This document shows positions 1 to 64,000 of a stretch of DNA of 64,000 nt, one piece after another. The DNA is from Pseudomonas muyukensis. GTDB lineage: Bacteria; Pseudomonadota; Gammaproteobacteria; Pseudomonadales; Pseudomonadaceae. Within the stretch, counting starts at the first letter, position 1. Each line of letters begins with the position of its first letter. The DNA lies in the NCBI RefSeq assembly GCF_019139535.1, contig NZ_CP077073.1, positions 5,422,501 through 5,486,500 of the forward strand, read 5' to 3'. Made by a program: the position numbers and the translations under genes. The notes beneath the pieces were generated by a model. That model made no database searches. It had not been told where the DNA came from and saw only the letters and a program-made list of their open reading frames with translations.

Positions 1-2385
1 TACGACCGCGCCGAGCTGGCGCAGATGGGCGAGCGCTTCTGGGAAATGCTCCTGCACCCCGACGATGCCGAGCACTACCGCGCCCTGCGCCAGCAGCAGC
101 GCGACACCAGCTACGGTGCGTCGCTGCACTGCCAGTTGCGCTTCCGTCACCGCGACGGCGGCTGGCGCTGCTACGAGATCCGCGAGCAGGTGCTGACCCG
201 CGACGCCGAGGGCCTGGTCAGCCGCATCATCGGCGTGGGCAAGGACGTCACCGTGCAGATCGAGGCCAGCGAATCGCTGCGCGACAGCGAGCAGCGCTAC
301 CGCATGCTCGCCGAAAGCATCAGCGACGTGATCTTCTCCACCGACAGCCAGTTGCAACTGAACTATGTCAGCCCCTCGGTGCAAGCGGTGCTGGGCTACC
401 AGGCCGACTGGATCTTCGCCAACGGCTGGCAGTCGATCATAGCCAACCCCGGCCAGCTCACCGGCGTGTACAGCCTGCTCGAACGGGTCAGCAAGGCCGT
501 GGGCGACCCCGCGCAACTGGCCCAGCTGCGCGATACCCTGCCCACCCAGTTGTTCCTGTTCGACTGCCTGCGCGCCGACGGTCGCAAGATTCCCATCGAG
601 CTGCGCCTGGTGCTGGTGTGGGACGAGCATGGCAGCTTCGAAGGCGTGCTCGGCGTGGGCCGCGACATCAGCCAGCAGCGCCGCGCGGAAAAAGACCTGC
701 GCATGGCCGCCACGGTATTCGAGCACTCCACCTCGGCCATCCTGATCACCGACCCGGCCGGCTATATCGTCCAGGCCAACGAGGCGTTCAGCCGGGTCAG
801 CGGCTACGCGGTGGCCGAGGTGCTCGACCAACTGCCGGGCATGCTCACCGTCGAGCAACAGCAGAACGCCCACCTGGGCTATGTCCTCAAGCAGCTCAAC
901 CAGCGCGGCAGCTGGGAGGGCGAGGTGTGGCTCAAGCGGCGCAACGGCGAGCACTACCCGGCCTGGGTCGGCATCACCGCGGTGCTCGACGACGAAGGCG
1001 ACCTGGCCAGCTATGTGTGCTTCTTCACCGACATCAGCGAACGCAAGGCCAGCGAGCAGCGCATCCACCGCCTGGCCTACTACGACGCCCTGACCCACCT
1101 GCCCAACCGCACGCTGTTCCAGGACCGCCTGTACACCGCCCTGCAACAGGCCGAGCGGCACAAGGCCTGGGTGGTGCTGATGTTCCTCGACCTCGACCGC
1201 TTCAAGCCGATCAACGACTCCCTCGGCCATGCCGCCGGTGATCGCATGCTCAAGGACATGGCCGAGCGCCTGCTGGCCTGCGTCGACGACGACGACACCG
1301 TAGCGCGCATGGGCGGCGACGAATTCACCCTGCTGCTGCAGCCGCGGGCAACCCGAGAACAGGCGCTGAACCGCGCCATCCACGTGGCCGAGAGCATCCT
1401 CGGCGGGCTGGTGACCCCGTTCGTGCTGGAGAACCGCGAGTTCTTCGTCACCGCCAGTATCGGCATCGCCCTGAGCCCGCAGGATGGCAGCGAACTCAGC
1501 CAGCTGATGAAGAACGCCGACACGGCGATGTACCACGCCAAGGAGCGTGGCAAGAACAACTTCCAGTTCTACCAGACTGACATGAACGCCAGCGCCCTGG
1601 AGCGCCTGGAGCTGGAAAGCGACCTGCGCCATGCCCTGGAGCAGAACGAGTTCACCCTCTACTACCAGCCGCAGTTCAGCGGCGACGGCAAGCGCCTGAC
1701 CGGCGCCGAGGCGCTGCTGCGCTGGCGCCACCCGACCCGCGGCCTGGTGCCGCCGGGCGACTTCATCCCGGTGATCGAGGAGCTGGGCCTGGTGGTGGAT
1801 GTCGGCGACTGGGTGCTGCGCGAGGCCTGCCGCCAGCTCAAGGCCTGGCACAAGGAGAAGGTGCGGGTGCCGAAGGTGTCGGTGAACATTTCCGCCCGGC
1901 AGTTCTCCGACGGCCAGCTGGGTACGCGCATCGCCACCATCCTGGAAGAGACCGGCCTGCCGCCGGCGTGCCTGGAACTGGAGCTGACCGAAAGCATCCT
2001 GATGCGCGAGGTCAACGAAGCCATGCAGATCCTCGACAGCCTGAAGAACCTCGGTTTGAGCATCGCGGTCGACGACTTCGGCACCGGCTACTCGTCGCTC
2101 AACTACCTCAAGCAGTTCCCCATCGACGTGCTGAAAATCGACCGCACCTTCGTCGACGGCCTGCCCGAGGGCGAACAGGACGCGCAGATCGCCCGGGCGA
2201 TCATCGCCATGGCCCACAGCCTGAACCTGGCGGTGATCGCCGAGGGCGTCGAGACCCATGAGCAGCTGGAGTTTCTGCGCGAGCATGGTTGCGACGAAGT
2301 GCAGGGCTACCTGTTCGGCCGGCCGATGCCGGCCAACCAGTTCGAGGCGCAGTTCAGCAACGAAACGTTGTTCATGTTCCAGTGA
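1..2385 (+). CDS. PAS-GGDEF-EAL cyclic-di-GMP signalling protein (5' partial)
   Basis: The reading frame is open from base 1, so the ATG at 25 is probably internal and the true start lies upstream. Visible order: PAS/PAC repeats (about residues 20-340, ending in the PAC-like stretch FFTDISERKASE), a GGDEF diguanylate cyclase domain (YYDALTHLPNRTLF, then intact GGDEF near codon 440) and an EAL phosphodiesterase domain (GAEALLRW, then DDFGTGYSSLNYL). Both signature motifs are intact, so both activities are possible. No membrane segment is visible in the part present, which suggests cytosolic PAS sensing. It lies upstream of glyA in the same orientation, separated by a REP pair, and is unlikely to be in its operon. 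Confidence 0.93.
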   Translation, partial: YDRAELAQMGERFWEMLLHPDDAEHYRALRQQQRDTSYGASLHCQLRFRHRDGGWRCYEIREQVLTRDAEGLVSRIIGVGKDVTVQIEASESLRDSEQRYRMLAESISDVIFSTDSQLQLNYVSPSVQAVLGYQADWIFANGWQSIIANPGQLTGVYSLLERVSKAVGDPAQLAQLRDTLPTQLFLFDCLRADGRKIPIELRLVLVWDEHGSFEGVLGVGRDISQQRRAEKDLRMAATVFEHSTSAILITDPAGYIVQANEAFSRVSGYAVAEVLDQLPGMLTVEQQQNAHLGYVLKQLNQRGSWEGEVWLKRRNGEHYPAWVGITAVLDDEGDLASYVCFFTDISERKASEQRIHRLAYYDALTHLPNRTLFQDRLYTALQQAERHKAWVVLMFLDLDRFKPINDSLGHAAGDRMLKDMAERLLACVDDDDTVARMGGDEFTLLLQPRATREQALNRAIHVAESILGGLVTPFVLENREFFVTASIGIALSPQDGSELSQLMKNADTAMYHAKERGKNNFQFYQTDMNASALERLELESDLRHALEQNEFTLYYQPQFSGDGKRLTGAEALLRWRHPTRGLVPPGDFIPVIEELGLVVDVGDWVLREACRQLKAWHKEKVRVPKVSVNISARQFSDGQLGTRIATILEETGLPPACLELELTESILMREVNEAMQILDSLKNLGLSIAVDDFGTGYSSLNYLKQFPIDVLKIDRTFVDGLPEGEQDAQIARAIIAMAHSLNLAVIAEGVETHEQLEFLREHGCDEVQGYLFGRPMPANQFEAQFSNETLFMFQ

Positions 2386-2404
2386 GCAGGTGCCATACGG
2401 TCCC

Positions 2405-2523
2405 TGTAGAAGCGGCCTTGTGTCGCGAAAGGACCGCGCAGCGGTCCCGGCGATCTTGGCGTAAATGCTGACATCCTGGGGCCGTTGCACGGCCCTTTCG
2501 CGACACAAGGCCGCTCCTACAGG
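2405..2523. repeat. REP palindrome pair in inverted orientation
   Basis: Two copies of the P. putida-type REP core face each other: the left copy contains CGGCCTTGTGTCGCGAAAGG and the right copy contains its reverse complement, CCTTTCGCGACACAAGGCCG. Each has an internal hairpin (for example GACCGC/GCGGTC). The pair sits between the GGDEF-EAL gene and glyA, the usual intergenic position of such elements. Confidence 0.85.
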
Positions 2524-2692
2524 GGCAGGCGCAGCGCGTTAAAAACGGACCCCAAAGTCAACTCCAGCCCAGACACGGCGCGGCCTGCAACATGAGCCCC
2601 ATTGGTCCGCGACTTGATGCCACTTCATATGCCAGCGGCGAATCAATCGGTTAGAATGCCCACCCAATTCAGCCCGATCCTTGAGGACCGCC

Positions 2693-3946
2693 ATGTTCAG
2701 CCGTGATTTGACCATTGCCAAGTACGACGCCGAGCTCTTCGAAGCCATGCAGCAAGAAGCTCTGCGCCAGGAAGAGCATATCGAGCTGATCGCTTCGGAA
2801 AACTACACTAGCCCCGCTGTCATGGAAGCCCAGGGTTCGGTACTGACCAACAAGTACGCCGAAGGCTACCCAGGCAAGCGCTACTACGGTGGTTGCGAGT
2901 ACGTCGACGTCGTCGAGCAACTGGCCATCGACCGCGCCAAGCAACTGTTCGGCGCCGACTACGCCAACGTCCAGCCGCACGCCGGTTCCCAGGCCAACGC
3001 CGCCGTCTACCTGGCCCTGCTGTCGGCCGGTGACACCATCCTGGGCATGAGCCTGGCCCACGGCGGCCACCTGACCCACGGCGCCAGCGTGTCCTCCTCG
3101 GGCAAGCTGTACAACGCCATCCAGTACGGCATCGACGCCAACGGCCTGATCGACTACGACGAAGTCGAGCGCCTGGCGGTCGAGCACAAGCCGAAGATGA
3201 TCGTCGCCGGCTTCTCGGCCTACTCGCAGGTCCTGGACTTCGCCCGCTTCCGCGCCATCGCCGACAAGGTCGGTGCCTACCTGTTCGTCGACATGGCCCA
3301 CGTGGCTGGCCTGGTCGCCGCTGGCGTGTACCCGAACCCGGTGCCGTTCGCCGACGTGGTCACCACTACCACCCACAAGACCCTGCGCGGTCCGCGTGGC
3401 GGCCTGATCCTGGCCCGTGCCAACGCCGACATCGAGAAGAAGCTCAACTCCGCGGTCTTCCCAGGCGCCCAGGGCGGCCCGCTGGAGCACGTCATCGCCG
3501 CCAAGGCGATCTGCTTCAAGGAAGCGCTGCAGCCTGAGTTCAAGGCCTACCAGCAGCAGGTAGTGAAAAACGCCCAGGCCATGGCCAGCGTCTTCATCGA
3601 GCGTGGCTTCGACGTCGTTTCCGGCGGTACCGAGAACCACCTGTTCCTGCTGTCGCTGATCAAGCAGGAAATCTCCGGTAAGGACGCCGACGCCGCCCTG
3701 GGCAAGGCCTTCATCACCGTCAACAAGAACTCGGTCCCGAACGACCCACGTTCGCCGTTCGTCACCTCGGGCCTGCGTTTCGGCACCCCAGCCGTCACCA
3801 CCCGTGGCTTCAAGGAAGCCGAGTGCCGCGAGCTGGCAGGCTGGATCTGCGACATCCTGGCCGACCTGAACAACGAAGCGGTGATCGACGCCGTGCGTGA
3901 GAAGGTCAAGGCCATCTGCAAGAAGCTGCCGGTGTACGGCAACTGA
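2693..3946 (+). CDS. glyA: Serine hydroxymethyltransferase
   Basis: PLP enzyme converting serine and tetrahydrofolate to glycine and 5,10-methylene-THF in the cytosol. The 417-residue product shows the family landmarks: [18 protein letters not shown] near the N-terminus, [14 protein letters not shown], and the PLP-lysine segment [18 protein letters not shown] chose the ATG at 2693 ([10 protein letters not shown]), preceded by TTGAGGACCGCC, rather than an in-frame TTG at 2681. Its neighbours (CobW, YbdD, CstA, MapZ further on) match the P. aeruginosa/P. putida locus carrying one of several glyA paralogues. A strong terminator follows. Confidence 0.97.
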
Positions 3947-3965
3947 TTGGCAGACGCCTGATGTG

Positions 3966-3996
3966 AAAAAGCCCGGCTATGTGCCGGGCTTTTTTG
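3966..3996 (+). terminator. Rho-independent terminator of glyA
   Basis: Hairpin AGCCCGGC/GCCGGGCT with a short loop and a run of T after it, 20 bp past the glyA stop codon. Confidence 0.93.
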
Positions 3997-4186
3997 TGCC
4001 CTGTGGTCTATAGGCATGCAGATCCGACAGAACCTTGAATGTGAGTGTTTAATCCTCCGCGACGAGGCAAGGTATCGCTGACACTTTTCCCGGAAAATCA
4101 CCTCGCCCCCCGCCTCCGGTTTCGGACATACCTGCGCTTTCCTGCAATGCACACTGCTTGCTCCACCATTGCAGGAAGTGTTTGAC

Positions 4187-5428
4187 ATGGCAGTCACTCG
4201 AAATCGATACACCCATTACAGGAACATGATTCAGAAGTCCGAGGCGGACTGGCAGGCATCGTATGCCAAGCATCTTTCCGGATTGCAGGTGCACGCCATT
4301 GCCAGGAATCTACTTCAGGACCAACACGGCAGGACGCTACAACACTTCTGTACGACCTCTTATCTTGGGCTGGACTACCACCCGGATATCCTGCAAGGGG
4401 CTATCAAAGAGCTGGAAAACTCACGCACCCTACGTATCGCCAACTCGCGTAATCGCTGCCAGCTTCAAGTGCTGGGCCAATATGAGGCTGAACTGTCCGA
4501 GTTGTTTGGATGCGAGTCTCTGGCCACATTGTCATGCAGCGAAGCAAGCTCAGGAATACTGCCTCTCGTTGCAGCAGGAATTTTCACCAATGGCATCTCA
4601 CCCCATATGGTGTTCGACAAGTTTGCCCACTACTCCCTGAACCATATCAAAGCAGCCTGTGCGGATGAGACCGAGGTCCAGACGCTCCCGCATAACGACA
4701 TGGACCAGCTCGAGAGCATCTGCCGGCAACAGGGAAGGGTCGCCTATATCACAGACGGCTACTACAGCATGGGCGGGACGGCACACATGGACGCCTTGCT
4801 GTACCTCAAGGAGCGCTACGGTTTGTTCTTGTACTTGGACGACTCACACGCCCTTTCTACGGTAGGTGTTTTTGGGCAGGGCTTTGTCAGGGGGCAACTA
4901 CAGGAGCTGGATGAAGGGGTCATAATTGTAGCGTCCTTGGCGAAAGCGTTTGCCGCAAGCGGTGGCCTGGTGATGCTGGCAAATACCCAACAGAAACGCC
5001 TTGTACAAAGATATGGCGGTCCTACCAACTGGTCCCAAAGCCTCAATGCCGCAGCTATCGGTGCAGGACGGGCGTCTGTTCGACTGCACTCCAGCCCCCT
5101 GCTGAATACGCTGCAGCAGGCGTTGAAGCACAATATCGAACTGTTCGACAGGCTGATGCCTACAGCTCACGCTGGATCACTTTCTCCCGTCAGGCTAATA
5201 CCGCTTGGAGAGGCTGAGCGCGCCATTGATGCGTCGACCTACCTGGCCAACAGTGGATTCCTCACCTCGGCCGTGTTCTTTCCTGTCGTACCCAAGAATG
5301 CTGCAGCACTGCGAATTACGCTCAGAGCAGATATGCAGCCTGGTGAAATCGAAAGCTTCTGCCGGTGTGTCGCGCAGTACCTGAACAACAACCCTGCCAT
5401 CGCCCCACTGCTGAACACGCAGCCATGA
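4187..5428 (+). CDS. Alpha-oxoamine-synthase-like PLP enzyme
   Basis: A 413-residue fold-type I PLP enzyme resembling KBL/BioF/CqsA-like synthases, which condense an amino acid with an acyl-CoA. Seen: TTSYLGLDYHP near residue 57, the PLP aspartate/histidine motif LDDSHALS near 218-224, the probable Schiff-base lysine in ASLAKAFAASGG (K253), and a late GxxxTSAVFFPVVP stretch. Where typical members have a Gly-rich GSGGSR-type motif this one has ANSRNRCQ (residues 85-91), so substrate binding may differ. Start ATG 4187 has AGGAAG upstream. The stop overlaps the next gene, an exporter (ATGA), so the product is probably a secreted small molecule such as an aminoketone. Codon use is more A/T-rich than neighbours, suggesting transfer. 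Confidence 0.8.
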   Translation: MAVTRNRYTHYRNMIQKSEADWQASYAKHLSGLQVHAIARNLLQDQHGRTLQHFCTTSYLGLDYHPDILQGAIKELENSRTLRIANSRNRCQLQVLGQYEAELSELFGCESLATLSCSEASSGILPLVAAGIFTNGISPHMVFDKFAHYSLNHIKAACADETEVQTLPHNDMDQLESICRQQGRVAYITDGYYSMGGTAHMDALLYLKERYGLFLYLDDSHALSTVGVFGQGFVRGQLQELDEGVIIVASLAKAFAASGGLVMLANTQQKRLVQRYGGPTNWSQSLNAAAIGAGRASVRLHSSPLLNTLQQALKHNIELFDRLMPTAHAGSLSPVRLIPLGEAERAIDASTYLANSGFLTSAVFFPVVPKNAAALRITLRADMQPGEIESFCRCVAQYLNNNPAIAPLLNTQP

Positions 5429-6573
5429 CCAAACGGCGAATTCTCTACTTCAGTTGCTTAGCCGTACTGTTGTGCCAATCGGGTATAACCTTCTACCTGC
5501 CCATGCTCCCGGCCATTGCTAACGACCTGAATGCAACAGCAGAATTCGCCGCACTCAGCCTGAGCCTGTTTCTTGTAGGAATGGGGGTATGCGTAATGCT
5601 GTGGGGACGGTTGGGAACCACGCTCGGTTCTGGCCGTATGCTGACCTGGACGCTACTCCTCTACGGCTGCTGCACACTGCTGCTCGCAGCATCACCCGTT
5701 GACTGGGCATTTCTTGCTCTACGCCTGCTTCAGGGAGCCCTGGCAGGTGGTATATCAGTTGCAGCTCGCGCGCTGCTGGTCGAGCAGTATGATGGCAAGG
5801 ATTTAACACGCGCCTATAGCAGCCTTTCACTTTGCTTCGTACTGTCCCTCGGCGCCTCGCAGTTTATCGGGGCAATGATTGCTACGCTGACGAACTGGCG
5901 AATGGCCATGCTGCTCGTCGCGTTACCCTGTGTACTAATGGCAACCGTGAAGGGCTTGGATGTCGCGGCTCAGCATAGGGTGCTTACACGCCGAATTGGT
6001 GAGCGCCCCCATCTCCATAAGCTCATTGTGCAACCACGCTTCATTCTACCTGTGCTTGCTGGAGGTTTTGGGTACTCCATCATCGTCGTATTTAGCAGTA
6101 CAGCGCCCTTGCTTTTCCAACAATCCTTCAACTGGTCCATGTGGGAATATGGGCTATTAGGATGGCCAATCAGCATTGCCTATCTGCTCGGTACTCGTCT
6201 GGCGAGCACCCTTGCAACCGGTCACAACGAAGTAATGATGCTTCGATTTTCGAGCGCTTTGCTGTTACTTGGCGCACTCATCATGCTTATTGCATCATCA
6301 CTGTTGAAAAACTCGGCTTACGCGATCTGGCTACCCTATTGCCTGATGCTTGTAGCTCAGGGAATGGCATACCCAGTGAGTCTGTCACTGGCAAGCAGGC
6401 AGTCAACAGGAGCTGCTTCTCCTGCCATGGCACTGATCGCGCTTGTTCACCAACTGCTGGCTGCCCTGACGAACTTGATATCCAGCTCCGTGGGTACGAG
6501 TCCCACTGTGCTGGTTATGTTATGCGCTGGATTGGCGTCACTCGCCTGGTTGGCAACTCGTGCCAACCCCTGA
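5425..6573 (+). CDS. MFS transporter (Bcr/CflA-like drug exporter type)
   Basis: Protein of about 382 residues with some 12 hydrophobic segments. It begins MTKRRILYFSCLAVLL and carries YLPMLPAIANDL after the first helix, a pattern of DHA1 drug:H+ antiporters, then a loop after helix 2 (LWGRLGTTLGSGR) matching the conserved MFS A-motif position. The start ATG overlaps the stop of the PLP enzyme (ATGA at 5425-5428), so the two are translationally coupled and the transporter probably exports its product. Base composition is also more A/T-rich than the flanking core genes. Confidence 0.85.
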   Translation: MTKRRILYFSCLAVLLCQSGITFYLPMLPAIANDLNATAEFAALSLSLFLVGMGVCVMLWGRLGTTLGSGRMLTWTLLLYGCCTLLLAASPVDWAFLALRLLQGALAGGISVAARALLVEQYDGKDLTRAYSSLSLCFVLSLGASQFIGAMIATLTNWRMAMLLVALPCVLMATVKGLDVAAQHRVLTRRIGERPHLHKLIVQPRFILPVLAGGFGYSIIVVFSSTAPLLFQQSFNWSMWEYGLLGWPISIAYLLGTRLASTLATGHNEVMMLRFSSALLLLGALIMLIASSLLKNSAYAIWLPYCLMLVAQGMAYPVSLSLASRQSTGAASPAMALIALVHQLLAALTNLISSSVGTSPTVLVMLCAGLASLAWLATRANP

Positions 6574-6594
6574 ACGCCATCGTCGCTTGCGATG

Positions 6595-6722
6595 TGAATC
6601 TTCTTGATGCATTGCATCAATTGCCAGATGAGCACCTGCTTGAATGCCGCCTCAGATACCGCTTCAGCCAGGCCCTCCTCCAAAAGGAAGCCATCAAAAT
6701 CCGTCCCTTTGTGAAGGTTCAC
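6595..6722 (-). pseudogene. Fragment of an XRE-type regulator/antitoxin
   Basis: The minus-strand frame starting at 6722 begins MNLHKGTDFDGFLLEEGL and continues to KQVLIWQLMQCIKK, which resembles the N-terminus of small XRE/HigA-like proteins (KGTDFDDFL...EEG...KRVLAWQL). After about 40 codons the similarity stops and the frame runs antisense into the MFS gene. The helix-turn-helix part is missing, so this looks like a truncated remnant left by the insertion upstream. The family assignment is from remembered sequence patterns only. Confidence 0.5.
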
Positions 6723-6749
6723 TCGGTCTTCCTCGCGTGAGTAAGTAGA

Positions 6750-6779
6750 GGTAAAAAAATGCCGCCATAAGGCGGCATT
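6750..6779 (-). terminator. Terminator of the cstA-ybdD-cobW operon
   Basis: Perfect hairpin AATGCCGCC/GGCGGCATT with loop ATAA. The seven A residues to its left become a T-run on the minus strand. It lies just past the cobW-like stop codon. Confidence 0.88.
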
Positions 6780-6785
6780 AGCAAG

Positions 6786-7778
6786 TCAGATGCTTCTGAC
6801 TCCCTCGTGACTCAACGCCTCAAACCCCGCCCGAATCTTCTCCTCCGGCAGCTCATCGGCGATGAACACCATCACGCTTTCCCGGGTCTCGCCGTCCTTC
6901 CACTCGGCGTCCCAGTCGAAGCCATACAGCTTGAGCACACCCTGGAACACCAGGCGACGATCTTCCCCGGCAATGTTCAGCACCCCCTTGTAGCGCAGCA
7001 ATTGCTTGCCGTGCTCTTCCAGCAGCTCGTTCATGAAGTCGCTGAGCCGATCGATGTCCAACGGTGTTTCAGTGCGCAGCACCAGCGTCGAGATGCGGTC
7101 CGGGGTGGCCGGCTTGAGCAGCGGGCGCAAGGTGGGCTTTGGGCTGATGCCCAGGTCTGGGTTGAGGTTGAAGCCGCGCACATCGAGTAGCTCGGCCAGG
7201 TCGATGCGGCCGTGCTCGACCACGCGGATCGCCGCCCGGCCATTGATGCGCGACAGGCGCTCGCGCAGGGCGTCGACCAGCTGCGGCTCGACCAGGTCGG
7301 TCTTGCTCAGCAGCAGGCGGTCGGCGAAACCGACCTGGGCCTGGGCGATGGCCTGGGTCAGGTGCAGCTCGGCGTGCACGGCATCGACCAAGGTGATGAT
7401 GCCGTCGAGGATATAGCGCTCGCGCAGTTCTTCATCGATGAAGAAGGTCTGTGCCACCGGCGCCGGGTCGGCAAGGCCGGTGCATTCGATGACCAGGCGA
7501 TCGAAGGCGATTTCACCGGCATCCTGGCGTTCGAGCAGCAGGTACAGGGCACGGGTCAGGTCGCCATGGATGCTGCAGCACACGCAGCCATTGGCCAGGG
7601 TCATGACCTGCACCGGTTCATCGCCCAGCAGTTGGCTGTCGATGCCGGCCTCGCTGAATTCGTTCTCGATCACGGCGAGCTTCAGGCCATGCTCGGCCTT
7701 GAGCATGTGCTTGAGCAATGTGGTCTTGCCGGCGCCAAGAAAACCGGTCAGCACGGTAACGGGAATAGGTGTCTGCAC
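6786..7778 (-). CDS. yjiA: CobW/P47K-family GTPase metallochaperone (YjiA-like)
   Basis: G3E GTPase. Walker A GFLGAGKTTLLKHML is followed by IENEFSEAGID, the metal-binding GCVCCSI motif, ECTGLADP and the SKTD nucleotide motif (LLLSKTDLV). The C-terminal half is a CobW_C domain. An ATG at 7787 exists, but AGGAG abuts it directly; the GTG at 7778 (VQTPIPVTVL) is nine bases after that Shine-Dalgarno sequence and is the better start. It is the third gene of the cstA-ybdD-cobW operon, the same arrangement as E. coli btsT-yjiX-yjiA. Its role is probably metal delivery; the client is unknown. Confidence 0.9.
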   Translation of the reverse strand: MQTPIPVTVLTGFLGAGKTTLLKHMLKAEHGLKLAVIENEFSEAGIDSQLLGDEPVQVMTLANGCVCCSIHGDLTRALYLLLERQDAGEIAFDRLVIECTGLADPAPVAQTFFIDEELRERYILDGIITLVDAVHAELHLTQAIAQAQVGFADRLLLSKTDLVEPQLVDALRERLSRINGRAAIRVVEHGRIDLAELLDVRGFNLNPDLGISPKPTLRPLLKPATPDRISTLVLRTETPLDIDRLSDFMNELLEEHGKQLLRYKGVLNIAGEDRRLVFQGVLKLYGFDWDAEWKDGETRESVMVFIADELPEEKIRAGFEALSHEGVRSI

Positions 7779-7847
7779 GCAGAACATCTCCTGTGCAGTG
7801 GGAATTTGGAAGGTGGGCGCGGCCCTTGGGCCGCGCCGGCAGCGGGT

Positions 7848-8045
7848 TCAACAGCACTTGGGCCCGGACTTGCCACCGTATCGTGCTTCCTGACGCTCGC
7901 GGAAGAACTCCTCATACGTCATGACCGGCTTGTCCGGGTGCTTGTTGCTCATGTGCTCGACATAGTTGTCGTAGTCGGGCATGCCGACCATCAGGCGGGC
8001 TGCCTGCCCCAGGTACTTACCCAGTCGACCCAGGTCGTTGAACAT
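7848..8045 (-). CDS. ybdD: YbdD/YjiX-family small protein
   Basis: A 65-residue protein with the family features [14 protein letters not shown] and [10 protein letters not shown], ending in a Cys-rich KCC. It is encoded 13 bp after cstA and before the CobW GTPase. In E. coli the homologues accompany CstA and BtsT and are needed for their transport activity. ATG 8045 is chosen over the adjacent GTG 8048; GAGAGGA upstream supports either. Confidence 0.93.
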
Positions 8046-8058
8046 CACGGCAGTCCTC

Positions 8059-10125
8059 TCAAGCGTCAGGCAGGGCCTGGAACGGGGTTTCCTTGTCGCT
8101 GCGCTCCTTGCGACCCAGGGCGGCGTAGCCGACCTTGATGGCGAAGAACAGCACGCTGAACACCACCACCAGGAACAGGATGGTCAGGCCAGCGTTGGTG
8201 TAGGCGTTGAAGATCACGTGCTGCATCTGCCCGATGTCCTTGGCCGGGGCCAGGACCTGGCCGGCGTCCAGCGCGGTGCTGTACTTCTTGGCCAGGGCCA
8301 GGAAGCCAACCGCCGGGTTCGGGTCGAACAGCTTGATCAGGCCTGCCGCCGTGGTGCAGATCAGCAGCCACACGGCCGGCACCAGGGTGACCCAGATATA
8401 GCGCTCGCGCTTCATCTTGATCAGCACCACGGTGCCGAGCATCAGGGCGATACCGGCCAGCATCTGGTTGGAGATGCCGAACAGCGGCCACAGGGTGTTG
8501 ATACCGCCCAGCGGGTCGATCACGCCCTGGTACAGCAGGTAGCCCCACAGCGCCACGCAGCCGGCGGTGCCGACCAGGTTGGCGGTCCACGACTCGGTGC
8601 GCTTGAGGGCCGGCACGAAGCTGCCCAGCAGGTCCTGGAGCATGAAGCGCCCGGCACGGGTACCGGCGTCCACGGCGGTGAGGATGAACAGCGCTTCGAA
8701 CAGAATGGCGAAGTGGTACCAGAACGCCATGGTGTTCTCGCCCGGCAGCACCTGGTGGAGGATCTGCGCGATACCGACCGCCAGGGTCGGCGCACCGCCG
8801 GCACGGGCCAGGATGGTGTGCTCGCCGATGTCACGGGCCACCGCCTCGAGCTGCTCGGGGGTGATCAGGAAGCCCCAGCTGCTGACGGTTTGCGCCACCG
8901 AGGCGACGTCGGCACCGACCACCGCGGCCGGGCTGTTCATGGCGAAGTACACGCCCGGCTCGATCACCGAGGCGGCGACCATGGCCATGATGGCGACGAA
9001 CGACTCCATCAGCATGCCGCCGTAGCCGATGTAGCGGGCGTTGGTTTCGTTGTCCAGCAGCTTGGGCGTGGTCCCCGAGGAGATCAGCGCGTGGAAGCCG
9101 GACACCGCGCCGCAGGCGATGGTGATGAACAGGAACGGGAACAGGGTGCCCTTCCACACCGGGCCGGTGCCGTCGGTGAACTGGGTCAGCGCCGGCATTT
9201 TCAGCTCGGGGGCGATGATCAGGATGCCGATGGCCAGGCCGACGATGGTGCCGATCTTGAGGAAGGTCGACAGGTAGTCACGCGGCGCCAGCACCAGCCA
9301 CACCGGCAGCACGGCGGCAACGAAGCCGTAGCCCACCAGCATCCAGGTGATCTGCACGCCGGTGAAGGTGAATGCCGGGCCCCACACCGGATCCGCGGCG
9401 ATCTGGCCCCCCAGCCAGATCGACAGCAGCAGGAGCACCACGCCGATGATCGAGATCTCGCCGATGCGGCCCGGGCGGATGTAGCGCATGTACACGCCCA
9501 TGAACATCGCGATCGGGATGGTCGCCATCACCGTGAACATGCCCCATGGGCTCTCGGCCAGGGCCTTGACCACGATCAGCGCCAGCACCGCGAGGATGAT
9601 GATCATGATCAGGAAGCAGCCGAACAAGGCGATGGTGCCCGGGATGCGGCCCATTTCCTCGCGGACCATGTCGCCCAGCGAGCGGCCGTTGCGGCGGGTG
9701 GACAGGAACAGGACCATGAAGTCCTGCACCGCGCCAGCCAGCACCACGCCGGCGATCAGCCACAGCGTGCCGGGCAGGTAGCCCATTTGCGCGGCGAGCA
9801 CCGGGCCCACGAGGGGGCCTGCGCCGGCGATGGCGGCGAAGTGGTGGCCGAAAAGAATGTGCTTGTTGGTCGGGACGTAGTCCAGGCCATCGTTGTTGAG
9901 TACCGCGGGCGTGGCCCGGCGGGGGTCGAGCTGCATCACCTTGGTGGCGATGAACAGGCTGTAGTAACGGTAGGCAACCAGGTAGATGGCCACTGCCGCG
10001 ACCACGATCCACAAGGCGTTGATCGCCTCACCGCGACGCAGGGCAACCACACCCAGCGCGCAGGCCCCTATGACTGCCAGCGCCAACCACGGGATGTGGC
10101 GTAGCAGGCTATTATTGTTGTTCAT
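8059..10125 (-). CDS. cstA: CstA/BtsT-family carbon-starvation (pyruvate/peptide) transporter
   Basis: A 688-residue polytopic inner-membrane protein with many hydrophobic segments. Recognisable segments: [20 protein letters not shown] near residue 90, [16 protein letters not shown] in the middle and the late [13 protein letters not shown]. The length matches CstA/BtsT (about 690-720). E. coli BtsT is a pyruvate/H+ symporter and CstA is linked to pyruvate and peptide uptake; the neighbouring ybdD and cobW genes give the same context. Substrate cannot be decided from sequence. First gene of a minus-strand operon, divergent from mapZ. Confidence 0.95.
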
Positions 10126-10288
10126 GGTTTACTTCCAGCTGGTGGATTGGAAAGACCGCCCATCGAGTCTAGGGCGAGTCAAGACGCATTGCCACACTTG
10201 CTTTGGTCTAGAGCCTCTGCGGCCAGATTGCGGTACCTGATGCACCTCCCCAACTCACTATAGTCAGGGTGTCACCCGGAGAACTGCC

Positions 10289-10657
10289 ATGAGCGACCAC
10301 GACGAACGCCGCCGTTTCCAGCGCATCGCCTTCGATGCCCCCACCGAGCTGCGCCAAGGCGAGCGGCGCTGGCCGGTCACCCTGCTCGACCTTTCGTTGA
10401 AGGGGCTGCTGATCAAGCGCCCCGAACCTTGGGACGCGGACCTGACCCAGGATTTCGACGCGATCATCCATCTGAACGACAAGAAAACCCAGGTGCTGAT
10501 GCAGGTCGAACTGCGCCATGAGGAACCTAACCGCCTAGGTTTCATTTGCCTGCACATCGACATCGATTCAATGACTCATTTGCACCGTCTTGTGGAATTG
10601 AACGTGGGCGACAGCACCGAAATGATGCGCGAGCTGCGCGAACTCATCGAAGATTGA
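10289..10657 (+). CDS. mapZ: PilZ-domain c-di-GMP adaptor, MapZ-like
   Basis: A 122-residue single-domain PilZ protein. The c-di-GMP binding signature is complete: RRRFQR at residues 7-12 and DLSLKG after it. The N-terminus (MSDHDERRRFQRIAFDA) and the end (HLHRLVELNVGD) closely resemble P. aeruginosa MapZ (PA4608) as I remember it, which also lies next to cstA. MapZ binds the chemotaxis methyltransferase CheR1 and alters flagellar switching when c-di-GMP rises. ATG 10289 has GGAGAA seven bases upstream. Confidence 0.85.
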   Translation: MSDHDERRRFQRIAFDAPTELRQGERRWPVTLLDLSLKGLLIKRPEPWDADLTQDFDAIIHLNDKKTQVLMQVELRHEEPNRLGFICLHIDIDSMTHLHRLVELNVGDSTEMMRELRELIED

Positions 10658-10839
10658 TATCTCTTAGCCTGCTAACAATCTGGCCGTGACGGCTTTCTTG
10701 TCCGGCCAGACAGCTTTCACTCGATTTCCGGCCCTCTTGTACACATCCCTCTAGGACAGCCTTCGACACGTTGGAACGCAACGTGCATCAGGGTTTCGTG
10801 CACCCTGAAGGCACCCCTGCCGGCGCTACGATCAAAACT

Positions 10840-10849
10840 TTGTATACAA
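10840..10849. promoter_or_regulatory. Palindromic operator candidate upstream of the permease
   Basis: Perfect 10-bp palindrome TTGTATACAA, 69 bp before the permease start, in an A/T-rich pocket of otherwise GC-rich DNA. GntR-family regulators of purine and pyrimidine genes often bind such sites. No regulator gene lies adjacent, so the link is an inference. Confidence 0.4.
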
Positions 10850-10917
10850 TTCTTGTGGCAATGTTTTGTCAGACTTGTCTACAGTAGCGCCACAACAATA
10901 AACAGAGAGCCTGCTCC

Positions 10918-12435
10918 ATGACCACGTCCCCCAGCACGTCTCCCGCCCCGCGCCCCGAGGACGAGAACCTCGGCCTTGGCGCCAACCTGGCCTACGGGCT
11001 GCAGCATGTCCTGACCATGTATGGAGGGATCGTCGCGGTACCGCTGATCCTCGGCCAGGCCGCCGGCCTGGCCCCGGCGGAAATCGGCCTGCTGATCGCG
11101 GCCTCGCTGTTCGCCGGCGGGCTTGCGACGTTGCTGCAGACCCTTGGGCTGCCGTTCTTCGGTTGCCAGCTGCCACTGGTCCAGGGCGTCTCGTTCGCCG
11201 GCGTGGCGACCATGGGGGCGATTCTCGGCAGCCAGGGTGGCGGTGGCCTGCCGGCGGTGCTGGGCGCGGTGATGGCGGCCTCGTTGATCGGCTTCCTGAT
11301 CACCCCGGTGTTCTCGCGTATCACCAAGTTCTTCCCGCCCTTGGTGACCGGTATCGTCATCACCACCATCGGCCTCACCCTGATGCCCGTTGCCGCGCGC
11401 TGGGTGATGGGCGGCAACAGCGCCTCGCCGGAGTTCGGCAGCATGGCCAACATCGGCCTGGCGGCGCTGACCTTCGCCATCGTCCTGCTGCTGAGCAAGC
11501 TGGGCAGCGCAAGCATTTCGCGCCTGTCGATCTTGCTGGCGATGGTCGCCGGTACCTTGATCGCCTGGTCGCTGGGCATGGCCGACTTCAGCAAGGTCAC
11601 CGAAGGCCCGATCTTCGCCTTCCCCACCCCGTTCCACTTCGGCATGCCGACCTTCCACATCGCCGCGATCCTGTCGATGTGCATCGTGATCATGGTGACC
11701 CTGGTCGAAACCTCGGCCGATATCCTCGCGGTCGGCGAGATCATCGACACCAAGGTCGACTCCAAGCGCCTGGGCAACGGCCTGCGCGCCGACATGGCAT
11801 CGAGCATCCTGGCGCCGATCTTCGGCTCGTTCACCCAGAGCGCCTTCGCCCAGAACGTCGGCCTGGTGGCCGTGACCGGGGTCAAGAGCCGCTACGTGGT
11901 GGCCACCGGCGGCGTGATCCTGGTGGTGCTCGGGCTGTTGCCGATCATGGGCCGGGTGATCGCGGCCGTACCTACCCCGGTACTCGGCGGCGCCGGTATC
12001 GTGCTGTTTGGCACCGTGGCCGCCAGCGGCATCCGTACCCTGTCGAAAGTCAGCTACAAGAACAACGTCAACCTGATCATCGTCGCCGCCTCGCTGGGCT
12101 TCGGCATGATCCCGATCGCGGCGCCGAACTTCTACCACAGCTTCCCGAGCTGGTTCGAAACCATCTTCCACTCCGGCATCAGCTCGGCGGCGATCATGGC
12201 GATCGTGCTGAACCTGATGTTCAACCACTTCACCACCGGCAACTCGGAAAACCAGTCGGTGTTCGCCGCGGCCTACGAGCGCACCATCCAGTACTCGGAC
12301 ATCTCCGCCCTGCGTGATGGCGACTACTTCAAGGATGGCAAGCTGTTCGACGCCGAGGGCAACGAGGTACCGGTGATGGAGCTGGACGAGCATGGCAACG
12401 AGGCGCCCCGACGCAAGGCGGTCGCCGAACACTGA
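10918..12435 (+). CDS. Nucleobase:cation symporter-2 (uracil/xanthine permease family)
   Basis: A 505-residue inner-membrane protein with about 14 predicted helices. The NCS2 signature appears as QSAFAQNVGLVAVTGVKSR, and the conserved helix 8 acidic region as LVETSADILAVGE. The N-terminus GLQHVLTMYGG and the QLPLVQGVSF stretch are typical of the family. A hydrophilic tail of about 60 residues follows the last helix. The family covers uracil, xanthine and uric acid carriers; I cannot assign the substrate. Monocistronic, with a terminator after it. Confidence 0.9.
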   Translation: MTTSPSTSPAPRPEDENLGLGANLAYGLQHVLTMYGGIVAVPLILGQAAGLAPAEIGLLIAASLFAGGLATLLQTLGLPFFGCQLPLVQGVSFAGVATMGAILGSQGGGGLPAVLGAVMAASLIGFLITPVFSRITKFFPPLVTGIVITTIGLTLMPVAARWVMGGNSASPEFGSMANIGLAALTFAIVLLLSKLGSASISRLSILLAMVAGTLIAWSLGMADFSKVTEGPIFAFPTPFHFGMPTFHIAAILSMCIVIMVTLVETSADILAVGEIIDTKVDSKRLGNGLRADMASSILAPIFGSFTQSAFAQNVGLVAVTGVKSRYVVATGGVILVVLGLLPIMGRVIAAVPTPVLGGAGIVLFGTVAASGIRTLSKVSYKNNVNLIIVAASLGFGMIPIAAPNFYHSFPSWFETIFHSGISSAAIMAIVLNLMFNHFTTGNSENQSVFAAAYERTIQYSDISALRDGDYFKDGKLFDAEGNEVPVMELDEHGNEAPRRKAVAEH

Positions 12436-12458
12436 TCGCTGACCACGACGGTCATCGA

Positions 12459-12494
12459 GGGGAGCCGCACGCGCATCGTCGGCTCCCTTTTTTG
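12459..12494 (+). terminator. Terminator of the NCS2 permease gene
   Basis: Hairpin GGGAGCCG/CGGCTCCC followed by TTTTTT, located between the permease and the convergent hasF gene. Confidence 0.9.
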
Positions 12495-12517
12495 TGCATG
12501 CCAGCCCGCGCCCTCGA

Positions 12518-13873
12518 TCAACCCGCCGAGTCGCCCTGGCCGGGCGCCGCGAAGTACCCATTCAACACCTGCAAGTCCCCCGCCTGCAGCACCCCCGCCA
12601 GATAGCGCAGCTGCAACCACGCCCGCAGGTACTCGTGCCGCGCCTGGGCCAGGTCGCGGCGGGCGCCGAACAACTGCTGCTCGGCGTCCAGTACATCGAG
12701 GTTGACCCGCTCGCCGCCCTGCACGCTCTTGCGCGTGGCCTGCACCAACGCCGCGGCCGCCTTCACCGCCAGGTCGTAGGCGCGAACCTTCGCCGTGCCG
12801 CTGGCGCACAGGTTGAACTGCCGGCGCAACTGGTTGAGCGTGTCGTGCAACTGCGCATCCAGCTCGAACCCCGCCGCATCGCGCTGCGCCCGCGCCTGGC
12901 GCACCGCAGCCGAGACACCACCGCCGGCGAACAGCGGCAGGTTGACCTGCAGGCCGATGCTGTCGGTGTCATAGCGCTGGTTGTAGCTGCTCTCGGAACT
13001 GGAACTGGAAATCCCCTTGCTGGCGTAGGCACTCAGCGACGGCAGATGGCCGGCGCGCTGGCGCTCGATGTTCTGTTCGGCCACCTCCAGCCCGTGGCGC
13101 TGGCTGGCCAGCTCGGCGTTGTGGGCCACGGCCAGGTCGCGCCAGGGTTCGAAGCGCGCAGGCGCCAGCGGCTGGATATGGAAATCGCCGGTCATCGGCG
13201 CCAGGTCCTCGACCCTCACCGCCTCGCCGATGATCGCCTGCAAGCTGCGCAGCGCCGCGTCCAGGTTGTCCCCGGCCTCGATCTCCTGGGCCTGGGCCAG
13301 CTCGTAGCGGGCGCGGGTTTCCAGCACATCGGTGCGGGTGCCCTCGCCACCCTTGAGGCGTCGCTGGTTGAGCTGCAACTGTTCGGCATAGGTGCGCCGC
13401 TGGGCCTGGGCCAGGGCGATCTGCTCGTTGGCGAACAGCGCCTCGCTGTAGGCGCCGAACAGCCGCACCATCAACGCCTGGCCACGCCCGCGAAAGCGCT
13501 CGTCGGCCAGGGCCGCCTGGGCCAGGCCGCTGCGGTACTGGCTCCAGGCGGCGTAGTCGAACAGTGGCTGTTGCAGGGTCAGGGTCGAGGTGTAGCTGCG
13601 GTAGTCGCGCTGGCTGGTGATATCGCCGAACGCGCTGCGCTGGGTCACCTCGGAGTCATTGCGCGCGCGGTTGTAGCGGTACGACAGGTTCGGCAGCAGG
13701 CCGGCCCGGCCGATCGCCAGGTGCTCGAGCCCGGCCAGGCGTTCGGCCGCCGCCGCCTTGAACGTCGGGTCGTTGCGCAGGGCCAGGGCATAGGCGTCAC
13801 CCAGGTCCAGGGCCAGGGCCGGCCCACTCAAGCCCAACAGCAGGGCCAGCACAGCCAGACGCATGGGCATCAT
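12518..13873 (-). CDS. hasF: TolC-family outer-membrane channel of the Has type I secretion system
   Basis: A 451-residue TolC/AprF-like protein with a signal peptide (LAVLALLLGLSGPALA). The two-fold TolC repeat begins with DLGDAYALALRNDPTF and later shows FARPEPW-type and VRVEDLAPM segments. It forms the outer-membrane duct for HasA export with HasD and HasE. Its ATG overlaps the hasE stop codon (13870-13873), so the genes are translationally coupled. Last gene of the locus, converging on the permease gene. Confidence 0.92.
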   Translation of the reverse strand: MMPMRLAVLALLLGLSGPALALDLGDAYALALRNDPTFKAAAAERLAGLEHLAIGRAGLLPNLSYRYNRARNDSEVTQRSAFGDITSQRDYRSYTSTLTLQQPLFDYAAWSQYRSGLAQAALADERFRGRGQALMVRLFGAYSEALFANEQIALAQAQRRTYAEQLQLNQRRLKGGEGTRTDVLETRARYELAQAQEIEAGDNLDAALRSLQAIIGEAVRVEDLAPMTGDFHIQPLAPARFEPWRDLAVAHNAELASQRHGLEVAEQNIERQRAGHLPSLSAYASKGISSSSSESSYNQRYDTDSIGLQVNLPLFAGGGVSAAVRQARAQRDAAGFELDAQLHDTLNQLRRQFNLCASGTAKVRAYDLAVKAAAALVQATRKSVQGGERVNLDVLDAEQQLFGARRDLAQARHEYLRAWLQLRYLAGVLQAGDLQVLNGYFAAPGQGDSAG

Positions 13874-15213
13874 TCCTCCGCCAGGGCGACATGCACCCGG
13901 TCGGCCAACGGCTTGAACAAGTAGTTGAGCAACGAGCGCTCGCCGGTCCGCACGAAGGCCTCCACCGGCATGCCTGGGCGGATATCAAGCCCGGCGAGCT
14001 GGCGCTGGCCGGCTTCGCCGACCTTGATCCGCACCTGGTAGTAAGGCTGCTGGGTCTTGTCGTCGAGCAGCCGGTCGGCCGACACCAGGGTCACCTCGCC
14101 GGTCACCCGGGGCGTGGTGCTCTGGTTGAAGGCGACGAACAACAGCTCGACCGCAAGCCCCGGCCTGAGCCGGTCCACCAGCTCCAGCGGGGCGCGGGCG
14201 TCGACCAGCAGCGGCGCATCGCCGGGGACGATCTCCATCAGCGACTGGCCACGGCCGATCACGCCACCGTTGGTGAACACGCTCAAGCCCACCACGGTAC
14301 CGGCCACCGGCGCGCGCACCTGGGTATGGGCCAGTTCGAAATCGGCACTGCGCAAGCGGTTGCCCAGGTCCTCGGCGCTGGCCTGCAACTCGCTCAACTG
14401 CTGGCGCACGTCGTTCTGGAACTCCTGGCGGCGCTGGCTGCCACGTAGCTTGAGCTCCTGCACCTGGCGCCGGGTGCGGCCGATCGCGCCCATGTCCTCG
14501 GCAATCGAGCCATTGACCTGGGCCAGCAAGCGCTCGCTGTCGAGCAGGCGGTTGCGCGCGATGTAGCCGTCCCGGGCCAGCTCGCGCAGCCCGCCAAGCT
14601 GCTCATCGAGGGCATCGCGCTGGGCCTGCTTGCTGGCCAGCGAACCTTGCAGGCCGAGCAGCGAGGCCTCGGCGCCTGCGATGCTCTCGTCGAGGCCGGC
14701 CAGCTCCATCTGCAAGGCTTGCCGGCGGCTGGCCAGCAATTGCCGCTGGGCCTCCAGGGCGTTCGCCACCCACGGCGTGGCGGCCTGCTCGCGCAACGCC
14801 GCAGGGAAGTCGATCAGCGCCTGGCCGTCCCGCTCGGCCAGCAGCCGCGCCTCGCCGGCCCGGGCATTGACGTACTGCACCCGCAACGAGCCTTGCTGGG
14901 CCTGGGCCTGGGTGGCATCCATGCGCAACAGCACCTGGCCGGCGCCCACCTGGTCGCCGTCGCGCACCAGCAATTGCTCGATCACCCCGCCGGTGGGGTG
15001 CTGCACCGCCTGGCGACTGCCCGCCACCACCAGGTTGCCGCTGAGCGGCACGCCTTTGTCCAGCGGCGCCAGGGCACCCCACAGCAAAAAGCCGCCAAGG
15101 CCGACAAGCACCAGCCAGCGCCCGGCCCGTGCCGGGCCCCGGGCATCGTCGCGCAGGGGATGAAGGTTGTGCGCCGCGGCTGGCGCGGCAGAAAACAACG
15201 GATGCACGCTCAT
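13870..15213 (-). CDS. hasE: Membrane-fusion (HlyD-family) protein of the Has exporter
   Basis: A 447-residue adaptor. One N-terminal transmembrane helix (WLVLVGLGGFLLWGALAPLD) is followed by a lipoyl half-motif (VQHPTGGVIEQLLVRDGDQV), a long coiled-coil region, the second lipoyl half (ADFELAHTQVRAPVAGTVVG) and a beta-barrel region. This is the architecture of type I secretion adaptors such as HasE/PrtE. It starts two bases after the hasD stop codon and overlaps hasF. Confidence 0.94.
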   Translation of the reverse strand: MSVHPLFSAAPAAAHNLHPLRDDARGPARAGRWLVLVGLGGFLLWGALAPLDKGVPLSGNLVVAGSRQAVQHPTGGVIEQLLVRDGDQVGAGQVLLRMDATQAQAQQGSLRVQYVNARAGEARLLAERDGQALIDFPAALREQAATPWVANALEAQRQLLASRRQALQMELAGLDESIAGAEASLLGLQGSLASKQAQRDALDEQLGGLRELARDGYIARNRLLDSERLLAQVNGSIAEDMGAIGRTRRQVQELKLRGSQRRQEFQNDVRQQLSELQASAEDLGNRLRSADFELAHTQVRAPVAGTVVGLSVFTNGGVIGRGQSLMEIVPGDAPLLVDARAPLELVDRLRPGLAVELLFVAFNQSTTPRVTGEVTLVSADRLLDDKTQQPYYQVRIKVGEAGQRQLAGLDIRPGMPVEAFVRTGERSLLNYLFKPLADRVHVALAEE

Positions 15214-15215
15214 GC

Positions 15216-16958
15216 TCAGGATCTCTGGCTGCCTTGGTTGAAGCTGTAACTGACGCCGCCGCGCGCAGGCGCGACGGCTGGGCGCGCGGCCGCCTGCAAG
15301 ACCCGGGCGGTCGGCCCGAAGTTGAGCATCTGGCCGCCTTGCAGCACCAGCAGCTTGTCCAGCCCCACCAGCAGGCTCGACTTGTGGCTGATCATCACCA
15401 CCGTGCGCGCCTGCGCCTTCAGCGCTGCCAGCGCCGCCAGCAGGGCCCGCTCGCCGGGCTCGTCGAGGTTGGCGTTGGGCTCGTCCAGCACCACCAGGGC
15501 CGGTAGCCCGTAAAGCGCGCGGGCCAGGCCGATGCGCTGGCGCTGGCCGCCCGACAGCCCGGCGCCGCCCTCGCCCAGCACGGTGTCATAGCCCTGGGGC
15601 AAGGTCAGGATCAGTTCGTGCACCCCAGCCAGCTGCGCCGCCGCCACCACCTTGTCGGCATCCACCGGGCCCAGGCGGGCGATGTTCTCGGCGATGCTGC
15701 CGGCGAACAATTGGACATCCTGGGGCAGGTAGCCGACATGCTGGCCCAGCTGTTGCCGGTCCCACTGGGCCAGCGCCGCGCCGTCCAGGCAAACCTTGCC
15801 CGCCGCCGGGCTGGCGGCGCCCACCAGCAGGCGCGCCAGGGTGGTCTTGCCGGAGCCGGACGCGCCGATCAAGCCCAGCGACTCGCCGGCCGCCAGCTCG
15901 AAGCCGATACCACTCAGGCACGGGCGCTCGGCGCCCGGCACCCGCCCGGCCAGTTGCTCGACCAGCACCTGCCCGCGCGGCGCCGGCAACGGCATGCCGG
16001 CAGCCAGCGGCGGATAGGCCTGCAGCAGCGCAGCGACCCGCGCATAGGCCTGGCGCGCGGCGCCCCACTGGCGCCACACCGCGATCAACTGGTCGATCGG
16101 CGCCAGCACCCGGGCCATGAGGATCGAGCCGGCAATCATCATGCCTGGGGTGATCAACTGCTCCAGCGCCAGCCAGGCGCCCAGCCCCAGTACCAGCGAT
16201 TGCAACGCCAGGCGGACCACCTTGGACAGCGCCGTGACCGCGGCCATGCGTTCGCTGCCAAGGTTCTGCAAGGCCAGAAAGCCCTGTTGCACAAGGCTCC
16301 AGCGCTGCCGCACCACCCCAAGCATGCCCATGGCGGCGATCGCCTCGGCGTTGCGCAGGTTGCCCGCGGCCTGCTGCATGGCCTGCTGCGACAAGCGCCC
16401 GGCCTCGGCGAACGGGCCCTGGGTCAGGCGCTCGTTGAGCCAGGCCAACCCGGCCAGCAGCAGCGCGCCGACCAACGCCAGCAAGCCCAGCCAGGGGCTG
16501 AACAGGAAGATCACCAACAGGTAGAGCGGGAACCACGGCGCATCGAAGAAGGCGAACAGCGCCTGCCCGGTGGCGAACTGGCGCAGGCTGGTGAGGTCGG
16601 CCAGCGCCTGTTGCGCGCCGTCCCGATGCCCGGCCAGGCTCGCCTGGCTGGCGGCCTCGAACACCCGCGGCGCCAGGCGCAGGTCCAGGCGGGTGCCCAG
16701 GCGGATCACCACCTGGCTGCGCAGCCACTCCAGCGCGCCCATGAAGGCGAACAGGCCCAGCACCATCAGGCTGAGCATCAGCAGGGTCATCTCGTTGCCC
16801 GACGATAGCACCCGGTCGTAGACCTGCAGCATGTACAGCGCCGGCGCCAGCATCAGCAGGTTGATCACGGCGGTGAACAGGGCGACATTGCCCAGCCCGC
16901 CACGGCACGCCAGCAGGGCCTGGCGCAATTCGCCGGTGGCTTTGCGCGGTGTCTTCAT
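15216..16958 (-). CDS. hasD: ABC transporter (ATPase-permease) of the Has type I secretion system
   Basis: A 580-residue ABC exporter half. An N-terminal six-helix membrane domain ([20 protein letters not shown], typical of PrtD/HasD) is followed by an ATPase domain with Walker [13 protein letters not shown], signature [15 protein letters not shown] and Walker [16 protein letters not shown] 16958 ([15 protein letters not shown]) is chosen because upstream codons in the longer frame lack family character and it has GAGG in front. HasD recognises the C-terminal signal of HasA. It is separated from hasA by 162 bp containing two strong stem-loops. Confidence 0.93.
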
Positions 16959-17025
16959 CGAAGGCCTCGACAAGCGTGGCGAGCGCGCCATTGACCCGGC
17001 GGCGCTCGCCTCGCAGAATTCGCTG

Positions 17026-17109
17026 GCACCACGGCCTGGGCCCGACAAGACACGGGCCGTGGTGCGCTTTCAGCGGCCAATGGCGGAGCGATCTGCCATT
17101 GGCCTTTTT
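17026..17109. promoter_or_regulatory. Two stem-loops between hasA and hasD
   Basis: First stem: an 11-bp perfect inverted repeat (GCACCACGGCC/GGCCGTGGTGC, 17026-17065). Second stem: a 10-bp perfect repeat (GGCCAATGGC/GCCATTGGCC, 17075-17104) with a T-run on its plus-strand side. On the minus-strand has transcript they lie immediately after hasA, where they could cause partial termination or protect the hasRA message, so that HasA is made in excess over the exporter. The effect is inferred; the stems are seen. Confidence 0.65.
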
Positions 17110-17120
17110 CATGCCTGGCT

Positions 17121-17738
17121 TCAGGCCGCCAGGGCCAGGTCCTCAGGCAGCGCCTGCACACCCACGGCCTCGGCCGAGGCAACGCTGGCGGCACCGCCAC
17201 CCAGGGCCGCGGCAACCACGTCGAAGGTGTCGTTGGTCGACACCCCATAGCTGGCCAGCAGGTTGTCCAGCACCCCTTCCAGGGCCGAGGTGTTGCCCTG
17301 CATCAGGCCGTAGATCACGCTCTGCACTTCGTTGCCGGCACGGCCAGCGCCCTGCGCGGCATCCAGGTCCAGGCCATTGAAGCTGACCACGTAGTTGCCC
17401 AGGCTGAAGTCGCTGCCATTGCCGCCCCCCAGCACCTCGCCCAGCGAGACGTTGTCCAGCGAGCCCCACAGGTAGTGGTTGAGGTTGTCGCCCGGCGCCT
17501 TGGACGGGTCGAACACATAGTGCAGGCCGTTGGCGCTGTCGCTGTCGGCGACGAAGGCGTAGTCGGAGTTGTTGCGACCGTGGGTGGCGTACTGGTCGCC
17601 ATCGAAGGTGCCGTTGCTGAAGCCGCCGGTGTTGCTGTAGCCATGGCCGGCGGTGACGAAGCCTGCGCTCCAGAACGCCAGGTAGTCGTCGATGGTCGAG
17701 CTGGCGAAGGCGGCATCGTAGTTGACAGTAATGCTCAT
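17121..17738 (-). CDS. hasA: Secreted haemophore HasA
   Basis: A 205-residue haem-binding protein exported by HasDEF without cleavage of an N-terminal signal. It resembles P. aeruginosa HasAp throughout: start MSITVNYDAAF, haem ligand His32 on the first loop (FVTAGHGYSNTGGF), second-loop Tyr74 in LHYVF, and an NHYLWG segment corresponding to the region of the His that supports the tyrosine ligand. VIYGLMQGNTSALEG and the C-terminal secretion signal ALPEDLALAA are also conserved. ATG 17738 has GAGGAA upstream; the seven-codon extension does not fit the family. Confidence 0.96.
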   Translation of the reverse strand: MSITVNYDAAFASSTIDDYLAFWSAGFVTAGHGYSNTGGFSNGTFDGDQYATHGRNNSDYAFVADSDSANGLHYVFDPSKAPGDNLNHYLWGSLDNVSLGEVLGGGNGSDFSLGNYVVSFNGLDLDAAQGAGRAGNEVQSVIYGLMQGNTSALEGVLDNLLASYGVSTNDTFDVVAAALGGGAASVASAEAVGVQALPEDLALAA

Positions 17739-17820
17739 GACGGTTCCTCGTTGTTGCACAGTGATGACGAAGGCGTGCTGCGTGCCTTCGCGTCGCCCGG
17801 AATGGGCAAACCCGGTTGGA

Positions 17821-20574
17821 TCAGAAGCGGTACTCGAGCATGCCGCTCAAGGTGCGGCCACGGGCCAGCGACAGGTTGTTACCGTCGCCCATGGCCACGA
17901 AGTAGGCCTCGTCGGTGGCGTTTTCCAGCGACAGCGCCAGGTTCAGGCTGGGGGTCATCCAGTAGCTGGCGTACAGGTCGTAGACCGTGTATTGCGGCCA
18001 TTGGGCCTGGTCGATCTGGTTATAGGTGTGGCTCTTGAGGTTCTCGCCGTTGCCCTCGCTGTAGCGCATGCGCATGCCCACATCCAGGGTGCGGTCGAGC
18101 AGGCGCATGCCCAGGGTCAGGGCGCCGCGGTCGGCCGGCATGTACGAGGCGTTGCCCATGATGTCGCCGCAACTGACGATGCTGTTGGTGTCGGCGGCGC
18201 CCTCGGCGCGGGACACGCGCACCGGCAACATGATGATGCGGCTGCCCACCCGCACCGGGCGCATGACGGTACCGGCGCTGACCAGGCGTTGCGCGCCGCC
18301 CATGTAGAACTGGTTGGAGCAGAACCTGTTGCTGCCGATCATGTGGGTGTAGCTGAGCTGGCCGTAGTAGGCGCCGGCATCGTAGTCCAGGCTGTATTCC
18401 ACCCCGCGAAAGCGCGTGGTTTCCAGGTTGTTCTGGTAGGCCGAGCGGCCCATGGCGATGCCCGCCACGCTGCCGCCGGGCAGCGAGACGTTGGTGTCGA
18501 GGAACGAGAAGTTGTCGATGCGCGTGTCGAAGTAGGCGACCTTGGCGCCGAAGCGGTCGCCGTCGCGCAGCAGCGACTGCTTGAAGATGTTCACCCCCAG
18601 CTCCCAGTTGTGCGACTCCTCAGCCTTGAGGAACGGGTTGGGGTAGACCATCTCGGCGCTGCCGCCGGCATGCGGGCGGCCGCTCATGAACACTTCGGTC
18701 ACCGCCGGTGGGCGCCAGCCACGGCCCCAGCGGGTGTAGAGCTGCAACCAGTCCGGCCCAGGCTTGAGCGCGACGCCGAAGGTCGGCGAAAAACGCCCCT
18801 CTTCGGTTTCCTCGTCGAAAAGCAGATGGGTCTGCCGGCGGGTCAGGCCCACCTCGGTGACGCCTTCGGGGTACATCCAGGTCGTGACCCCGGTCTTGCC
18901 GCTCAGGCGGTAACGGTCGTAGCGCAGGCCGGCATCCAGGGTGAGCCAGTCGTCATGCTCGTAGGTGAGGTTGCCGAACAGGCTGGCCATCACCCGCTTG
19001 CCCTTGGGGTTGGCGCCCTGCACGTAGGGCAGCGACTCCACTTCGTTGACCGCGGCGATGCGTTCGGTGCTGGGGCGGAAGCTGTCCTGGAACAGCTCGC
19101 TGCCGTAGTTGAAGCTCAGCGTATCGGCCTGGCCCAGGTGCCAGCGCGAGGTGTTCTGCAGCTGCAGGCCCCAGGTGTCGGTCTGGAAGCGGTCGGTGTA
19201 GGCCTCGACGCGGTTGCCGGTGCCGACGCTGGACAGGTTGTCGGCGTTCCAGCGGTCCTGGCGAGTGGTGACGAAGTACAGCTTGGCCTTGAAGTCGACC
19301 AGGTCGTTGTCCGGGGTGAAGCTGTAGTCCAGCGCGGCGTTCTTGGCGTTGATGTCGTTGCTGCCGGTGACCCGGTAGTAATAGCGGTTGGTGTTGCTGT
19401 CGTTGTAGGTCCAGGCGTCCTTGCTGTCGGTATCGGTCTCGAAGTAGCTGAACTGCAGGCGCTGGTCGTCGGCCAGGTTCAGGCCAAGCTTGAACAGTTG
19501 CGAGCGGGTGACGCTGTCCATTGCCCCCACTTCGCCGTGCAGCCAGCTCTTCCAGGCTTCGCGGTTCTCCAGCTTGCCGCGGATCTGCGTGCCGAGGTTG
19601 TCGGCGTTCTGCGTGCCGCTGCGGTAGTTGCCAAAATGTCGCTCGCTGTGGCCGAGCAGGATGTCGCCGGCCTGGTTGCCCACGGCGAACAGCGCACTGC
19701 CATTGAAATAGGTGCCGTTGCCCAGCTCACCGATGCCGTGGCCGGCACGCAGGCGGCCGCCGAGCTCCTTGTCCGGGCCGAGCAGGTCGCGGGCCTCGAC
19801 CGTGTTGAAGCTGGCGATGCCGCCGATCACCCCGGCGCCGCCCATGCCGGCCGAGGTGCCCTTGTCGATCTCCACGCCCTGGATGAACTCCGGGTCGATG
19901 AACATCACGCCGTTGCGCTGCTGGTGGCCGTTGACGTTGAAGTTCTGGCGCATGCCGTCGATGTTCATGTTGACCCGGCCATAGTCCTGCACGCCGCGGA
20001 TGTTCACCGACAGCCCGGGGTCGCGCTGGTTGACGGCGGTGTACACACCCGCCGTCTGCTCGAGCAGGTCGGCGGCATGGCGCGGCGCGCGCTGCTCGAT
20101 CTGCTCGCGGGTGATCACGCTGACCGAACGGGGCGCCTGGTACACCCAGTCGCCATCGCGCTGCGAGTCGACATGGGTGGTGTCCAGCTCCAGCGCCGCG
20201 TCGGCGTCGGTGACGCGCTCAAGGCCAACCTGGCCGGCGGCACTGAAGTGATAGCGCACCGGCGTGCCACGCAACAGCTGGCGCAGGCCGTCCTCGATCG
20301 GATGGCTGCCCTGCAGCCCGGCGCTGCGCAGCCCCGCCAGCTTGCGGCTGTCGAAGAACACCTGCACCCCGGATTGTTCGGCATAGGCCAGCACCGCGCG
20401 GTCGAGCGCCTGGGCCGGGATATCGAAGCGGATCAGTTGCCGGCTGCTGCCCTGCGGCTCGGCGGCCTGGGCCATGCCGCTCGCCATCGGCAAGGCGCAG
20501 CTGCCCAGCGCCAAGCTACCGGCCAGGGCGAGGTGCCCCAAGGGGCGCAAAGGTTGTTGTCGTGGCGTGCTCAC
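17821..20574 (-). CDS. hasR: TonB-dependent haemophore/haem receptor HasR
   Basis: A 917-residue outer-membrane receptor. A signal peptide (ALAGSLALGSCALPMASGMAQA) is followed by an STN signalling domain (RFDIPAQALDRAVLAYAEQS), then a plug domain (RSVSVITREQIEQRAP, IRGVQDYGRVNMNIDGM) and a beta-barrel ending in aromatic GMLEYRF. The STN domain lets haem loading be reported to HasS and HasI. Gene order hasI-hasS-hasR-hasA-hasDEF is the standard one. A Fur-box-like sequence lies in the hasS-hasR gap. Confidence 0.95.
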   Translation of the reverse strand: MSTPRQQPLRPLGHLALAGSLALGSCALPMASGMAQAAEPQGSSRQLIRFDIPAQALDRAVLAYAEQSGVQVFFDSRKLAGLRSAGLQGSHPIEDGLRQLLRGTPVRYHFSAAGQVGLERVTDADAALELDTTHVDSQRDGDWVYQAPRSVSVITREQIEQRAPRHAADLLEQTAGVYTAVNQRDPGLSVNIRGVQDYGRVNMNIDGMRQNFNVNGHQQRNGVMFIDPEFIQGVEIDKGTSAGMGGAGVIGGIASFNTVEARDLLGPDKELGGRLRAGHGIGELGNGTYFNGSALFAVGNQAGDILLGHSERHFGNYRSGTQNADNLGTQIRGKLENREAWKSWLHGEVGAMDSVTRSQLFKLGLNLADDQRLQFSYFETDTDSKDAWTYNDSNTNRYYYRVTGSNDINAKNAALDYSFTPDNDLVDFKAKLYFVTTRQDRWNADNLSSVGTGNRVEAYTDRFQTDTWGLQLQNTSRWHLGQADTLSFNYGSELFQDSFRPSTERIAAVNEVESLPYVQGANPKGKRVMASLFGNLTYEHDDWLTLDAGLRYDRYRLSGKTGVTTWMYPEGVTEVGLTRRQTHLLFDEETEEGRFSPTFGVALKPGPDWLQLYTRWGRGWRPPAVTEVFMSGRPHAGGSAEMVYPNPFLKAEESHNWELGVNIFKQSLLRDGDRFGAKVAYFDTRIDNFSFLDTNVSLPGGSVAGIAMGRSAYQNNLETTRFRGVEYSLDYDAGAYYGQLSYTHMIGSNRFCSNQFYMGGAQRLVSAGTVMRPVRVGSRIIMLPVRVSRAEGAADTNSIVSCGDIMGNASYMPADRGALTLGMRLLDRTLDVGMRMRYSEGNGENLKSHTYNQIDQAQWPQYTVYDLYASYWMTPSLNLALSLENATDEAYFVAMGDGNNLSLARGRTLSGMLEYRF

Positions 20575-20605
20575 TGCGATTGCTCGTCCGTTGTTGGCGT
20601 TTTCT

Positions 20606-20624
20606 AATAATGAAAATCAATCTC
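20606..20624 (-). promoter_or_regulatory. Fur-box-like site upstream of hasR
   Basis: Read on the minus strand, GAGATTGATTTTCATTATT agrees with the 19-bp Fur consensus at 14 of 19 positions by my hand alignment. It lies 32 bp before the hasR start in the 119-bp gap after hasS, so hasR can have its own iron-repressed promoter, probably also a HasI target. Confidence 0.6.
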
Positions 20625-20693
20625 AACAATCAGACGAGCAACGCGGATAAAGTCAGTAAGCGAAAACCAAAGTTTTTTTGCCCAGGCGCTTTT

Positions 20694-21755
20694 TCAGTAG
20701 AGCAACGCCAGCCCCGCAAGCTCGACCAGGCTGGCCTGCAGCTCATTGCCGAGGACCGCGGGCACGCTGTCCAGGTGGTCCAGGCGGAACACCCCACTGA
20801 CCTGGCGCTGCGCCAGTTGCGCGCTGGCCACCACGATCCGCCCGCGGCGGTATTGGTTGAGCCGGGCCACCACCTCGCCCAGCGGCTGGCGCTCGAACAC
20901 CAGCACGCCGCGCTGCCAGTCGGTGGCCCGGCGCAGGTCGTGCTGCGGCCAGGGCCGCAGCCCCAAGCGCTGGTCGTAGCGCAGGCTGTCGCCCTCCTCC
21001 AGCACCTGGCTGGCCCGGCCTTGCTGCGGCGCTGATTGCAGCTCGACCGCGACACGGTGCTCGAGCATGCCGACCCAGCCGCCCTCGCCCGCCGCCCCGA
21101 CCACGAAACGGGTGCCCAGGGCGCGGCTGGTGGCGCCGGCGTACTCGACCACGAACGGCCGGGTTTCCTGCGCCGTGACCGGCGCGGCGCTGAACACCGC
21201 CTCGCCGGCCAACAGCCGCACCCGGCGTTCCTGGTCGGTGAAGGCCAGCTCGATGGCGCTGTGGCTGTCCAGGTCGACCTGGCTGCCATCGGCCAAGGTC
21301 ACCTGGCGCACTTCCCCGCCGCCGGTGCTGTAGTCGGCGCGCAAGCCCTGCCAGGCCTGGGGCGCCCAGTGCAGCGTCAGTACCGCCAGCAACAGCGCGG
21401 CGGCGCTGGCCAAGCCTTGGCGCAGGCGCGGGCGACGGCGCCTGCCCAGGGCACGGGCGGGGGGCGCGAGCGCCAAGGACGGCGCGGCGCCAGGCAAGCC
21501 CGCCAGCTGCCCGAGGTCGGCCCAGGTCGCCTGGGCCAACCCATAGGCCCGAGCATGGCGTGGATCACTGCCGCACCACTGCGCCAAGGCCTGCTGCTGC
21601 GCCGGGCTCAAGGGGCCGGCGCACTCCCGCACCACCCACTCGGCGGCCTGCTCGCGGATGGCTTGCTCGTTCTGGCTGCTCACAGGGGTCTCTCGCGATC
21701 TGGTTATGTCTGGGCTGACGTCTGAGGCGGCATTTGTCAGTAAACCGTTGGTCAT
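20694..21755 (-). CDS. hasS: FecR-family anti-sigma factor HasS
   Basis: A 353-residue cell-surface signalling anti-sigma factor. A cytosolic N-terminal domain (QAAEWVVRECAGPLS, GSDPRHARAYG) is followed by one membrane helix (GLASAAALLLAVLTLHWAPQ) and the FecR periplasmic domain (YSTGGGEVRQVTLADGSQVD), ending with an STN-like tail (VSGVFRLDHLDSVPAVLG). ATG 21755 overlaps the hasI stop codon (ATGA), so translation is coupled. HasS should hold HasI inactive until HasR-haem-HasA signals. Confidence 0.9.
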   Translation of the reverse strand: MTNGLLTNAASDVSPDITRSRETPVSSQNEQAIREQAAEWVVRECAGPLSPAQQQALAQWCGSDPRHARAYGLAQATWADLGQLAGLPGAAPSLALAPPARALGRRRRPRLRQGLASAAALLLAVLTLHWAPQAWQGLRADYSTGGGEVRQVTLADGSQVDLDSHSAIELAFTDQERRVRLLAGEAVFSAAPVTAQETRPFVVEYAGATSRALGTRFVVGAAGEGGWVGMLEHRVAVELQSAPQQGRASQVLEEGDSLRYDQRLGLRPWPQHDLRRATDWQRGVLVFERQPLGEVVARLNQYRRGRIVVASAQLAQRQVSGVFRLDHLDSVPAVLGNELQASLVELAGLALLY

Positions 21756-22255
21756 TCGGTTTCCTGCAGGCACTGCATCACATAGGCCAGGGCCTTGGCC
21801 AGGTGCTTTTGCACGGAACTGTCGGAGATCCCCAGGTGACGCGCGACCTCGGCGTGGGTCATGCCCTCCAGGCGGTTGAGCCGGAAGACCTGGCGGGTAC
21901 GCTCGGGCAACTCGCCAAGGATCGCCTGCAAGCGCCGCAGGTGCTGCTCGCGGGCGGCCTGTTCGTCGAGCCCGGGGCGCTCCTCGACGATGCCCTCCAG
22001 GGCTTCGTGGGGCACCAGGTCGGTCTTGCGCCGCTGCTGCTGGCGCACGTGGTCCACCATCAGGTTGTGCGCGGTGCGATACAGGTAGGCCTGGGCGTTG
22101 TCGATCGGGTCGACCCGCTGCTGCTCGGCCAGGCGCAGGAAGCTGTCCTGCACCAGGTCGGCGGCCAGCTGCGGGTCGCGCACCTTGCGCGAGAGCAGGC
22201 CCTGAAGGTTTTTCGCGTGCTTGAGAAACAGCCGCTTGAGGTCTAACTCCGCCAC
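21752..22255 (-). CDS. hasI: ECF sigma factor HasI (FecI-like)
   Basis: An iron-starvation ECF sigma factor of about 167 residues. Region 2 shows DPQLAADLVQDSFLRL and AQAYLYRTAHNLMVDH; region 4 shows LPERTRQVFRLNRLEGMTHAEVARHLGIS. No ATG lies near the expected start. GTG 22255 (MAELDLKRLF) has GGAG five bases upstream and is my choice; GTG 22261 or TTG 22279 are alternatives. It should direct hasSRADEF transcription. First gene of the has locus. Confidence 0.9.
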   Translation of the reverse strand: MAELDLKRLFLKHAKNLQGLLSRKVRDPQLAADLVQDSFLRLAEQQRVDPIDNAQAYLYRTAHNLMVDHVRQQQRRKTDLVPHEALEGIVEERPGLDEQAAREQHLRRLQAILGELPERTRQVFRLNRLEGMTHAEVARHLGISDSSVQKHLAKALAYVMQCLQETE

Positions 22256-22297
22256 ACGCACTCCATGGGGTGGTCGCAAGGTGGCGGTATGCTACTT

Positions 22298-22316
22298 GTT
22301 GTTGAGAATCAGTTGC
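22298..22316. promoter_or_regulatory. Fur-box-like site upstream of hasI
   Basis: The core TGAGAATCA matches the centre of the Fur consensus; my hand alignment gives about 12 of 19 matches. It lies in the 72-bp gap between radA and hasI. Iron repression of the sigma gene fits known Has regulation. Confidence 0.45.
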
Positions 22317-22327
22317 AAGAAACCAAG

Positions 22328-23695
22328 TTATTCGAACAAGGCATCCAGCGCCTGCTCCAGGCGGGTCACGGCGATCACCTGCAAGCCGGCGGGCGACTCC
22401 TTGGGCGCGTTGCCCTTGGGCACGATGGCGCGCTTGAAGCCGTGCTTGGCAGCCTCCTTCAGCCGCTCCTGGCCGCTGGGCACCGGGCGTACCTCGCCCG
22501 ACAGGCCGATCTCGCCGAACACCAGCAGGCCATGGGCCAGCGGGCGGTTGCGCAGGCTCGACATCACCGCCGCCAGCAGCGCCAGGTCTGAGGCGGTTTC
22601 CAGCACCTTGACCCCGCCGACCACGTTGAGGAACACGTCCTGGTCGTGGGTCGGGATGCCGCCGTGGCGGTGCAGCACCGCCAGCAACATGGCCAGGCGG
22701 TTCTGGTCCAGGCCCAGGGTGACCCGTCGCGGGTTGGCCAGGTGGCTGTCGTCGACCAGCGCCTGGACCTCCACCAGCATCGGCCGGGTGCCTTCCCAGG
22801 TGGCCATGACCACGCTGCCGGGCACTTCTTCCTGGGTGCGGTTGAGGAAGATCGCCGAGGGGTTGGAAACCTCCTTCAGGCCACGGTCGGTCATGCCGAA
22901 CACGCCCAGTTCGTTGACCGCGCCGAAGCGGTTCTTCACCGCCCGCAGCAGGCGCAGGCGGCCATCGGACTCACCCTCGAAATACAGCACGGTGTCGACC
23001 ATGTGCTCGAGCACCCGCGGGCCGGCCAGCGAGCCTTCCTTGGTGACATGGCCGACCAGGAAGATCGCTGTGCCGCTCTGCTTGGCGTAGCGCACCAGCA
23101 GCGCGGTGCTCTCGCGCACCTGGGCCACCCCGCCCGGCGCCGATTGCAGTTGCTCGGTGAAGATGGTCTGGATCGAGTCGATCACCATCACCCGCGGTTT
23201 TTCCTGGCGGGCGGTGGCGATGATGGTCTCGATGCAGGTTTCGGTCATGACCTTGAGCTGGTCCTGGGGCAGGCCCAGGCGGCGCGAGCGCATGGCCACC
23301 TGCTGCTGCGATTCCTCGCCGGTGACGTACAGCGCCGGCATGTGCACGGCGATGTTGCACAGGGTCTGCAGCAGGATGGTCGACTTGCCGATGCCGGGAT
23401 CGCCGCCGATCAGCACCACCGAGCCATCCACCAGGCCGCCGCCGAGCACGCGGTCGAGCTCGGTGCTGCTGGTGGTGAAGCGCGGGATCTCCTCGACGCT
23501 GACCTCGGCCAGGGTCTTGATCTGCGCCTGCTGCCCGGTCCAGCCGGCCCGCCCGCTGGGCGCCGCGGCGCCGCCGCTTTCGATCATGGTCTCGACCAGG
23601 GTGTTCCAGGCCCCGCACTCGCCGCACTGGCCAGCCCATTTGGGGAAGGTCGCGCCACACTCGGTGCAGCCATACAAACGCTTGGCCTTGGCCAT
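22328..23695 (-). CDS. radA: DNA repair protein RadA (Sms)
   Basis: A 455-residue protein with the N-terminal C4 zinc finger (CTECGATFPKWAGQCGECGAW), a RecA-like ATPase with Walker A GGDPGIGKST, the RadA-specific KNRFG motif and a C-terminal Lon-like domain (LGLDQNRLAML, FGEIGLSGEVRPV). RadA is a branch-migration helicase in recombination. It is divergent from mscL, as in other Pseudomonas. Confidence 0.97.
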   Translation of the reverse strand: MAKAKRLYGCTECGATFPKWAGQCGECGAWNTLVETMIESGGAAAPSGRAGWTGQQAQIKTLAEVSVEEIPRFTTSSTELDRVLGGGLVDGSVVLIGGDPGIGKSTILLQTLCNIAVHMPALYVTGEESQQQVAMRSRRLGLPQDQLKVMTETCIETIIATARQEKPRVMVIDSIQTIFTEQLQSAPGGVAQVRESTALLVRYAKQSGTAIFLVGHVTKEGSLAGPRVLEHMVDTVLYFEGESDGRLRLLRAVKNRFGAVNELGVFGMTDRGLKEVSNPSAIFLNRTQEEVPGSVVMATWEGTRPMLVEVQALVDDSHLANPRRVTLGLDQNRLAMLLAVLHRHGGIPTHDQDVFLNVVGGVKVLETASDLALLAAVMSSLRNRPLAHGLLVFGEIGLSGEVRPVPSGQERLKEAAKHGFKRAIVPKGNAPKESPAGLQVIAVTRLEQALDALFE

Positions 23696-23873
23696 GGGCG
23701 GGGTCTCCTGGAAAAAACCGCCATGATAGCCGAACGCGGACGTGTCCCGGAGCCGTTGCCGAGCGACAAAACTATTCGTTCTAAGTGCAGTCTGTTGCTG
23801 CGAACGTCACGCATGAAGCGTTTTAGTGGCTTACACTGCGTTTACCTCTCCATTCGTAACAAAGGAATACAGC

Positions 23874-24287
23874 ATGGGCATGCTCAGTGAATTCAAGGCC
23901 TTCGCGGTCAAGGGAAATGTCGTCGACATGGCGGTGGGTATCATCATCGGCGCGGCCTTCGGCAAGATCGTCTCGTCGTTCGTCGGCGACGTGATCATGC
24001 CGCCGATCGGCATGCTCATCGGCGGGGTCGACTTCAGCGACCTGGCCATCACCCTCAAGGCCGCCGAGGGCGATGTGCCGGCGGTGGTCCTGGCCTATGG
24101 CAAGTTCATCCAGACCATCCTCGACTTCATCATCGTCGCCTTCGCCATCTTCATGGGCGTGAAGGCGATCAACCGCCTCAAGCGCGAAGAGGCCGTGGCC
24201 CCGAGTGCGCCGCCGGTGCCGAGCGCCGAAGAAACCCTGCTGACGGAAATTCGCGACCTGCTCAAGGCGCAGAATCGCCAGCCCTGA
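23874..24287 (+). CDS. mscL: Large-conductance mechanosensitive channel MscL
   Basis: A 137-residue channel with the family start [20 protein letters not shown], a first helix with [18 protein letters not shown], a second helix ([20 protein letters not shown]) and a charged C-terminal bundle. It releases solutes under hypo-osmotic stress. ATG 23874 follows AAAGGAAT. Confidence 0.97.
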
Positions 24288-24310
24288 GGCGCAGGCAGCG
24301 GCCACACAGC

Positions 24311-24338
24311 ACAAAGGCGACCCGAGGGTCGCCTTTGT
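24311..24338. terminator. Bidirectional terminator between mscL and fur
   Basis: Perfect stem AAAGGCGACCC/GGGTCGCCTTT with loop GAG between the convergent mscL and fur genes, with short T and A runs on its flanks. Confidence 0.75.
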
Positions 24339-24359
24339 CGTCAAGCACGAGCGAAATCG

Positions 24360-24764
24360 TTACTTCTTTTTACGCACATACAGGACCAGATTGTGGTCCA
24401 CCAGCTCGAAGCCGTGTTCGGCCACGATCTCCTTCTGGCGCCGCTCGATCTCGGCATCCATGAATTCGATGACTTCGCTGGTATCCACGTTGACCATGTG
24501 GTCGTGGTGGCCACCGTCCGCCAATTCGAATACCGCGTGGCCGCCGTCGAAGTTGTGGCGAACCACCAGACCCGCCGCTTCGAACTGGGTCAGGACGCGA
24601 TACACGGTTGCCAGACCGACGTCTTCGCCAGCCTCCATCAGTGCCTTGTAGACATCCTCGGCACTCATGTGACGCTGCTCGGTGGAGTCGAGCATCTGAA
24701 GAATCTTGACCCGAGGCAGGGTTACCTTCAGGCCCGCTTTGCGCAATTCGCTATTTTCAACCAT
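24360..24764 (-). CDS. fur: Ferric uptake regulator Fur
   Basis: A 134-residue repressor. A winged-helix DNA-binding domain (GLKVTLPRVKILQMLD, GLATVYRVLTQFEAAGLV) is followed by the metal-binding dimer domain with GGHHDHMVNVD. It lacks the C-terminal Cys-rich tail seen in E. coli Fur, as is usual in Pseudomonas. ATG 24764 (MVENSELRKAGL) is the family start; the longer frame is rejected. It should repress the has locus 2 kb away when iron is plentiful. Divergent from omlA. Confidence 0.97.
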   Translation of the reverse strand: MVENSELRKAGLKVTLPRVKILQMLDSTEQRHMSAEDVYKALMEAGEDVGLATVYRVLTQFEAAGLVVRHNFDGGHAVFELADGGHHDHMVNVDTSEVIEFMDAEIERRQKEIVAEHGFELVDHNLVLYVRKKK

Positions 24765-24861
24765 GGTCAGCTTTCTCGCCGATGCTGCTTCGCAGCTTCT
24801 CTTAATACGGGTATGATCGGGGTTTACGTTGTCCAGCCAAGATAGTGGAAGTCGCCCACCG

Positions 24862-25377
24862 ATGCAAAACACCAAGCTCTTGCTAACCAGCCTCACCCTC
24901 GTGGGACTGCTCGCACTCGCCGGTTGCTCGTTTCCCGGGGTTTACAAAATCGACATCCAGCAGGGCAATGTCGTCACGCAGGACATGATAGACCAATTGC
25001 GCCCGGGAATGACCCGCCGGCAAGTAAGGTTTATCATGGGCAACCCACTGCTGCAGGACACCTTCCACACCAATCGCTGGGACTACCTGTACAGCCTGCA
25101 GCCAGGCGGCGGCGAGCGTCAGCAGGAACGCATGAGCGTGTTCTTCAACGACAGCGACCAACTGGTCAACCTGTCCGGCGACTTCATGCCGGGCGTCAGC
25201 CGCGACCAGGAAATCCTCGGTGGCAGCAGCGACACCACCGTCAGCCCGAACCAGCAGCCGAGCCAGGAAAAACCGGCCAAGGCAGGTTCGCTGGAAGATA
25301 CCCTGCAAAAAGAAATCGACAACGTCGAGACCACCCCGGTGCCGACCCCAGCACCGCTGGAAACCGCCCCGCAGTAA
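24862..25377 (+). CDS. omlA: Outer-membrane lipoprotein OmlA/BamE
   Basis: A 171-residue lipoprotein. Signal peptide and lipobox LAGC give acylation at Cys22. A SmpA/OmlA domain follows ([31 protein letters not shown]), and then a Pro-rich tail. It is the BamE component of the outer-membrane protein assembly complex. Divergent from fur, the standard Pseudomonas pair. Confidence 0.95.
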
Positions 25378-25388
25378 AGGCGGCGCGA

Positions 25389-25421
25389 CGAAAAAGCCCG
25401 GACCAGGTCCGGGCTTTTTAT
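25389..25421 (+). terminator. Terminator of omlA
   Basis: Hairpin AAGCCCGGAC/GTCCGGGCTT followed by a T-run, 12 bp after the omlA stop codon; it also faces the convergent rnfH gene. Confidence 0.92.
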
Positions 25422-25436
25422 TGCCTGCAACAAGCG

Positions 25437-25745
25437 TCAGCCTTCGCGCGCGCCCCTGGCCTTGGCCGCGCGCCGCTTGCGCGCCTCCAGCGGGTCGACC
25501 AGCAAGGGCCGATAGACCTCCAGCCGCTCCCCCGCCTGTACCTGGCGTACCGCCGGATCACTGACCTGCTTGCCAAAGATCCCCACCGGGCAATGCGTCA
25601 GGTCCAGCCCCGGCACCTGTTCGGCCAGGCCCGACAGACGCAGCGCTGCGCTCACCGAGGTCCCCGCCGGCACTTCGCAGGCCAGCAGCCACTGGTGCTC
25701 GGCCGTGGCATAGACCACCTCGATGGCGATGGCCGCCTCAGCCAT
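25437..25745 (-). CDS. rnfH: RnfH-family ubiquitin-like protein
   Basis: A 102-residue protein with the conserved [10 protein letters not shown] start, GIFGKQV and [24 protein letters not shown] end (here [10 protein letters not shown]). Beta-grasp fold; function poorly known. ATG 25745 overlaps the end of ratA by eight bases (ATGGCTGA), so it is translationally coupled. The longer frame from 25775 is not supported. Confidence 0.93.
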
Positions 25746-26172
25746 AGAGCTGCTTGGCGCGCTGGCAGAAAGCATCGACCATGGTGTTGGCCGCCTGGTT
25801 GAACAGCGGCCCCAGGGTCGCGCGCACCAGCGCGCCGGCGTAGTCGAACGACAGGTCCAGGCTGATCTTGCAGGCTTTCTCGCCCAATGGCTTGAACACC
25901 CACAGCCCGTGCAGCTGGGTGAAAGGCCCCTCTTCGAGGTTCATCTCGATCGACTGCCCCGGCACCAGCACGTTGCGCGTGACGAACTGCTGGCTCATGC
26001 CACCCTTGGCCACCTCGAGCTTCGCGCGCATGTGGGTGTCGCTGGCCTCGATCACCGTCGAGGCCGAACACCAGGGCAGGAAGTCCGGGTAGCCGGCCAC
26101 ATCGTTGACCAGGTCGTAGAGCGCCTGGGCAGGGTATGGCAGCAGGGCGGAGCGTTGAATATGGGTAGTCAT
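25738..26172 (-). CDS. ratA: RatA/COQ10-type START-domain protein
   Basis: A 144-residue polyketide-cyclase/START-fold protein: [20 protein letters not shown], then [11 protein letters not shown] and [13 protein letters not shown]. The family includes ubiquinone-binding Coq10 and the E. coli protein RatA, reported to block 70S ribosome association. ATG 26172 chosen by family start. Adjacent to smpB (divergent), as in most gammaproteobacteria. Confidence 0.93.
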
Positions 26173-26334
26173 CCAGGCGTCACTTCCAAACGGGGCGGCG
26201 GCGCACGACAGCGCCGTGAAAAACCGTTCCGCGCGGCGGAACGAGGCCTGTATTGTCCGGGATTCACCGAACAGGCTCAAGCGCACCTAAACCCCATAGC
26301 CGAGCACGCACTGACTGCCTATAATGCCGCCCCT

Positions 26335-26817
26335 ATGGCTAAGCAAAAGAAACATCCGACCGGGACCATCGCGCAGAACAAGAAGGCGCGACACGATTAC
26401 TTCATCGAACACAAGTTCGAGGCCGGGCTGGTCCTGTCCGGCTGGGAAGTAAAGAGCCTGCGGGCCGGCAAGGCGCACCTGACCGACAGCTACGTGCTGC
26501 TCAAGGATGGCGAAGCCTGGCTGTTCGGCAGCCACATCACCCCGCTGACCACCGCCAGCACCCACGTCATCGCCGACCCGATCCGCACCCGCAAGCTGCT
26601 GCTGAACAAGCGCGAGCTCGAGCGCCTGGAAGCGGCCGTGGCGCAGAAGGGCTACACCTGCGTGGCGATGTCGCTGTACTGGAGCAAGCACCTGATCAAG
26701 TGCGAAATCGCGCTGGGCAAGGGCAAGAAGGAGTTCGACAAGCGCGACACCGTGCGCGAGCGCGACTCCAACCGCGAGCTGCAGCGCACCATGCGCAACA
26801 AGGGCAAGGAAGAGTAA
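26335..26817 (+). CDS. smpB: SsrA-binding protein SmpB
   Basis: A 160-residue tmRNA partner: [20 protein letters not shown], then [26 protein letters not shown], and a basic C-terminal tail that enters the decoding centre. It works with the ssrA tmRNA encoded about 10 kb downstream in the same window. A TATAAT-like hexamer lies 10-20 bases before the ATG, so the leader may be very short. Confidence 0.97.
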
Positions 26818-26839
26818 CGCCCAGCTTGCCTGGTCCACC

Positions 26840-27893
26840 CGCTGGGCCTCCTGCTGCGCTTCCTGCAGTGCATGCCGCCGGCCTGACGCCCCACGCATCC
26901 CTTGTAGGAGCGGCCTTGTGTCGCGAAAGGGCCGCAAAGCGGCCCCGACGATCTTGAGTGGTGCAAAGATCCCGAGGCCGCTGCGCGCCCTTTCGCGACA
27001 AGGCCGCTCCTACACAAAGCAGCGCACGCCGCAGCAAGCGAGTGTCAACGCCCGCTGCGCCTCCTGCTGCGCTTCCTGCAGTGCATGCCGCCGGCCTGAC
27101 GCCCCACGCATCCATGCCGCAAAGCGGCCCGACGATCTTGAGTGGTGCAAAGATCCCGAGGCCGCTGCGCGCCCTTTTCGCGACACAAGGCCGCTCCTAC
27201 ACAAAGCAGCGCACGCCGCAGCAAGCGAGTGTCAGCGCCCGTGCCGCCCGCTGGGCCTCCTGCTGCGCTTCCTGCAGTGCATGCCGCCGGCCTGACGCCC
27301 CACGCATCCCTTGTAGGAGCGGCCTTGTGTCGCGAAAGGGCCGCAAAGCGGCCCCGACGCTCTTGAGTGGCGCAAAGATCCCGAGGCCGCTGCGCGCCCT
27401 TTTCGCGACACAAGGCCGCGCCTACACAAAGCAGCGCAGGCCGCCGCAAGCGAGCGTCAGCGCCCGCTGCGCCAGTCCGCCCGCTGGGCCTCTTGCTGCG
27501 CTTCCTGCAGTGCATGCCGCCGGCCTGACGTCCCACGCATTTTCGCGACACAAGGGCAAAGCGCCCCGACGATCTTGAGTGGTGCAAAGATCCCGAGGCC
27601 GCTGCGCGCCCTTTTCGCGACACAAGGCCGCTCCTACACAAAGCAGCGCACGCCGCAGCAAGCGAGTGTCAGCGCCCGTGCCGCCCGCTGGGCCTCCTGC
27701 TGCGCTTCCTGCAGTGCATGCCGCCGGCCTGACGCCCCACGCATCCCTTGTAGGAGCGGCCTTGTGTCGCGAAAGGGCCGCAAAGCGGCCCCGACGCTCT
27801 TGAGTGGTACAAAGATCCCGAGGCCGCTGCGCGCCCTTTTCGCGACACAAGGCCGCGCCTACACAAAGCAGCGCAGGCCGCCGCAAGCGAGCG
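26840..27893. repeat. Tandem array of lldR-3'-end plus REP units
   Basis: Five long direct repeats begin at 26840, 27053, 27249, 27482 and 27686 (spacing 196-242 bp), and the related sequence at 27928 is inside the lldR gene itself. Each unit starts with a copy of the last codons of lldR plus its downstream bases (plus-strand start GCTGGGCCTCCTGCTGCGC) and then carries REP palindromes, usually facing pairs containing GGCCTTGTGTCGCGAAAGGG. Unit 2 lacks most of its first REP and unit 4 has a shortened one. No protein-coding gene is convincing here; the many open frames are by-products of the repeats. Confidence 0.85.
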
Positions 27894-28661
27894 TCAGCGC
27901 CCGCTGCGCCGCTCCGCCCGTGCCACCCGCTGGGCCTCTTGCTGCGCCTCCTGCAGCACCTCCTGCACGTAAAGGATGTGTCGGCTCGACACCTCCCGCG
28001 CATCGTCCGCCCGCCCCTGGACAATCGCCAGGTACAACTCGCGATGCTGGCTGATCAGCATGTCGCGGGTCTCGCTGCGCTGCTGGTACATGCCGCCGAT
28101 ATTGGTCACCACGTTGCGCTTGAGCAGGTCGAACAACCCGCGGATGGTGTGCAGCAACACCGCGTTGTGGCTGGCCTCGGCAATGGCCAGGTGGAAGCGC
28201 GCATCGGCCGCGCCCTCCTCTGCCCGGCTGACTTCGTCGACCCGGTTGTAGCAATCCTGCAGCGCGTCGAACGCGGCCTTCAAACGCTGGCGATCGGGCT
28301 CGGTGGCGCGCTGCGCGGCGTAATAGGCGCAGGACGCCTCCAGGGTATGACGAAACTCCAGCAGGTCACGCTGCGCCTCGGGGCTGCCTTCGAGCAGCTT
28401 GAGCAGCGGGTCGCTGAAGGTCGAGCCCAGCGACTCGGCCACATAGTTGCCACCACCCTGGCGGCTGACCAGCAACCCCTTGGCCACCAGCTTCTGGATC
28501 GCCTCGCGCAACGACGGGCGGGACACGCCGAACTGCTCGGCCAGGGCACGCTCGGCCGGCAGGCGCTGGCCTGAGGTGAGGGTGCCCTCGAGAATCATCC
28601 CTTCCAACCGATCGACGATGTCGTCGGACAGGCGCCGCTGGCGGACCTGATCAAAAACCAT
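27894..28661 (-). CDS. lldR: FCD-type GntR regulator of lactate utilisation
   Basis: A 255-residue regulator. The N-terminal winged helix shows RLSDDIVDRLEGMILEG and GVSRPSLREAIQKLVAKGLL; the C-terminal FCD ligand domain shows FRHTLEASCAYYAAQRAT and HNAVLLHTIRGL with its metal-binding His/Asp pattern. Divergent from lldP, with a palindromic operator in between, as in P. aeruginosa LldR, which releases on L-lactate. ATG 28661 is preferred over GTG 28664. Its C-terminal codons (EAQQEAQRV) are the source of the tandem array downstream. Confidence 0.93.
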   Translation of the reverse strand: MVFDQVRQRRLSDDIVDRLEGMILEGTLTSGQRLPAERALAEQFGVSRPSLREAIQKLVAKGLLVSRQGGGNYVAESLGSTFSDPLLKLLEGSPEAQRDLLEFRHTLEASCAYYAAQRATEPDRQRLKAAFDALQDCYNRVDEVSRAEEGAADARFHLAIAEASHNAVLLHTIRGLFDLLKRNVVTNIGGMYQQRSETRDMLISQHRELYLAIVQGRADDAREVSSRHILYVQEVLQEAQQEAQRVARAERRSGR

Positions 28662-28858
28662 CACATGCTCTCCACGAACCCCGGGGTGCAGATCCGGGGG
28701 CCGCCTATTCTGCGCCTATCGCGCCCAGGCCGACACCCACCAGATGGCGATTTTCAGCACCGCACAGAGGCCCACTCATCGGTATCCGCGCAAAGTTTTC
28801 CCCAGGACAAATTGACACACCCGCAATGGCGCTCTTAACCTAGCGACCAGCCATTGTA

Positions 28859-28875
28859 AATTGGTCTTACCAATT
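28859..28875. promoter_or_regulatory. LldR operator
   Basis: Perfect palindrome AATTGGTCTTACCAATT, containing the FadR-subfamily core TGGTNNNACCA. It lies between the divergent lldR and lldP genes, 46 bp before the lldP start. Confidence 0.85.
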
Positions 28876-28920
28876 ATCCAATGCCAGTGCCTGACCAACA
28901 ACAATTAGGGGCCACCCCAT

Positions 28921-30591
28921 ATGCAAACCTGGCAACAACTCTATAGCCCGCTTGGTAGTCTTGGCCTGTCCGCACTGGCGGCGGTCATCCCCATCGTGTT
29001 CTTCTTCCTCGCCCTCGCCGTGTTCCGCCTCAAAGGCCACGTCGCCGGCAGCATCACCCTGGCGCTGTCGATCCTGGTGGCCATCTTCGCCTTCCAGATG
29101 CCGGTCGACATGGCCCTGGCCGCCGCCGGCTACGGCTTCCTCTACGGCCTGTGGCCAATTGCCTGGATCATCGTCGCCGCGGTGTTCCTCTACAAACTCA
29201 CGGTCAAGAGCGGCCAGTTCGAAGTGATCCGCAGCTCGGTGCTGTCGATCACCGACGACCAGCGCCTGCAAGTGCTGCTGATCGGCTTCTGCTTCGGTGC
29301 CTTCCTCGAAGGCGCGGCCGGCTTCGGCGCCCCAGTGGCCATCACCGCCGCGCTGCTGGTGGGCCTGGGCTTCAACCCGCTGTACGCCGCCGGCCTGTGC
29401 CTGATCGCCAACACCGCGCCGGTGGCCTTCGGCGCCCTGGGCATCCCGATCATCGTCGCCGGGCAAGTCACCGGCATCGACGCCTTCCACATCGGCGCCA
29501 TGACCGGCCGCCAGCTGCCGCTGCTGTCGCTGTTCGTGCCGTTCTGGCTGGTGTTCATGATGGATGGCCTGCGCGGCGTGAAAGAAACCTGGCCCGCCGC
29601 CCTGGTGGCCGGCCTGAGCTTCGCCGTGACCCAGTACTTCACCTCCAACTTCATCGGCCCGGAACTGCCGGACATCACCTCGGCCCTGGCCAGCCTGATC
29701 GCCCTGACCCTGTTCCTGAAAGTCTGGCAGCCCAAGCGTGCGTTCAGCCAGGCCCAGGGCAGCGTCGGCGCCGCGGTGGTGCAAGCGAGCGGCAGCCAGC
29801 CTTCGCCGTACAGCTTCGGCGAGATCTTCAAGGCCTGGTCGCCGTTCCTGATCCTCACCGTGCTGGTGACCATCTGGACCCTCAAGCCATTCAAGGCGGC
29901 CTTCGCCCCAGGCGGGGCGATGTACAACTTGGTGTTCAACTTCGCCATCCCGCACCTCGACCAACTGGTGATCAAGACCGCGCCGATCGTCACCGCGCCA
30001 ACCGCCATGCCGGCGGTGTTCAAGCTCGACCCGATCTCCGCCACCGGCACCGCGATCTTCCTCTCGGCGCTGATCTCCATGGCGGTGCTCAAGATCAATT
30101 TCAAAACTGGTCTGACCACTTTGAAAGAGACGTTCTGGGAACTGCGCTGGCCGATCCTGTCGATCGGCATGGTGCTGGCCTTCGCCTTCGTCACCAACTA
30201 CTCGGGCATGTCCTCGACCATGGCCCTGGTGCTGGCCGGCACCGGTGCGGCGTTCCCGTTCTTCTCGCCGTTCCTGGGCTGGCTGGGCGTGTTCCTGACC
30301 GGCTCGGACACCTCGTCCAACGCCCTGTTCAGCTCGCTGCAGGCCACCACCGCGCACCAGATCGGGGTCAACGACACCCTGCTGGTGGCGGCCAACACCA
30401 GCGGCGGCGTGACCGGCAAGATGATCTCGCCGCAGTCGATCGCCGTGGCCTGCGCCGCCACCGGCCTGGTGGGCAAGGAATCCGACCTGTTCCGTTTCAC
30501 CGTCAAGCACAGCCTGTTCTTCGCCACCATCGTTGGCCTGATCACCCTGGTTCAGGCCTACTGGCTCACCGGCATGCTGGTTCATCACTAA
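28921..30591 (+). CDS. lldP: L-lactate permease
   Basis: A 556-residue inner-membrane lactate:H+ symporter (LctP family). Seen: [19 protein letters not shown] start, [20 protein letters not shown], and [14 protein letters not shown] with [20 protein letters not shown] in the C-terminal third. The length matches E. coli LldP (551). First gene of lldP-lldD-dld. Confidence 0.97.
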
Positions 30592-30601
30592 AGTGAAAGG
30601 G

Positions 30602-30624
30602 CCCGGGCGCGAGCAGCGCCCGGG
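30602..30624 (+). terminator. Intra-operon hairpin between lldP and lldD
   Basis: Perfect 9-bp stem CCCGGGCGC/GCGCCCGGG with loop GAGCA, without a T-run. It may stabilise the upstream message or cause partial termination rather than full stop, since lldD and dld follow on the same strand. Confidence 0.5.
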
Positions 30625-30654
30625 ATCGTCCTTCAACCCACGCTGCGAGAATCC

Positions 30655-31800
30655 ATGATCATTTCCGCCTCCACCGACTATCGCGCCGCGGCCCAACGCA
30701 AGCTGCCTCCGTTCCTGTTCCACTACGCCGACGGCGGCGCCTACGCCGAGCACACCCTGCGCCACAACGTCTCGGACCTGGCCAGCATCGCCCTGCGCCA
30801 GCGGGTGCTGAAGAACATGTCCGAGCTCAGCCTCCAGACCCAGCTGTTCGACGAGACCCTGAGCATGCCCGTGGCCCTGGCCCCGGTCGGCCTCACCGGC
30901 ATGTACGCCCGCCGCGGCGAGGTGCAGGCGGCGCGCGCGGCGGCGGCCCATGGCATTCCGTTCACCATGTCCACCGTGTCGGTCTGCCCGATCGAAGAAG
31001 TGGCCCCGGCCATCGACCGGCCGATGTGGTTCCAGCTCTATGTGCTGAAAGACCGCGGCTTCATGCGCAACGCCCTGGAGCGGGCCAAGGCCGCCGGGGT
31101 GAAGACCCTGGTATTCACCGTCGACATGCCGGTGCCCGGCGCCCGCTACCGCGACGCCCACTCGGGCATGAGCGGCCCGAACGCGCCGCTGCGCCGCGTG
31201 TGGCAAGCCATGACCCACCCGCAATGGGCCCTGGACGTCGGCCTGCTCGGCCGCCCCCATGACCTGGGCAACATCTCCAAGTACCGCGGCAACCCCACCG
31301 GCCTGGCCGACTACATCGGCTGGCTGGGCAACAACTTCGACCCGTCCATCTCCTGGAAGGACCTGGAGTGGATTCGCGAATTCTGGGACGGCCCGATGAT
31401 CATCAAGGGCATCCTCGACCCCGAGGACGCCCGCGACGCGGTCAAGTTCGGCGCCGACGGCATCGTCGTCTCCAACCACGGCGGCCGTCAGCTCGACGGC
31501 GTGCTGTCCAGCGCCCGCGCGCTGCCGGCGATTGCCGATGCGGTGAAGGGCGAGATCAAGATCCTCGCCGACTCCGGCATCCGCAACGGCCTCGACGTGG
31601 TGCGCATGGTCGCCCTGGGCGCCGACACGGTGCTGATCGGCCGCGCCTTCCTCTATGCCCTGGCAACCCATGGCGAGGCCGGGGTGAAGAACCTGCTCGA
31701 ACTGTTCGAGAAAGAAATGCGTGTGGCCATGGTGCTGACCGGCGCCAAGTCGATCAGTGAGATCAGCCGCGACTCGCTGGTCCGCGAACTGGGCGCCTGA
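30655..31800 (+). CDS. lldD: L-lactate dehydrogenase (FMN, quinone-linked)
   Basis: A 381-residue FMN-dependent alpha-hydroxyacid oxidase family member. Seen: [20 protein letters not shown], the active-site segment [12 protein letters not shown] with the catalytic His and Arg, and [20 protein letters not shown] for FMN phosphate binding. It oxidises L-lactate to pyruvate, passing electrons to the respiratory chain. Length equals typical LldD (about 380). Confidence 0.97.
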
Positions 31801-31875
31801 GCGCCCGCCCCCGATACCGCCTGATTGCCCGGGGCACGCCGCGCGCCAGACGCCGCGGCCCCACGAGGAGACTGC

Positions 31876-34686
<2,811 letters not shown>

Positions 34687-34702
34687 CCTTGCGCCAACCG
34701 CT

Positions 34703-34766
34703 TCGCCAGCAAAGCTGGCTCCTGCCTGATCGCGCCAGGCTGTAGGAGCCGGCTTGCCGGCGAACC
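34703..34766. repeat. REP pair (GCCAGC/GCCGGC type)
   Basis: Two facing palindromic copies: CGCCAGCAAAGCTGGCTCCT and GTAGGAGCCGGCTTGCCGGC. A different REP subtype from the GGCCTTGTGTCGCG form. Confidence 0.8.
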
Positions 34767-34884
34767 ACCTCCAGACCTTTCTTACCAGTCATTCAGCCCC
34801 GGCTGAATAGCCGCGCGCCCCCTCCAGTGGCATCGTTCCATGCCTCGGCTCCTGGCTCCCCAGGGCCCCGCGAGGGAAGCGCGC

Positions 34885-35382
34885 ATGCCCGTCGACAAGA
34901 GCTATCAAGTCATTACCCCGCACGGCGTTGTCTTCGACGTGAACGCGTTGGTGATTGCGCCCGAGCAATGCTGTCACCTGCGTACCCTGAGCTTGCCGTT
35001 CGTGCACCAGGGGCATTATCAGGTCGTCGAAAAAGTGGCGCAGCTGTACGACAGGATGCTGCCCGGCAAACTGCCGTGCCATATGCGGGTCGCCGTGGCG
35101 CGGCCACTCAGTCGTTTGCAGGGGGATCGGTTGAATGAGCAGCGCCACGACATCTTGAATCTGCTGGGTGCCTCAGTCAGTCAAGCGGTAACGACCCTTG
35201 TCGGTGGCCCGGCAGGGTTTGCCGCCGGATTGGTTGCCGGAGGCGCAGCCGGCACCACGACTAGCCAGTTGGCCAAAAGCAGGCTTCCCACGTTTCATGC
35301 CGGTGATGTGCTGGTTTCCCTATATGCCCGAGTTAATGGCGGCATAGGCCCACAAACGTCCTCCATGCTCCTCATAATCTGA
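34885..35382 (+). CDS. Unknown protein with a glycine-zipper segment
   Basis: A 165-residue protein I do not recognise. It starts MPVDKSYQVITPHGVVFDVN (ATG 34885, GAGGGAAG upstream; the longer frame from 34840 has no ribosome site). The first 100 residues are mixed polar/hydrophobic. Then VGGPAGFAAGLVAGGAAG forms an Ala/Gly-rich zipper that could enter a membrane. The end (GDVLVSLYARVNGG) is conserved-looking. A small membrane protein follows after 11 bases, so the two may form a pair; a toxin-immunity or polymorphic effector role is only a guess. Confidence 0.6.
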   Translation: MPVDKSYQVITPHGVVFDVNALVIAPEQCCHLRTLSLPFVHQGHYQVVEKVAQLYDRMLPGKLPCHMRVAVARPLSRLQGDRLNEQRHDILNLLGASVSQAVTTLVGGPAGFAAGLVAGGAAGTTTSQLAKSRLPTFHAGDVLVSLYARVNGGIGPQTSSMLLII

Positions 35383-35393
35383 CCAGGCACGCC

Positions 35394-35642
35394 ATGACGA
35401 CACTCTACTTCCTCACTTGCTTGATGATCACGGGCGTCTTGCTCGACTGGGCCTTCAAATCAAGAACCATCAGATGCGTGCTTTATGTCGTGCTCACCGC
35501 GACAGGCATTACCACCTGTACTCAACTGCGCGAACAACAGGTGTGGCATCTCGATGGCGGCGACTGGGGAACACTGTTGGCGCTCGTAGGCTACCGACTG
35601 CTTTTCAAGCGATCGCGCTATTTTCGCGAAGATGATGAGTAA
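35394..35642 (+). CDS. Small membrane protein, unknown
   Basis: An 82-residue protein with two to three hydrophobic segments (LYFLTCLMITGVLLDWAF, CVLYVVLTATGITTC, and a weaker one near LLALVGYRLLF) and charged ends. It starts 11 bp after the preceding unknown gene and is presumably cotranscribed. No family recognised. Confidence 0.6.
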   Translation: MTTLYFLTCLMITGVLLDWAFKSRTIRCVLYVVLTATGITTCTQLREQQVWHLDGGDWGTLLALVGYRLLFKRSRYFREDDE

Positions 35643-35812
35643 CAACGTCCAAGGCACAAACGGGGCGGGCGTGCCCCGCGCGATACAGCCCTCGCATCGC
35701 CCCGACACCAGCGCCTCACACCGGAGCCCTCTCACGCCGATTGAACCCTTGCCCACTGTCGACCGTCCACCGTTCAGGCCCACCCTCCAGAGGCCTGCAC
35801 AAGGAGATTCCC

Positions 35813-36106
35813 ATGAAAGGCACTGCGCTATCCGCCCTGTTCGCGGCCGCGACCCTGCTGGCCTCGCCTGTGTTCGCCGCCGACGACCTGTGCGCCATCA
35901 ACCTGCAGAAGATCGACGACAGCATGGCCACCGTCGGCGCCACCTCCGAAGGCCTGGACAAGGCCATCACCGAGCACGTCGACAAAGCCAAGGCCGCCCA
36001 GGCCGCCGGTGACAACAAGGAGTGCATCGCCATCACCAGCAAGGTGCTCGAACGCCTGGAAAAAACCGAGAAAGGCAGCGGCTCGGCCGGTGGCAGCGGC
36101 AGCTGA
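35813..36106 (+). CDS. Small exported protein, unknown
   Basis: A 97-residue protein with a clear signal peptide (MKGTALSALFAAATLLASPVFAA). The mature part is alpha-helical (INLQKIDDSMATVG, HVDKAKAAQAAGDNKECIAI) and ends in a Gly/Ser tail. AAGGAG lies seven bases before ATG 35813. It precedes ssrA. Similar short periplasmic proteins are common in Pseudomonas; function unknown. Confidence 0.75.
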   Translation: MKGTALSALFAAATLLASPVFAADDLCAINLQKIDDSMATVGATSEGLDKAITEHVDKAKAAQAAGDNKECIAITSKVLERLEKTEKGSGSAGGSGS

Positions 36107-36202
36107 TGCAGCGCCGGGCGGCCCGCCTGTCGACGCCGCCCGCGCAAAGGCGTATACTCCACCTCGCATCCTGTAAAAGGGACGCCAGCTAGAGCTGAGT
36201 GT

Positions 36203-36594
36203 GGGGCCGATTAGGATTCGACGCCGGTAGCGAAACTCTAGGTGCATGCCGAGTTGGTAACAGAACTCGTAAATCCACTGTTGCAACTTTCTATAGTTGC
36301 CAATGACGAAAACTACGAGGGCTACGCTCTCGCTGCGTAAGCAGCTGAGCCCGCTCTCCTGGTAGCTTCGGCTCCAGCAATCATCAGGGGATGCCTGTAA
36401 ACCCGAAATGATTGTCATACAGAACAGGATCGTCGTGCAGCACGTTGGGGGCGAAGCGACTAAAACTTACCCAACTCGTCCAAAGCACCCTGCCCGTCGG
36501 GCGGCTGCGGATTAACTCAGTAGACACGGCTAAGCATGTAGTACCGACAGCGGAGTACTGGCGGACGGGGGTTCAAATCCCCCCGGCTCCACCA
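36203..36594 (+). ncRNA. ssrA: Transfer-messenger RNA (tmRNA)
   Basis: One-piece tmRNA. The 5' end GGGGCCGATTAGGATTCGAC pairs with the 3' acceptor GGCTCCACCA, and the T-loop GGTTCAAATCC is intact. The internal tag reading frame runs from 36299 to 36340 and encodes ANDENYEGYALAA before TAA, the expected protease tag with the ALAA end. It rescues stalled ribosomes together with SmpB (26335-26817). Its 3' end is a frequent integration site, and an accessory island follows. Confidence 0.97.
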
Positions 36595-36604
36595 AATCCT
36601 AAAA

Positions 36605-36632
36605 AGAAGACGCCCTTGGGCGTCTTTTTTTG
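36605..36632 (+). terminator. Terminator of ssrA
   Basis: Hairpin AAGACGCCC/GGGCGTCTT followed by a T-run, 11 bases after the CCA end of tmRNA. Confidence 0.93.
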
Positions 36633-36728
36633 TGCCTGGCATTTAAGGCCGCAGGCTTGCAGGCCGCGCATTTTTGTCTCGCCAATCGTATCGACAAAGG
36701 GCTGTCAACCAGCTCGACAGTGCCGCCT

Positions 36729-36950
36729 TCACCCCTCCCCCTCCTTCGCCGCCTCCAGCTTGCCGAACTGCTCGCTGGCCAGCCGACTGATGATCCGGAT
36801 TGCCTGGTGAATACCTGCCGTATTGCGGAAGCTCAGTTGCGGATTGTGCTCGCACTCTAATACCTCATCATGCTGAACCAGCGCCTCGCCGAGCAGTTCG
36901 AGGGTCCAGACGTAGCTCTGGATGGAAGACAAGCGTTCACGGTCAGTCAT
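36729..36950 (-). CDS. Small unknown protein
   Basis: A 73-residue, mostly helical polar protein starting MTDRERLSSIQSYVWTLELL, with GAGAGGTGG before ATG 36950. No membrane segment and no family I can name. A weaker upstream minus-strand frame (36943-37197) overlaps its start by eight bases (ATGACTGA) and could be a leader gene, but has poor codon character. It is the first gene after ssrA, on the opposite strand. Confidence 0.6.
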   Translation of the reverse strand: MTDRERLSSIQSYVWTLELLGEALVQHDEVLECEHNPQLSFRNTAGIHQAIRIISRLASEQFGKLEAAKEGEG

Positions 36951-38148
36951 GTGCCACCTCTCGGTTTGCGCGAGACTGGCTTTCGATTGGGAAAAAGATC
37001 AGGGATCGTGTGGCCGCGGAAGCCCGGCGGCGGGGAGCGGATGCGCGGATCCTGCTCAGAATGCGAATAAGCATGCATGAGACTCCAAGTTTGAGATTGG
37101 AGCTACCACGATCCTTCCTACGGGATTGGGTGGCAGCTGTGCATGGGGTAGGAATACCGGAAACTTGGAACCCGGCCAGGCCGAAGCCTGCCCACACACA
37201 GCCGCCATGACATCACAGCAGGCACAAAAAAAGCGCCAGCCGTGGTGATGGGGCGCTTAGTGCGTGCGCCAAGTTTACCAGCAGGTTCCTACACCTGGTC
37301 GCAGATTTTGCTACGACCCGGGTAATGTAGCCTTAGGCCGGATCGATTCGCAACAGCTGGTGTGGAAGGAAAATTCCTGTAACCGAGAAGGAAAAAGGTT
37401 GAGCCGCTTGATGCGGTGGATCTCCCAAGGGCGACTTGCATCCGGCAGATCGCCCGGTCACCTCAGAGATGATGGGTGTTCTTTAACCTCATGGCCTTTG
37501 TGCGCCAACTACACCGTACTGGGCTGTCCAGCAATCTATTCGCTTGGCCGATTCTTATGCCCGTCTCTTTTTTGAACAGAGACGGGCGCTCCTACCACTG
37601 CTGCAGCCCCAATTGTACATGGCTTTGCGGCACTCCCCATCGTGACGATCGGCATGACGAACACCGATGTCACCAGCAACAGCGATGTAGATGATGGTGC
37701 CGCAGACCAAGGAATGGACTGCACCTGACTGACAGTCAGGCATGCCCCGGTCATCGCATTGCTGCTTGCACATGGCTCAGGATCTTCAGGCGCTGGTTTA
37801 GTCACAGCCCCTGAGGGAACGCGCCGAAGCCTTATTGGGTTACGGACAGCTACCGTAAACTAGACCGCCAATCCTGCCATCTGACGCTTTTTCGCATTAC
37901 AGAAGCGCCTTCCTTTATCATCCCCAACATCGTGTAATGGTTGACTTCCCGGTTATAGGTTTAGGGCTCTCTGCTCTCGTATCCGATGGAGTACGGCATG
38001 CACTGATGCGGCTGAGTGGCGCTGGGTTGCCGATGCCGACGCCAAGCCGACAGAACATCATGTGCTGCCGGGATGCAGCCATTCCCCCCAAATTTTAGCG
38101 GCTAGAATCGCCGCATTCGCGCATTAGCGATCTGGACAGTGGTAAACC
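36951..38148. other. Gene-poor stretch at the ssrA side of the island
   Basis: I see no convincing gene in these 1.2 kb. A minus-strand terminator-like hairpin (AGCGCC/GGCGCT with seven T on the minus strand) lies at about 37227-37258. Short open frames at 37264-37575 (+) and 37536-37805 (-) overlap and look accidental. Just before the methyltransferase gene is an inverted repeat GCGGC/GCCGC around TAGAAT (38098-38114), possibly a promoter with an autoregulatory site. No integrase gene and no tRNA are visible. Confidence 0.5.
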
Positions 38149-40947
38149 ATGAATGCAGTAGAAATTGAGTCCGCCATTTCGGACCTAACCCTAGAACCCT
38201 TTGACGCGGCGGATTTTCCGTTCACTTTCCTGGCCGCATTCGGCAACAAGGAAACCGCGCTCAAGCGCCTGCGTGCTGGCAACAACAACGCCTCGGACAT
38301 ACCCGGCGGCGTATTATTGCGCAGCAACATTCATATCGCCGCATGCGAGCCTGGCAGCGTGGGGGAAACGCTCAAGGCGTTGCGTACCAGCCCGGCCACC
38401 ACAAAAGCCAAAGCCAAATTCATCCTCGCCACCGACGGACAAACGCTGGAGGCCGAAGAACTGATCACGGGTGAAACCATCGCCTGCGACTACACGGACT
38501 TCCCTAACCACTTCGGTTTCCTGCTGCCGCTGGCCGGCATCTCCACCATCAAGGAGATCAAGGACAACCCCATCGACGTGCGCGCCACCAGCCGCCTGAA
38601 CAAACTGTACGTCGAGCTGCTGAATGAGAACCCGGACTGGGCCAAAGCCGAGCGCCGCGCTGACATGAACCACTTTATGGCGCGCCTAGTGTTCTGCTTC
38701 TTTGCCGAAGACACAGACATATTCAGAGGCGACAGCTTGTTCACACGTACTATGGAGCGTTACAGCGAGCGCGAGGGATCCAATACCCACCAGGTGCTGT
38801 CGGAAATTTTCCGCGCAATGAACATCAAAGACGTCGAGCGCGCCATCACACAGCCTCGACTTCCTAGTTGGGCCAGCAGCTTTCCCTATGTGAATGGTGG
38901 CCTGTTCTCAGGCAGCACCGAGGTGCCACGCTTCACGCGAATGGCTCGCACGTATTTGCTACACGCCGGTAACCTGAACTGGAAAAAAATCAACCCAGAT
39001 ATTTTCGGCAGCATGATCCAAGCCGTTGCCGATGATGAAGAGCGTGGCGCACTGGGAATGCACTACACCAGCGTGCCCAACATCCTCAAGGTGCTGAACC
39101 CGCTGTTTCTGGATGACTTGCGCGCACAGCTGGAGGCTGCTGGTGACAATAAGGCCAAACTGCTTAACCTGCGCAAACGTATAGCTCGCATCCGAGTGTT
39201 CGACCCTGCATGTGGCTCCGGAAACTTCTTGGTGATTGCTTATAAACAGATGCGCGAGATTGAGGCTGAAATCAATCGTCGCCGAAGCGAGGCTCACAAT
39301 AGGTCGGAAATACCGCTGACCAATTTCCGCGGTATTGAACTACGCGACTTTCCGGCAGAAATTGCCCGCTTGGCTCTAATCATCGCTGAGTTCCAATGCG
39401 ACGTGCTATATCGCGGCCAACAAGATGCTCTGGCTGAGTTTCTGCCGCTGAATGCGCAGAATTGGATTATCTGCCACAACGCTTTGCAACTAGATTGGCT
39501 GAGTGTGTGCCCGCCTGCAGGTACGGGCGTAAAACTGGCCAACGATGATTTGTTCAATACAGCACTAGATCAGACAGAAATAGACTTTGCTAACGAAGGA
39601 GGAGAAACCTATATCTGTGGCAATCCGCCCTATCTTGGTTCTACTTGGCAGACTGATGAGCAGAAGGCGGACCTAGAGGCCATCTTTGCCTTCCGCACCA
39701 AGAACTGGAAGTCACTAGACTATGTGGCAGGCTGGTTCATGAAGGCTGCCGACTATGGCAGTAAGACAAAGGCAAAATCTGCATTTGTATCCACAAATTC
39801 AATTTGCCAAGGGCAACAAGTACCAATTCTCTGGCCGCAGATATTTGCTACAGGCCACGAAATTTCCTTTGCGCATACGTCCTTCAAGTGGACCAATCTC
39901 GCCAGTTACAACGCGGGCGTCACAGTTGTGATAGTGGGTCTTTCGTCACAATCCAAAACACCAGCTCATCTTTATTCTATCGCCAATAGCGGCAAGGGCG
40001 ACGTAGTAGATGTGAAAGAGGTTGAAAGCATCAACGCTTACTTGGTACCGGGAACCAATGTACTGGTTGAAAAATCATCTCGCCCACTAAGCAGACAGTC
40101 GGAAATGAGCTTTGGAAACAAGCCCGTCGACGGTGGTAATCTTCTCCTTTCCAGAGATGAAGTCGATGCGCTTGGCTTAACATTAAAGCAACATGAACGT
40201 TTCATTCGTCGAATCTATGGATCTTCAGAATTCATTCGCGGCTTAGAGCGTTATTGCTTATGGATAGAAGATTGCAACTTAGAGGAAGCTATGAGCATCG
40301 AGACCATTAGGCCTCGTATTGAAAACGTTCGAGCGATGCGATTGGCGAGCAGAGACAGTGGTGCCAACGAAATGGCTGCGCGGGCACACCAGATGAGGGA
40401 AATGAAAATTGCGCAAAAATGGACGATTACTGTTCCTAGAACCTCATCTGAGAACCGTCCATTTTTACCCAATGGGTTAATCGATTCTCGAAGCACTGTG
40501 ACGAGCGAAGCCTTCGCTCTCTATGACGCTCCGCTCTGGAATATGGCACTCATTGCTTCACGACTACATCTGGTCTGGATTGGAACTATTTGCGGAAAAC
40601 TAAAAACCGATTTTCGCTACTCCAATACTGTCGGCTGGAACACCTTCCCAGTACCGCTGCTGACCGAACAGAATAAAGCTGATCTGACGGCCTGCGCCGA
40701 GAACATCTTGCTGGCCCGCGAAGCACATTTTCCTGCCACCATCGCCGACCTGTACGCCCAGGATGTAATGCCGGATAACCTACGCCACGCCCACGAGCGC
40801 AACGATGAAGTGCTGGAGCGTGTCTATATCGGTCGTCGCTTCAAGAACGACACCGAGCGGCTGGAGAAACTGTTTGACCTCTACACCAAGATGACAGCAG
40901 ACACAGCAAAGGCCTCGCCGAAGAAGTCCCGAGGGAAAATGGCATGA
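38149..40947 (+). CDS. MmeI-like class I adenine-type DNA methyltransferase
   Basis: A 932-residue protein with the modular layout of MmeI/type IIG-like enzymes: an N-terminal domain (1-150), a helical spacer (DWAKAERRADMNHFMARLVF), methyltransferase motif I FDPACGSGNFLVIAY (351-365) and motif IV NPPY (492-495), then a target-recognition part and helical C-terminus. NPPY indicates N6-adenine methylation. I see no clear PD-(D/E)XK motif in the N-terminal region, so cleavage is probably left to the partner nucleases encoded downstream. Codon use is less GC-rich than the core. The stop overlaps the next start (ATGA). Confidence 0.85.
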   Translation: MNAVEIESAISDLTLEPFDAADFPFTFLAAFGNKETALKRLRAGNNNASDIPGGVLLRSNIHIAACEPGSVGETLKALRTSPATTKAKAKFILATDGQTLEAEELITGETIACDYTDFPNHFGFLLPLAGISTIKEIKDNPIDVRATSRLNKLYVELLNENPDWAKAERRADMNHFMARLVFCFFAEDTDIFRGDSLFTRTMERYSEREGSNTHQVLSEIFRAMNIKDVERAITQPRLPSWASSFPYVNGGLFSGSTEVPRFTRMARTYLLHAGNLNWKKINPDIFGSMIQAVADDEERGALGMHYTSVPNILKVLNPLFLDDLRAQLEAAGDNKAKLLNLRKRIARIRVFDPACGSGNFLVIAYKQMREIEAEINRRRSEAHNRSEIPLTNFRGIELRDFPAEIARLALIIAEFQCDVLYRGQQDALAEFLPLNAQNWIICHNALQLDWLSVCPPAGTGVKLANDDLFNTALDQTEIDFANEGGETYICGNPPYLGSTWQTDEQKADLEAIFAFRTKNWKSLDYVAGWFMKAADYGSKTKAKSAFVSTNSICQGQQVPILWPQIFATGHEISFAHTSFKWTNLASYNAGVTVVIVGLSSQSKTPAHLYSIANSGKGDVVDVKEVESINAYLVPGTNVLVEKSSRPLSRQSEMSFGNKPVDGGNLLLSRDEVDALGLTLKQHERFIRRIYGSSEFIRGLERYCLWIEDCNLEEAMSIETIRPRIENVRAMRLASRDSGANEMAARAHQMREMKIAQKWTITVPRTSSENRPFLPNGLIDSRSTVTSEAFALYDAPLWNMALIASRLHLVWIGTICGKLKTDFRYSNTVGWNTFPVPLLTEQNKADLTACAENILLAREAHFPATIADLYAQDVMPDNLRHAHERNDEVLERVYIGRRFKNDTERLEKLFDLYTKMTADTAKASPKKSRGKMA

Positions 40948-42017
40948 GTCGATCTATGGAAAGTGGTCCTGCCAGCTTGACCAAGGCACCCTTAGGTTAC
41001 GGCGAGTGACTGACGGATCTCAAAGGCCGCATCCACAACGCCCAGCAGCGCGCCACACTGGCGGTAAACCGCGAGTTGGTGCAGTTGAACGGGCAGATCG
41101 GCATCGATATTTTGAACCGCCAGGCACAACAAGGCTGGGGGGCTAAAGTGATCGAGCGGAGGGCCCATGACCTGCGCACTGCTTTTCTTGAGATGAAGGG
41201 TTTTTCCCGGGCCAATCTGATGTATATGCGCGCCTTTGCCGAGGCCTGTCCGGATGCGACAATTGTCCAACAGGCGGTTGAACAAATACCTCGTGGACAC
41301 AACCTGATGCTGCGGCCCCGACTGAAGGCCCCACAGAAGTACTTGGCCTATGCCCAGAGCGCCATTGCGAACGGCTGGTCGCGCAATGTGCTGAACATCC
41401 ACATCGAAACCCATCTGCTGGAGCGCAGCGGCACGGCTGTCACCAACTTCGATGTCAGCTTGCCAAAGGCGCAGTCTGACCTGGCCCGCGAGTCGTTGAA
41501 AGATCCGTATCGCTTTGACTTCCTTGGCCTTCGCGATGAGGCGCAGGAGCGCGATATCGAATATGCCCTAGTCAAACACATCACCGAGTTTCTGTTGGAA
41601 CTGGGCGCAGGCTTTGCGTTTGTTGGGCGGGAGGTGCTGCTGGACGTAGGCGGCGATGAGTTCTTTATCGACCTACTGTTCTACCACCTTAGGCTACGCT
41701 GCTATGTGGTGATCGAGCTCAAATCCGGTAAGTTCAAGCCCGAGCACCTGGGACACCTTGGGGTTTATATGACGGCAGTGGATCGCCAGGTCAAAGGCGT
41801 GCAAGACCACCCCACCATCGGTCTTTTGCTCTGCAAGACCAAAAATAATATGGTTGCCGAATATGCGCGGGGCGATAAGACCCAGCCCATGGGCATTGCC
41901 GAGTACAAATTGCTCGAATCTCTGCCTGCAGAATTGCAAACCAGCTTGCCCAGCATTGAACAGATCGAACGTGAACTGGCAAGCAACGGCACCCTCATGA
42001 AGGACGAAGCACAGTGA
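40944..42017 (+). pseudogene. DUF1016/YhcG PD-(D/E)XK nuclease with in-frame TGA at codon 22
   Basis: From ATG 40944, which overlaps the methyltransferase stop codon, the frame reads MSRSMESGP...PLGYGE, then TGA (41007-41009), then LTDLKGRIHNAQQRATLAVN and the full family sequence to the stop at 42017. DUF1016 proteins normally have a Trp at this spot (GYGEWLxDLKGRI), so TGG to TGA is likely. Downstream features are intact: QQGWGAKVIERRA, GHNLML, SRNVL, and the nuclease core VGGDEFFIDLLFYH with YVVIELKSG. Length without the stop (357) equals the family. Restart at TTG 41076 or GTG 41079 would give a protein lacking about 45 residues of the N-terminal domain. The next residues VQLNGQIG differ from the usual LYWQIG. 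Confidence 0.8.
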
Positions 42018-44128
42018 CGAACACTACCAACCCAACCAACAGCTACACAGTGCCGTCGGTATCCATTACTACAGCGCACACTGGGGCATCCAGCAAAGCC
42101 AATGAGCTAGGCATGCGTACCATGCAGGAACGTGCCTATACCAAGCGCGGAGAACAGTACCTGCTGATCAAATCGCCACCCGCATCGGGCAAGTCTCGTG
42201 CCCTGATGTTTATCGCTCTGGACAAGCTGAATAACCAGGGCCTGCAACAGGTCATCGTCGTTGTGCCTGAACGCTCTATTGGCGGTAGTTTCGCCGATGA
42301 GTCGTTGAGCCAGTATGGTTTCTACTGGGACTGGCAGGTGGTCCCGCAGTGGAACCTGTGTAATGCCCCTGGCATCGATGAGCCGCGCGTGGCCAAGTCC
42401 AAGGTAGATGCCGTGCGCGCCTTCCTAGACAGCCGCGACAAGGTGCTGGTCTGCACCCATGCCACCTTCCGCTTTGCTGTAGAAGAGCTGGGCATCGACG
42501 TTTTCGATAACCGCCTGATTGCCATCGACGAGTTCCACCACGTTTCAGCCAACCCAGACAACAAACTGGGTAGCCAACTGAGCGCGTTTATCAACCGCGA
42601 CAAGGTGCATCTGGTTGCTATGACCGGTTCCTACTTCCGTGGTGACAGCGAGGCCGTACTGGCTCCGTCGGAAGAAAACAAATTTGAGACAGTGACGTAT
42701 ACCTACTACGAGCAGCTCAACGGCTATCGCTGGCTCAAGTCGCTGGATATTGGCTACTTCTTCTACACCGGCAGGTACGTGGATGCGGTGGCCAAGGTGC
42801 TGGACCCGTCACTGAAAACCATCGTCCACATTCCAAACGTAAATGCCCGCGAGAGCCTCAAGGACAAGGAGCGCGAGGTTAACGAGATCATGAGTGCGCT
42901 CGGCGAGTGGCAGGGTGTAGACCCGACCACGGGCTTTCACCTGATCAAAGCCAAAGATGGCCGTACGCTGAAAGTGGCCGATCTGGTAGATGACAGCGAC
43001 CCAGCCAGGCGCTCCAAAGTGCTAAGCGCACTGAAAGACCCTACTCAGAAGAACAACCGCGGCAACGTGGATGTTGTTATTGCGCTGGGCATGGCGAAGG
43101 AAGGCTTTGACTGGATCTGGTGCGAGCATGCGCTGACCATCGGCTACCGTTCGAGCCTGACCGAAATCGTGCAGATCATTGGCCGTGCCACCCGCGACGC
43201 CGAGGGTAAGGAGCGCTCGCGCTTCACCAACCTGATCGCCGAGCCTATGGCCGATCAAGCTGCCGTTGCCGAGGCGGTGAACGATATGCTCAAGGCTATT
43301 TCAGCCAGCCTGCTGATGGAACAGGTGCTGGCCCCGCGTTATGAGTTCACTCCGAAAGACACCGGGCCGAAAGAGGGTTTCATTTATAACGGTGGCGAGG
43401 GCTACCAATTAGGTGGTACCAACCTGGGCGTGAATGAAACCACCGGTCAGTTCCATGTTGAGATCAATGGCCTGACCCCACCGCAGAGCACAGAAGCCAC
43501 GCGCATCTGCAAAGAAGATTTGAACGAAGTAGTTACCAGCTTCCTGCAGGACAAAACCGTCTTGGAGCGTGGGCTGTTCGACAAGGAAAACACCTTGCCG
43601 GAAGAGCTGACCCAACTGCGCATGGGCAAGATCGTGCGCGAGCGCTACCCCGACTTGAGCGAGGTTGACCAGGAAGCCATTCGCCAACACGCCATCGCCG
43701 CCATGAACATTACTCAACAGGCCAAACTGGCTCTGGCGCAGACAGATGCTAACGGTAGCGACAACGTGCAAGGCAGCGCAGCGCTTCTGGATGGCGTGCG
43801 CAAGTTCGTTAACGTGCGCGAGCTGGACATCGACCTGATTGACCGCATCAGCCCCTTCGATGCGGCCTATGCAGTACTGGCGAAGGCGATGGATGAAAGA
43901 TCCCTACGCCAGGTGCAGGCCAGCATTGCGGCCAAGAAGGTGAGCATCCCCGAGGATGAGGCGCGAGATCTGGCCAAGCGTGCTTTGCAGTTCAAGAACG
44001 AGCGTGGCCGCCTGCCTGATATCAACTCAGCCGACGCCTGGGAAAAGCGCATGGCTGAAGGCGTAGCCGCGTTGGCACGCTACCGTGCCCAGGCCAAAGC
44101 GACGCAGGGGGAATCCGCCAATGGCTGA
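42014..44128 (+). CDS. Superfamily 2 DEAD/DEAH-type helicase
   Basis: A 704-residue helicase beginning at GTG 42014, overlapping the DUF1016 stop (GTGA). Motif I SPPASGKSRAL (about residues 55-65), motif II AIDEFHH (DEFH, about 170), motif III AMTGSY, and motif VI EIVQIIGRATRD are present; KEGFDW precedes the last as in restriction-type helicases. The C-terminal 250 residues are specific to this protein. It presumably translocates on or unwinds DNA for the neighbouring nucleases. The stop lies inside the start of the GIY-YIG gene. Confidence 0.88.
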   Translation: MTNTTNPTNSYTVPSVSITTAHTGASSKANELGMRTMQERAYTKRGEQYLLIKSPPASGKSRALMFIALDKLNNQGLQQVIVVVPERSIGGSFADESLSQYGFYWDWQVVPQWNLCNAPGIDEPRVAKSKVDAVRAFLDSRDKVLVCTHATFRFAVEELGIDVFDNRLIAIDEFHHVSANPDNKLGSQLSAFINRDKVHLVAMTGSYFRGDSEAVLAPSEENKFETVTYTYYEQLNGYRWLKSLDIGYFFYTGRYVDAVAKVLDPSLKTIVHIPNVNARESLKDKEREVNEIMSALGEWQGVDPTTGFHLIKAKDGRTLKVADLVDDSDPARRSKVLSALKDPTQKNNRGNVDVVIALGMAKEGFDWIWCEHALTIGYRSSLTEIVQIIGRATRDAEGKERSRFTNLIAEPMADQAAVAEAVNDMLKAISASLLMEQVLAPRYEFTPKDTGPKEGFIYNGGEGYQLGGTNLGVNETTGQFHVEINGLTPPQSTEATRICKEDLNEVVTSFLQDKTVLERGLFDKENTLPEELTQLRMGKIVRERYPDLSEVDQEAIRQHAIAAMNITQQAKLALAQTDANGSDNVQGSAALLDGVRKFVNVRELDIDLIDRISPFDAAYAVLAKAMDERSLRQVQASIAAKKVSIPEDEARDLAKRALQFKNERGRLPDINSADAWEKRMAEGVAALARYRAQAKATQGESANG

Positions 44129-45311
44129 AATGAACGATGACGACCTGCTGGATGCGCTGGGGGTAGAAGTCCCCCCGCTCAAGACAGTCACTCGGACCCC
44201 TCGTGAAGAACGCATCATCGCTGGCTTCGAGGACATTCAGCGCTTCTATCAGACACACGACCGCGCCCCACTGCATGGCGAAGACCGCGATATCTTCGAG
44301 CGCTTGTATGCCGTGCGCCTGGATCAGTTGCGCAAGCTGCCGGAAGCCCAAACCCTACTGGAAGGCCTGGATACTCACGGCCTACTGTCAGGCACTGTGG
44401 TCGCCGCAGTAAATGTAGATGACCTAGATGAGGACGCCTTGCTCGCCGAGCTGGGCATCGGCAGTGAGTCCGTCGACCAGGACGACATCACCGTGCTACG
44501 ACATGTACGTTCCAGCGCGGCAATCAAGGAGGCAGAAGAAATTGCCGCTCGGAACCCATGTAAAGACTTCGAGAAGTTCAAGCCGCTGTTTGATGAAGTA
44601 GAAGCAGGCCTCAAGCAAAAACTCTGGGTGACCAAGCCCTTTGGCAAGAACGCTAGCATTGAGGCCGGGAATTTCTTCATTCTGAGTGGTCTCATTGCCT
44701 ATGTCGCCGAGATCGGCGACACCTACAAAACGCCGAATGCAGAAACAAATGGGCGTTTGCGCGTGATTTACTCCAATGAGACGGAAAGCGATCTACTGCT
44801 ACGATCCCTACAACGGGCGCTTTACAAGGACAGTGACGGTCGTGCCGGATCTCGGCTCATCAAGGTAGATTCCGGCCCACTGTTCAGCGACATAGCAGAG
44901 CCGGACGACATAGAAAGCGGCACTATCTATGTGCTGCGCAGCCAGTCCAGCCATCCCTTCGTAGTCGAGCACCGCGAGCTGATCCACAAGATCGGCGTGA
45001 CCGGTGGCAAGGTGGAAACTCGCATCGCCGGGGCGGATAAAGACGCTACATACCTGCTGGCTGATGTGGAGGTGGTCGCTACTTACAAGTTACACAACCT
45101 GAACCGAACAAGGCTGGAGAACATCTTCCATCGCCTGTTCGGCGCGGCGCAGCTAGACTTGACCATCGAAGACCGCTTCGGCCATCCGGTCAAACCTAGG
45201 GAGTGGTTCCTGGTACCGCTACATGTGATCGATGAGGCGGTTCAGCGCATTCGGGATGGATCGATTACCGATTTCGCATATGACCCGCAAACGGCTCGCC
45301 TGATCGGCTAA
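44121..45311 (+). CDS. GIY-YIG nuclease (T5orf172-like)
   Basis: A 396-residue protein. ATG 44121 overlaps the helicase stop by eight bases (ATGGCTGA) and has GGGGGA upstream; the longer frame is not needed. An acidic N-terminus (MAEMNDDDLLDALG) and a middle domain come first. The GIY-YIG nuclease core follows, about residues 266-345: GTIYVLRSQ, then KIGVTGGKVETRIAGA with the catalytic Arg, then RLENIFHRLF with the metal-binding Glu. It is the last gene of the four-gene module and likely the cutting subunit alongside the (damaged) DUF1016 nuclease. Confidence 0.85.
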   Translation: MAEMNDDDLLDALGVEVPPLKTVTRTPREERIIAGFEDIQRFYQTHDRAPLHGEDRDIFERLYAVRLDQLRKLPEAQTLLEGLDTHGLLSGTVVAAVNVDDLDEDALLAELGIGSESVDQDDITVLRHVRSSAAIKEAEEIAARNPCKDFEKFKPLFDEVEAGLKQKLWVTKPFGKNASIEAGNFFILSGLIAYVAEIGDTYKTPNAETNGRLRVIYSNETESDLLLRSLQRALYKDSDGRAGSRLIKVDSGPLFSDIAEPDDIESGTIYVLRSQSSHPFVVEHRELIHKIGVTGGKVETRIAGADKDATYLLADVEVVATYKLHNLNRTRLENIFHRLFGAAQLDLTIEDRFGHPVKPREWFLVPLHVIDEAVQRIRDGSITDFAYDPQTARLIG

Positions 45312-45544
45312 AGCGCAGCTAAATCGGGATGATCAAATCCGGGCGGAAGCCAGTCTCTTCGCCCGGATACCCCTCGGATTACAAACTACACGGGGTGCCC
45401 GCTACGTCAAAGTTGACGGCGGGGTGCGAATGCCCACGCACCCATAGCGCCATCTCTGTCCGCCCCTATAAGGCTTTCCCAGCGATGGCATATGCGCATC
45501 CATGTGAGGCCGCCATGCAGGCTCGTGGACAATTTCAGCGCGAC

Positions 45545-45826
45545 TTAACCTACGTTAGCCTCGACCAGTCGCAAAGGAGATGACGGTACATCCAGCATGT
45601 ACTGCCTGGTCGCCATCTCTGCCGTAAGCCCGGTAGCTGTCAAAACCCGTTTCCAGGTACCGTAATCCAGGAGATTGATCGCCCTCTGTACCAGCATAGG
45701 CAACGCCATAGGGATCAACTCGTCAAACTCTTCGTGCTTCGTGAGTAAGCGCTCCATGAACCCCACATTCAAAGCGCTTAGCTGATCTCCGATGCTGTGC
45801 TCCCGATTTCTTTCTGGAGCCCGCAC
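45545..45826 (-). other. Chimeric open frame across the IS66 left end
   Basis: The frame starts inside the IS (first 28 codons) and continues outside it for 65 codons (TKHEEFDELIPMALPMLVQR through SSPLRLVEANVG). The outside part has good codon structure and may be the 3' end of a gene cut by the element; reading across the other IS flank (47784 upward) extends the same frame for about 17 codons to a stop. No family recognised. The rest of 45312-45744 shows nothing else I can support. Confidence 0.35.
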
Positions 45827-45829
45827 GCC

Positions 45830-46189
45830 ATGATGCGTCCCGACGCTAAAGTCGAAAAAGTCTATCTCTACCCCAAGCCAGTCGACTTCCGAAAGTCCAT
45901 TGACGGTCTGGCCGCACTGGTTGAACTGGATATCAAAGTGGCGGTGTTCGACCCCGTGCTCTTCGTGTTTCTCAACAAAACGCGAAACCGCGTGAAGATC
46001 CTGTATTGGGAGCGAAACGGCTTCTGCCTCTGGCTCAAGCGTCTCGACTCGGAACGCTTCAAAACATCGCCAGACCCCACCGACGAGGCCATTGTCCTGA
46101 CCGTCCAGGAACTCAATTGGCTACTCGACGGCTTTGACCTCTGGCGTAACCGCCCACATCAAGTTCTGACGCCTCGCTACGTCGCCTGA
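45830..46189 (+). CDS. tnpB: IS66 accessory protein TnpB
   Basis: A 119-residue protein with the family pattern VYLYPKPVDFRKSIDGLAAL, KILYWERNGFCLWLKRL and LLDGFDL. Starts at the first of two adjacent ATGs after a CTGGAG site. Required with TnpC for IS66 transposition; its enzymatic role is unknown. Confidence 0.95.
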   Translation: MMRPDAKVEKVYLYPKPVDFRKSIDGLAALVELDIKVAVFDPVLFVFLNKTRNRVKILYWERNGFCLWLKRLDSERFKTSPDPTDEAIVLTVQELNWLLDGFDLWRNRPHQVLTPRYVA

Positions 46190-46207
46190 TCCAGTATAAT
46201 CCGCGGC

Positions 46208-47740
46208 ATGATTTCCATGCCCGACACCCTCCCTGACGATCCGGTTTTGCTCAAGCAACTGCTTGAGCAGATGATCAATGAGCGCGCGTCTGATAAGGGC
46301 AAGATCGTTCATCTGGAAGAAGAGGTGGCGCTGTTACGCCAGCGGTTGTTTGGCCGCAAGACCGAACAGACCAGCGATTCGGCTACGCCGCAACTCCCTC
46401 TGTTTGACGAAGCAGAAAGCCTGGCAGAACCGGCCGACGAGGCTTCGGAAGAAGAAGTTGTTGCACCAGGCAAACGCCGTGGCAAACGCAAGCCGCTGCC
46501 CAATGATCTGCCGCGTGTCGAGGTCATTCATGAACTGCCTGAGCATGAACTGACGTGTGCATGCGGCTGCCGCAAGCATGCCATTGGCGAAGAAGTCAGC
46601 GAGCAGCTTGAAATCGTCCCGATGCAAATTCGGGTCATCAAGCACATCCGCAAGGTTTATGGTTGCCGCGACTGCGAGTCAGCGCCGGTGACTGCGGATA
46701 AACCCGCTCAGATGATCGAAAAAAGCATGGCCAGCCCCAGCGTGCTGGCGATGTTGCTGACCACCAAATACGTGGACGGCCTGCCACTTCATCGTTTCGA
46801 GAAAGTGCTCGGACGCCACGGCATCGATATCTCGCGTCAAACCCTGGCACGTTGGGTCATCCAATGCGGCGAGCACTTTCAGCCGCTGCTGAACCTGATG
46901 CGCGACAGCCTGTTGAATAGCCGCATCATTCATTGCGATGAAACTCGAGTCCAGGTTCTGAAAGAGCCTGATCGAGAAGCCAGTAGCCAATCCTGGATGT
47001 GGGTACAAACCGGCGGCCCGCCTGACAGGCCGGTGATTCTTTTTGATTACTCCACCAGCCGAGCGCAGGAGGTACCGACTCGCCTGCTGGATGGGTATCG
47101 CGGCTATGTGATGACCGACGATTATGCTGGCTATAACACCCTCGGCGCGCAGGAAGGGGTCGAGCGCCTGGGCTGCTGGGCCCATGCGCGGCGTAAGTTC
47201 GTCGAAGCACAAAAAGTACAACCCAAGGGCAAGACCGGACGCGCTGACATCGCGCTGAACCTGATCAACAAGCTCTATGGTGTCGAGCGCGACTTGAAGG
47301 ACAGCAGTGATGAAGATCGTAAGGCTGCCCGTATGGAGCGCAGCGTGCTATTGCTGAGTCAGCTGAAAAGCTGGGTAGAGAAAACGCAGCCTCAGGTGAC
47401 GACGCAGAATGCGCTGGGCAAGGCCATCGGCTATCTGGCCAGCAACTGGAGCAAGTTGGAGCGCTACGTCGAGCATGGCTACTTGCCGATCGACAACAAC
47501 GCTGCCGAGCGCGCCATTCGCCCGTTTGTCATCGGGAGAAAGAACGGGCTCTTCAGTGACACGCCAAAAGGCGCCACTGCCAGCGCACAGCTTTACAGCC
47601 TGGTCGAAACGGCCAAAGCCAACGGCCAGGAGCCCTATGCGTGGCTGCGCCACGCACTGGAGCGCCTGCCGCAAGCGTCATCAGTTGAAGATTACGAAGC
47701 CCTGCTGCCGTGGAACTGTTCGCCGCGATCACCTAGCTGA
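46208..47740 (+). CDS. tnpC: IS66 transposase TnpC
   Basis: A 510-residue DDE transposase. A leucine-rich coiled-coil N-terminus ([20 protein letters not shown]) is followed by a zinc-binding part ([25 protein letters not shown]) and the catalytic region: [23 protein letters not shown] and [20 protein letters not shown]. Full length and apparently intact. Confidence 0.95.
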
Positions 47741-47863
47741 TCCCAGCCCATCTTTGGTCAGGTGGGGTTTGTGGAGCGCTTACGCCTAAAAAGCGAGAAC
47801 TCTACGGAAAAACGGGCTTCCAGAGGCTTCGGTGAGATTTAAAAGGTTTTCATACAGAACCGG

Positions 47864-48523
47864 TTAGACCACATACGCGGACCGCCAAGCCGAGAGTTGT
47901 GCCTTGAATGGCTGCATCCGGAGGTATGCCCGCTTTGACAAGTCCAATTGGTACTTTAAGCTCTTTCTAATCTCTGCGTGAATGTGTATCGCATTGCGCG
48001 CTTCATAGAACTCGATCAGCTCATCCTTGAGCCAAGGCTCAATCATTCCAAGCGCGGCAGCACATTCGGCTTTCTTGTCGAATCGGACCTTGGTGTCATC
48101 AGTCCTCCCAACGGCCTCATACGTAGGGATGATCTTCTTTCCATCGTGTTCAAGATACTTCTCAAGCAACGCGAGGCTAGCCGGCGGAATTGAAATCTGC
48201 TTCTTCGTGGGGAACTCCGTAAGAGCGACAACTCGTGGTTCTGTACCAAGAAAATCAAAGAGCAAGTAATGAAGTACTGCTTCGTAAATGGAAGCATATG
48301 ACATTACTTGCAGCCGTATCTGTGATCGCAGCATCCAGTCATCGGCTTCAAGCCCTTCCAGGATTTTGTAGATATAGCGCGTAGAGATAAACTCCTCACC
48401 AAGGCGTTGAGCAAGAGTCGCGTCACCAATGAAGTCGAAGTACGCGGTATGCCAAGCCTCGTCGGCAACGTGCGCTGAAACATATGCATTAATAGTTTTC
48501 TGAATTTCTGCATCGAATGCCAT
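47864..48523 (-). CDS. HEPN-like protein in an integron-type cassette
   Basis: A 219-residue soluble, helix-rich protein (start MAFDAEIQKTINAYVS, AGGGAAA upstream). It has no named family that I recognise. The helical part SYASIYEAVLHYLLFDFLG and the later FYEARNAIHIHAEI suggest a HEPN/RiboL-PSP-like fold: ARNxxHIH carries an R-x(5)-H pattern like HEPN ribonucleases. Its start lies 18 bp after an attC-like site and its TAA stop sits inside a GTCTAAC inverse core (47869-47863), the arrangement of a mobile integron cassette. A defence or toxin role is inference. Confidence 0.6.
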   Translation of the reverse strand: MAFDAEIQKTINAYVSAHVADEAWHTAYFDFIGDATLAQRLGEEFISTRYIYKILEGLEADDWMLRSQIRLQVMSYASIYEAVLHYLLFDFLGTEPRVVALTEFPTKKQISIPPASLALLEKYLEHDGKKIIPTYEAVGRTDDTKVRFDKKAECAAALGMIEPWLKDELIEFYEARNAIHIHAEIRKSLKYQLDLSKRAYLRMQPFKAQLSAWRSAYVV

Positions 48524-48540
48524 GGACTTTCCCTGTTGTG

Positions 48541-48625
48541 GTCTAACGCTGGAGGTAGCCAGCGCGGGGGACACCCAATCGGCACAGCCGCTGGGCGTCC
48601 GCTTGATCGAAGGATTAGGTTAAAT
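48541..48625 (-). other. attC-like recombination site
   Basis: Read on the minus strand it opens with ATTTAAC (48625-48619, consensus RYYYAAC) and closes with GTTAGAC (48547-48541, consensus GTTRRRY). Between them are imperfect arms, AAGCGGACGCCC and GGGTGTCCCCCGC, able to fold as a hairpin. Length 85 bp is normal for attC. It separates two minus-strand genes and overlaps the end of the first. Confidence 0.7.
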
Positions 48626-49013
48626 AGGCATAACCACCGAGCCGGGCAATTGTGAAAGCTACGAAATCTCCAACAACTCTCGGATCGTCAGTAGAAATTA
48701 CGCCCTCGATCGTTAAGAGGCCACAATCGACGATGACGGGATTTATGGAAGCAATTATTCCAAATATCCGATTTCGTCATCCACCCAACTGCTCGACTCC
48801 AACTTTCTGGCTTGGATTACCCGAAAAAATTTCGTCACAAGGCTCCTCATCATCAAGGAGCGGGCTAAATGCAAACTCGAAGTCAGCATCGGGACTTGGT
48901 ATGTTTCTCTCGTCGACCCTGAACTCATTCTTTACACACAAACATGTGCTGTCAATCTCAATTTTTGCTTCAAGACAAGGGCCATCAGTCGAAATAAAGC
49001 GTGCAAGAGGCAT
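48615..49013 (-). pseudogene. Small unknown cassette protein with an in-frame TGA
   Basis: From ATG 49013 (MPLARFISTDGPCLEAKIEI) the frame runs 78 codons to VEQLGG, meets TGA (48779-48777), and continues in the same frame for 54 codons (RNRIFGIIASINPVIVDCGL through ARLGGYAYLT) to TAA at 48617-48615. Both parts look like real protein, and together give a 132-codon gene filling the gap between two attC-like sites. The TGA is probably a nonsense change in a Trp or Arg codon. It may instead be two overlapping units. No family recognised. Confidence 0.55.
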
Positions 49014-49018
49014 AAGCA

Positions 49019-49088
49019 ACCTAACGATTAAGCTAAGGGATGGCGGAACGCCGCCTCAGCGAACGAAGTGAGCGATTTGAGCGATTTG
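49019..49088 (-). other. attC-like site upstream of the first cassette
   Basis: On the minus strand it ends in GTTAGGT (GTTRRRY core, 49025-49019), six bases before the next ATG. It is preceded by TTAGCTTAATC and the hairpin GGCGGCGTTCCGCC, closely like the 3' half of classic attC sites. The 5' inverse core is degenerate (GCTCAAA), lying in a 9-bp tandem repeat AGCGATTTG (three copies, 49071-49096, plus strand). Confidence 0.55.
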
Positions 49089-49096
49089 AGCGATTT

Positions 49097-49737
49097 TTTA
49101 TACACTGCCGAGAATTTGAACTGTAGCTTGGAGCAAAATTGAAACTGCGGCGAAAAAGCACCGGCGGCATTCCATTTTAGCTTCCATGGCACCGCACTCC
49201 TAATGAATTGAGCCTAGACACAAAGTCGCAGATAACTCACAGGACGGGCCTGATGTATAACATTCCTTGTTCCTTTAGCTATCCGTGTCTAGGCTGAGGC
49301 TTTCAGCGTGCAGATGAGCGTATAAGGAAGCTATACACCACGCATGAGCAGCCATGCTTGCTCGACCACACGTGGGAGTAAATTCGCCTGCGACATTACT
49401 CGATTCGAACCGAGCGTGTCTATTGCAGGTGGGTTACGTTGCGCGGCAGGAAAAGGTCCGTTTAGGTTGAGGCAGCTCATACGAATTTCGTAGTGTGTGC
49501 CTCCACCTTCACCAGTACTTAGCACCAGGGGTCTTCTGCTTTGATCCTGACCGTCAGCTTCTGGTGGTGCAGTACCTGAGAATTAAAGCCTAAGAGTTAA
49601 CTGTCACCGTCACAGTCTTAGATTAGCCCGCGCATCGTGAAATCGGGCTCTCGGTATTCCATAACAACTTTTTGAACAGCGGCTTTTCAAAAAAAATCGG
49701 GGCTTAGCAAATCAATTCTGATCACCCCGGCCCAATA
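49097..49737. other. No gene recognised; inverted repeat inside
   Basis: About 640 bp without a convincing gene. It contains an 11-bp perfect inverted repeat, AGCCTAGACAC at 49211-49221 and GTGTCTAGGCT at 49285-49295, enclosing 63 bp that include TTATACAT-type A/T-rich sequence. This could be a miniature element or an end of a lost mobile element. A 64-codon minus-strand frame at 49331-49525 lacks supporting signals. Confidence 0.45.
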
Positions 49738-49761
49738 AAAAGACGCCAATTGGCGTCTTCC
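49738..49761 (-). terminator. Terminator of the biosynthetic operon
   Basis: Stem AAGACGCC/GGCGTCTT with loop AATT and an A-run on the left, which is a T-run for minus-strand transcripts. It lies 12 bp after the LysE-family gene. Confidence 0.88.
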
Positions 49762-49772
49762 CAACACCCCCA

Positions 49773-50399
49773 TCAATCCAACGGCTTCCTCAACAAAATA
49801 TCCACCGCAAACACCCCCAACACCGCCCCAGACACCCACCGCTGTGTCCGCATCGCCGCAGGCCGGGCGGTCAGGAAGCGGCTCACCCGCGCCGCCGCCA
49901 ACACAATCAACCCATTAACCGTCACCGCAATGACAATCTGCACCAACCCCAGCTGCATGTACTGCTGCAAGGTCGACCCCACCGTCGGGTCGATGAACTG
50001 CGGAATCAACGCCGAGTACATCAACGCGATCTTCGGGTTCAGCAGGTTGGTCACCAGCCCCATGGTGAACAATTTGCGCGGCGAATGCGGCGGCAGTTCC
50101 CGTGCCTCGAAAGGCGAGGCGCCGCGGACCATGTTCCAGGCCAGGTAACCCAGGTAGAAGGCGCCGGCAATGCGCACCACGTCATACGCCACCGGCACGG
50201 CCTTGAACAGCGCCGACAGGCCAAGCCCGGAGGCCACCAGGTAGCAGATGAACCCCAGCGCCACGCCGGCCAGGGAGATCATCCCGGCCAGGCGGCCCTG
50301 GGAAATCGCCCGGGATGTCAGGTAGACCATGTTCGGGCCGGGGGTCAAGACCATGCCCAGGGCGATGATCGCCACACCTATCAAATTCTCCAACGGCAT
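49773..50399 (-). CDS. LysE/RhtB-family amino-acid exporter
   Basis: A 208-residue inner-membrane protein with about six hydrophobic segments and the family start MPLENLIGVAIIALGMVLTP, followed by GPNMVYLTSRAISQG and NLLNPKIALMYSALIPQF. ATG 50399 has AAGGAG; the 22-codon extension is not used. Last gene of the cluster, 99 bp after the second ATP-grasp gene. Exporters of this family serve amino-acid-like antimetabolite clusters (for example AmbA in P. aeruginosa), so it probably exports the product. Confidence 0.9.
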   Translation of the reverse strand: MPLENLIGVAIIALGMVLTPGPNMVYLTSRAISQGRLAGMISLAGVALGFICYLVASGLGLSALFKAVPVAYDVVRIAGAFYLGYLAWNMVRGASPFEARELPPHSPRKLFTMGLVTNLLNPKIALMYSALIPQFIDPTVGSTLQQYMQLGLVQIVIAVTVNGLIVLAAARVSRFLTARPAAMRTQRWVSGAVLGVFAVDILLRKPLD

Positions 50400-50498
50400 C
50401 TCAACATGCTCCTTCGCATGGCTGGGTGGCCCAACGGCGCTGCAAGGCAGCGCCGCGGCCGGCATCGTTCAATGTAGCCGGGGCGCGCGGCGCGGCCC

Positions 50499-51698
50499 TC
50501 ATGCTTGCAGGCTCCAGGCGTGGGACAACTGCGCGAAGATCGACTCGACATCGCGCTCCAGCGCCTGGCGGTCGAAGCTGCGCAAGCGCAGCCGGGTCTT
50601 CGCCCCTTCATAAACACCGCTGGCACTGCGCTGCAGCTCCTGGGGCTGCGACCAATACAGCGTGCCCAGGCCTGCGTCGGGCGTGCTGGCACGCCGGCCA
50701 ATCACCCAGGCGCCGCGCTCGCCATGCAGCGGGCGGCCGTCGCGGCTGCGGCTGCGCGCCTGCTCGCGGTAGCGGCTGGACGCCTCGGTCTGCAACTCCC
50801 AGGCGATGCCCACCAGGTCGATGTCGCGCACCTCGCGCCAAAGGAAGGGGATTTCCGCGCCGCCGACGCGGGCGCCGATCTCGAGAAAGCGCAAGGTATC
50901 GCCGTCAGCGAACAGCTCCAGGTGAAAGACAATCTCGCGCCCTGGCGCGAACGCCGCCAGCAGCTCGGCAACGCGGCTGGCGATGCGGCGCTCGTCATCG
51001 CCTTCGGCAAGCTCGATGCTGCCCAACGGGCTGTCCGGGCCGAAGTCGGCGCAGCTGTTCACGTAGCGCGATGCGGTCAGCACCACCACCTGCTCGCCAT
51101 CCCACCAGCCATCCACATGCAAAATCGGCGCGGCGCAGAACACTTGGACCATCATCGGCTCTGGCTGCGCGTCCTGCAGCAGCGCCAGGTCCTGCGCCTG
51201 GCGCAGGATCCTGACGCCGCGGCTGGCGGTGCCGAAGCGGGGCTTGAGCACCAGTGGGTAGCCGTGGCGTTGCAGCAGCTGGCGCACCCCCTGCGCGTCG
51301 TCGGCGGCCACCGCCGGCAGCACGGCGATGGCCGTCTGCCGGTTGGCCACCGCGAGCATGCTGAGCTTGTCGCGAAAGCGCTCGACCCAGGCCGGCGCGT
51401 CGCCGTGGATGGCCCAGCGCTCGCGGATCGCGGCGGCATTGAGCAGGTCGCCTTCGTTCAACGCCACCACGCGCTCGGGCACGCCGTACTGGGCGATCAC
51501 TCGCCCAGCCTCGGCCATGACCGCGTCGGCATCGTCCAGCGAGGCCAGCGTCGAGCTCGACGCCAGCCGCGCGGCCGGCAGCGAGCCGAGTGACTCGGGC
51601 GTGCAGATCGCCCGGATCACCCTGCCAGCGGGCAGCTCATACTCGTCGTAGAGTGCCTGGCGCCCTACCCAGCGATGCAGGCAGAGCACGTAGCTCAT
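50499..51698 (-). CDS. ATP-grasp ligase, second
   Basis: A 399-residue carboxylate-amine ligase-like protein. ATP-grasp features: HGYPLVLKPRFGTASRGVRI (lysine and glycine-rich loop of the ATP site, about residue 145-165) and FLEIGARVGGAEIPFLW near 290 with the metal-binding Glu. The C-terminus (about 330-399) is an extra small domain. The ATG overlaps the stop of the first ATP-grasp gene by four bases. Two different ATP-grasps in one operon suggest two successive amide or peptide bonds. Confidence 0.82.
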   Translation of the reverse strand: MSYVLCLHRWVGRQALYDEYELPAGRVIRAICTPESLGSLPAARLASSSTLASLDDADAVMAEAGRVIAQYGVPERVVALNEGDLLNAAAIRERWAIHGDAPAWVERFRDKLSMLAVANRQTAIAVLPAVAADDAQGVRQLLQRHGYPLVLKPRFGTASRGVRILRQAQDLALLQDAQPEPMMVQVFCAAPILHVDGWWDGEQVVVLTASRYVNSCADFGPDSPLGSIELAEGDDERRIASRVAELLAAFAPGREIVFHLELFADGDTLRFLEIGARVGGAEIPFLWREVRDIDLVGIAWELQTEASSRYREQARSRSRDGRPLHGERGAWVIGRRASTPDAGLGTLYWSQPQELQRSASGVYEGAKTRLRLRSFDRQALERDVESIFAQLSHAWSLQA

Positions 51699-52951
51699 GC
51701 CTGGGGCTCCTGGATGAAGTGCACGGCGGCGACCAGTTCATCGCCGATGCGCACCGCGTCCTCGCGCGAGGTGCCGGTGGCCAGCACATAACCGGAAACG
51801 CAGTCGGCCACGGTGTCCAGCGGCGGGATCACATCGCCTTCGTGCTTCTGGATGACCACCGCGCGCTCGGCCTCGCCCAGCTCGAACAGGAACGGCAGGA
51901 ACACCAGCGGCGTCTCGCCTGGGCGGGTGTGGCGCACGTCGACGTCAGGCTTGAGGTCGAGCTCGACCTTGCGCACCTTGCCCGGGGTCGGCACGAAGAA
52001 CTGGATCGCGGCGCCGGCCTTGGGCTCTGGCGACGCCAGCGGCAGTTCGTCGATGCCCAGCGGCACGGTGAGGAACATGCGGTTCAGGTCCAGGCCGAAG
52101 GCGCGGCGCACCAGTTCCGGGGCGCCGGAGCCGGCCAGGCGGGCATGGGACTCGAGCACGCGCGGGCCCTTGGCGGTGAGGACGAACTCGCTGTGCGACG
52201 GGCCCTCTTCCAGCTCCACCGCATCGAGCAGGCGGCAGGTCATGTCCTTGAGCTCGGTGAGCCACTGCTTGGCGTCGGTGCTGGGGGTGCTGACTTCCCA
52301 CTCGACGTACTTGTCGTTCATGCGGTACTGCGAGTAGCCGATCGGCAGGTGGCGGCGCTTGAAGGAGAACGAGTCGACGCTGACCACCGGGCCGTCCAGG
52401 TACTCTTCGATGATGATGTGGCGCACCTCGGCCTCCTTGAGCGCCTGCCAGGCACGGGTGGCGCTGGCGGCATCCTCGCAGGGGTGGATGTGCAGGCTGG
52501 CGACGCCTTCGGCCGGCTTGAGCACCGAGCGGCCATGCTCGGCGACGAACGCGATGGCGTCCTCGGCGCAAGTGACGTGGCGGAAGGCCACCGGGCTCAG
52601 GTCGTGCTTGGCCAGCAGCTCGCGCATGGCCACCTTGTCCTTGAGCAGGTGCGCGGTCTTGTAGGAAACACCGGTCAGCTTGAAGTGGTCGACCACCTTG
52701 CCGGTGGACTCGCCGGCCACCTCGGTGGTGGTGATGATGCGCTCGAACGGGCGCTCGCGGTGCAGCGGCTCGAGCACCTTGATGATTGCCTCGGCATCGT
52801 CGATGCGGGCATGCACCACGCGCTCGCAATGGCTGACGATCTCCTGCTCGTAGTCACCATCCTGGTGCACCAGCACGACATCGATGCCCATTTCCTTGGC
52901 CCCGTGGATAGGCGCCGGACGGCCACCGATAACTGCAATACGCTTGTTCAT
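51695..52951 (-). CDS. ATP-grasp ligase, first
   Basis: A 418-residue ATP-grasp protein of the L-amino-acid-ligase/carnosine-synthase type. N-terminal Rossmann-like domain (RIAVIGGRPAPIHGAKEMGI), DKVAMRELLAKHDLSPV, the ATP loop VLKPAEGVASLHIHP, IIEEYLDGPVVSVDSFSF, and ESHARLAGSGAPELVRRAFG for metal binding. Such enzymes join an amino acid carboxylate to an amine via an acyl phosphate. It follows the oxygenase gene after 43 bp and overlaps the second ATP-grasp gene. Confidence 0.86.
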   Translation of the reverse strand: MNKRIAVIGGRPAPIHGAKEMGIDVVLVHQDGDYEQEIVSHCERVVHARIDDAEAIIKVLEPLHRERPFERIITTTEVAGESTGKVVDHFKLTGVSYKTAHLLKDKVAMRELLAKHDLSPVAFRHVTCAEDAIAFVAEHGRSVLKPAEGVASLHIHPCEDAASATRAWQALKEAEVRHIIIEEYLDGPVVSVDSFSFKRRHLPIGYSQYRMNDKYVEWEVSTPSTDAKQWLTELKDMTCRLLDAVELEEGPSHSEFVLTAKGPRVLESHARLAGSGAPELVRRAFGLDLNRMFLTVPLGIDELPLASPEPKAGAAIQFFVPTPGKVRKVELDLKPDVDVRHTRPGETPLVFLPFLFELGEAERAVVIQKHEGDVIPPLDTVADCVSGYVLATGTSREDAVRIGDELVAAVHFIQEPQA

Positions 52952-52990
52952 GCAAACTCCTTGTTCGTCGTGAGATTTGTCAGCAAAGCA

Positions 52991-53947
52991 TCAGCTGCCG
53001 TAGACCCGGCGCAACCAGCGCGCCTGGCCATCGGGCAGGGGTTTGAACGCCTTGCGCCGATGCAGCACGCGGGCGTTCTTGAAAATGAAGAAGTCACCGG
53101 GCTGCAGCACCAGCTCTATGCCCTGGATATCCTTGAGCACCTGGCGCAGCAGGCTGAGCGCGGCCTGGGCGGGCGCGGCGCTGGCGCTGACGATGCCGTC
53201 GTCGAAGCGCAGCCGATAGCCGTTGGCGCCACGTTCGAGAATCGGCATCACCCGTTGCTCGCCGTCATAGCCTTCGTTGGAGGCCGGCGCGCCGAAAGCG
53301 AAGGCCGACTGGCTGAGTTCCTCGATGGCCCAGGCCGGCAGGCATGACAGCACATGGTCGACACAGACGATGTCGGTGGAAGCCTGCTCGTGGTTACGCA
53401 CGGCGATGAACGCCAGGTAGTTGGGCACGCTGCGGGCGACATCGCTGGCCTGGTCGTCGAATGGCCAGTTGGGGTTGTCGGTATGCCACGAGAAATCCAC
53501 ATCCGCGCCCCAGGAACTGGTGGTGCCTGCCGCTTGCGCCACCGGCACCACATTGCGCACCAGCTTGCCGTGGTTCTCGTACTCCACGGCGTGGGAGCGC
53601 ACCCCCAGCAGGTTGAGCATGCCGAAATGCAGCAGGTCGAAATCCAGCACGCACTGGGCATCGGGCAAAAACCCGTTGCTCGGCGACGGCACCGCGGTGG
53701 ACAGCCCAATGCCGCGCAACAGCAGGGCCTTGTGGCTGCACCCGGCAAACCCGCGGATGCTCTCGACCAGGGTCGGGCCAAGCAGCGAGCGCAGCCAGTC
53801 GGCACCCACCGCGCCGACGTTGTCGGCGCGGTGCGGCATGCTGGCCAGGCGTTCGCGGCAGGCGGCCAGCCCGGACAGGTCGGCATCGCTCACGGTCAGC
53901 ACCTGGACCACCGAGGCCTGGTGCACATCCAGCGCCATGAGGCTCAT
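52991..53947 (-). CDS. Clavaminate-synthase-like Fe(II)/2-oxoglutarate oxygenase
   Basis: A 318-residue member of the TauD/clavaminate-synthase superfamily. The iron-binding HxD is in DFSWHTDNPNWPF (near residue 152), and the distal His with the 2-oxoglutarate-binding Arg in ARVLHRRKAFKP (near 295). Relatives hydroxylate or desaturate free or carrier-bound amino acids (for example AmbC/AmbD, arginine hydroxylases). ATG 53947 overlaps the stop codon of a 38-codon gene; the longer frame from 54067 runs through that gene in another frame and is rejected. Confidence 0.88.
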   Translation of the reverse strand: MSLMALDVHQASVVQVLTVSDADLSGLAACRERLASMPHRADNVGAVGADWLRSLLGPTLVESIRGFAGCSHKALLLRGIGLSTAVPSPSNGFLPDAQCVLDFDLLHFGMLNLLGVRSHAVEYENHGKLVRNVVPVAQAAGTTSSWGADVDFSWHTDNPNWPFDDQASDVARSVPNYLAFIAVRNHEQASTDIVCVDHVLSCLPAWAIEELSQSAFAFGAPASNEGYDGEQRVMPILERGANGYRLRFDDGIVSASAAPAQAALSLLRQVLKDIQGIELVLQPGDFFIFKNARVLHRRKAFKPLPDGQARWLRRVYGS

Positions 53948-54060
53948 GATTGGCGCTTCAGGTAGGACGTGACCTTGGGATCCGGACGATGGGCAAACCG
54001 CGCGCTGCGCCGGAACAACACACCGAGAGGCAAGATCAGGTAGAGCAGAACGTATTCCAT
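53944..54060 (-). CDS. 38-residue membrane peptide
   Basis: A short gene: MEYVLLYLILPLGVLFRR, then a polar tail rich in Arg and Lys, ending SYLKRQS. One hydrophobic helix at the N-terminus, positive-inside tail. GGGAAGG lies eight bases before ATG 54060. Its TGA overlaps the oxygenase ATG (ATGA), which strongly suggests it is translated. It may anchor cluster enzymes to the membrane; no homologue is known to me. Confidence 0.7.
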   Translation of the reverse strand: MEYVLLYLILPLGVLFRRSARFAHRPDPKVTSYLKRQS

Positions 54061-54088
54061 GTTGCACCTTCCCTAGTAGATGAAATGT

Positions 54089-55927
54089 TCAGTCCAGCGG
54101 CACGGTCTCGCGCCAGTCGACCGCTTCCTCGAACCGTGGCTGCTGGGCTTTCTCGAGGTAGAAATCGCCGATGGCCAATACGTCCATGTTGGTGCGCATG
54201 AAGCAGCGGTAGGCCTCGAACGGTGTGTTGACGATGGGCTCGCCACGCACGTTGAACGAGGTGTTGACCAGCGCCGGGCACCCGGTGCGCTGGTGGAAGC
54301 GTTCGAGCAAGGCGCGAAAACGCGGGTTGCGCTCGCTGTCGACGGTTTGCACCCGCGCCGAGAAGTCGACATGGGTGATCGCCGGCAGGTCGCTGCGCAC
54401 CACCTTGAGCAGGTCGATGCCGGTCAACTGCGCCTGGTGCCCGGGCACGCTCTTGCGAATCGCCTGGGCCACCGGCGACACCACCAGCATGTAGGGGCTC
54501 TCCTCGACGATGTCGAAGCAGTCGGCCGCGCGCTCGGCCAGCACCACCGGGGCGAACGGGCGGAACGACTCGCGGAACTTGATGCGCAGGTTCATCGTCG
54601 ACTGGGTGTCGGAGCGCCGTGGGTCACCGAGGATCGAGCGGTTGCCCAGCGAGCGCGGACCAAACTCCATGCGCCCCTGGAACCAGCCCACCACGCCGCC
54701 TTCCTCCATGCTCAGGATCACCCGGTGGTCGAATTCCTCCTGGCTCAGCTGCTGGTACACGGCGCCGCATTCATCCAGTTCGGCGCGGATCTGCTCGGCG
54801 CTGTACTGTGGCCCGAGCAGCGAGCCGCTCATGCCATCGACCGCTTCGGGCAGTTCGCGCTGGCTGACCTGGCGCTGCCGGCGATCGGTGAGCAACGCCG
54901 CCCCCAGCGAACCACCGGCATCACCGGCAGCCGGTTGAATCCACAGGCGCTCGAAGGTCCGCTCGCGAGACACCACGCCGTTGGCCACGCAGTTCAGGGC
55001 CACGCCACCGGCCATGCACAGGTTGCGCTCGCCGGTAAGCTCGCGGGCGGTCTTGGCCAGGCGCGAAACGATCAGCTCGGTGACTTTCTGCACCGAGGCC
55101 GCGAGGTCGAACTCACGCTCGGTCAGCGGCGCCTCGGGCAGACGCCGCGGGCCGCCGAACAAGCGCACGAAGGCTTCGCCGGTCATCACTTCACCGCGGA
55201 TAAACTCGAACTTGGTCCAGTCCAGGCGGAAGCTGCCGTCGGGCTTCACATCGATCAGCTCGGCGAGGATGCGCTCGGCGTACACCGGCTTGCCATAGGG
55301 CGCCAGGCCCATGAGCTTGTACTCGCCGGAGTCGACCTTGAAGCCGCAGAAGTAGGTGAACGCCGAATAGAGCAGGCCAAGCGAATGCGGGAACGAAAGC
55401 TCCGCGACTTTCTCCAGGCCCTCGGGCTTGCCGTGCCAGAGCGTGGTGGTGGCCCATTCGCCGACGCTGTCGATGCACAGGATCGCCGCCCGTTCGAAGG
55501 GGCTGGGGAAAAAGGCCGAGGCGGCATGGGAGGCATGGTGGCCATGCACCTCGATGCGTCGGTCGGCGCGGTCGCCCATCTCCTTGAGGTGGCGCAGCAC
55601 TTCTCGGTCCATGCGCCGCTTGGTGGTGAGCCAGTCGGCCAGTACCGGGGCGTAGGTGCGCACCGCCGACAGGCCAGCGACCGCCGCGGTGGACAGCACC
55701 CGGCGAAATTTCAGGGCCGGGTCCTCGTAGTAGGCCACGTGGTCGACCTGGTCCAGGCGCAAGCCGGCCTCGGCCAGCACGAAGGCAATGGCCTGGCGCG
55801 GGAACCCTGGGTCGTGGCGGATGCGGCTGAAGCGTTCTTCCTGGGCCGCGGCGACGATGCGGCCATCGATCACCAGCGTGGCCGCGCTGTCGTGGTAGAA
55901 GGCGGAGATGCCGAGTGTGCAGGTCAT
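54089..55927 (-). CDS. NodU/CmcH-family O-carbamoyltransferase
   Basis: A 612-residue protein. The N-terminal Kae1-like domain shows LGISAFYHDSAATLV and EERFSRIRHDPGFP, and HHASHAASAFFPSPF with the metal-binding histidines. The C-terminal YrdC-like domain shows FGPRSLGNRSILGDPR and INLRIKFRESFRPFAP-like NLRIKFRESFRPF. Family members transfer a carbamoyl group from carbamoyl phosphate via carbamoyl-AMP to a hydroxyl. ATG 55927 overlaps the previous stop (ATGA); the 843-codon frame extending upstream is out of register with the preceding gene and rejected. Confidence 0.93.
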   Translation of the reverse strand: MTCTLGISAFYHDSAATLVIDGRIVAAAQEERFSRIRHDPGFPRQAIAFVLAEAGLRLDQVDHVAYYEDPALKFRRVLSTAAVAGLSAVRTYAPVLADWLTTKRRMDREVLRHLKEMGDRADRRIEVHGHHASHAASAFFPSPFERAAILCIDSVGEWATTTLWHGKPEGLEKVAELSFPHSLGLLYSAFTYFCGFKVDSGEYKLMGLAPYGKPVYAERILAELIDVKPDGSFRLDWTKFEFIRGEVMTGEAFVRLFGGPRRLPEAPLTEREFDLAASVQKVTELIVSRLAKTARELTGERNLCMAGGVALNCVANGVVSRERTFERLWIQPAAGDAGGSLGAALLTDRRQRQVSQRELPEAVDGMSGSLLGPQYSAEQIRAELDECGAVYQQLSQEEFDHRVILSMEEGGVVGWFQGRMEFGPRSLGNRSILGDPRRSDTQSTMNLRIKFRESFRPFAPVVLAERAADCFDIVEESPYMLVVSPVAQAIRKSVPGHQAQLTGIDLLKVVRSDLPAITHVDFSARVQTVDSERNPRFRALLERFHQRTGCPALVNTSFNVRGEPIVNTPFEAYRCFMRTNMDVLAIGDFYLEKAQQPRFEEAVDWRETVPLD

Positions 55928-58029
55928 AGCAGCGACCTCATGGTTTCCTTGAACTTGTCCAGCATGGTGTCCTCCCTGGGTGGATTGAGCGCGACGTATC
56001 CGGTACGGATACGCGCCCATAGTTCGTCGCGGTCGCGTGTAGAAAATGCGCTGAGGTAAGCGTCCAGGCTGGCGGCAGCCCAGGCGCTGTGGCCGGTGGA
56101 AATGTTGTCGATGGCGTTGTGCAGGTCGACGAACAGGGTCGGGTAGCCATAGGCGACCAACGCCTTGTGGGTGCGCCGGTAGCCACCGCCCACGCCGGAC
56201 AACTCCATCGCCAGGTTGAGCCCGAGGATTTCCGGGCAGTAGCTCTGGGGATAGCGGCCGATGGCCAACCAGAACACCGGCAGCTCGAAGTCCTCGTCGG
56301 CGAAACACTCGGCAGCGGCGTAGCCTGGCGCGGCGGTGGCCGGTAGTTCGCCATGCACCGCCCGCAGCAACTGGCGGTAGATCACGGGGTGGTTCTGTGC
56401 CTCGAGGCCGTTGCCCAGCTCGTCGTACAGGGTCTCGAACAGGCGGCTGCCAAAGGCCGAGGCCGCCAAAGACGGATGGGCGAAACCGGCCAGCCAGGCG
56501 CCGTCGATCATGGTCAGCGGCGCCAGGGCGACGATGTCGGCAATCACCTCTTCGCGGCTGGGCAAGTCCTGGGGCTGCTCCAGCGCCTGGTTGGACAACG
56601 CATGCTGCTGTTGCAGCCACTCGCGCAGCACGCCCGGGGCCCAGTGTTCGGGTAGCGGGCAGCGGCCCTTGGCCACTCCGCGGGCGGCCTTGACCAGCCA
56701 GCGGTTGACGTAGTGCCGGGCATGGTTCTGCTCGGCCGGGGTCAGCTCGACGTGCAGCAAGCGCGGGTAGGCTTGGCGCGGTGCCAGGCGAGTCGCCAGG
56801 ATCGGCGCCTCGACCTCCTCGCCCAGCAGCCCGGCCAGCAGGCCGTCATCCTTCCACAGCGCGCGTGCCGGCTGTGGCTGAGGTTGTTCGGCGTAGGGCA
56901 GCCCGGCAATCCAGCGCTCGAGGATGGCCAGGTCGTCGCGGCTGAAGATGCGGAACATCTTGCCTCGCGGCGATACCAGCGTGGTCAGCAACGGGCTGCC
57001 TTGCGGGTTGCCGGCGCGGACATAGGCGCTGGCGGCCAGATGCTCGAGAAACCGCAGCGAGTCATCCTCCTCCAGCAGCGAACGCATCGGCACTTTGTTC
57101 AAGCGGGTTTTTTCGTGGTACTGGCAGGCATCCGGGCGTCGCCGGCTGATCAGGTCACGGGCGGCCTCGCGGGGGTCGAGCCAGCGCTCCAGCACGGCGA
57201 GCAGCGCGCTGTTCGCCGACTCGACCTGCCAGCGCGCCCAGCAATACCCCTGGCGCATGCCTTGCTGGGCCGCGGGCCCGGCCTGGGCGAGGTACTCGCG
57301 TACCGCGGCCTCGGCCAGCGCCGCCAGGTCTTGCGCCGAACCGGACGGGTCGCGGCGCAGGTCGAGCAGGCGCTCGCGCTCAGGCTGCCCATCGGCGATG
57401 AAGGCGAACATCGGCAACACGCCACAGTGGCGCAGGTAGAGGTTGGCCCCGAGGATCTGCGGCAACAGCGACTCGGGAAAATGCCCGAGCAGCACCAGCA
57501 TCGCCGCCAGGTTGAACGCGCCGTCGCAGACGCCGGAATCGTCACCGATGGCCTGGGGATCCTCGCCGGCATCCGACGGCGCCAGCTCACGCATCAGCTC
57601 GCGATAACGCTGGATACGACTGGCGCCGGGCCGGCCACCGCCAACATCCAGCGCATGGACCTGCAACATGGCCATGGCATAGCGCGCTTCGTTGTTCCAG
57701 CTGGCGCAGACGGCGTGGATCAGGTGCTGGCTGCCAAGCAACAGCGGCGCAGCCTCACGCACGGCCTTGGCGCGCAGCAGCTGGCCCTCGTGCTCGCCAA
57801 GACGCTGCTGCAGCCGCTGCCAGCCCTGGCCGATGGCCTGCAGGCGCTGGGCGGCGTCCGTGGCCAGGCCGGCCAGCTGCTGCGGGCAGGCGAAGTCGGT
57901 CTCGACCTGCGCGGCGCCGGGCGCGGCGGCGAGGCAGGCGCGCAGGCTGGCGGCTGAACACATCCGCCGGGCCTGGTCACCCGACTCGGCGCCGAGCAGG
58001 CTGGAAAATAACTGCCGATGGCTGTTCAT
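55924..58029 (-). CDS. Duplicated haem-oxygenase-like diiron oxidase (iron-containing redox enzyme family)
   Basis: A 701-residue protein, about twice the size of single-domain members. The two halves each contain a related motif: FPESLLPQILGANLYLRHCG near residue 185 and YPQSYCPEILGLNLAMELSG near 590. The second half also has DLHNAIDNISTGHS near 640, typical metal-ligand spacing of haem-oxygenase-like oxidases. Known relatives perform N-oxygenation, desaturation or C-C cleavage on amino-acid-derived substrates. ATG 58029 overlaps the stop codon of the 31-codon peptide gene (TGATG) and the end overlaps the carbamoyltransferase start. Confidence 0.82.
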   Translation of the reverse strand: MNSHRQLFSSLLGAESGDQARRMCSAASLRACLAAAPGAAQVETDFACPQQLAGLATDAAQRLQAIGQGWQRLQQRLGEHEGQLLRAKAVREAAPLLLGSQHLIHAVCASWNNEARYAMAMLQVHALDVGGGRPGASRIQRYRELMRELAPSDAGEDPQAIGDDSGVCDGAFNLAAMLVLLGHFPESLLPQILGANLYLRHCGVLPMFAFIADGQPERERLLDLRRDPSGSAQDLAALAEAAVREYLAQAGPAAQQGMRQGYCWARWQVESANSALLAVLERWLDPREAARDLISRRRPDACQYHEKTRLNKVPMRSLLEEDDSLRFLEHLAASAYVRAGNPQGSPLLTTLVSPRGKMFRIFSRDDLAILERWIAGLPYAEQPQPQPARALWKDDGLLAGLLGEEVEAPILATRLAPRQAYPRLLHVELTPAEQNHARHYVNRWLVKAARGVAKGRCPLPEHWAPGVLREWLQQQHALSNQALEQPQDLPSREEVIADIVALAPLTMIDGAWLAGFAHPSLAASAFGSRLFETLYDELGNGLEAQNHPVIYRQLLRAVHGELPATAAPGYAAAECFADEDFELPVFWLAIGRYPQSYCPEILGLNLAMELSGVGGGYRRTHKALVAYGYPTLFVDLHNAIDNISTGHSAWAAASLDAYLSAFSTRDRDELWARIRTGYVALNPPREDTMLDKFKETMRSLL

Positions 58030-58124
58030 CAGTGCATTGGATAAATAGAGGAATTGTTCTTTTTCTTGGACTTCTTCTTGCGTTTGAAGAGCGATCCGAG
58101 GGCCTGGCGAATACGTTTGAACAT
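58029..58124 (-). CDS. 31-residue Lys-rich peptide gene
   Basis: Starts MFKRIRQALGSLFKRKK, continues with a run rich in Lys and ends NNSSIYPMH. GAGGAAAA lies before ATG 58124. It begins 17 bp after the SGNH-like gene and its stop overlaps the start of the diiron oxidase gene by one base (TGATG), so it is almost certainly translated and coupled. The basic amphipathic N-terminus and distinct C-terminus suit a precursor or carrier peptide modified by the cluster enzymes, for instance by ATP-grasp addition. That role is a hypothesis; a coupling leader peptide is the alternative. Confidence 0.75.
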   Translation of the reverse strand: MFKRIRQALGSLFKRKKKSKKKNNSSIYPMH

Positions 58125-58141
58125 GGTCTTTTCCTCACATG

Positions 58142-59191
58142 TCATTGCAGATGGTGATGAATGGCCTGCGCCACTACATCGTTTCCAAGGTCGGTAAAGT
58201 GCGCGCGGTCGACAAAGAACCATTCATCCGCCGGGCGCGCTTGCAACGCATCGACCAAGTTGCTGAACGGGATGCCCAGGGCATGGCAGCCGCTGGCGAG
58301 TTTGTCCGCATACTGGGCAGCCACCGCCGGGTCGGAAATATCACCGTACAAGTGTTGCCACGTCCCCAGCCGAGAAATACGGTCCAGTTCGTCAAACAAC
58401 TTCTGTTCTTCGGCGCAGGGCGAACGCACCCAGGTGGCCAAGGGTTGCATGACGAAGGAAAGTTCCGCACCCAGCGACTGCGCCAGGCACTTCCAGGTTT
58501 TCAGGCAGTTCAGCGTATCGGCCGTGGCCCGCGCCAGGGTCTGCGCCACAGGCGGCACCGCGGTGGTTTCATTGGGCCACTTGGGAAGTTTTGCCGGTGG
58601 CAGTTTCGCCCCATGCTCCTCGGCGATCTCGTCGAACTTCTCGTAATAGTCGCCGCAGAAATAAAACGCTGGCAGTTCACCGCGGACGAACTCTGGCAGG
58701 CGCGCCATCACCAGGGTGTTGAAGCCCCCCATGACCACGATCCGGTGGATTTTCGGCAGCCGGTGCATATGCAGCATGAACAGCGTCAGCTCTTGGGTGG
58801 CGTTGAAGCAGTGGCCGGCAAAATTCAGCCAGGGGGTGCCTTGCGGGTCATGCGCCGCCAGCCGGCTCACCACCGAGGTGGCATCGCTGGAAGCCCCGTA
58901 CCCCAAGGCCGGCGACGCGCCGACAAGAATGTTTACCGGGCCATCGGCACAGGCTTGGAGCTGGCCGGCACTGATCGCCCGGCCTTGCTTGTCGTGGGCG
59001 AAACGAAAGCCCAGGCGGTCGGTGTTGATCGACGCCGATTGATAGCCCGCGGCATTGAAGCTCATGACATAGGGCAGGTATTGCGAACGGCCGCGATTGG
59101 CGAAACGGTCGTAATCGAGCATTTGCGGCGTAAGTTTTACGCGCTCGAGCGAAGGATCATCAAGCGCAACGGGTTTGCGACTCTTGAACAT
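58142..59191 (-). CDS. SGNH/GDSL-hydrolase-like protein
   Basis: A 349-residue protein. Block I is degenerate but keeps the serine context: NILVGASPALGYGASSD (near residue 90; GAS instead of GDS). A later GGFNTL may serve as the Asn/Gly block, and the C-terminal DRAHFTDLGNDVVAQAI matches the Asp-x-x-His block V. No signal peptide, so cytosolic. ATG 59191 (MFKSRKPVALDD) is preferred to TTG 59197. First gene of the operon; it may act as an acyl transferase or release hydrolase. Confidence 0.72.
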   Translation of the reverse strand: MFKSRKPVALDDPSLERVKLTPQMLDYDRFANRGRSQYLPYVMSFNAAGYQSASINTDRLGFRFAHDKQGRAISAGQLQACADGPVNILVGASPALGYGASSDATSVVSRLAAHDPQGTPWLNFAGHCFNATQELTLFMLHMHRLPKIHRIVVMGGFNTLVMARLPEFVRGELPAFYFCGDYYEKFDEIAEEHGAKLPPAKLPKWPNETTAVPPVAQTLARATADTLNCLKTWKCLAQSLGAELSFVMQPLATWVRSPCAEEQKLFDELDRISRLGTWQHLYGDISDPAVAAQYADKLASGCHALGIPFSNLVDALQARPADEWFFVDRAHFTDLGNDVVAQAIHHHLQ

Positions 59192-59848
59192 GGTCAAGCC
59201 ACTCCATTGGATTACAATTTATTCCATTAACGGCGCTGCCTTTATTACGAGCAAACAATAGCCGTCAAAGTATCGATCTACTTTTTTCGAGCACCCAGTA
59301 CTTGCCAACCCTGCCCCAGCGGGCACGGCAGACTAAGTTTCAGGCACGAGGCGGCCCCACGTCTTTTTGTGAAAAGTCAGTGGTCGCGCGATAAATGGGC
59401 AGGATTAACTAAAAGGCAGGGTGTGGCGAAAAGGAGGCGTGGTGAGCGGCTATCCGTGCAAGGAAATCCATACTGGAAGCAGTTGTTTTTATTTTCAGGT
59501 GCTGCCAAAGACATCCAAGCATTATCATTATCCCTTGTTATATTTTCTTCGGTTCCAACCGAAGCGACGCTCAGGCCACCGATTTTTGAGGAGCCTGCGG
59601 CAGCTGTCAATACGTGCAAAGTCGCATTTCATCGATTAAATAAAAAGTTCACGTTCAGTGCACAGGCGTAACCACTCAAATGAATAACATTGCGCTTGCG
59701 AAACACACCATTGATTAGCTAAAGCGCTCATGTAACATTCAGATGACATCACGCCTGCGGCAAAAGCATCAGTTCGCCACTATTGAATACGCCTGGCCTC
59801 GATGCTTGGCCACCGCCGTGACCCGCCCTTGCGAAGGAGCCCACCAGG
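59192..59848. other. A/T-rich intergenic region with divergent promoters
   Basis: About 650 bp separating the biosynthetic operon from the alpha/beta hydrolase gene. It is clearly more A/T-rich than the surroundings, mainly 59470-59720. A 100-codon plus-strand frame (59369-59671) has no ribosome site or family features and is not accepted. It must hold the operon promoter and may hold a small RNA, but I cannot point to one. Confidence 0.5.
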
Positions 59849-60844
59849 ATGCGCGTCAGCTGCACCGTAAAGACCTGGGGCATGGCCCTGCTGCTGAGCC
59901 TGTTCAGCAGCGTCACCTTGGCGGCGGCGCAAGTGCTGCAGCTTGGCCGGGCCCAACCCTACGACTTGCTTGCCTACAGCAATGCCGACCCGCTGCGCCC
60001 CGAGCTGGCCGAACGTGCCGTGGTGATCGTCCACGGCGTGCGCCGCAATGCCCAGGACTACTACGCTGGCGCGCAGCAGCTGCTGGCCAACGCCGGGCTC
60101 GGCGGCTCGGCCGTGTTGCTGATCGCGCCCAACTTCCTCAGCGCCGACGATTCGCCAGCCACCGAGGCCATGCCGCTATGGCCCAAGGACCAGTGGATGC
60201 AAGGCAGCGAATCGAGCGCCGGTCGCCGCGGCATCGCCACCTTCAGCGTGCTCGACGACCTGCTGGCCTACCTGGCCGACAGCAGGCGCTTCCCGCGTCT
60301 CAAGGAGGTCGTGCTGATCGGCCACTCGGCCGGTGCCCAGCTCATGCAGCGCTACGCCGTGCTGGGCAAGGCGGTCGCGGGCCTGCCGGTGCGCTATGTG
60401 ATCTCCAGCCCGTCCTCGTACCTGTACCTGGACGCCAATCGGCCAACGCCCACGGGCTTCGCAGCGCTACCGGGCAAGCAGTGCCCGGGCTACAACCAGT
60501 ATCGCTATGGCCTGGAGCAGCCTCCCGCCTACCTGGTCAGCCAAGGCCTGGATGCCAAGCAGTTGTTTCGCCGCTATGCGGCGCGCAACGTGACCTACCT
60601 GGTAGGTGCACGCGATACCCATGCTGCCAGCCGCATCATGGACCACAGCTGTGGGGCGCAGGCGCAGGGGCGCAACCGCGTCGAGCGCCAGCTCGGCTAC
60701 CTGCGTTACGAGGGGTTTCTTTCGCGCGCCTGGGCTGTCGACATCGCTCATCGGCAGTTCGTGGTGCCCGGGGTCGGGCACAATGCCACGCACCTGCTGA
60801 CCAGCCCGCAGGTGGCTCGCTGGCTGTTTCCCGGCGAGCGTTAG
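59849..60844 (+). CDS. Secreted alpha/beta hydrolase
   Basis: A 331-residue exported protein. Signal peptide WGMALLLSLFSSVTLAAA; oxyanion strand VVIVHGVRRNAQDYY; nucleophile elbow VLIGHSAGAQLMQRY with catalytic Ser near residue 170; the final VPGVGHNATH supplies the catalytic His. GAAGGAG precedes ATG 59849. Substrate unknown. It stands alone and is divergent from the cluster. Confidence 0.88.
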   Translation: MRVSCTVKTWGMALLLSLFSSVTLAAAQVLQLGRAQPYDLLAYSNADPLRPELAERAVVIVHGVRRNAQDYYAGAQQLLANAGLGGSAVLLIAPNFLSADDSPATEAMPLWPKDQWMQGSESSAGRRGIATFSVLDDLLAYLADSRRFPRLKEVVLIGHSAGAQLMQRYAVLGKAVAGLPVRYVISSPSSYLYLDANRPTPTGFAALPGKQCPGYNQYRYGLEQPPAYLVSQGLDAKQLFRRYAARNVTYLVGARDTHAASRIMDHSCGAQAQGRNRVERQLGYLRYEGFLSRAWAVDIAHRQFVVPGVGHNATHLLTSPQVARWLFPGER

Positions 60845-60930
60845 GGGGCCAGATAGAAGGCCCCACCTGCGGCCTCGGTCCGTATGCTGGCGAAGCAGGC
60901 GACGCGGTGCCTGGCACCGGCTGCGCCGGT

Positions 60931-61011
60931 GTTCGCCGGCAAGCCGGCTCCTACAACGCGTACGGCCTGCAACACCTGTAGGAGCCAGCCTTGCTGGCGA
61001 ACCAGGCGACA
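60931..61011. repeat. REP pair between hydrolase and permease genes
   Basis: Facing copies: GTTCGCCGGCAAGCCGGCTC and GTAGGAGCCAGCCTTGCTGG, each a GCCGGC/GCCAGC-type REP palindrome. Sequence on both outer sides (GGCGACACGGTG/GGCGACGCGGTG) is also repeated and recurs at 63751-63835. Confidence 0.8.
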
Positions 61012-61034
61012 CGGTGGATGGCACCGGCGCAGGG

Positions 61035-62420
61035 TCATGCTTGGGCGGCCACGCTACGGCCGTGGCCGCGGCTGGTGACGATGCCGAGGAACGAAATCAC
61101 GATCGCCAGGCTCAGGGTGGCGGTCACCTCGGCGCGGTGCTCCTCGGTGAACATCATCACCGCCAAGGCGCCGCTGATGAACAGGATCACCGCCCAGGTC
61201 AGGTAGGGGAACAGCCACATGCGAAACTTCAGGTTGGCGTTCTCGCGCTCCAGGCGCCCACGCATGCGCAGCTGCGAAATGGCGATCACCAGGTACACCA
61301 GCAAGGCGATGGCGCCGGAACTGGCCAGCAGGAACTCGAACACGCCCTTGGGCGCGAAGTAGTTGAGGATGGCGATGGCCGCGCCGATCAGCGTGCTGCC
61401 GAACACCGCCGCGCGCGGTACGCCAACCTTGGAGGTGTGCTTGAGCATGGCCGGGGCGTCACCACGCTTGGCCAGCGAATACATCATCCGCGAGGCGATG
61501 TAGATCGATGAGTTCATGCAGCTGGTCACCGCGATCAGCACCACGAAGTCGACCATCAACGCGGCGTTGGGGATGTTCATGATTTCCAGCGCCCGCTGGT
61601 ACGAACCCACCACGGCCAGCTGCGGATCGTTCCACGGCACCACCGAAATGATCACGAAGATCGACAGGATGTAGAAGGTGCTGATGCGCCAGATCACCGA
61701 GCGGGTGGCCTTGGCGATGTTGCGCGCCGGGTCGCTGGACTCGGACGCCGCGATGGTCACCGCCTCGGTGCCGATGAAGCTGAACATCACGGTGATGAAC
61801 GCCCCCACCACCGCCGACCAACCCTTGGGCGCGAAGCCGCCGTGCTCATCCATCAAGCTGCTCAGGCCGCTGACCTCGCGCGCGGGCAGCCAGCCCATCA
61901 GCGCGGCGAAGCCCAGCCCGATGAAGCCGAGGATCGCGGTGACCTTGAGGATGGCGAACCAGAACTCGAACTCGCCGTACTTGGCCACGCTGAACAAGTT
62001 GGTGCAGGCCAGCAGCAGCACCGAGCCCAAGGCGAAGATCCAGCTGTCCACCTGGGGGAACCAGGCATTGAGCACATGCCCGGCGGCCAGCGCCTCGATG
62101 GGGATCACCAGCACCCAGAACCACCAGTACAACCAGCCGATGGTGTAGCCGGCCCAGCGGCCGATGGCCTGGTCGGCATAGGTGGAAAACGAACCGGTAT
62201 CGGGGTGGGCCACGGCCATTTCGCCGAGCATGCGCATCACCAGCACCACCAGGGTGCCGGCCACGAAATAGGAAAGAATGGTGGCGGGCCCGGCGGCCGC
62301 GATAGCGTGGCCGGAGCCTACGAAAAGTCCGGCACCGATGATGCCGGCGATCGACAGCATCGTTACATGACGTGGCTTGAAACCTTGTGCAAGGTTGCCA
62401 TCAGTTCCCACGGTGTTCAT
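61035..62420 (-). CDS. gabP: Amino-acid permease, GABA-permease-like
   Basis: A 461-residue APC-superfamily transporter with 12 membrane segments. Seen: FKPRHVTMLSIAGIIGAGLF at the N-terminus, RMLGEMAVAHPDTGSFSTYA, and FSFIGTEAVTIAASESSDPA. These are characteristic of the GabP/AnsP/ProY group, and the start is closest to GabP. Substrate assignment (4-aminobutyrate) is by resemblance only; no gab catabolic genes are adjacent. Confidence 0.82.
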   Translation of the reverse strand: MNTVGTDGNLAQGFKPRHVTMLSIAGIIGAGLFVGSGHAIAAAGPATILSYFVAGTLVVLVMRMLGEMAVAHPDTGSFSTYADQAIGRWAGYTIGWLYWWFWVLVIPIEALAAGHVLNAWFPQVDSWIFALGSVLLLACTNLFSVAKYGEFEFWFAILKVTAILGFIGLGFAALMGWLPAREVSGLSSLMDEHGGFAPKGWSAVVGAFITVMFSFIGTEAVTIAASESSDPARNIAKATRSVIWRISTFYILSIFVIISVVPWNDPQLAVVGSYQRALEIMNIPNAALMVDFVVLIAVTSCMNSSIYIASRMMYSLAKRGDAPAMLKHTSKVGVPRAAVFGSTLIGAAIAILNYFAPKGVFEFLLASSGAIALLVYLVIAISQLRMRGRLERENANLKFRMWLFPYLTWAVILFISGALAVMMFTEEHRAEVTATLSLAIVISFLGIVTSRGHGRSVAAQA

Positions 62421-62847
62421 TGATATTGTTCTCTTTTTGCGGACACAAGGACGGGATGGGCAGGCGTAGGCGAAACAGTATCTCCTTGAAAAGCAATAAG
62501 AATGACACGTCGCTCACGCTCTGTTGTTGACCTTGTTCACGCTTTCACAGAGCAACGCACCGGCGATTTCGGGGTTCATTTAAGCCCCCCAGGCGGTGGG
62601 AAAATTGTTCGAGAACGTCCCATAGGTGCGCGATCACGACACCCCATGCTTGATCGCGGCAGATGTCGCGTTCGGCTTGTCCATTTGCGTCAATCCGGGT
62701 CGCGCCAGGGGTTCCCTCGTCAAGAATGGCTGGCGATGAGCACGCTGCCGGCACTGTCTCGGGGCAAGCCCGCCGCACAAAGCCTTACAGTTTTACAAAC
62801 GCGCGGCAGGTAACGTTCATCCCACTTCACCGACAGCAAGGGATGCC
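62421..62847. other. Intergenic region without a recognised gene
   Basis: The divergent promoters of the permease and GNAT genes must lie here. Short open frames on both strands (62502-62813 +, 62545-62778 -) overlap and lack ribosome sites. No hairpin or repeat stands out. Confidence 0.45.
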
Positions 62848-63741
62848 ATGACCGTCATTCTCGATGACCCCAGCCTGCGCCTGGTCGAGCACTACCGCGA
62901 CGACCCGCACCTGCGCGGCGCACTCAATGCCCTCACCCGGCAGACCTACGGCTTCGATTTCGAAGCCTGGTACCAGGCCGGCTTCTGGCCGGACGACCAC
63001 CAGCCTTGCTCGCTGGTGCGCCAGGGCCAGATGCTGGCCAACGCCTCGAGCAACCGGCTCGACTTCAGCCTCGACGGCCAGCACCTGCGCACGGTGCAGA
63101 TCGGCACGGTGATGACCGCGCCCGAGGCCCAAGGCAACGGCTACAGCCGCTACCTGATGGAGCGCCTGGTGTCGCGCTGGGCCGAGCGCTGCGACCTGTT
63201 GTACCTGTTTGCCAATGGCACGGTGCTGGAGCTGTACCCCAAGTTCGGTTTTCGCCGGGTACTCGAGCATGAGCATTACCTGCCGTGGTCGGCCTCCCCG
63301 CGTGCCAGCAGCTTCAAACCGGTCGACCTCGATGACAACGATCAACGCCGCCATTTCATGGCCACGGTCGCCAGCAGTTGTCCACAGGCACGCTTGAGCC
63401 TGCAGCCCCATGTGTCGCAGACCATGTTCTATTGCCAGGGCCCCTACCGCGAAGCGTTGCACTATTCGACGACGCACGACGCCTATGTGGTGGTGGAGCA
63501 CGAGCAGGGGCAGATGCTGCTGGCCGAGGTGTACTGCGCGCGACCGGTGGTGTTGCTGGCGCTGATCGGGGAACTGGTGCGCGACACGACCCGCGAGGTG
63601 GTGCTGGGTTTCACCCCGTTGCAGGCCGACGGGTTCGCCACCCGGGTTGTGGATAACGACGATGCGTTGTTCGTCTGGGGTTCGACCGCCACCGCCCTGG
63701 ACGCGCAGCCGCTGATGTTCCCACGGCTCTCACATACCTGA
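62848..63741 (+). CDS. GNAT-family acetyltransferase
   Basis: A 297-residue protein. The N-terminal half carries the GNAT acetyl-CoA site: QIGTVMTAPEAQGNGYSRYL, then FANGTVLELYPKFGFRRVLE (motif B). The C-terminal half (about 150-297) resembles a second sterol-carrier-like or degenerate domain, as in Eis-type proteins, but I cannot name it. GCAAGGGATGCC precedes ATG 62848. Substrate unknown. Confidence 0.82.
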   Translation: MTVILDDPSLRLVEHYRDDPHLRGALNALTRQTYGFDFEAWYQAGFWPDDHQPCSLVRQGQMLANASSNRLDFSLDGQHLRTVQIGTVMTAPEAQGNGYSRYLMERLVSRWAERCDLLYLFANGTVLELYPKFGFRRVLEHEHYLPWSASPRASSFKPVDLDDNDQRRHFMATVASSCPQARLSLQPHVSQTMFYCQGPYREALHYSTTHDAYVVVEHEQGQMLLAEVYCARPVVLLALIGELVRDTTREVVLGFTPLQADGFATRVVDNDDALFVWGSTATALDAQPLMFPRLSHT

Positions 63742-63750
63742 AGCGCTCCA

Positions 63751-63835
63751 CCTGTAGGAGCCAGCCTTGCTGGCGAACCAGGCGCCGCGGTGTCTGCCAC
63801 CCGCCGCGCCGGTGTTCGCGGCCCGCTCCTGCAGG
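63751..63835. repeat. REP-containing repeat
   Basis: GTAGGAGCCAGCCTTGCTGG followed by GCGAACCAGGCGCCGCGGTG and a facing partial copy ending GCCCGCTCCTGCAG. Very similar to the unit at 60931-61011, including bases outside the palindrome. Confidence 0.75.
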
Positions 63836-63883
63836 CATTGCGCCAGCAACGCCGACAAGATCGCCCGCAAGCCATCTGCGGCA

Positions 63884-64000
63884 TCACCAGGTCAGGCAGA
63901 TCTTGCCGAAATGCCGGTTGCTCTCCTGGTAGCGGAACGCCTCGACGATCTGCTCCAGTTCGAAGTGCTTGTCCACCACCGGCCGCAGGCCGTTGGCGTC
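63884..64000 (-). CDS. Zinc-type alcohol dehydrogenase/quinone oxidoreductase (3' end only)
   Basis: Only the last 38 codons are in the window: GLRPVVDKHFELEQIVEAFR, then SNRHFGKICLTW and TGA. The pattern (I/RPVVDK-F-L-x-A-x-A-Y/F-R, H-GKI) is the C-terminus of medium-chain dehydrogenase/reductase proteins, most like NADPH:quinone reductases. The start lies beyond the window. Confidence 0.8.
   Translation of the reverse strand, partial: DANGLRPVVDKHFELEQIVEAFRYQESNRHFGKICLTW

What the first reader, a model, noticed from the sequence alone, without database searches (positions are those of the whole stretch)
49738..59191. Nine-gene operon without NRPS/PKS that looks like an undescribed metabolite pathway
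Seen: nine minus-strand genes, most joined by 1-4 bp overlaps, ending in a terminator: SGNH-like protein, 31-residue peptide, 701-residue diiron oxidase, carbamoyltransferase, 38-residue membrane peptide, clavaminate-type oxygenase, two ATP-grasps, LysE exporter. Known: these families together make modified amino acids or dipeptides and LysE exporters release them; vinylglycine-type clusters of Pseudomonas (amb, and from memory the gvg cluster of P. fluorescens WH6, which also has a carbamoyltransferase, a small ORF and LysE genes) share parts. Inference: a carbamoylated, oxidised amino-acid or peptide antimetabolite built without an NRPS.
Basis: partly seen in the sequence, partly recalled or inferred. 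Interest (0 to 1): 0.9.

Follow-up and report, generated by a model that had tools for sequence, protein, structure and literature searches.

The report
gvg-like operon for oxidised amino acids
A nine-gene Pseudomonas operon, also found in distant bacteria, probably adds a carbamoyl group to an amino acid, oxidises it and links it to other amino acids; two of its genes make tiny peptides with strikingly constant sequences that look like helpers of the carbamoyl-adding enzyme.

Summary
The nine genes are real and form one conserved unit: 6 of 298 sampled genomes of the genus have a close diiron-oxidase copy, and all 6 carry the same nine genes in the same order. Five of the nine (SGNH, 31-aa peptide, oxidase, carbamoyltransferase, 38-aa peptide) match the core of the FVG (gvg) cluster, so this is a "gvg-like" cluster, a kind already in print (PMC8064604). 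It is not an FVG cluster: no gvgH or gvgI orthologue was found in the genome. New here: (1) the 31-aa peptide's extreme C-terminus (SIYPMF type) is near-invariant in 78 of 80 loci with a GvgC relative; (2) the two peptides resemble DUF5989 and SxtJ, small proteins beside related carbamoyltransferases (the DUF5989 match is not significant as a profile); (3) the oxidase is a tandem haem-oxygenase fold whose active half resembles N-oxygenases RohS, SznF and HrmI; (4) oxygenase plus two amino-acid ligases accompany the core in 25 of 80 loci, in two phyla. Best reading: carbamate N-oxidation making an N-O bond, then peptide coupling and export. The chemistry is inferred.

The parts
58142..59191 (-). 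gvgA-like SGNH/GDSL hydrolase, 349 aa
   Evidence: PF13472 weak (E 0.015, below cut-off); S93, N158, D328, H331 invariant in 21 of 21 aligned; 36-91% identity to the 20 others
58029..58124 (-). gvgB-like 31-aa peptide: basic, probably amphipathic N-terminal helix plus C-terminal SSIYPMH
   Evidence: stop codon overlaps the start of the next gene, which has no obvious ribosome-binding site of its own
58032..58049 (-). C-terminal hexapeptide SIYPMH of the 31-aa peptide
   Evidence: SIYPMF/H/Y, TIYPMF/N or EIYPLF at the extreme C-terminus in 78 of 80 loci; one other match among 31,207 open segments
55924..58029 (-). gvgC-like tandem haem-oxygenase-fold (HDO) diiron oxidase, 701 aa
   Evidence: PF14518 E 1.6e-14; AlphaFold2 model pLDDT 90.7
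57160..57903 (-). N-terminal HDO-fold domain (residues 43-290), probably non-catalytic
55975..56823 (-). C-terminal catalytic HDO domain (residues 403-685); candidate ligands D509, E537, H547, E600 or E609, H637, D641, H647
54089..55927 (-). gvgF-like NodU-family O-carbamoyltransferase, 612 aa
   Evidence: PF02543 E 1.3e-82, PF16861 E 9.2e-70; PDB relatives NovN, GdmN, TobZ
53944..54060 (-). gvgG-like 38-aa peptide, one hydrophobic segment, probably a short form of the SxtJ C-terminal half
   Evidence: P-type, mostly actinobacterial, GvgG versus SxtJ: HHalign probability 98.6%; the window's own form aligns to that set at 63%
52991..53947 (-). Fe(II)/2-oxoglutarate oxygenase of the VioC / clavaminate synthase group, 318 aa
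   Evidence: PF02668 E 4.2e-10; H155-x-D157...H296 and R310 invariant in 19 of 19; PDB
51695..52951 (-). ATP-grasp L-amino-acid ligase (LAL), 418 aa
   Evidence: PF18603 LAL_C2 E 4.4e-7, over cut-off; BL00235 E 4.6e-14
50499..51698 (-). second, divergent ATP-grasp ligase, 399 aa
49773..50399 (-). LysE-family exporter, 208 aa
   Evidence: PF01810 E 1.4e-30; 87-100% identity in Pseudomonas relatives
49736..49763 (-). intrinsic terminator hairpin
   Evidence: -20.3 kcal/mol for the 48-nt stretch, z -3.97, 0 of 200 shuffles as good; not listed by the consensus scan
59582..59610 (-). sigma-70-like promoter match upstream of gvgA (weak evidence)
   Evidence: 10 of 12 consensus; 2 matches in the region against 1.2 expected by chance

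Best explanation
This is a gvg-like biosynthetic operon. A reduced O-carbamoylation module (carbamoyltransferase F, SGNH hydrolase A, and two small membrane-associated helper peptides B and G) carbamoylates a hydroxyl of an amino acid. The tandem HDO protein C, whose second half is an N-oxygenase-like diiron domain, then oxidises nitrogen, most likely the carbamate nitrogen, creating an N-O bond; in the FVG pathway this would be the source of the aminooxy group. In this variant an Fe/2OG oxygenase hydroxylates or desaturates the amino acid, two L-amino-acid ligases couple it to one or two further amino acids, and LysE exports the product. Shown by sequence or predicted structure: gene set, order, family assignments, intact catalytic motifs, constant B tail, similarity of related G peptides to SxtJ. 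Inferred: substrate, order of steps, N-oxidation of the carbamate, the docking role of the B tail, the di- or tripeptide nature of the product.
For: Conserved nine-gene order in 6 of 6 genomes. Core shared with P. fluorescens FW300-N2E3, which PMC8064604 names as a gvg carrier (L091: A 41%, C 37%, F 57%, and a B with SSIYPMF). In WH6, loss of gvgA, B, C, F or G abolishes activity (table in PMC8067088). FVG carries an N-O bond and no carbamate (its name and text, PMC8064604). The catalytic half of C ranks RohS, SznF and HrmI first, about 4 Z units above 3bjd and FlcD, with three His and enough acidic residues invariant in 49 of 49. HrmI shows the same 'WDE[LM]GNG...H' motif (E 0.57, weak alone). 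Carbamoyltransferases 50-57% identical to F sit beside DUF5989 in 29 of 30 loci, with SxtJ-like proteins in 16 of 20 larger loci. A GDSL protein was proposed as a decarbamoylase beside such a transferase (PMC2679770 passages). Ligases match LAL structures.
Against: No enzyme was assayed. HDOs also do C-C cleavage and C-H chemistry, and fold rank does not prove reaction. HrmI is 3H/3C and SznF 3H/4C (PMC13108848), so the ligand count does not decide. Conversion of an N-hydroxycarbamate to an alkoxyamine has no enzymatic precedent that I know of. The window peptide B is not significantly similar to DUF5989 by profile (probability 24%); its G matches the P-type GvgG set only at 63%, and S-type GvgG matches SxtJ directly only at 53%. 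No control was run with carbamoyltransferases that lack DUF5989, so the 50-57% identity is not shown to be special to that subfamily. SGNH neighbours in the DUF5989 loci were hand-picked and only 2 of 6 pass the Pfam cut-off; tblastn with the window's A found none in those 20 loci. gvgA and gvgC have been suggested in print to be regulators (PMC8067088).
Confidence: 0.45

Rival explanations
1. The carbamate stays in the product and the HDO acts on carbon (desaturation, cleavage or hydroxylation), giving a carbamoylated, oxidised amino acid or peptide.
For: HDOs such as BesC and UndA act on carbon (PMC13108848 passages); NodU-type transferases normally leave a final carbamate (family knowledge; PDB relatives NovN, GdmN, TobZ).
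Against: FVG, made with the same core, has no carbamate; the catalytic half is closest in fold to N-oxygenases.
Confidence: 0.25
2. Reverse order: C N-hydroxylates an amine of the amino acid first, and F carbamoylates the N-OH, making a good leaving group for N-O, N-N or rearrangement chemistry.
For: HrmI and SznF N-oxygenate free amines or guanidines; the transferase needs only a nucleophilic oxygen (inference).
Against: Known relatives of F carbamoylate carbon-bound hydroxyls (family knowledge); FVG's alpha-amine is not oxidised.
Confidence: 0.12
3. Peptide B is a ribosomal carrier or precursor: its constant C-terminus is itself carbamoylated or extended and the product is released by the SGNH hydrolase.
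For: A short ORF with a near-invariant extreme C-terminus beside tailoring enzymes in 78 of 80 loci; an esterase-type hydrolase in the operon; required for FVG production (PMC8067088).
Against: The tail is the same where the neighbouring genes, and presumably the products, differ; no peptide-aminoacyl-tRNA ligase or protease was recognised among the nine genes; DUF5989 has a similar tail without an HDO being known beside it (HDO hits were not tallied in those loci).
Confidence: 0.08
4. A and C are mainly regulatory, with F, O and the ligases making the product.
For: gvgA and gvgC knockouts lower gvg transcription, and a regulatory role was suggested in print (PMC8067088 passages).
Against: Intact SGNH and diiron motifs invariant in 21 and 49 sequences; that paper itself suggests that a by-product of the pathway induces the cluster.
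Confidence: 0.05

Closest known systems
gvg cluster for 4-formylaminooxyvinylglycine (P. fluorescens WH6 and relatives)
   Same: gvgA, B, C, F and G counterparts and LysE export; same A-B-C...F-G order
   Different: no orthologue of gvgH (class III aminotransferase) or gvgI (formyltransferase) found in this genome and no gvgR-like gene recognised beside the operon; adds Fe/2OG oxygenase and two amino-acid ligases; carbamoyltransferase is in a separate, well-supported clade (quick tree)
gvg-like clusters of Davis et al. 2021, PMC8064604 (core gvgA, B, C, F; at least eight variants; includes alm genes of the aldgamycin cluster)
   Same: this operon meets their core definition
   Different: whether the oxygenase plus two ATP-grasp set is one of their variants could not be read (figure key and tables not held); the main text has no 'ATP-grasp', 'dioxygenase' or 'clavaminate'
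SxtJ / DUF5989 / GDSL / NodU carbamoyltransferase module (Pfam PF19588, PF19451; SxtJ named after the saxitoxin operon)
   Same: carbamoyltransferase 50-57% identical; small membrane proteins, one with a matching SxtJ half and one with an IY..F-type C-terminus; an SGNH/GDSL protein in some loci
   Different: DUF5989 and SxtJ are longer and more hydrophobic; the tblastn of all nine window proteins on the 30 smaller loci hit only the carbamoyltransferase, so no HDO within 1.5 kb
HDO N-oxygenases RohS, SznF, HrmI
   Same: fold of the catalytic half, conserved 3-His plus carboxylate pattern
   Different: GvgC has a second, degenerate HDO domain at its N-terminus; sequence identity 11-17% over the aligned part
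Bacterial L-amino-acid ligases RizA, BL00235, BacD
   Same: fold (ATPg) and sequence (LAL) of the two ATP-grasp proteins
   Different: low identity; substrates unknown

Membership tests
gvg cluster (FVG) | gvgA, B, C, F, G counterparts together | tested here: met
   window against L091 (P. fluorescens FW300-N2E3); the G link is the weakest (63%)
gvg cluster (FVG) | gvgI formyltransferase, the marker gene used in print | tested here: not met
   query from L104; own genome best 28% over about 68 residues, E 2.6e-4
gvg cluster (FVG) | gvgH class III aminotransferase | tested here: not met
   query from L104; own genome best 30% (E 3.4e-55), at the level of general class III aminotransferases, none in the operon
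gvg-like cluster (PMC8064604) | core gvgA, gvgB, gvgC, gvgF | tested here: met
SxtJ/DUF5989-type carbamoylation module | NodU-family carbamoyltransferase of the DUF5989-linked kind | tested here: inconclusive
   50-57% identity to 29 of 30, but no control with unlinked transferases; the DUF5989-linked set is one side of one branch in the quick tree, support 85, apart from the gvg ones
SxtJ/DUF5989-type carbamoylation module | SxtJ homologue | tested here: inconclusive
   P-type GvgG 98.6% to the SxtJ half; S-type 53%; window GvgG 63% to the P-type set; no Pfam SxtJ hit
SxtJ/DUF5989-type carbamoylation module | DUF5989 homologue | tested here: inconclusive
   same kind of C-terminus and place, but profile comparison not significant (24%); no Pfam DUF5989 hit
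HDO diiron oxidase/oxygenase | haem-oxygenase fold with 3 His and at least 3 carboxylate ligands | tested here: met
   ligands assigned from invariance and spacing, not from coordinates
HDO diiron N-oxygenase | extra carboxylate on auxiliary helix 2 (3H/4C, SznF and RohS) | tested here: inconclusive
   D509 invariant, 28 residues before E537; no coordinates at hand
HDO diiron N-oxygenase | N-oxygenation activity | not testable with these tools
   needs enzyme assay
VioC/clavaminate-synthase-type Fe/2OG oxygenase | H-x-D/E...H triad and 2OG-binding Arg | tested here: met
   H155, D157, H296, R310 invariant in 19 of 19; roles by family knowledge and alignment
L-amino-acid ligase | ATP-grasp protein nearest to RizA/BL00235/BacD | tested here: met
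   LAL by sequence, ATPg by predicted fold

The most novel reading that the evidence does not exclude
The gvg core is a peptide-scaffolded, membrane-associated enzyme assembly that builds N-O bonds from carbamates: F makes a carbamate, C N-hydroxylates it, and A turns the N-hydroxycarbamate into an alkoxyamine (or, with a neighbouring hydroxyl, a cyclic carbonate as in aldgamycin). The constant SIYPMF tail of B and the SxtJ-like tail of G dock into the carbamoyltransferase, and the same tail logic (DUF5989, SxtJ) serves a much wider set of carbamoyltransferases. This would be a new route to N-O bonds and would explain both orphan peptides of FVG biosynthesis.
Probability: 0.28. Interest if true: 0.85.

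Novelty: new variant of a known kind. Interest (0 to 1): 0.6.

Why it matters
The FVG pathway, and what its two required small peptides do, are stated as unknown in print (PMC8067088 passages). The pattern found here gives each a specific, cheap test: an N-oxygenase assay on carbamates, and a six-residue tail deletion. It also links two families without known function (DUF5989, SxtJ) to one enzyme family, and points to a set of clusters in two phyla (25 of 80 loci) that may make the same kind of small peptide.

Tried and rejected
Paper searches for the core chemistry or for a characterised ligase-carbamoyltransferase cluster listed nothing that fits (judged by titles and abstract starts). The careful maximum-likelihood tree did not finish; only the quick tree is used (50 gvg-type transferases, the window's included, out of the 75 found in the 80 loci, and 19 of the 20 DUF5989-linked ones). 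Considered and rejected: FVG cluster proper (no gvgH or gvgI orthologue); the small ORFs being spurious; a general HDO-fold coincidence for the catalytic half (the three N-oxygenases stand about 4 Z units above the next family). Searching 'IYPMF' and 'YPMF' in papers gave 16, of which the 15 listed are unrelated by title and hold no 'IYPMF'; 'DUF5989' gave none; 'gvg-like' with carbamoyltransferase gave only PMC8064604. One bug: the script emptied its own query file, so its tblastn part is void; one search replaced it. One search lists no ferritin-type fold, which is not evidence against one.

Papers: PMC8064604 parts 1-4 of 7 read plus passages; PMC8067088, PMC13108848, PMC13185094, PMC11611611 and PMC2679770 passages only. 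Others were seen only as search listings. The aldgarose cyclic carbonate and the SznF ligands other than E189 are recalled, not from a call (SznF E189 and RohS E93 are).

Full report
Observation. Start codons and junctions were read from the sequence: A (SGNH) 59191-58142; B (31 aa) 58124-58029; C (701 aa) 58029-55924; F (carbamoyltransferase) 55927-54089; G (38 aa) 54060-53944; O (oxygenase) 53947-52991; LAL 52951-51695; ATPg 51698-50499; LysE 50399-49773. Four of eight junctions overlap. C has no obvious ribosome-binding site and starts on the stop codon of B (TGATG), so it is probably translated by coupling to B. The terminator hairpin is supported by folding, though the consensus scan did not list it. 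The promoter-like match upstream is not above chance.

Distribution. Of 298 sampled genomes of the genus (Pseudomonas, by named contigs of the same lengths), 6 (own included) hold a GvgC of 67-100% identity and 8 more one of 34-38%. In all 6 the nine genes are present in the same order; three of the other five (L035, L037, L038) have about 780 bp of extra room between ATPg and LysE, which in L035 holds a short-chain dehydrogenase. The ligase LAL at E <= 1e-30 is found in exactly the same 6 of 298 genomes. None of the other 18 sampled relatives carries GvgC at E <= 1e-80, so the cluster is patchy. A scan of one genome per species with the GvgC alignment A1 confirmed 117 loci; the best 80 were kept and are the set counted below.

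Link to gvg. PMC8064604 and PMC8067088 describe the gvg cluster of P. fluorescens WH6: gvgR, A (lipase/esterase), B (Lys-rich), C (haem-oxygenase 2), D, E, F (NodU carbamoyltransferase), G (small), H (aminotransferase), I (formyltransferase), J and K (LysE); and gvg-like clusters with core A, B, C, F in at least eight variants. P. fluorescens FW300-N2E3, named there as a gvg carrier, is L091 here: against the window A 41%, C 37%, F 57%, and its B ends SSIYPMF. The window therefore has the gvg core. gvgH and gvgI counterparts taken from L104 (P. paralactis) have no orthologue that I could find in the window's genome, so it should not make FVG.

The 31-aa peptide. In print GvgB is described as about 30% lysine. 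The alignment shows more: a short basic helix, a Lys/Arg linker and a near-invariant extreme C-terminus. In 78 of the 80 loci one ORF, 22-34 codons from its nearest start in 77 (no start found in L124), ends in SIYPMF (65), SIYPMH (5), TIYPMF (3), SIYPMY (2), EIYPLF (2) or TIYPMN (1). It lies 5' of gvgC in 75 of these 78 (72 within 678 bp; L067, L088 and L112 at 1.9-5.7 kb) and 3' of it in three (L107, L117, L127). The two misses (L097, L101) also lack F and A. F was found in 75 and A in 74 of 80; three loci with the tail lack both in the DNA held (L089, and L117 and L127, which are cut by contig ends). Among all 31,207 stop-ended open segments of 20 residues or more in these loci only one other ends in a wider form of the motif. 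Between Pseudomonas species the ORF is under purifying selection (pN/pS 0.135). Papers searched for IYPMF and YPMF gave nothing relevant.

Counterparts elsewhere. DUF5989 (PF19451) proteins end in APFIYTLF or close forms: 27 of 30 loci displayed the tail (the other three were not shown by that script's filter). Of 150 sampled genomes of the phylum 40 match (38 over the cut-off), none of 14 control genomes. 29 of 30 DUF5989 loci have a carbamoyltransferase 50-57% identical to F beside it; the miss, L146, is a 1,865-base locus. Among 20 larger loci, 20 have the transferase and 16 an SxtJ-like protein; 9 of the 10 SxtJ-like queries came from these same loci, so only 7 of the 16 are independent finds. 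Two such proteins were checked and match the SxtJ family (PF19588, E 4e-12 and 5e-9). Six neighbouring proteins from five loci, picked by eye, matched the GDSL family, two of six over the cut-off; tblastn with the window's A found none in the 20 loci, and not every locus shows a GDSL-like neighbour. P-type GvgG peptides (mostly actinobacterial) align with the C-terminal half of SxtJ at 98.6% probability; the S-type (mostly proteobacterial) aligns with the P-type at 98% but with SxtJ directly at only 53%; the window's G aligns with the P-type at 63%. B and DUF5989 are not significantly similar as profiles (24%); they share place, helix, basic patch and tail. So the gvg core looks like a slimmed carbamoylation module plus the HDO; for G this rests on a chain of profile matches, for B on the motif and the neighbourhood. 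No control with transferases that lack these neighbours was run. That SxtI works with SxtJ and SxtK, and that the GDSL protein SxtL removes carbamoyl groups, has been proposed (passages of PMC2679770).

Variant genes. The oxygenase has its triad and 2OG arginine intact and is closest to arginine, lysine and asparagine hydroxylases and clavaminate synthase. Both ATP-grasp proteins are nearest to L-amino-acid ligases, LAL by sequence and ATPg by predicted fold. Oxygenase plus LAL lie within the held locus beside the core in 27 of 80 loci, with ATPg in 25, in Pseudomonas, Reinekea, a Mariprofundaceae genome and actinobacteria. L058 (Nocardiopsis) keeps the order A-B-C-F-G-O-LAL-ATPg; other loci, such as L107, L086 and L066, are arranged differently. 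In the quick carbamoyltransferase tree the Pseudomonas-Reinekea clade (100) is apart from the FVG clade and from the actinobacterial clade; the label 'oxygenase plus LAL' needs 8 changes, at least 4 forced by well-supported branches. The second half of the pathway and the core have thus probably been recombined.

Mechanism. I commit to: O-carbamoylation of a hydroxy amino acid, N-oxidation of that carbamate by C, resolution with the help of A into an N-O product, coupling by two ligases, and export by LysE. The carbamate nitrogen is chosen because FVG retains an N-O unit but no carbamate, because C's fold is N-oxygenase-like, and because the same core sits in the aldgamycin cluster (text of PMC8064604), whose aldgarose carries a cyclic carbonate (recalled). 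N-hydroxycarbamate could lead to both. This is inference; rivals and tests are listed.

Verdict. Real, conserved and coherent. It is a new variant of gvg-like clusters rather than a new kind. The fresh points are the near-invariant peptide tail, the likeness of the two orphan peptides to SxtJ and DUF5989, the tandem HDO with an N-oxygenase-like half, and the oxygenase-ligase set shared by two phyla.

Noticed in passing
window 36203-47740: tmRNA followed by a lower-GC stretch with a type IIG MmeI-like restriction-modification gene (38149-40947), YhcG nuclease (41076-42017), a DEAD/ResIII-type helicase (42014-44128), a T5orf172 protein (44085-45311) and an IS66 transposase (46208-47740): a defence/mobile island beside the operon. 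In relative G003 the distance from tmRNA to the permease gene of 61035-62420 is about 85 kb against about 24 kb here.
   Followed up: partly
window 26804-27956: Five copies of a repeat unit spaced about 190-235 bp apart, between an SmpB-like reading frame and a GntR-like one at 27894-28664 (both named by sequence look only).
   Followed up: no
window 12518-21773: HasA-type haem acquisition locus: HasA (17121-17759), TonB receptor (17821-20574), FecR (20694-21773) and ABC, HlyD and outer-membrane export genes (12518-17048).
   Followed up: no
window 4169-6573: Class I/II aminotransferase with an overlapping MFS gene, right after a serine hydroxymethyltransferase-like frame (named by sequence look).
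   Followed up: no
L048:6364-6623: Two GvgB-like tails (ending GGSIYPLR) in tandem behind one gvgA-like gene.
   Followed up: no
L046:6095-10397: A different gvg-like variant with a second, divergent carbamoyltransferase, an ATP-grasp and an MFS exporter.
   Followed up: no
L058:18138-19544, L079:4471-5856: MocR-type (GntR plus aminotransferase) regulators beside actinobacterial clusters, like gvgR; none recognised beside the window operon.
   Followed up: no
L079:16471-16833, L074:16565-16855, L058:16384-16785: ORFs of 96-133 aa between LAL and ATPg in actinobacteria, no Pfam match.
   Followed up: no
L094:7321-8079, L079:7520-8266, L035:2392-3189: Short-chain dehydrogenase genes inside or beside some oxygenase-ligase variants (Pfam for L094 and L035; L079 by sequence look); none seen in the window operon, and its genome has at best a 39% relative of the L035 one.
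   Followed up: partly
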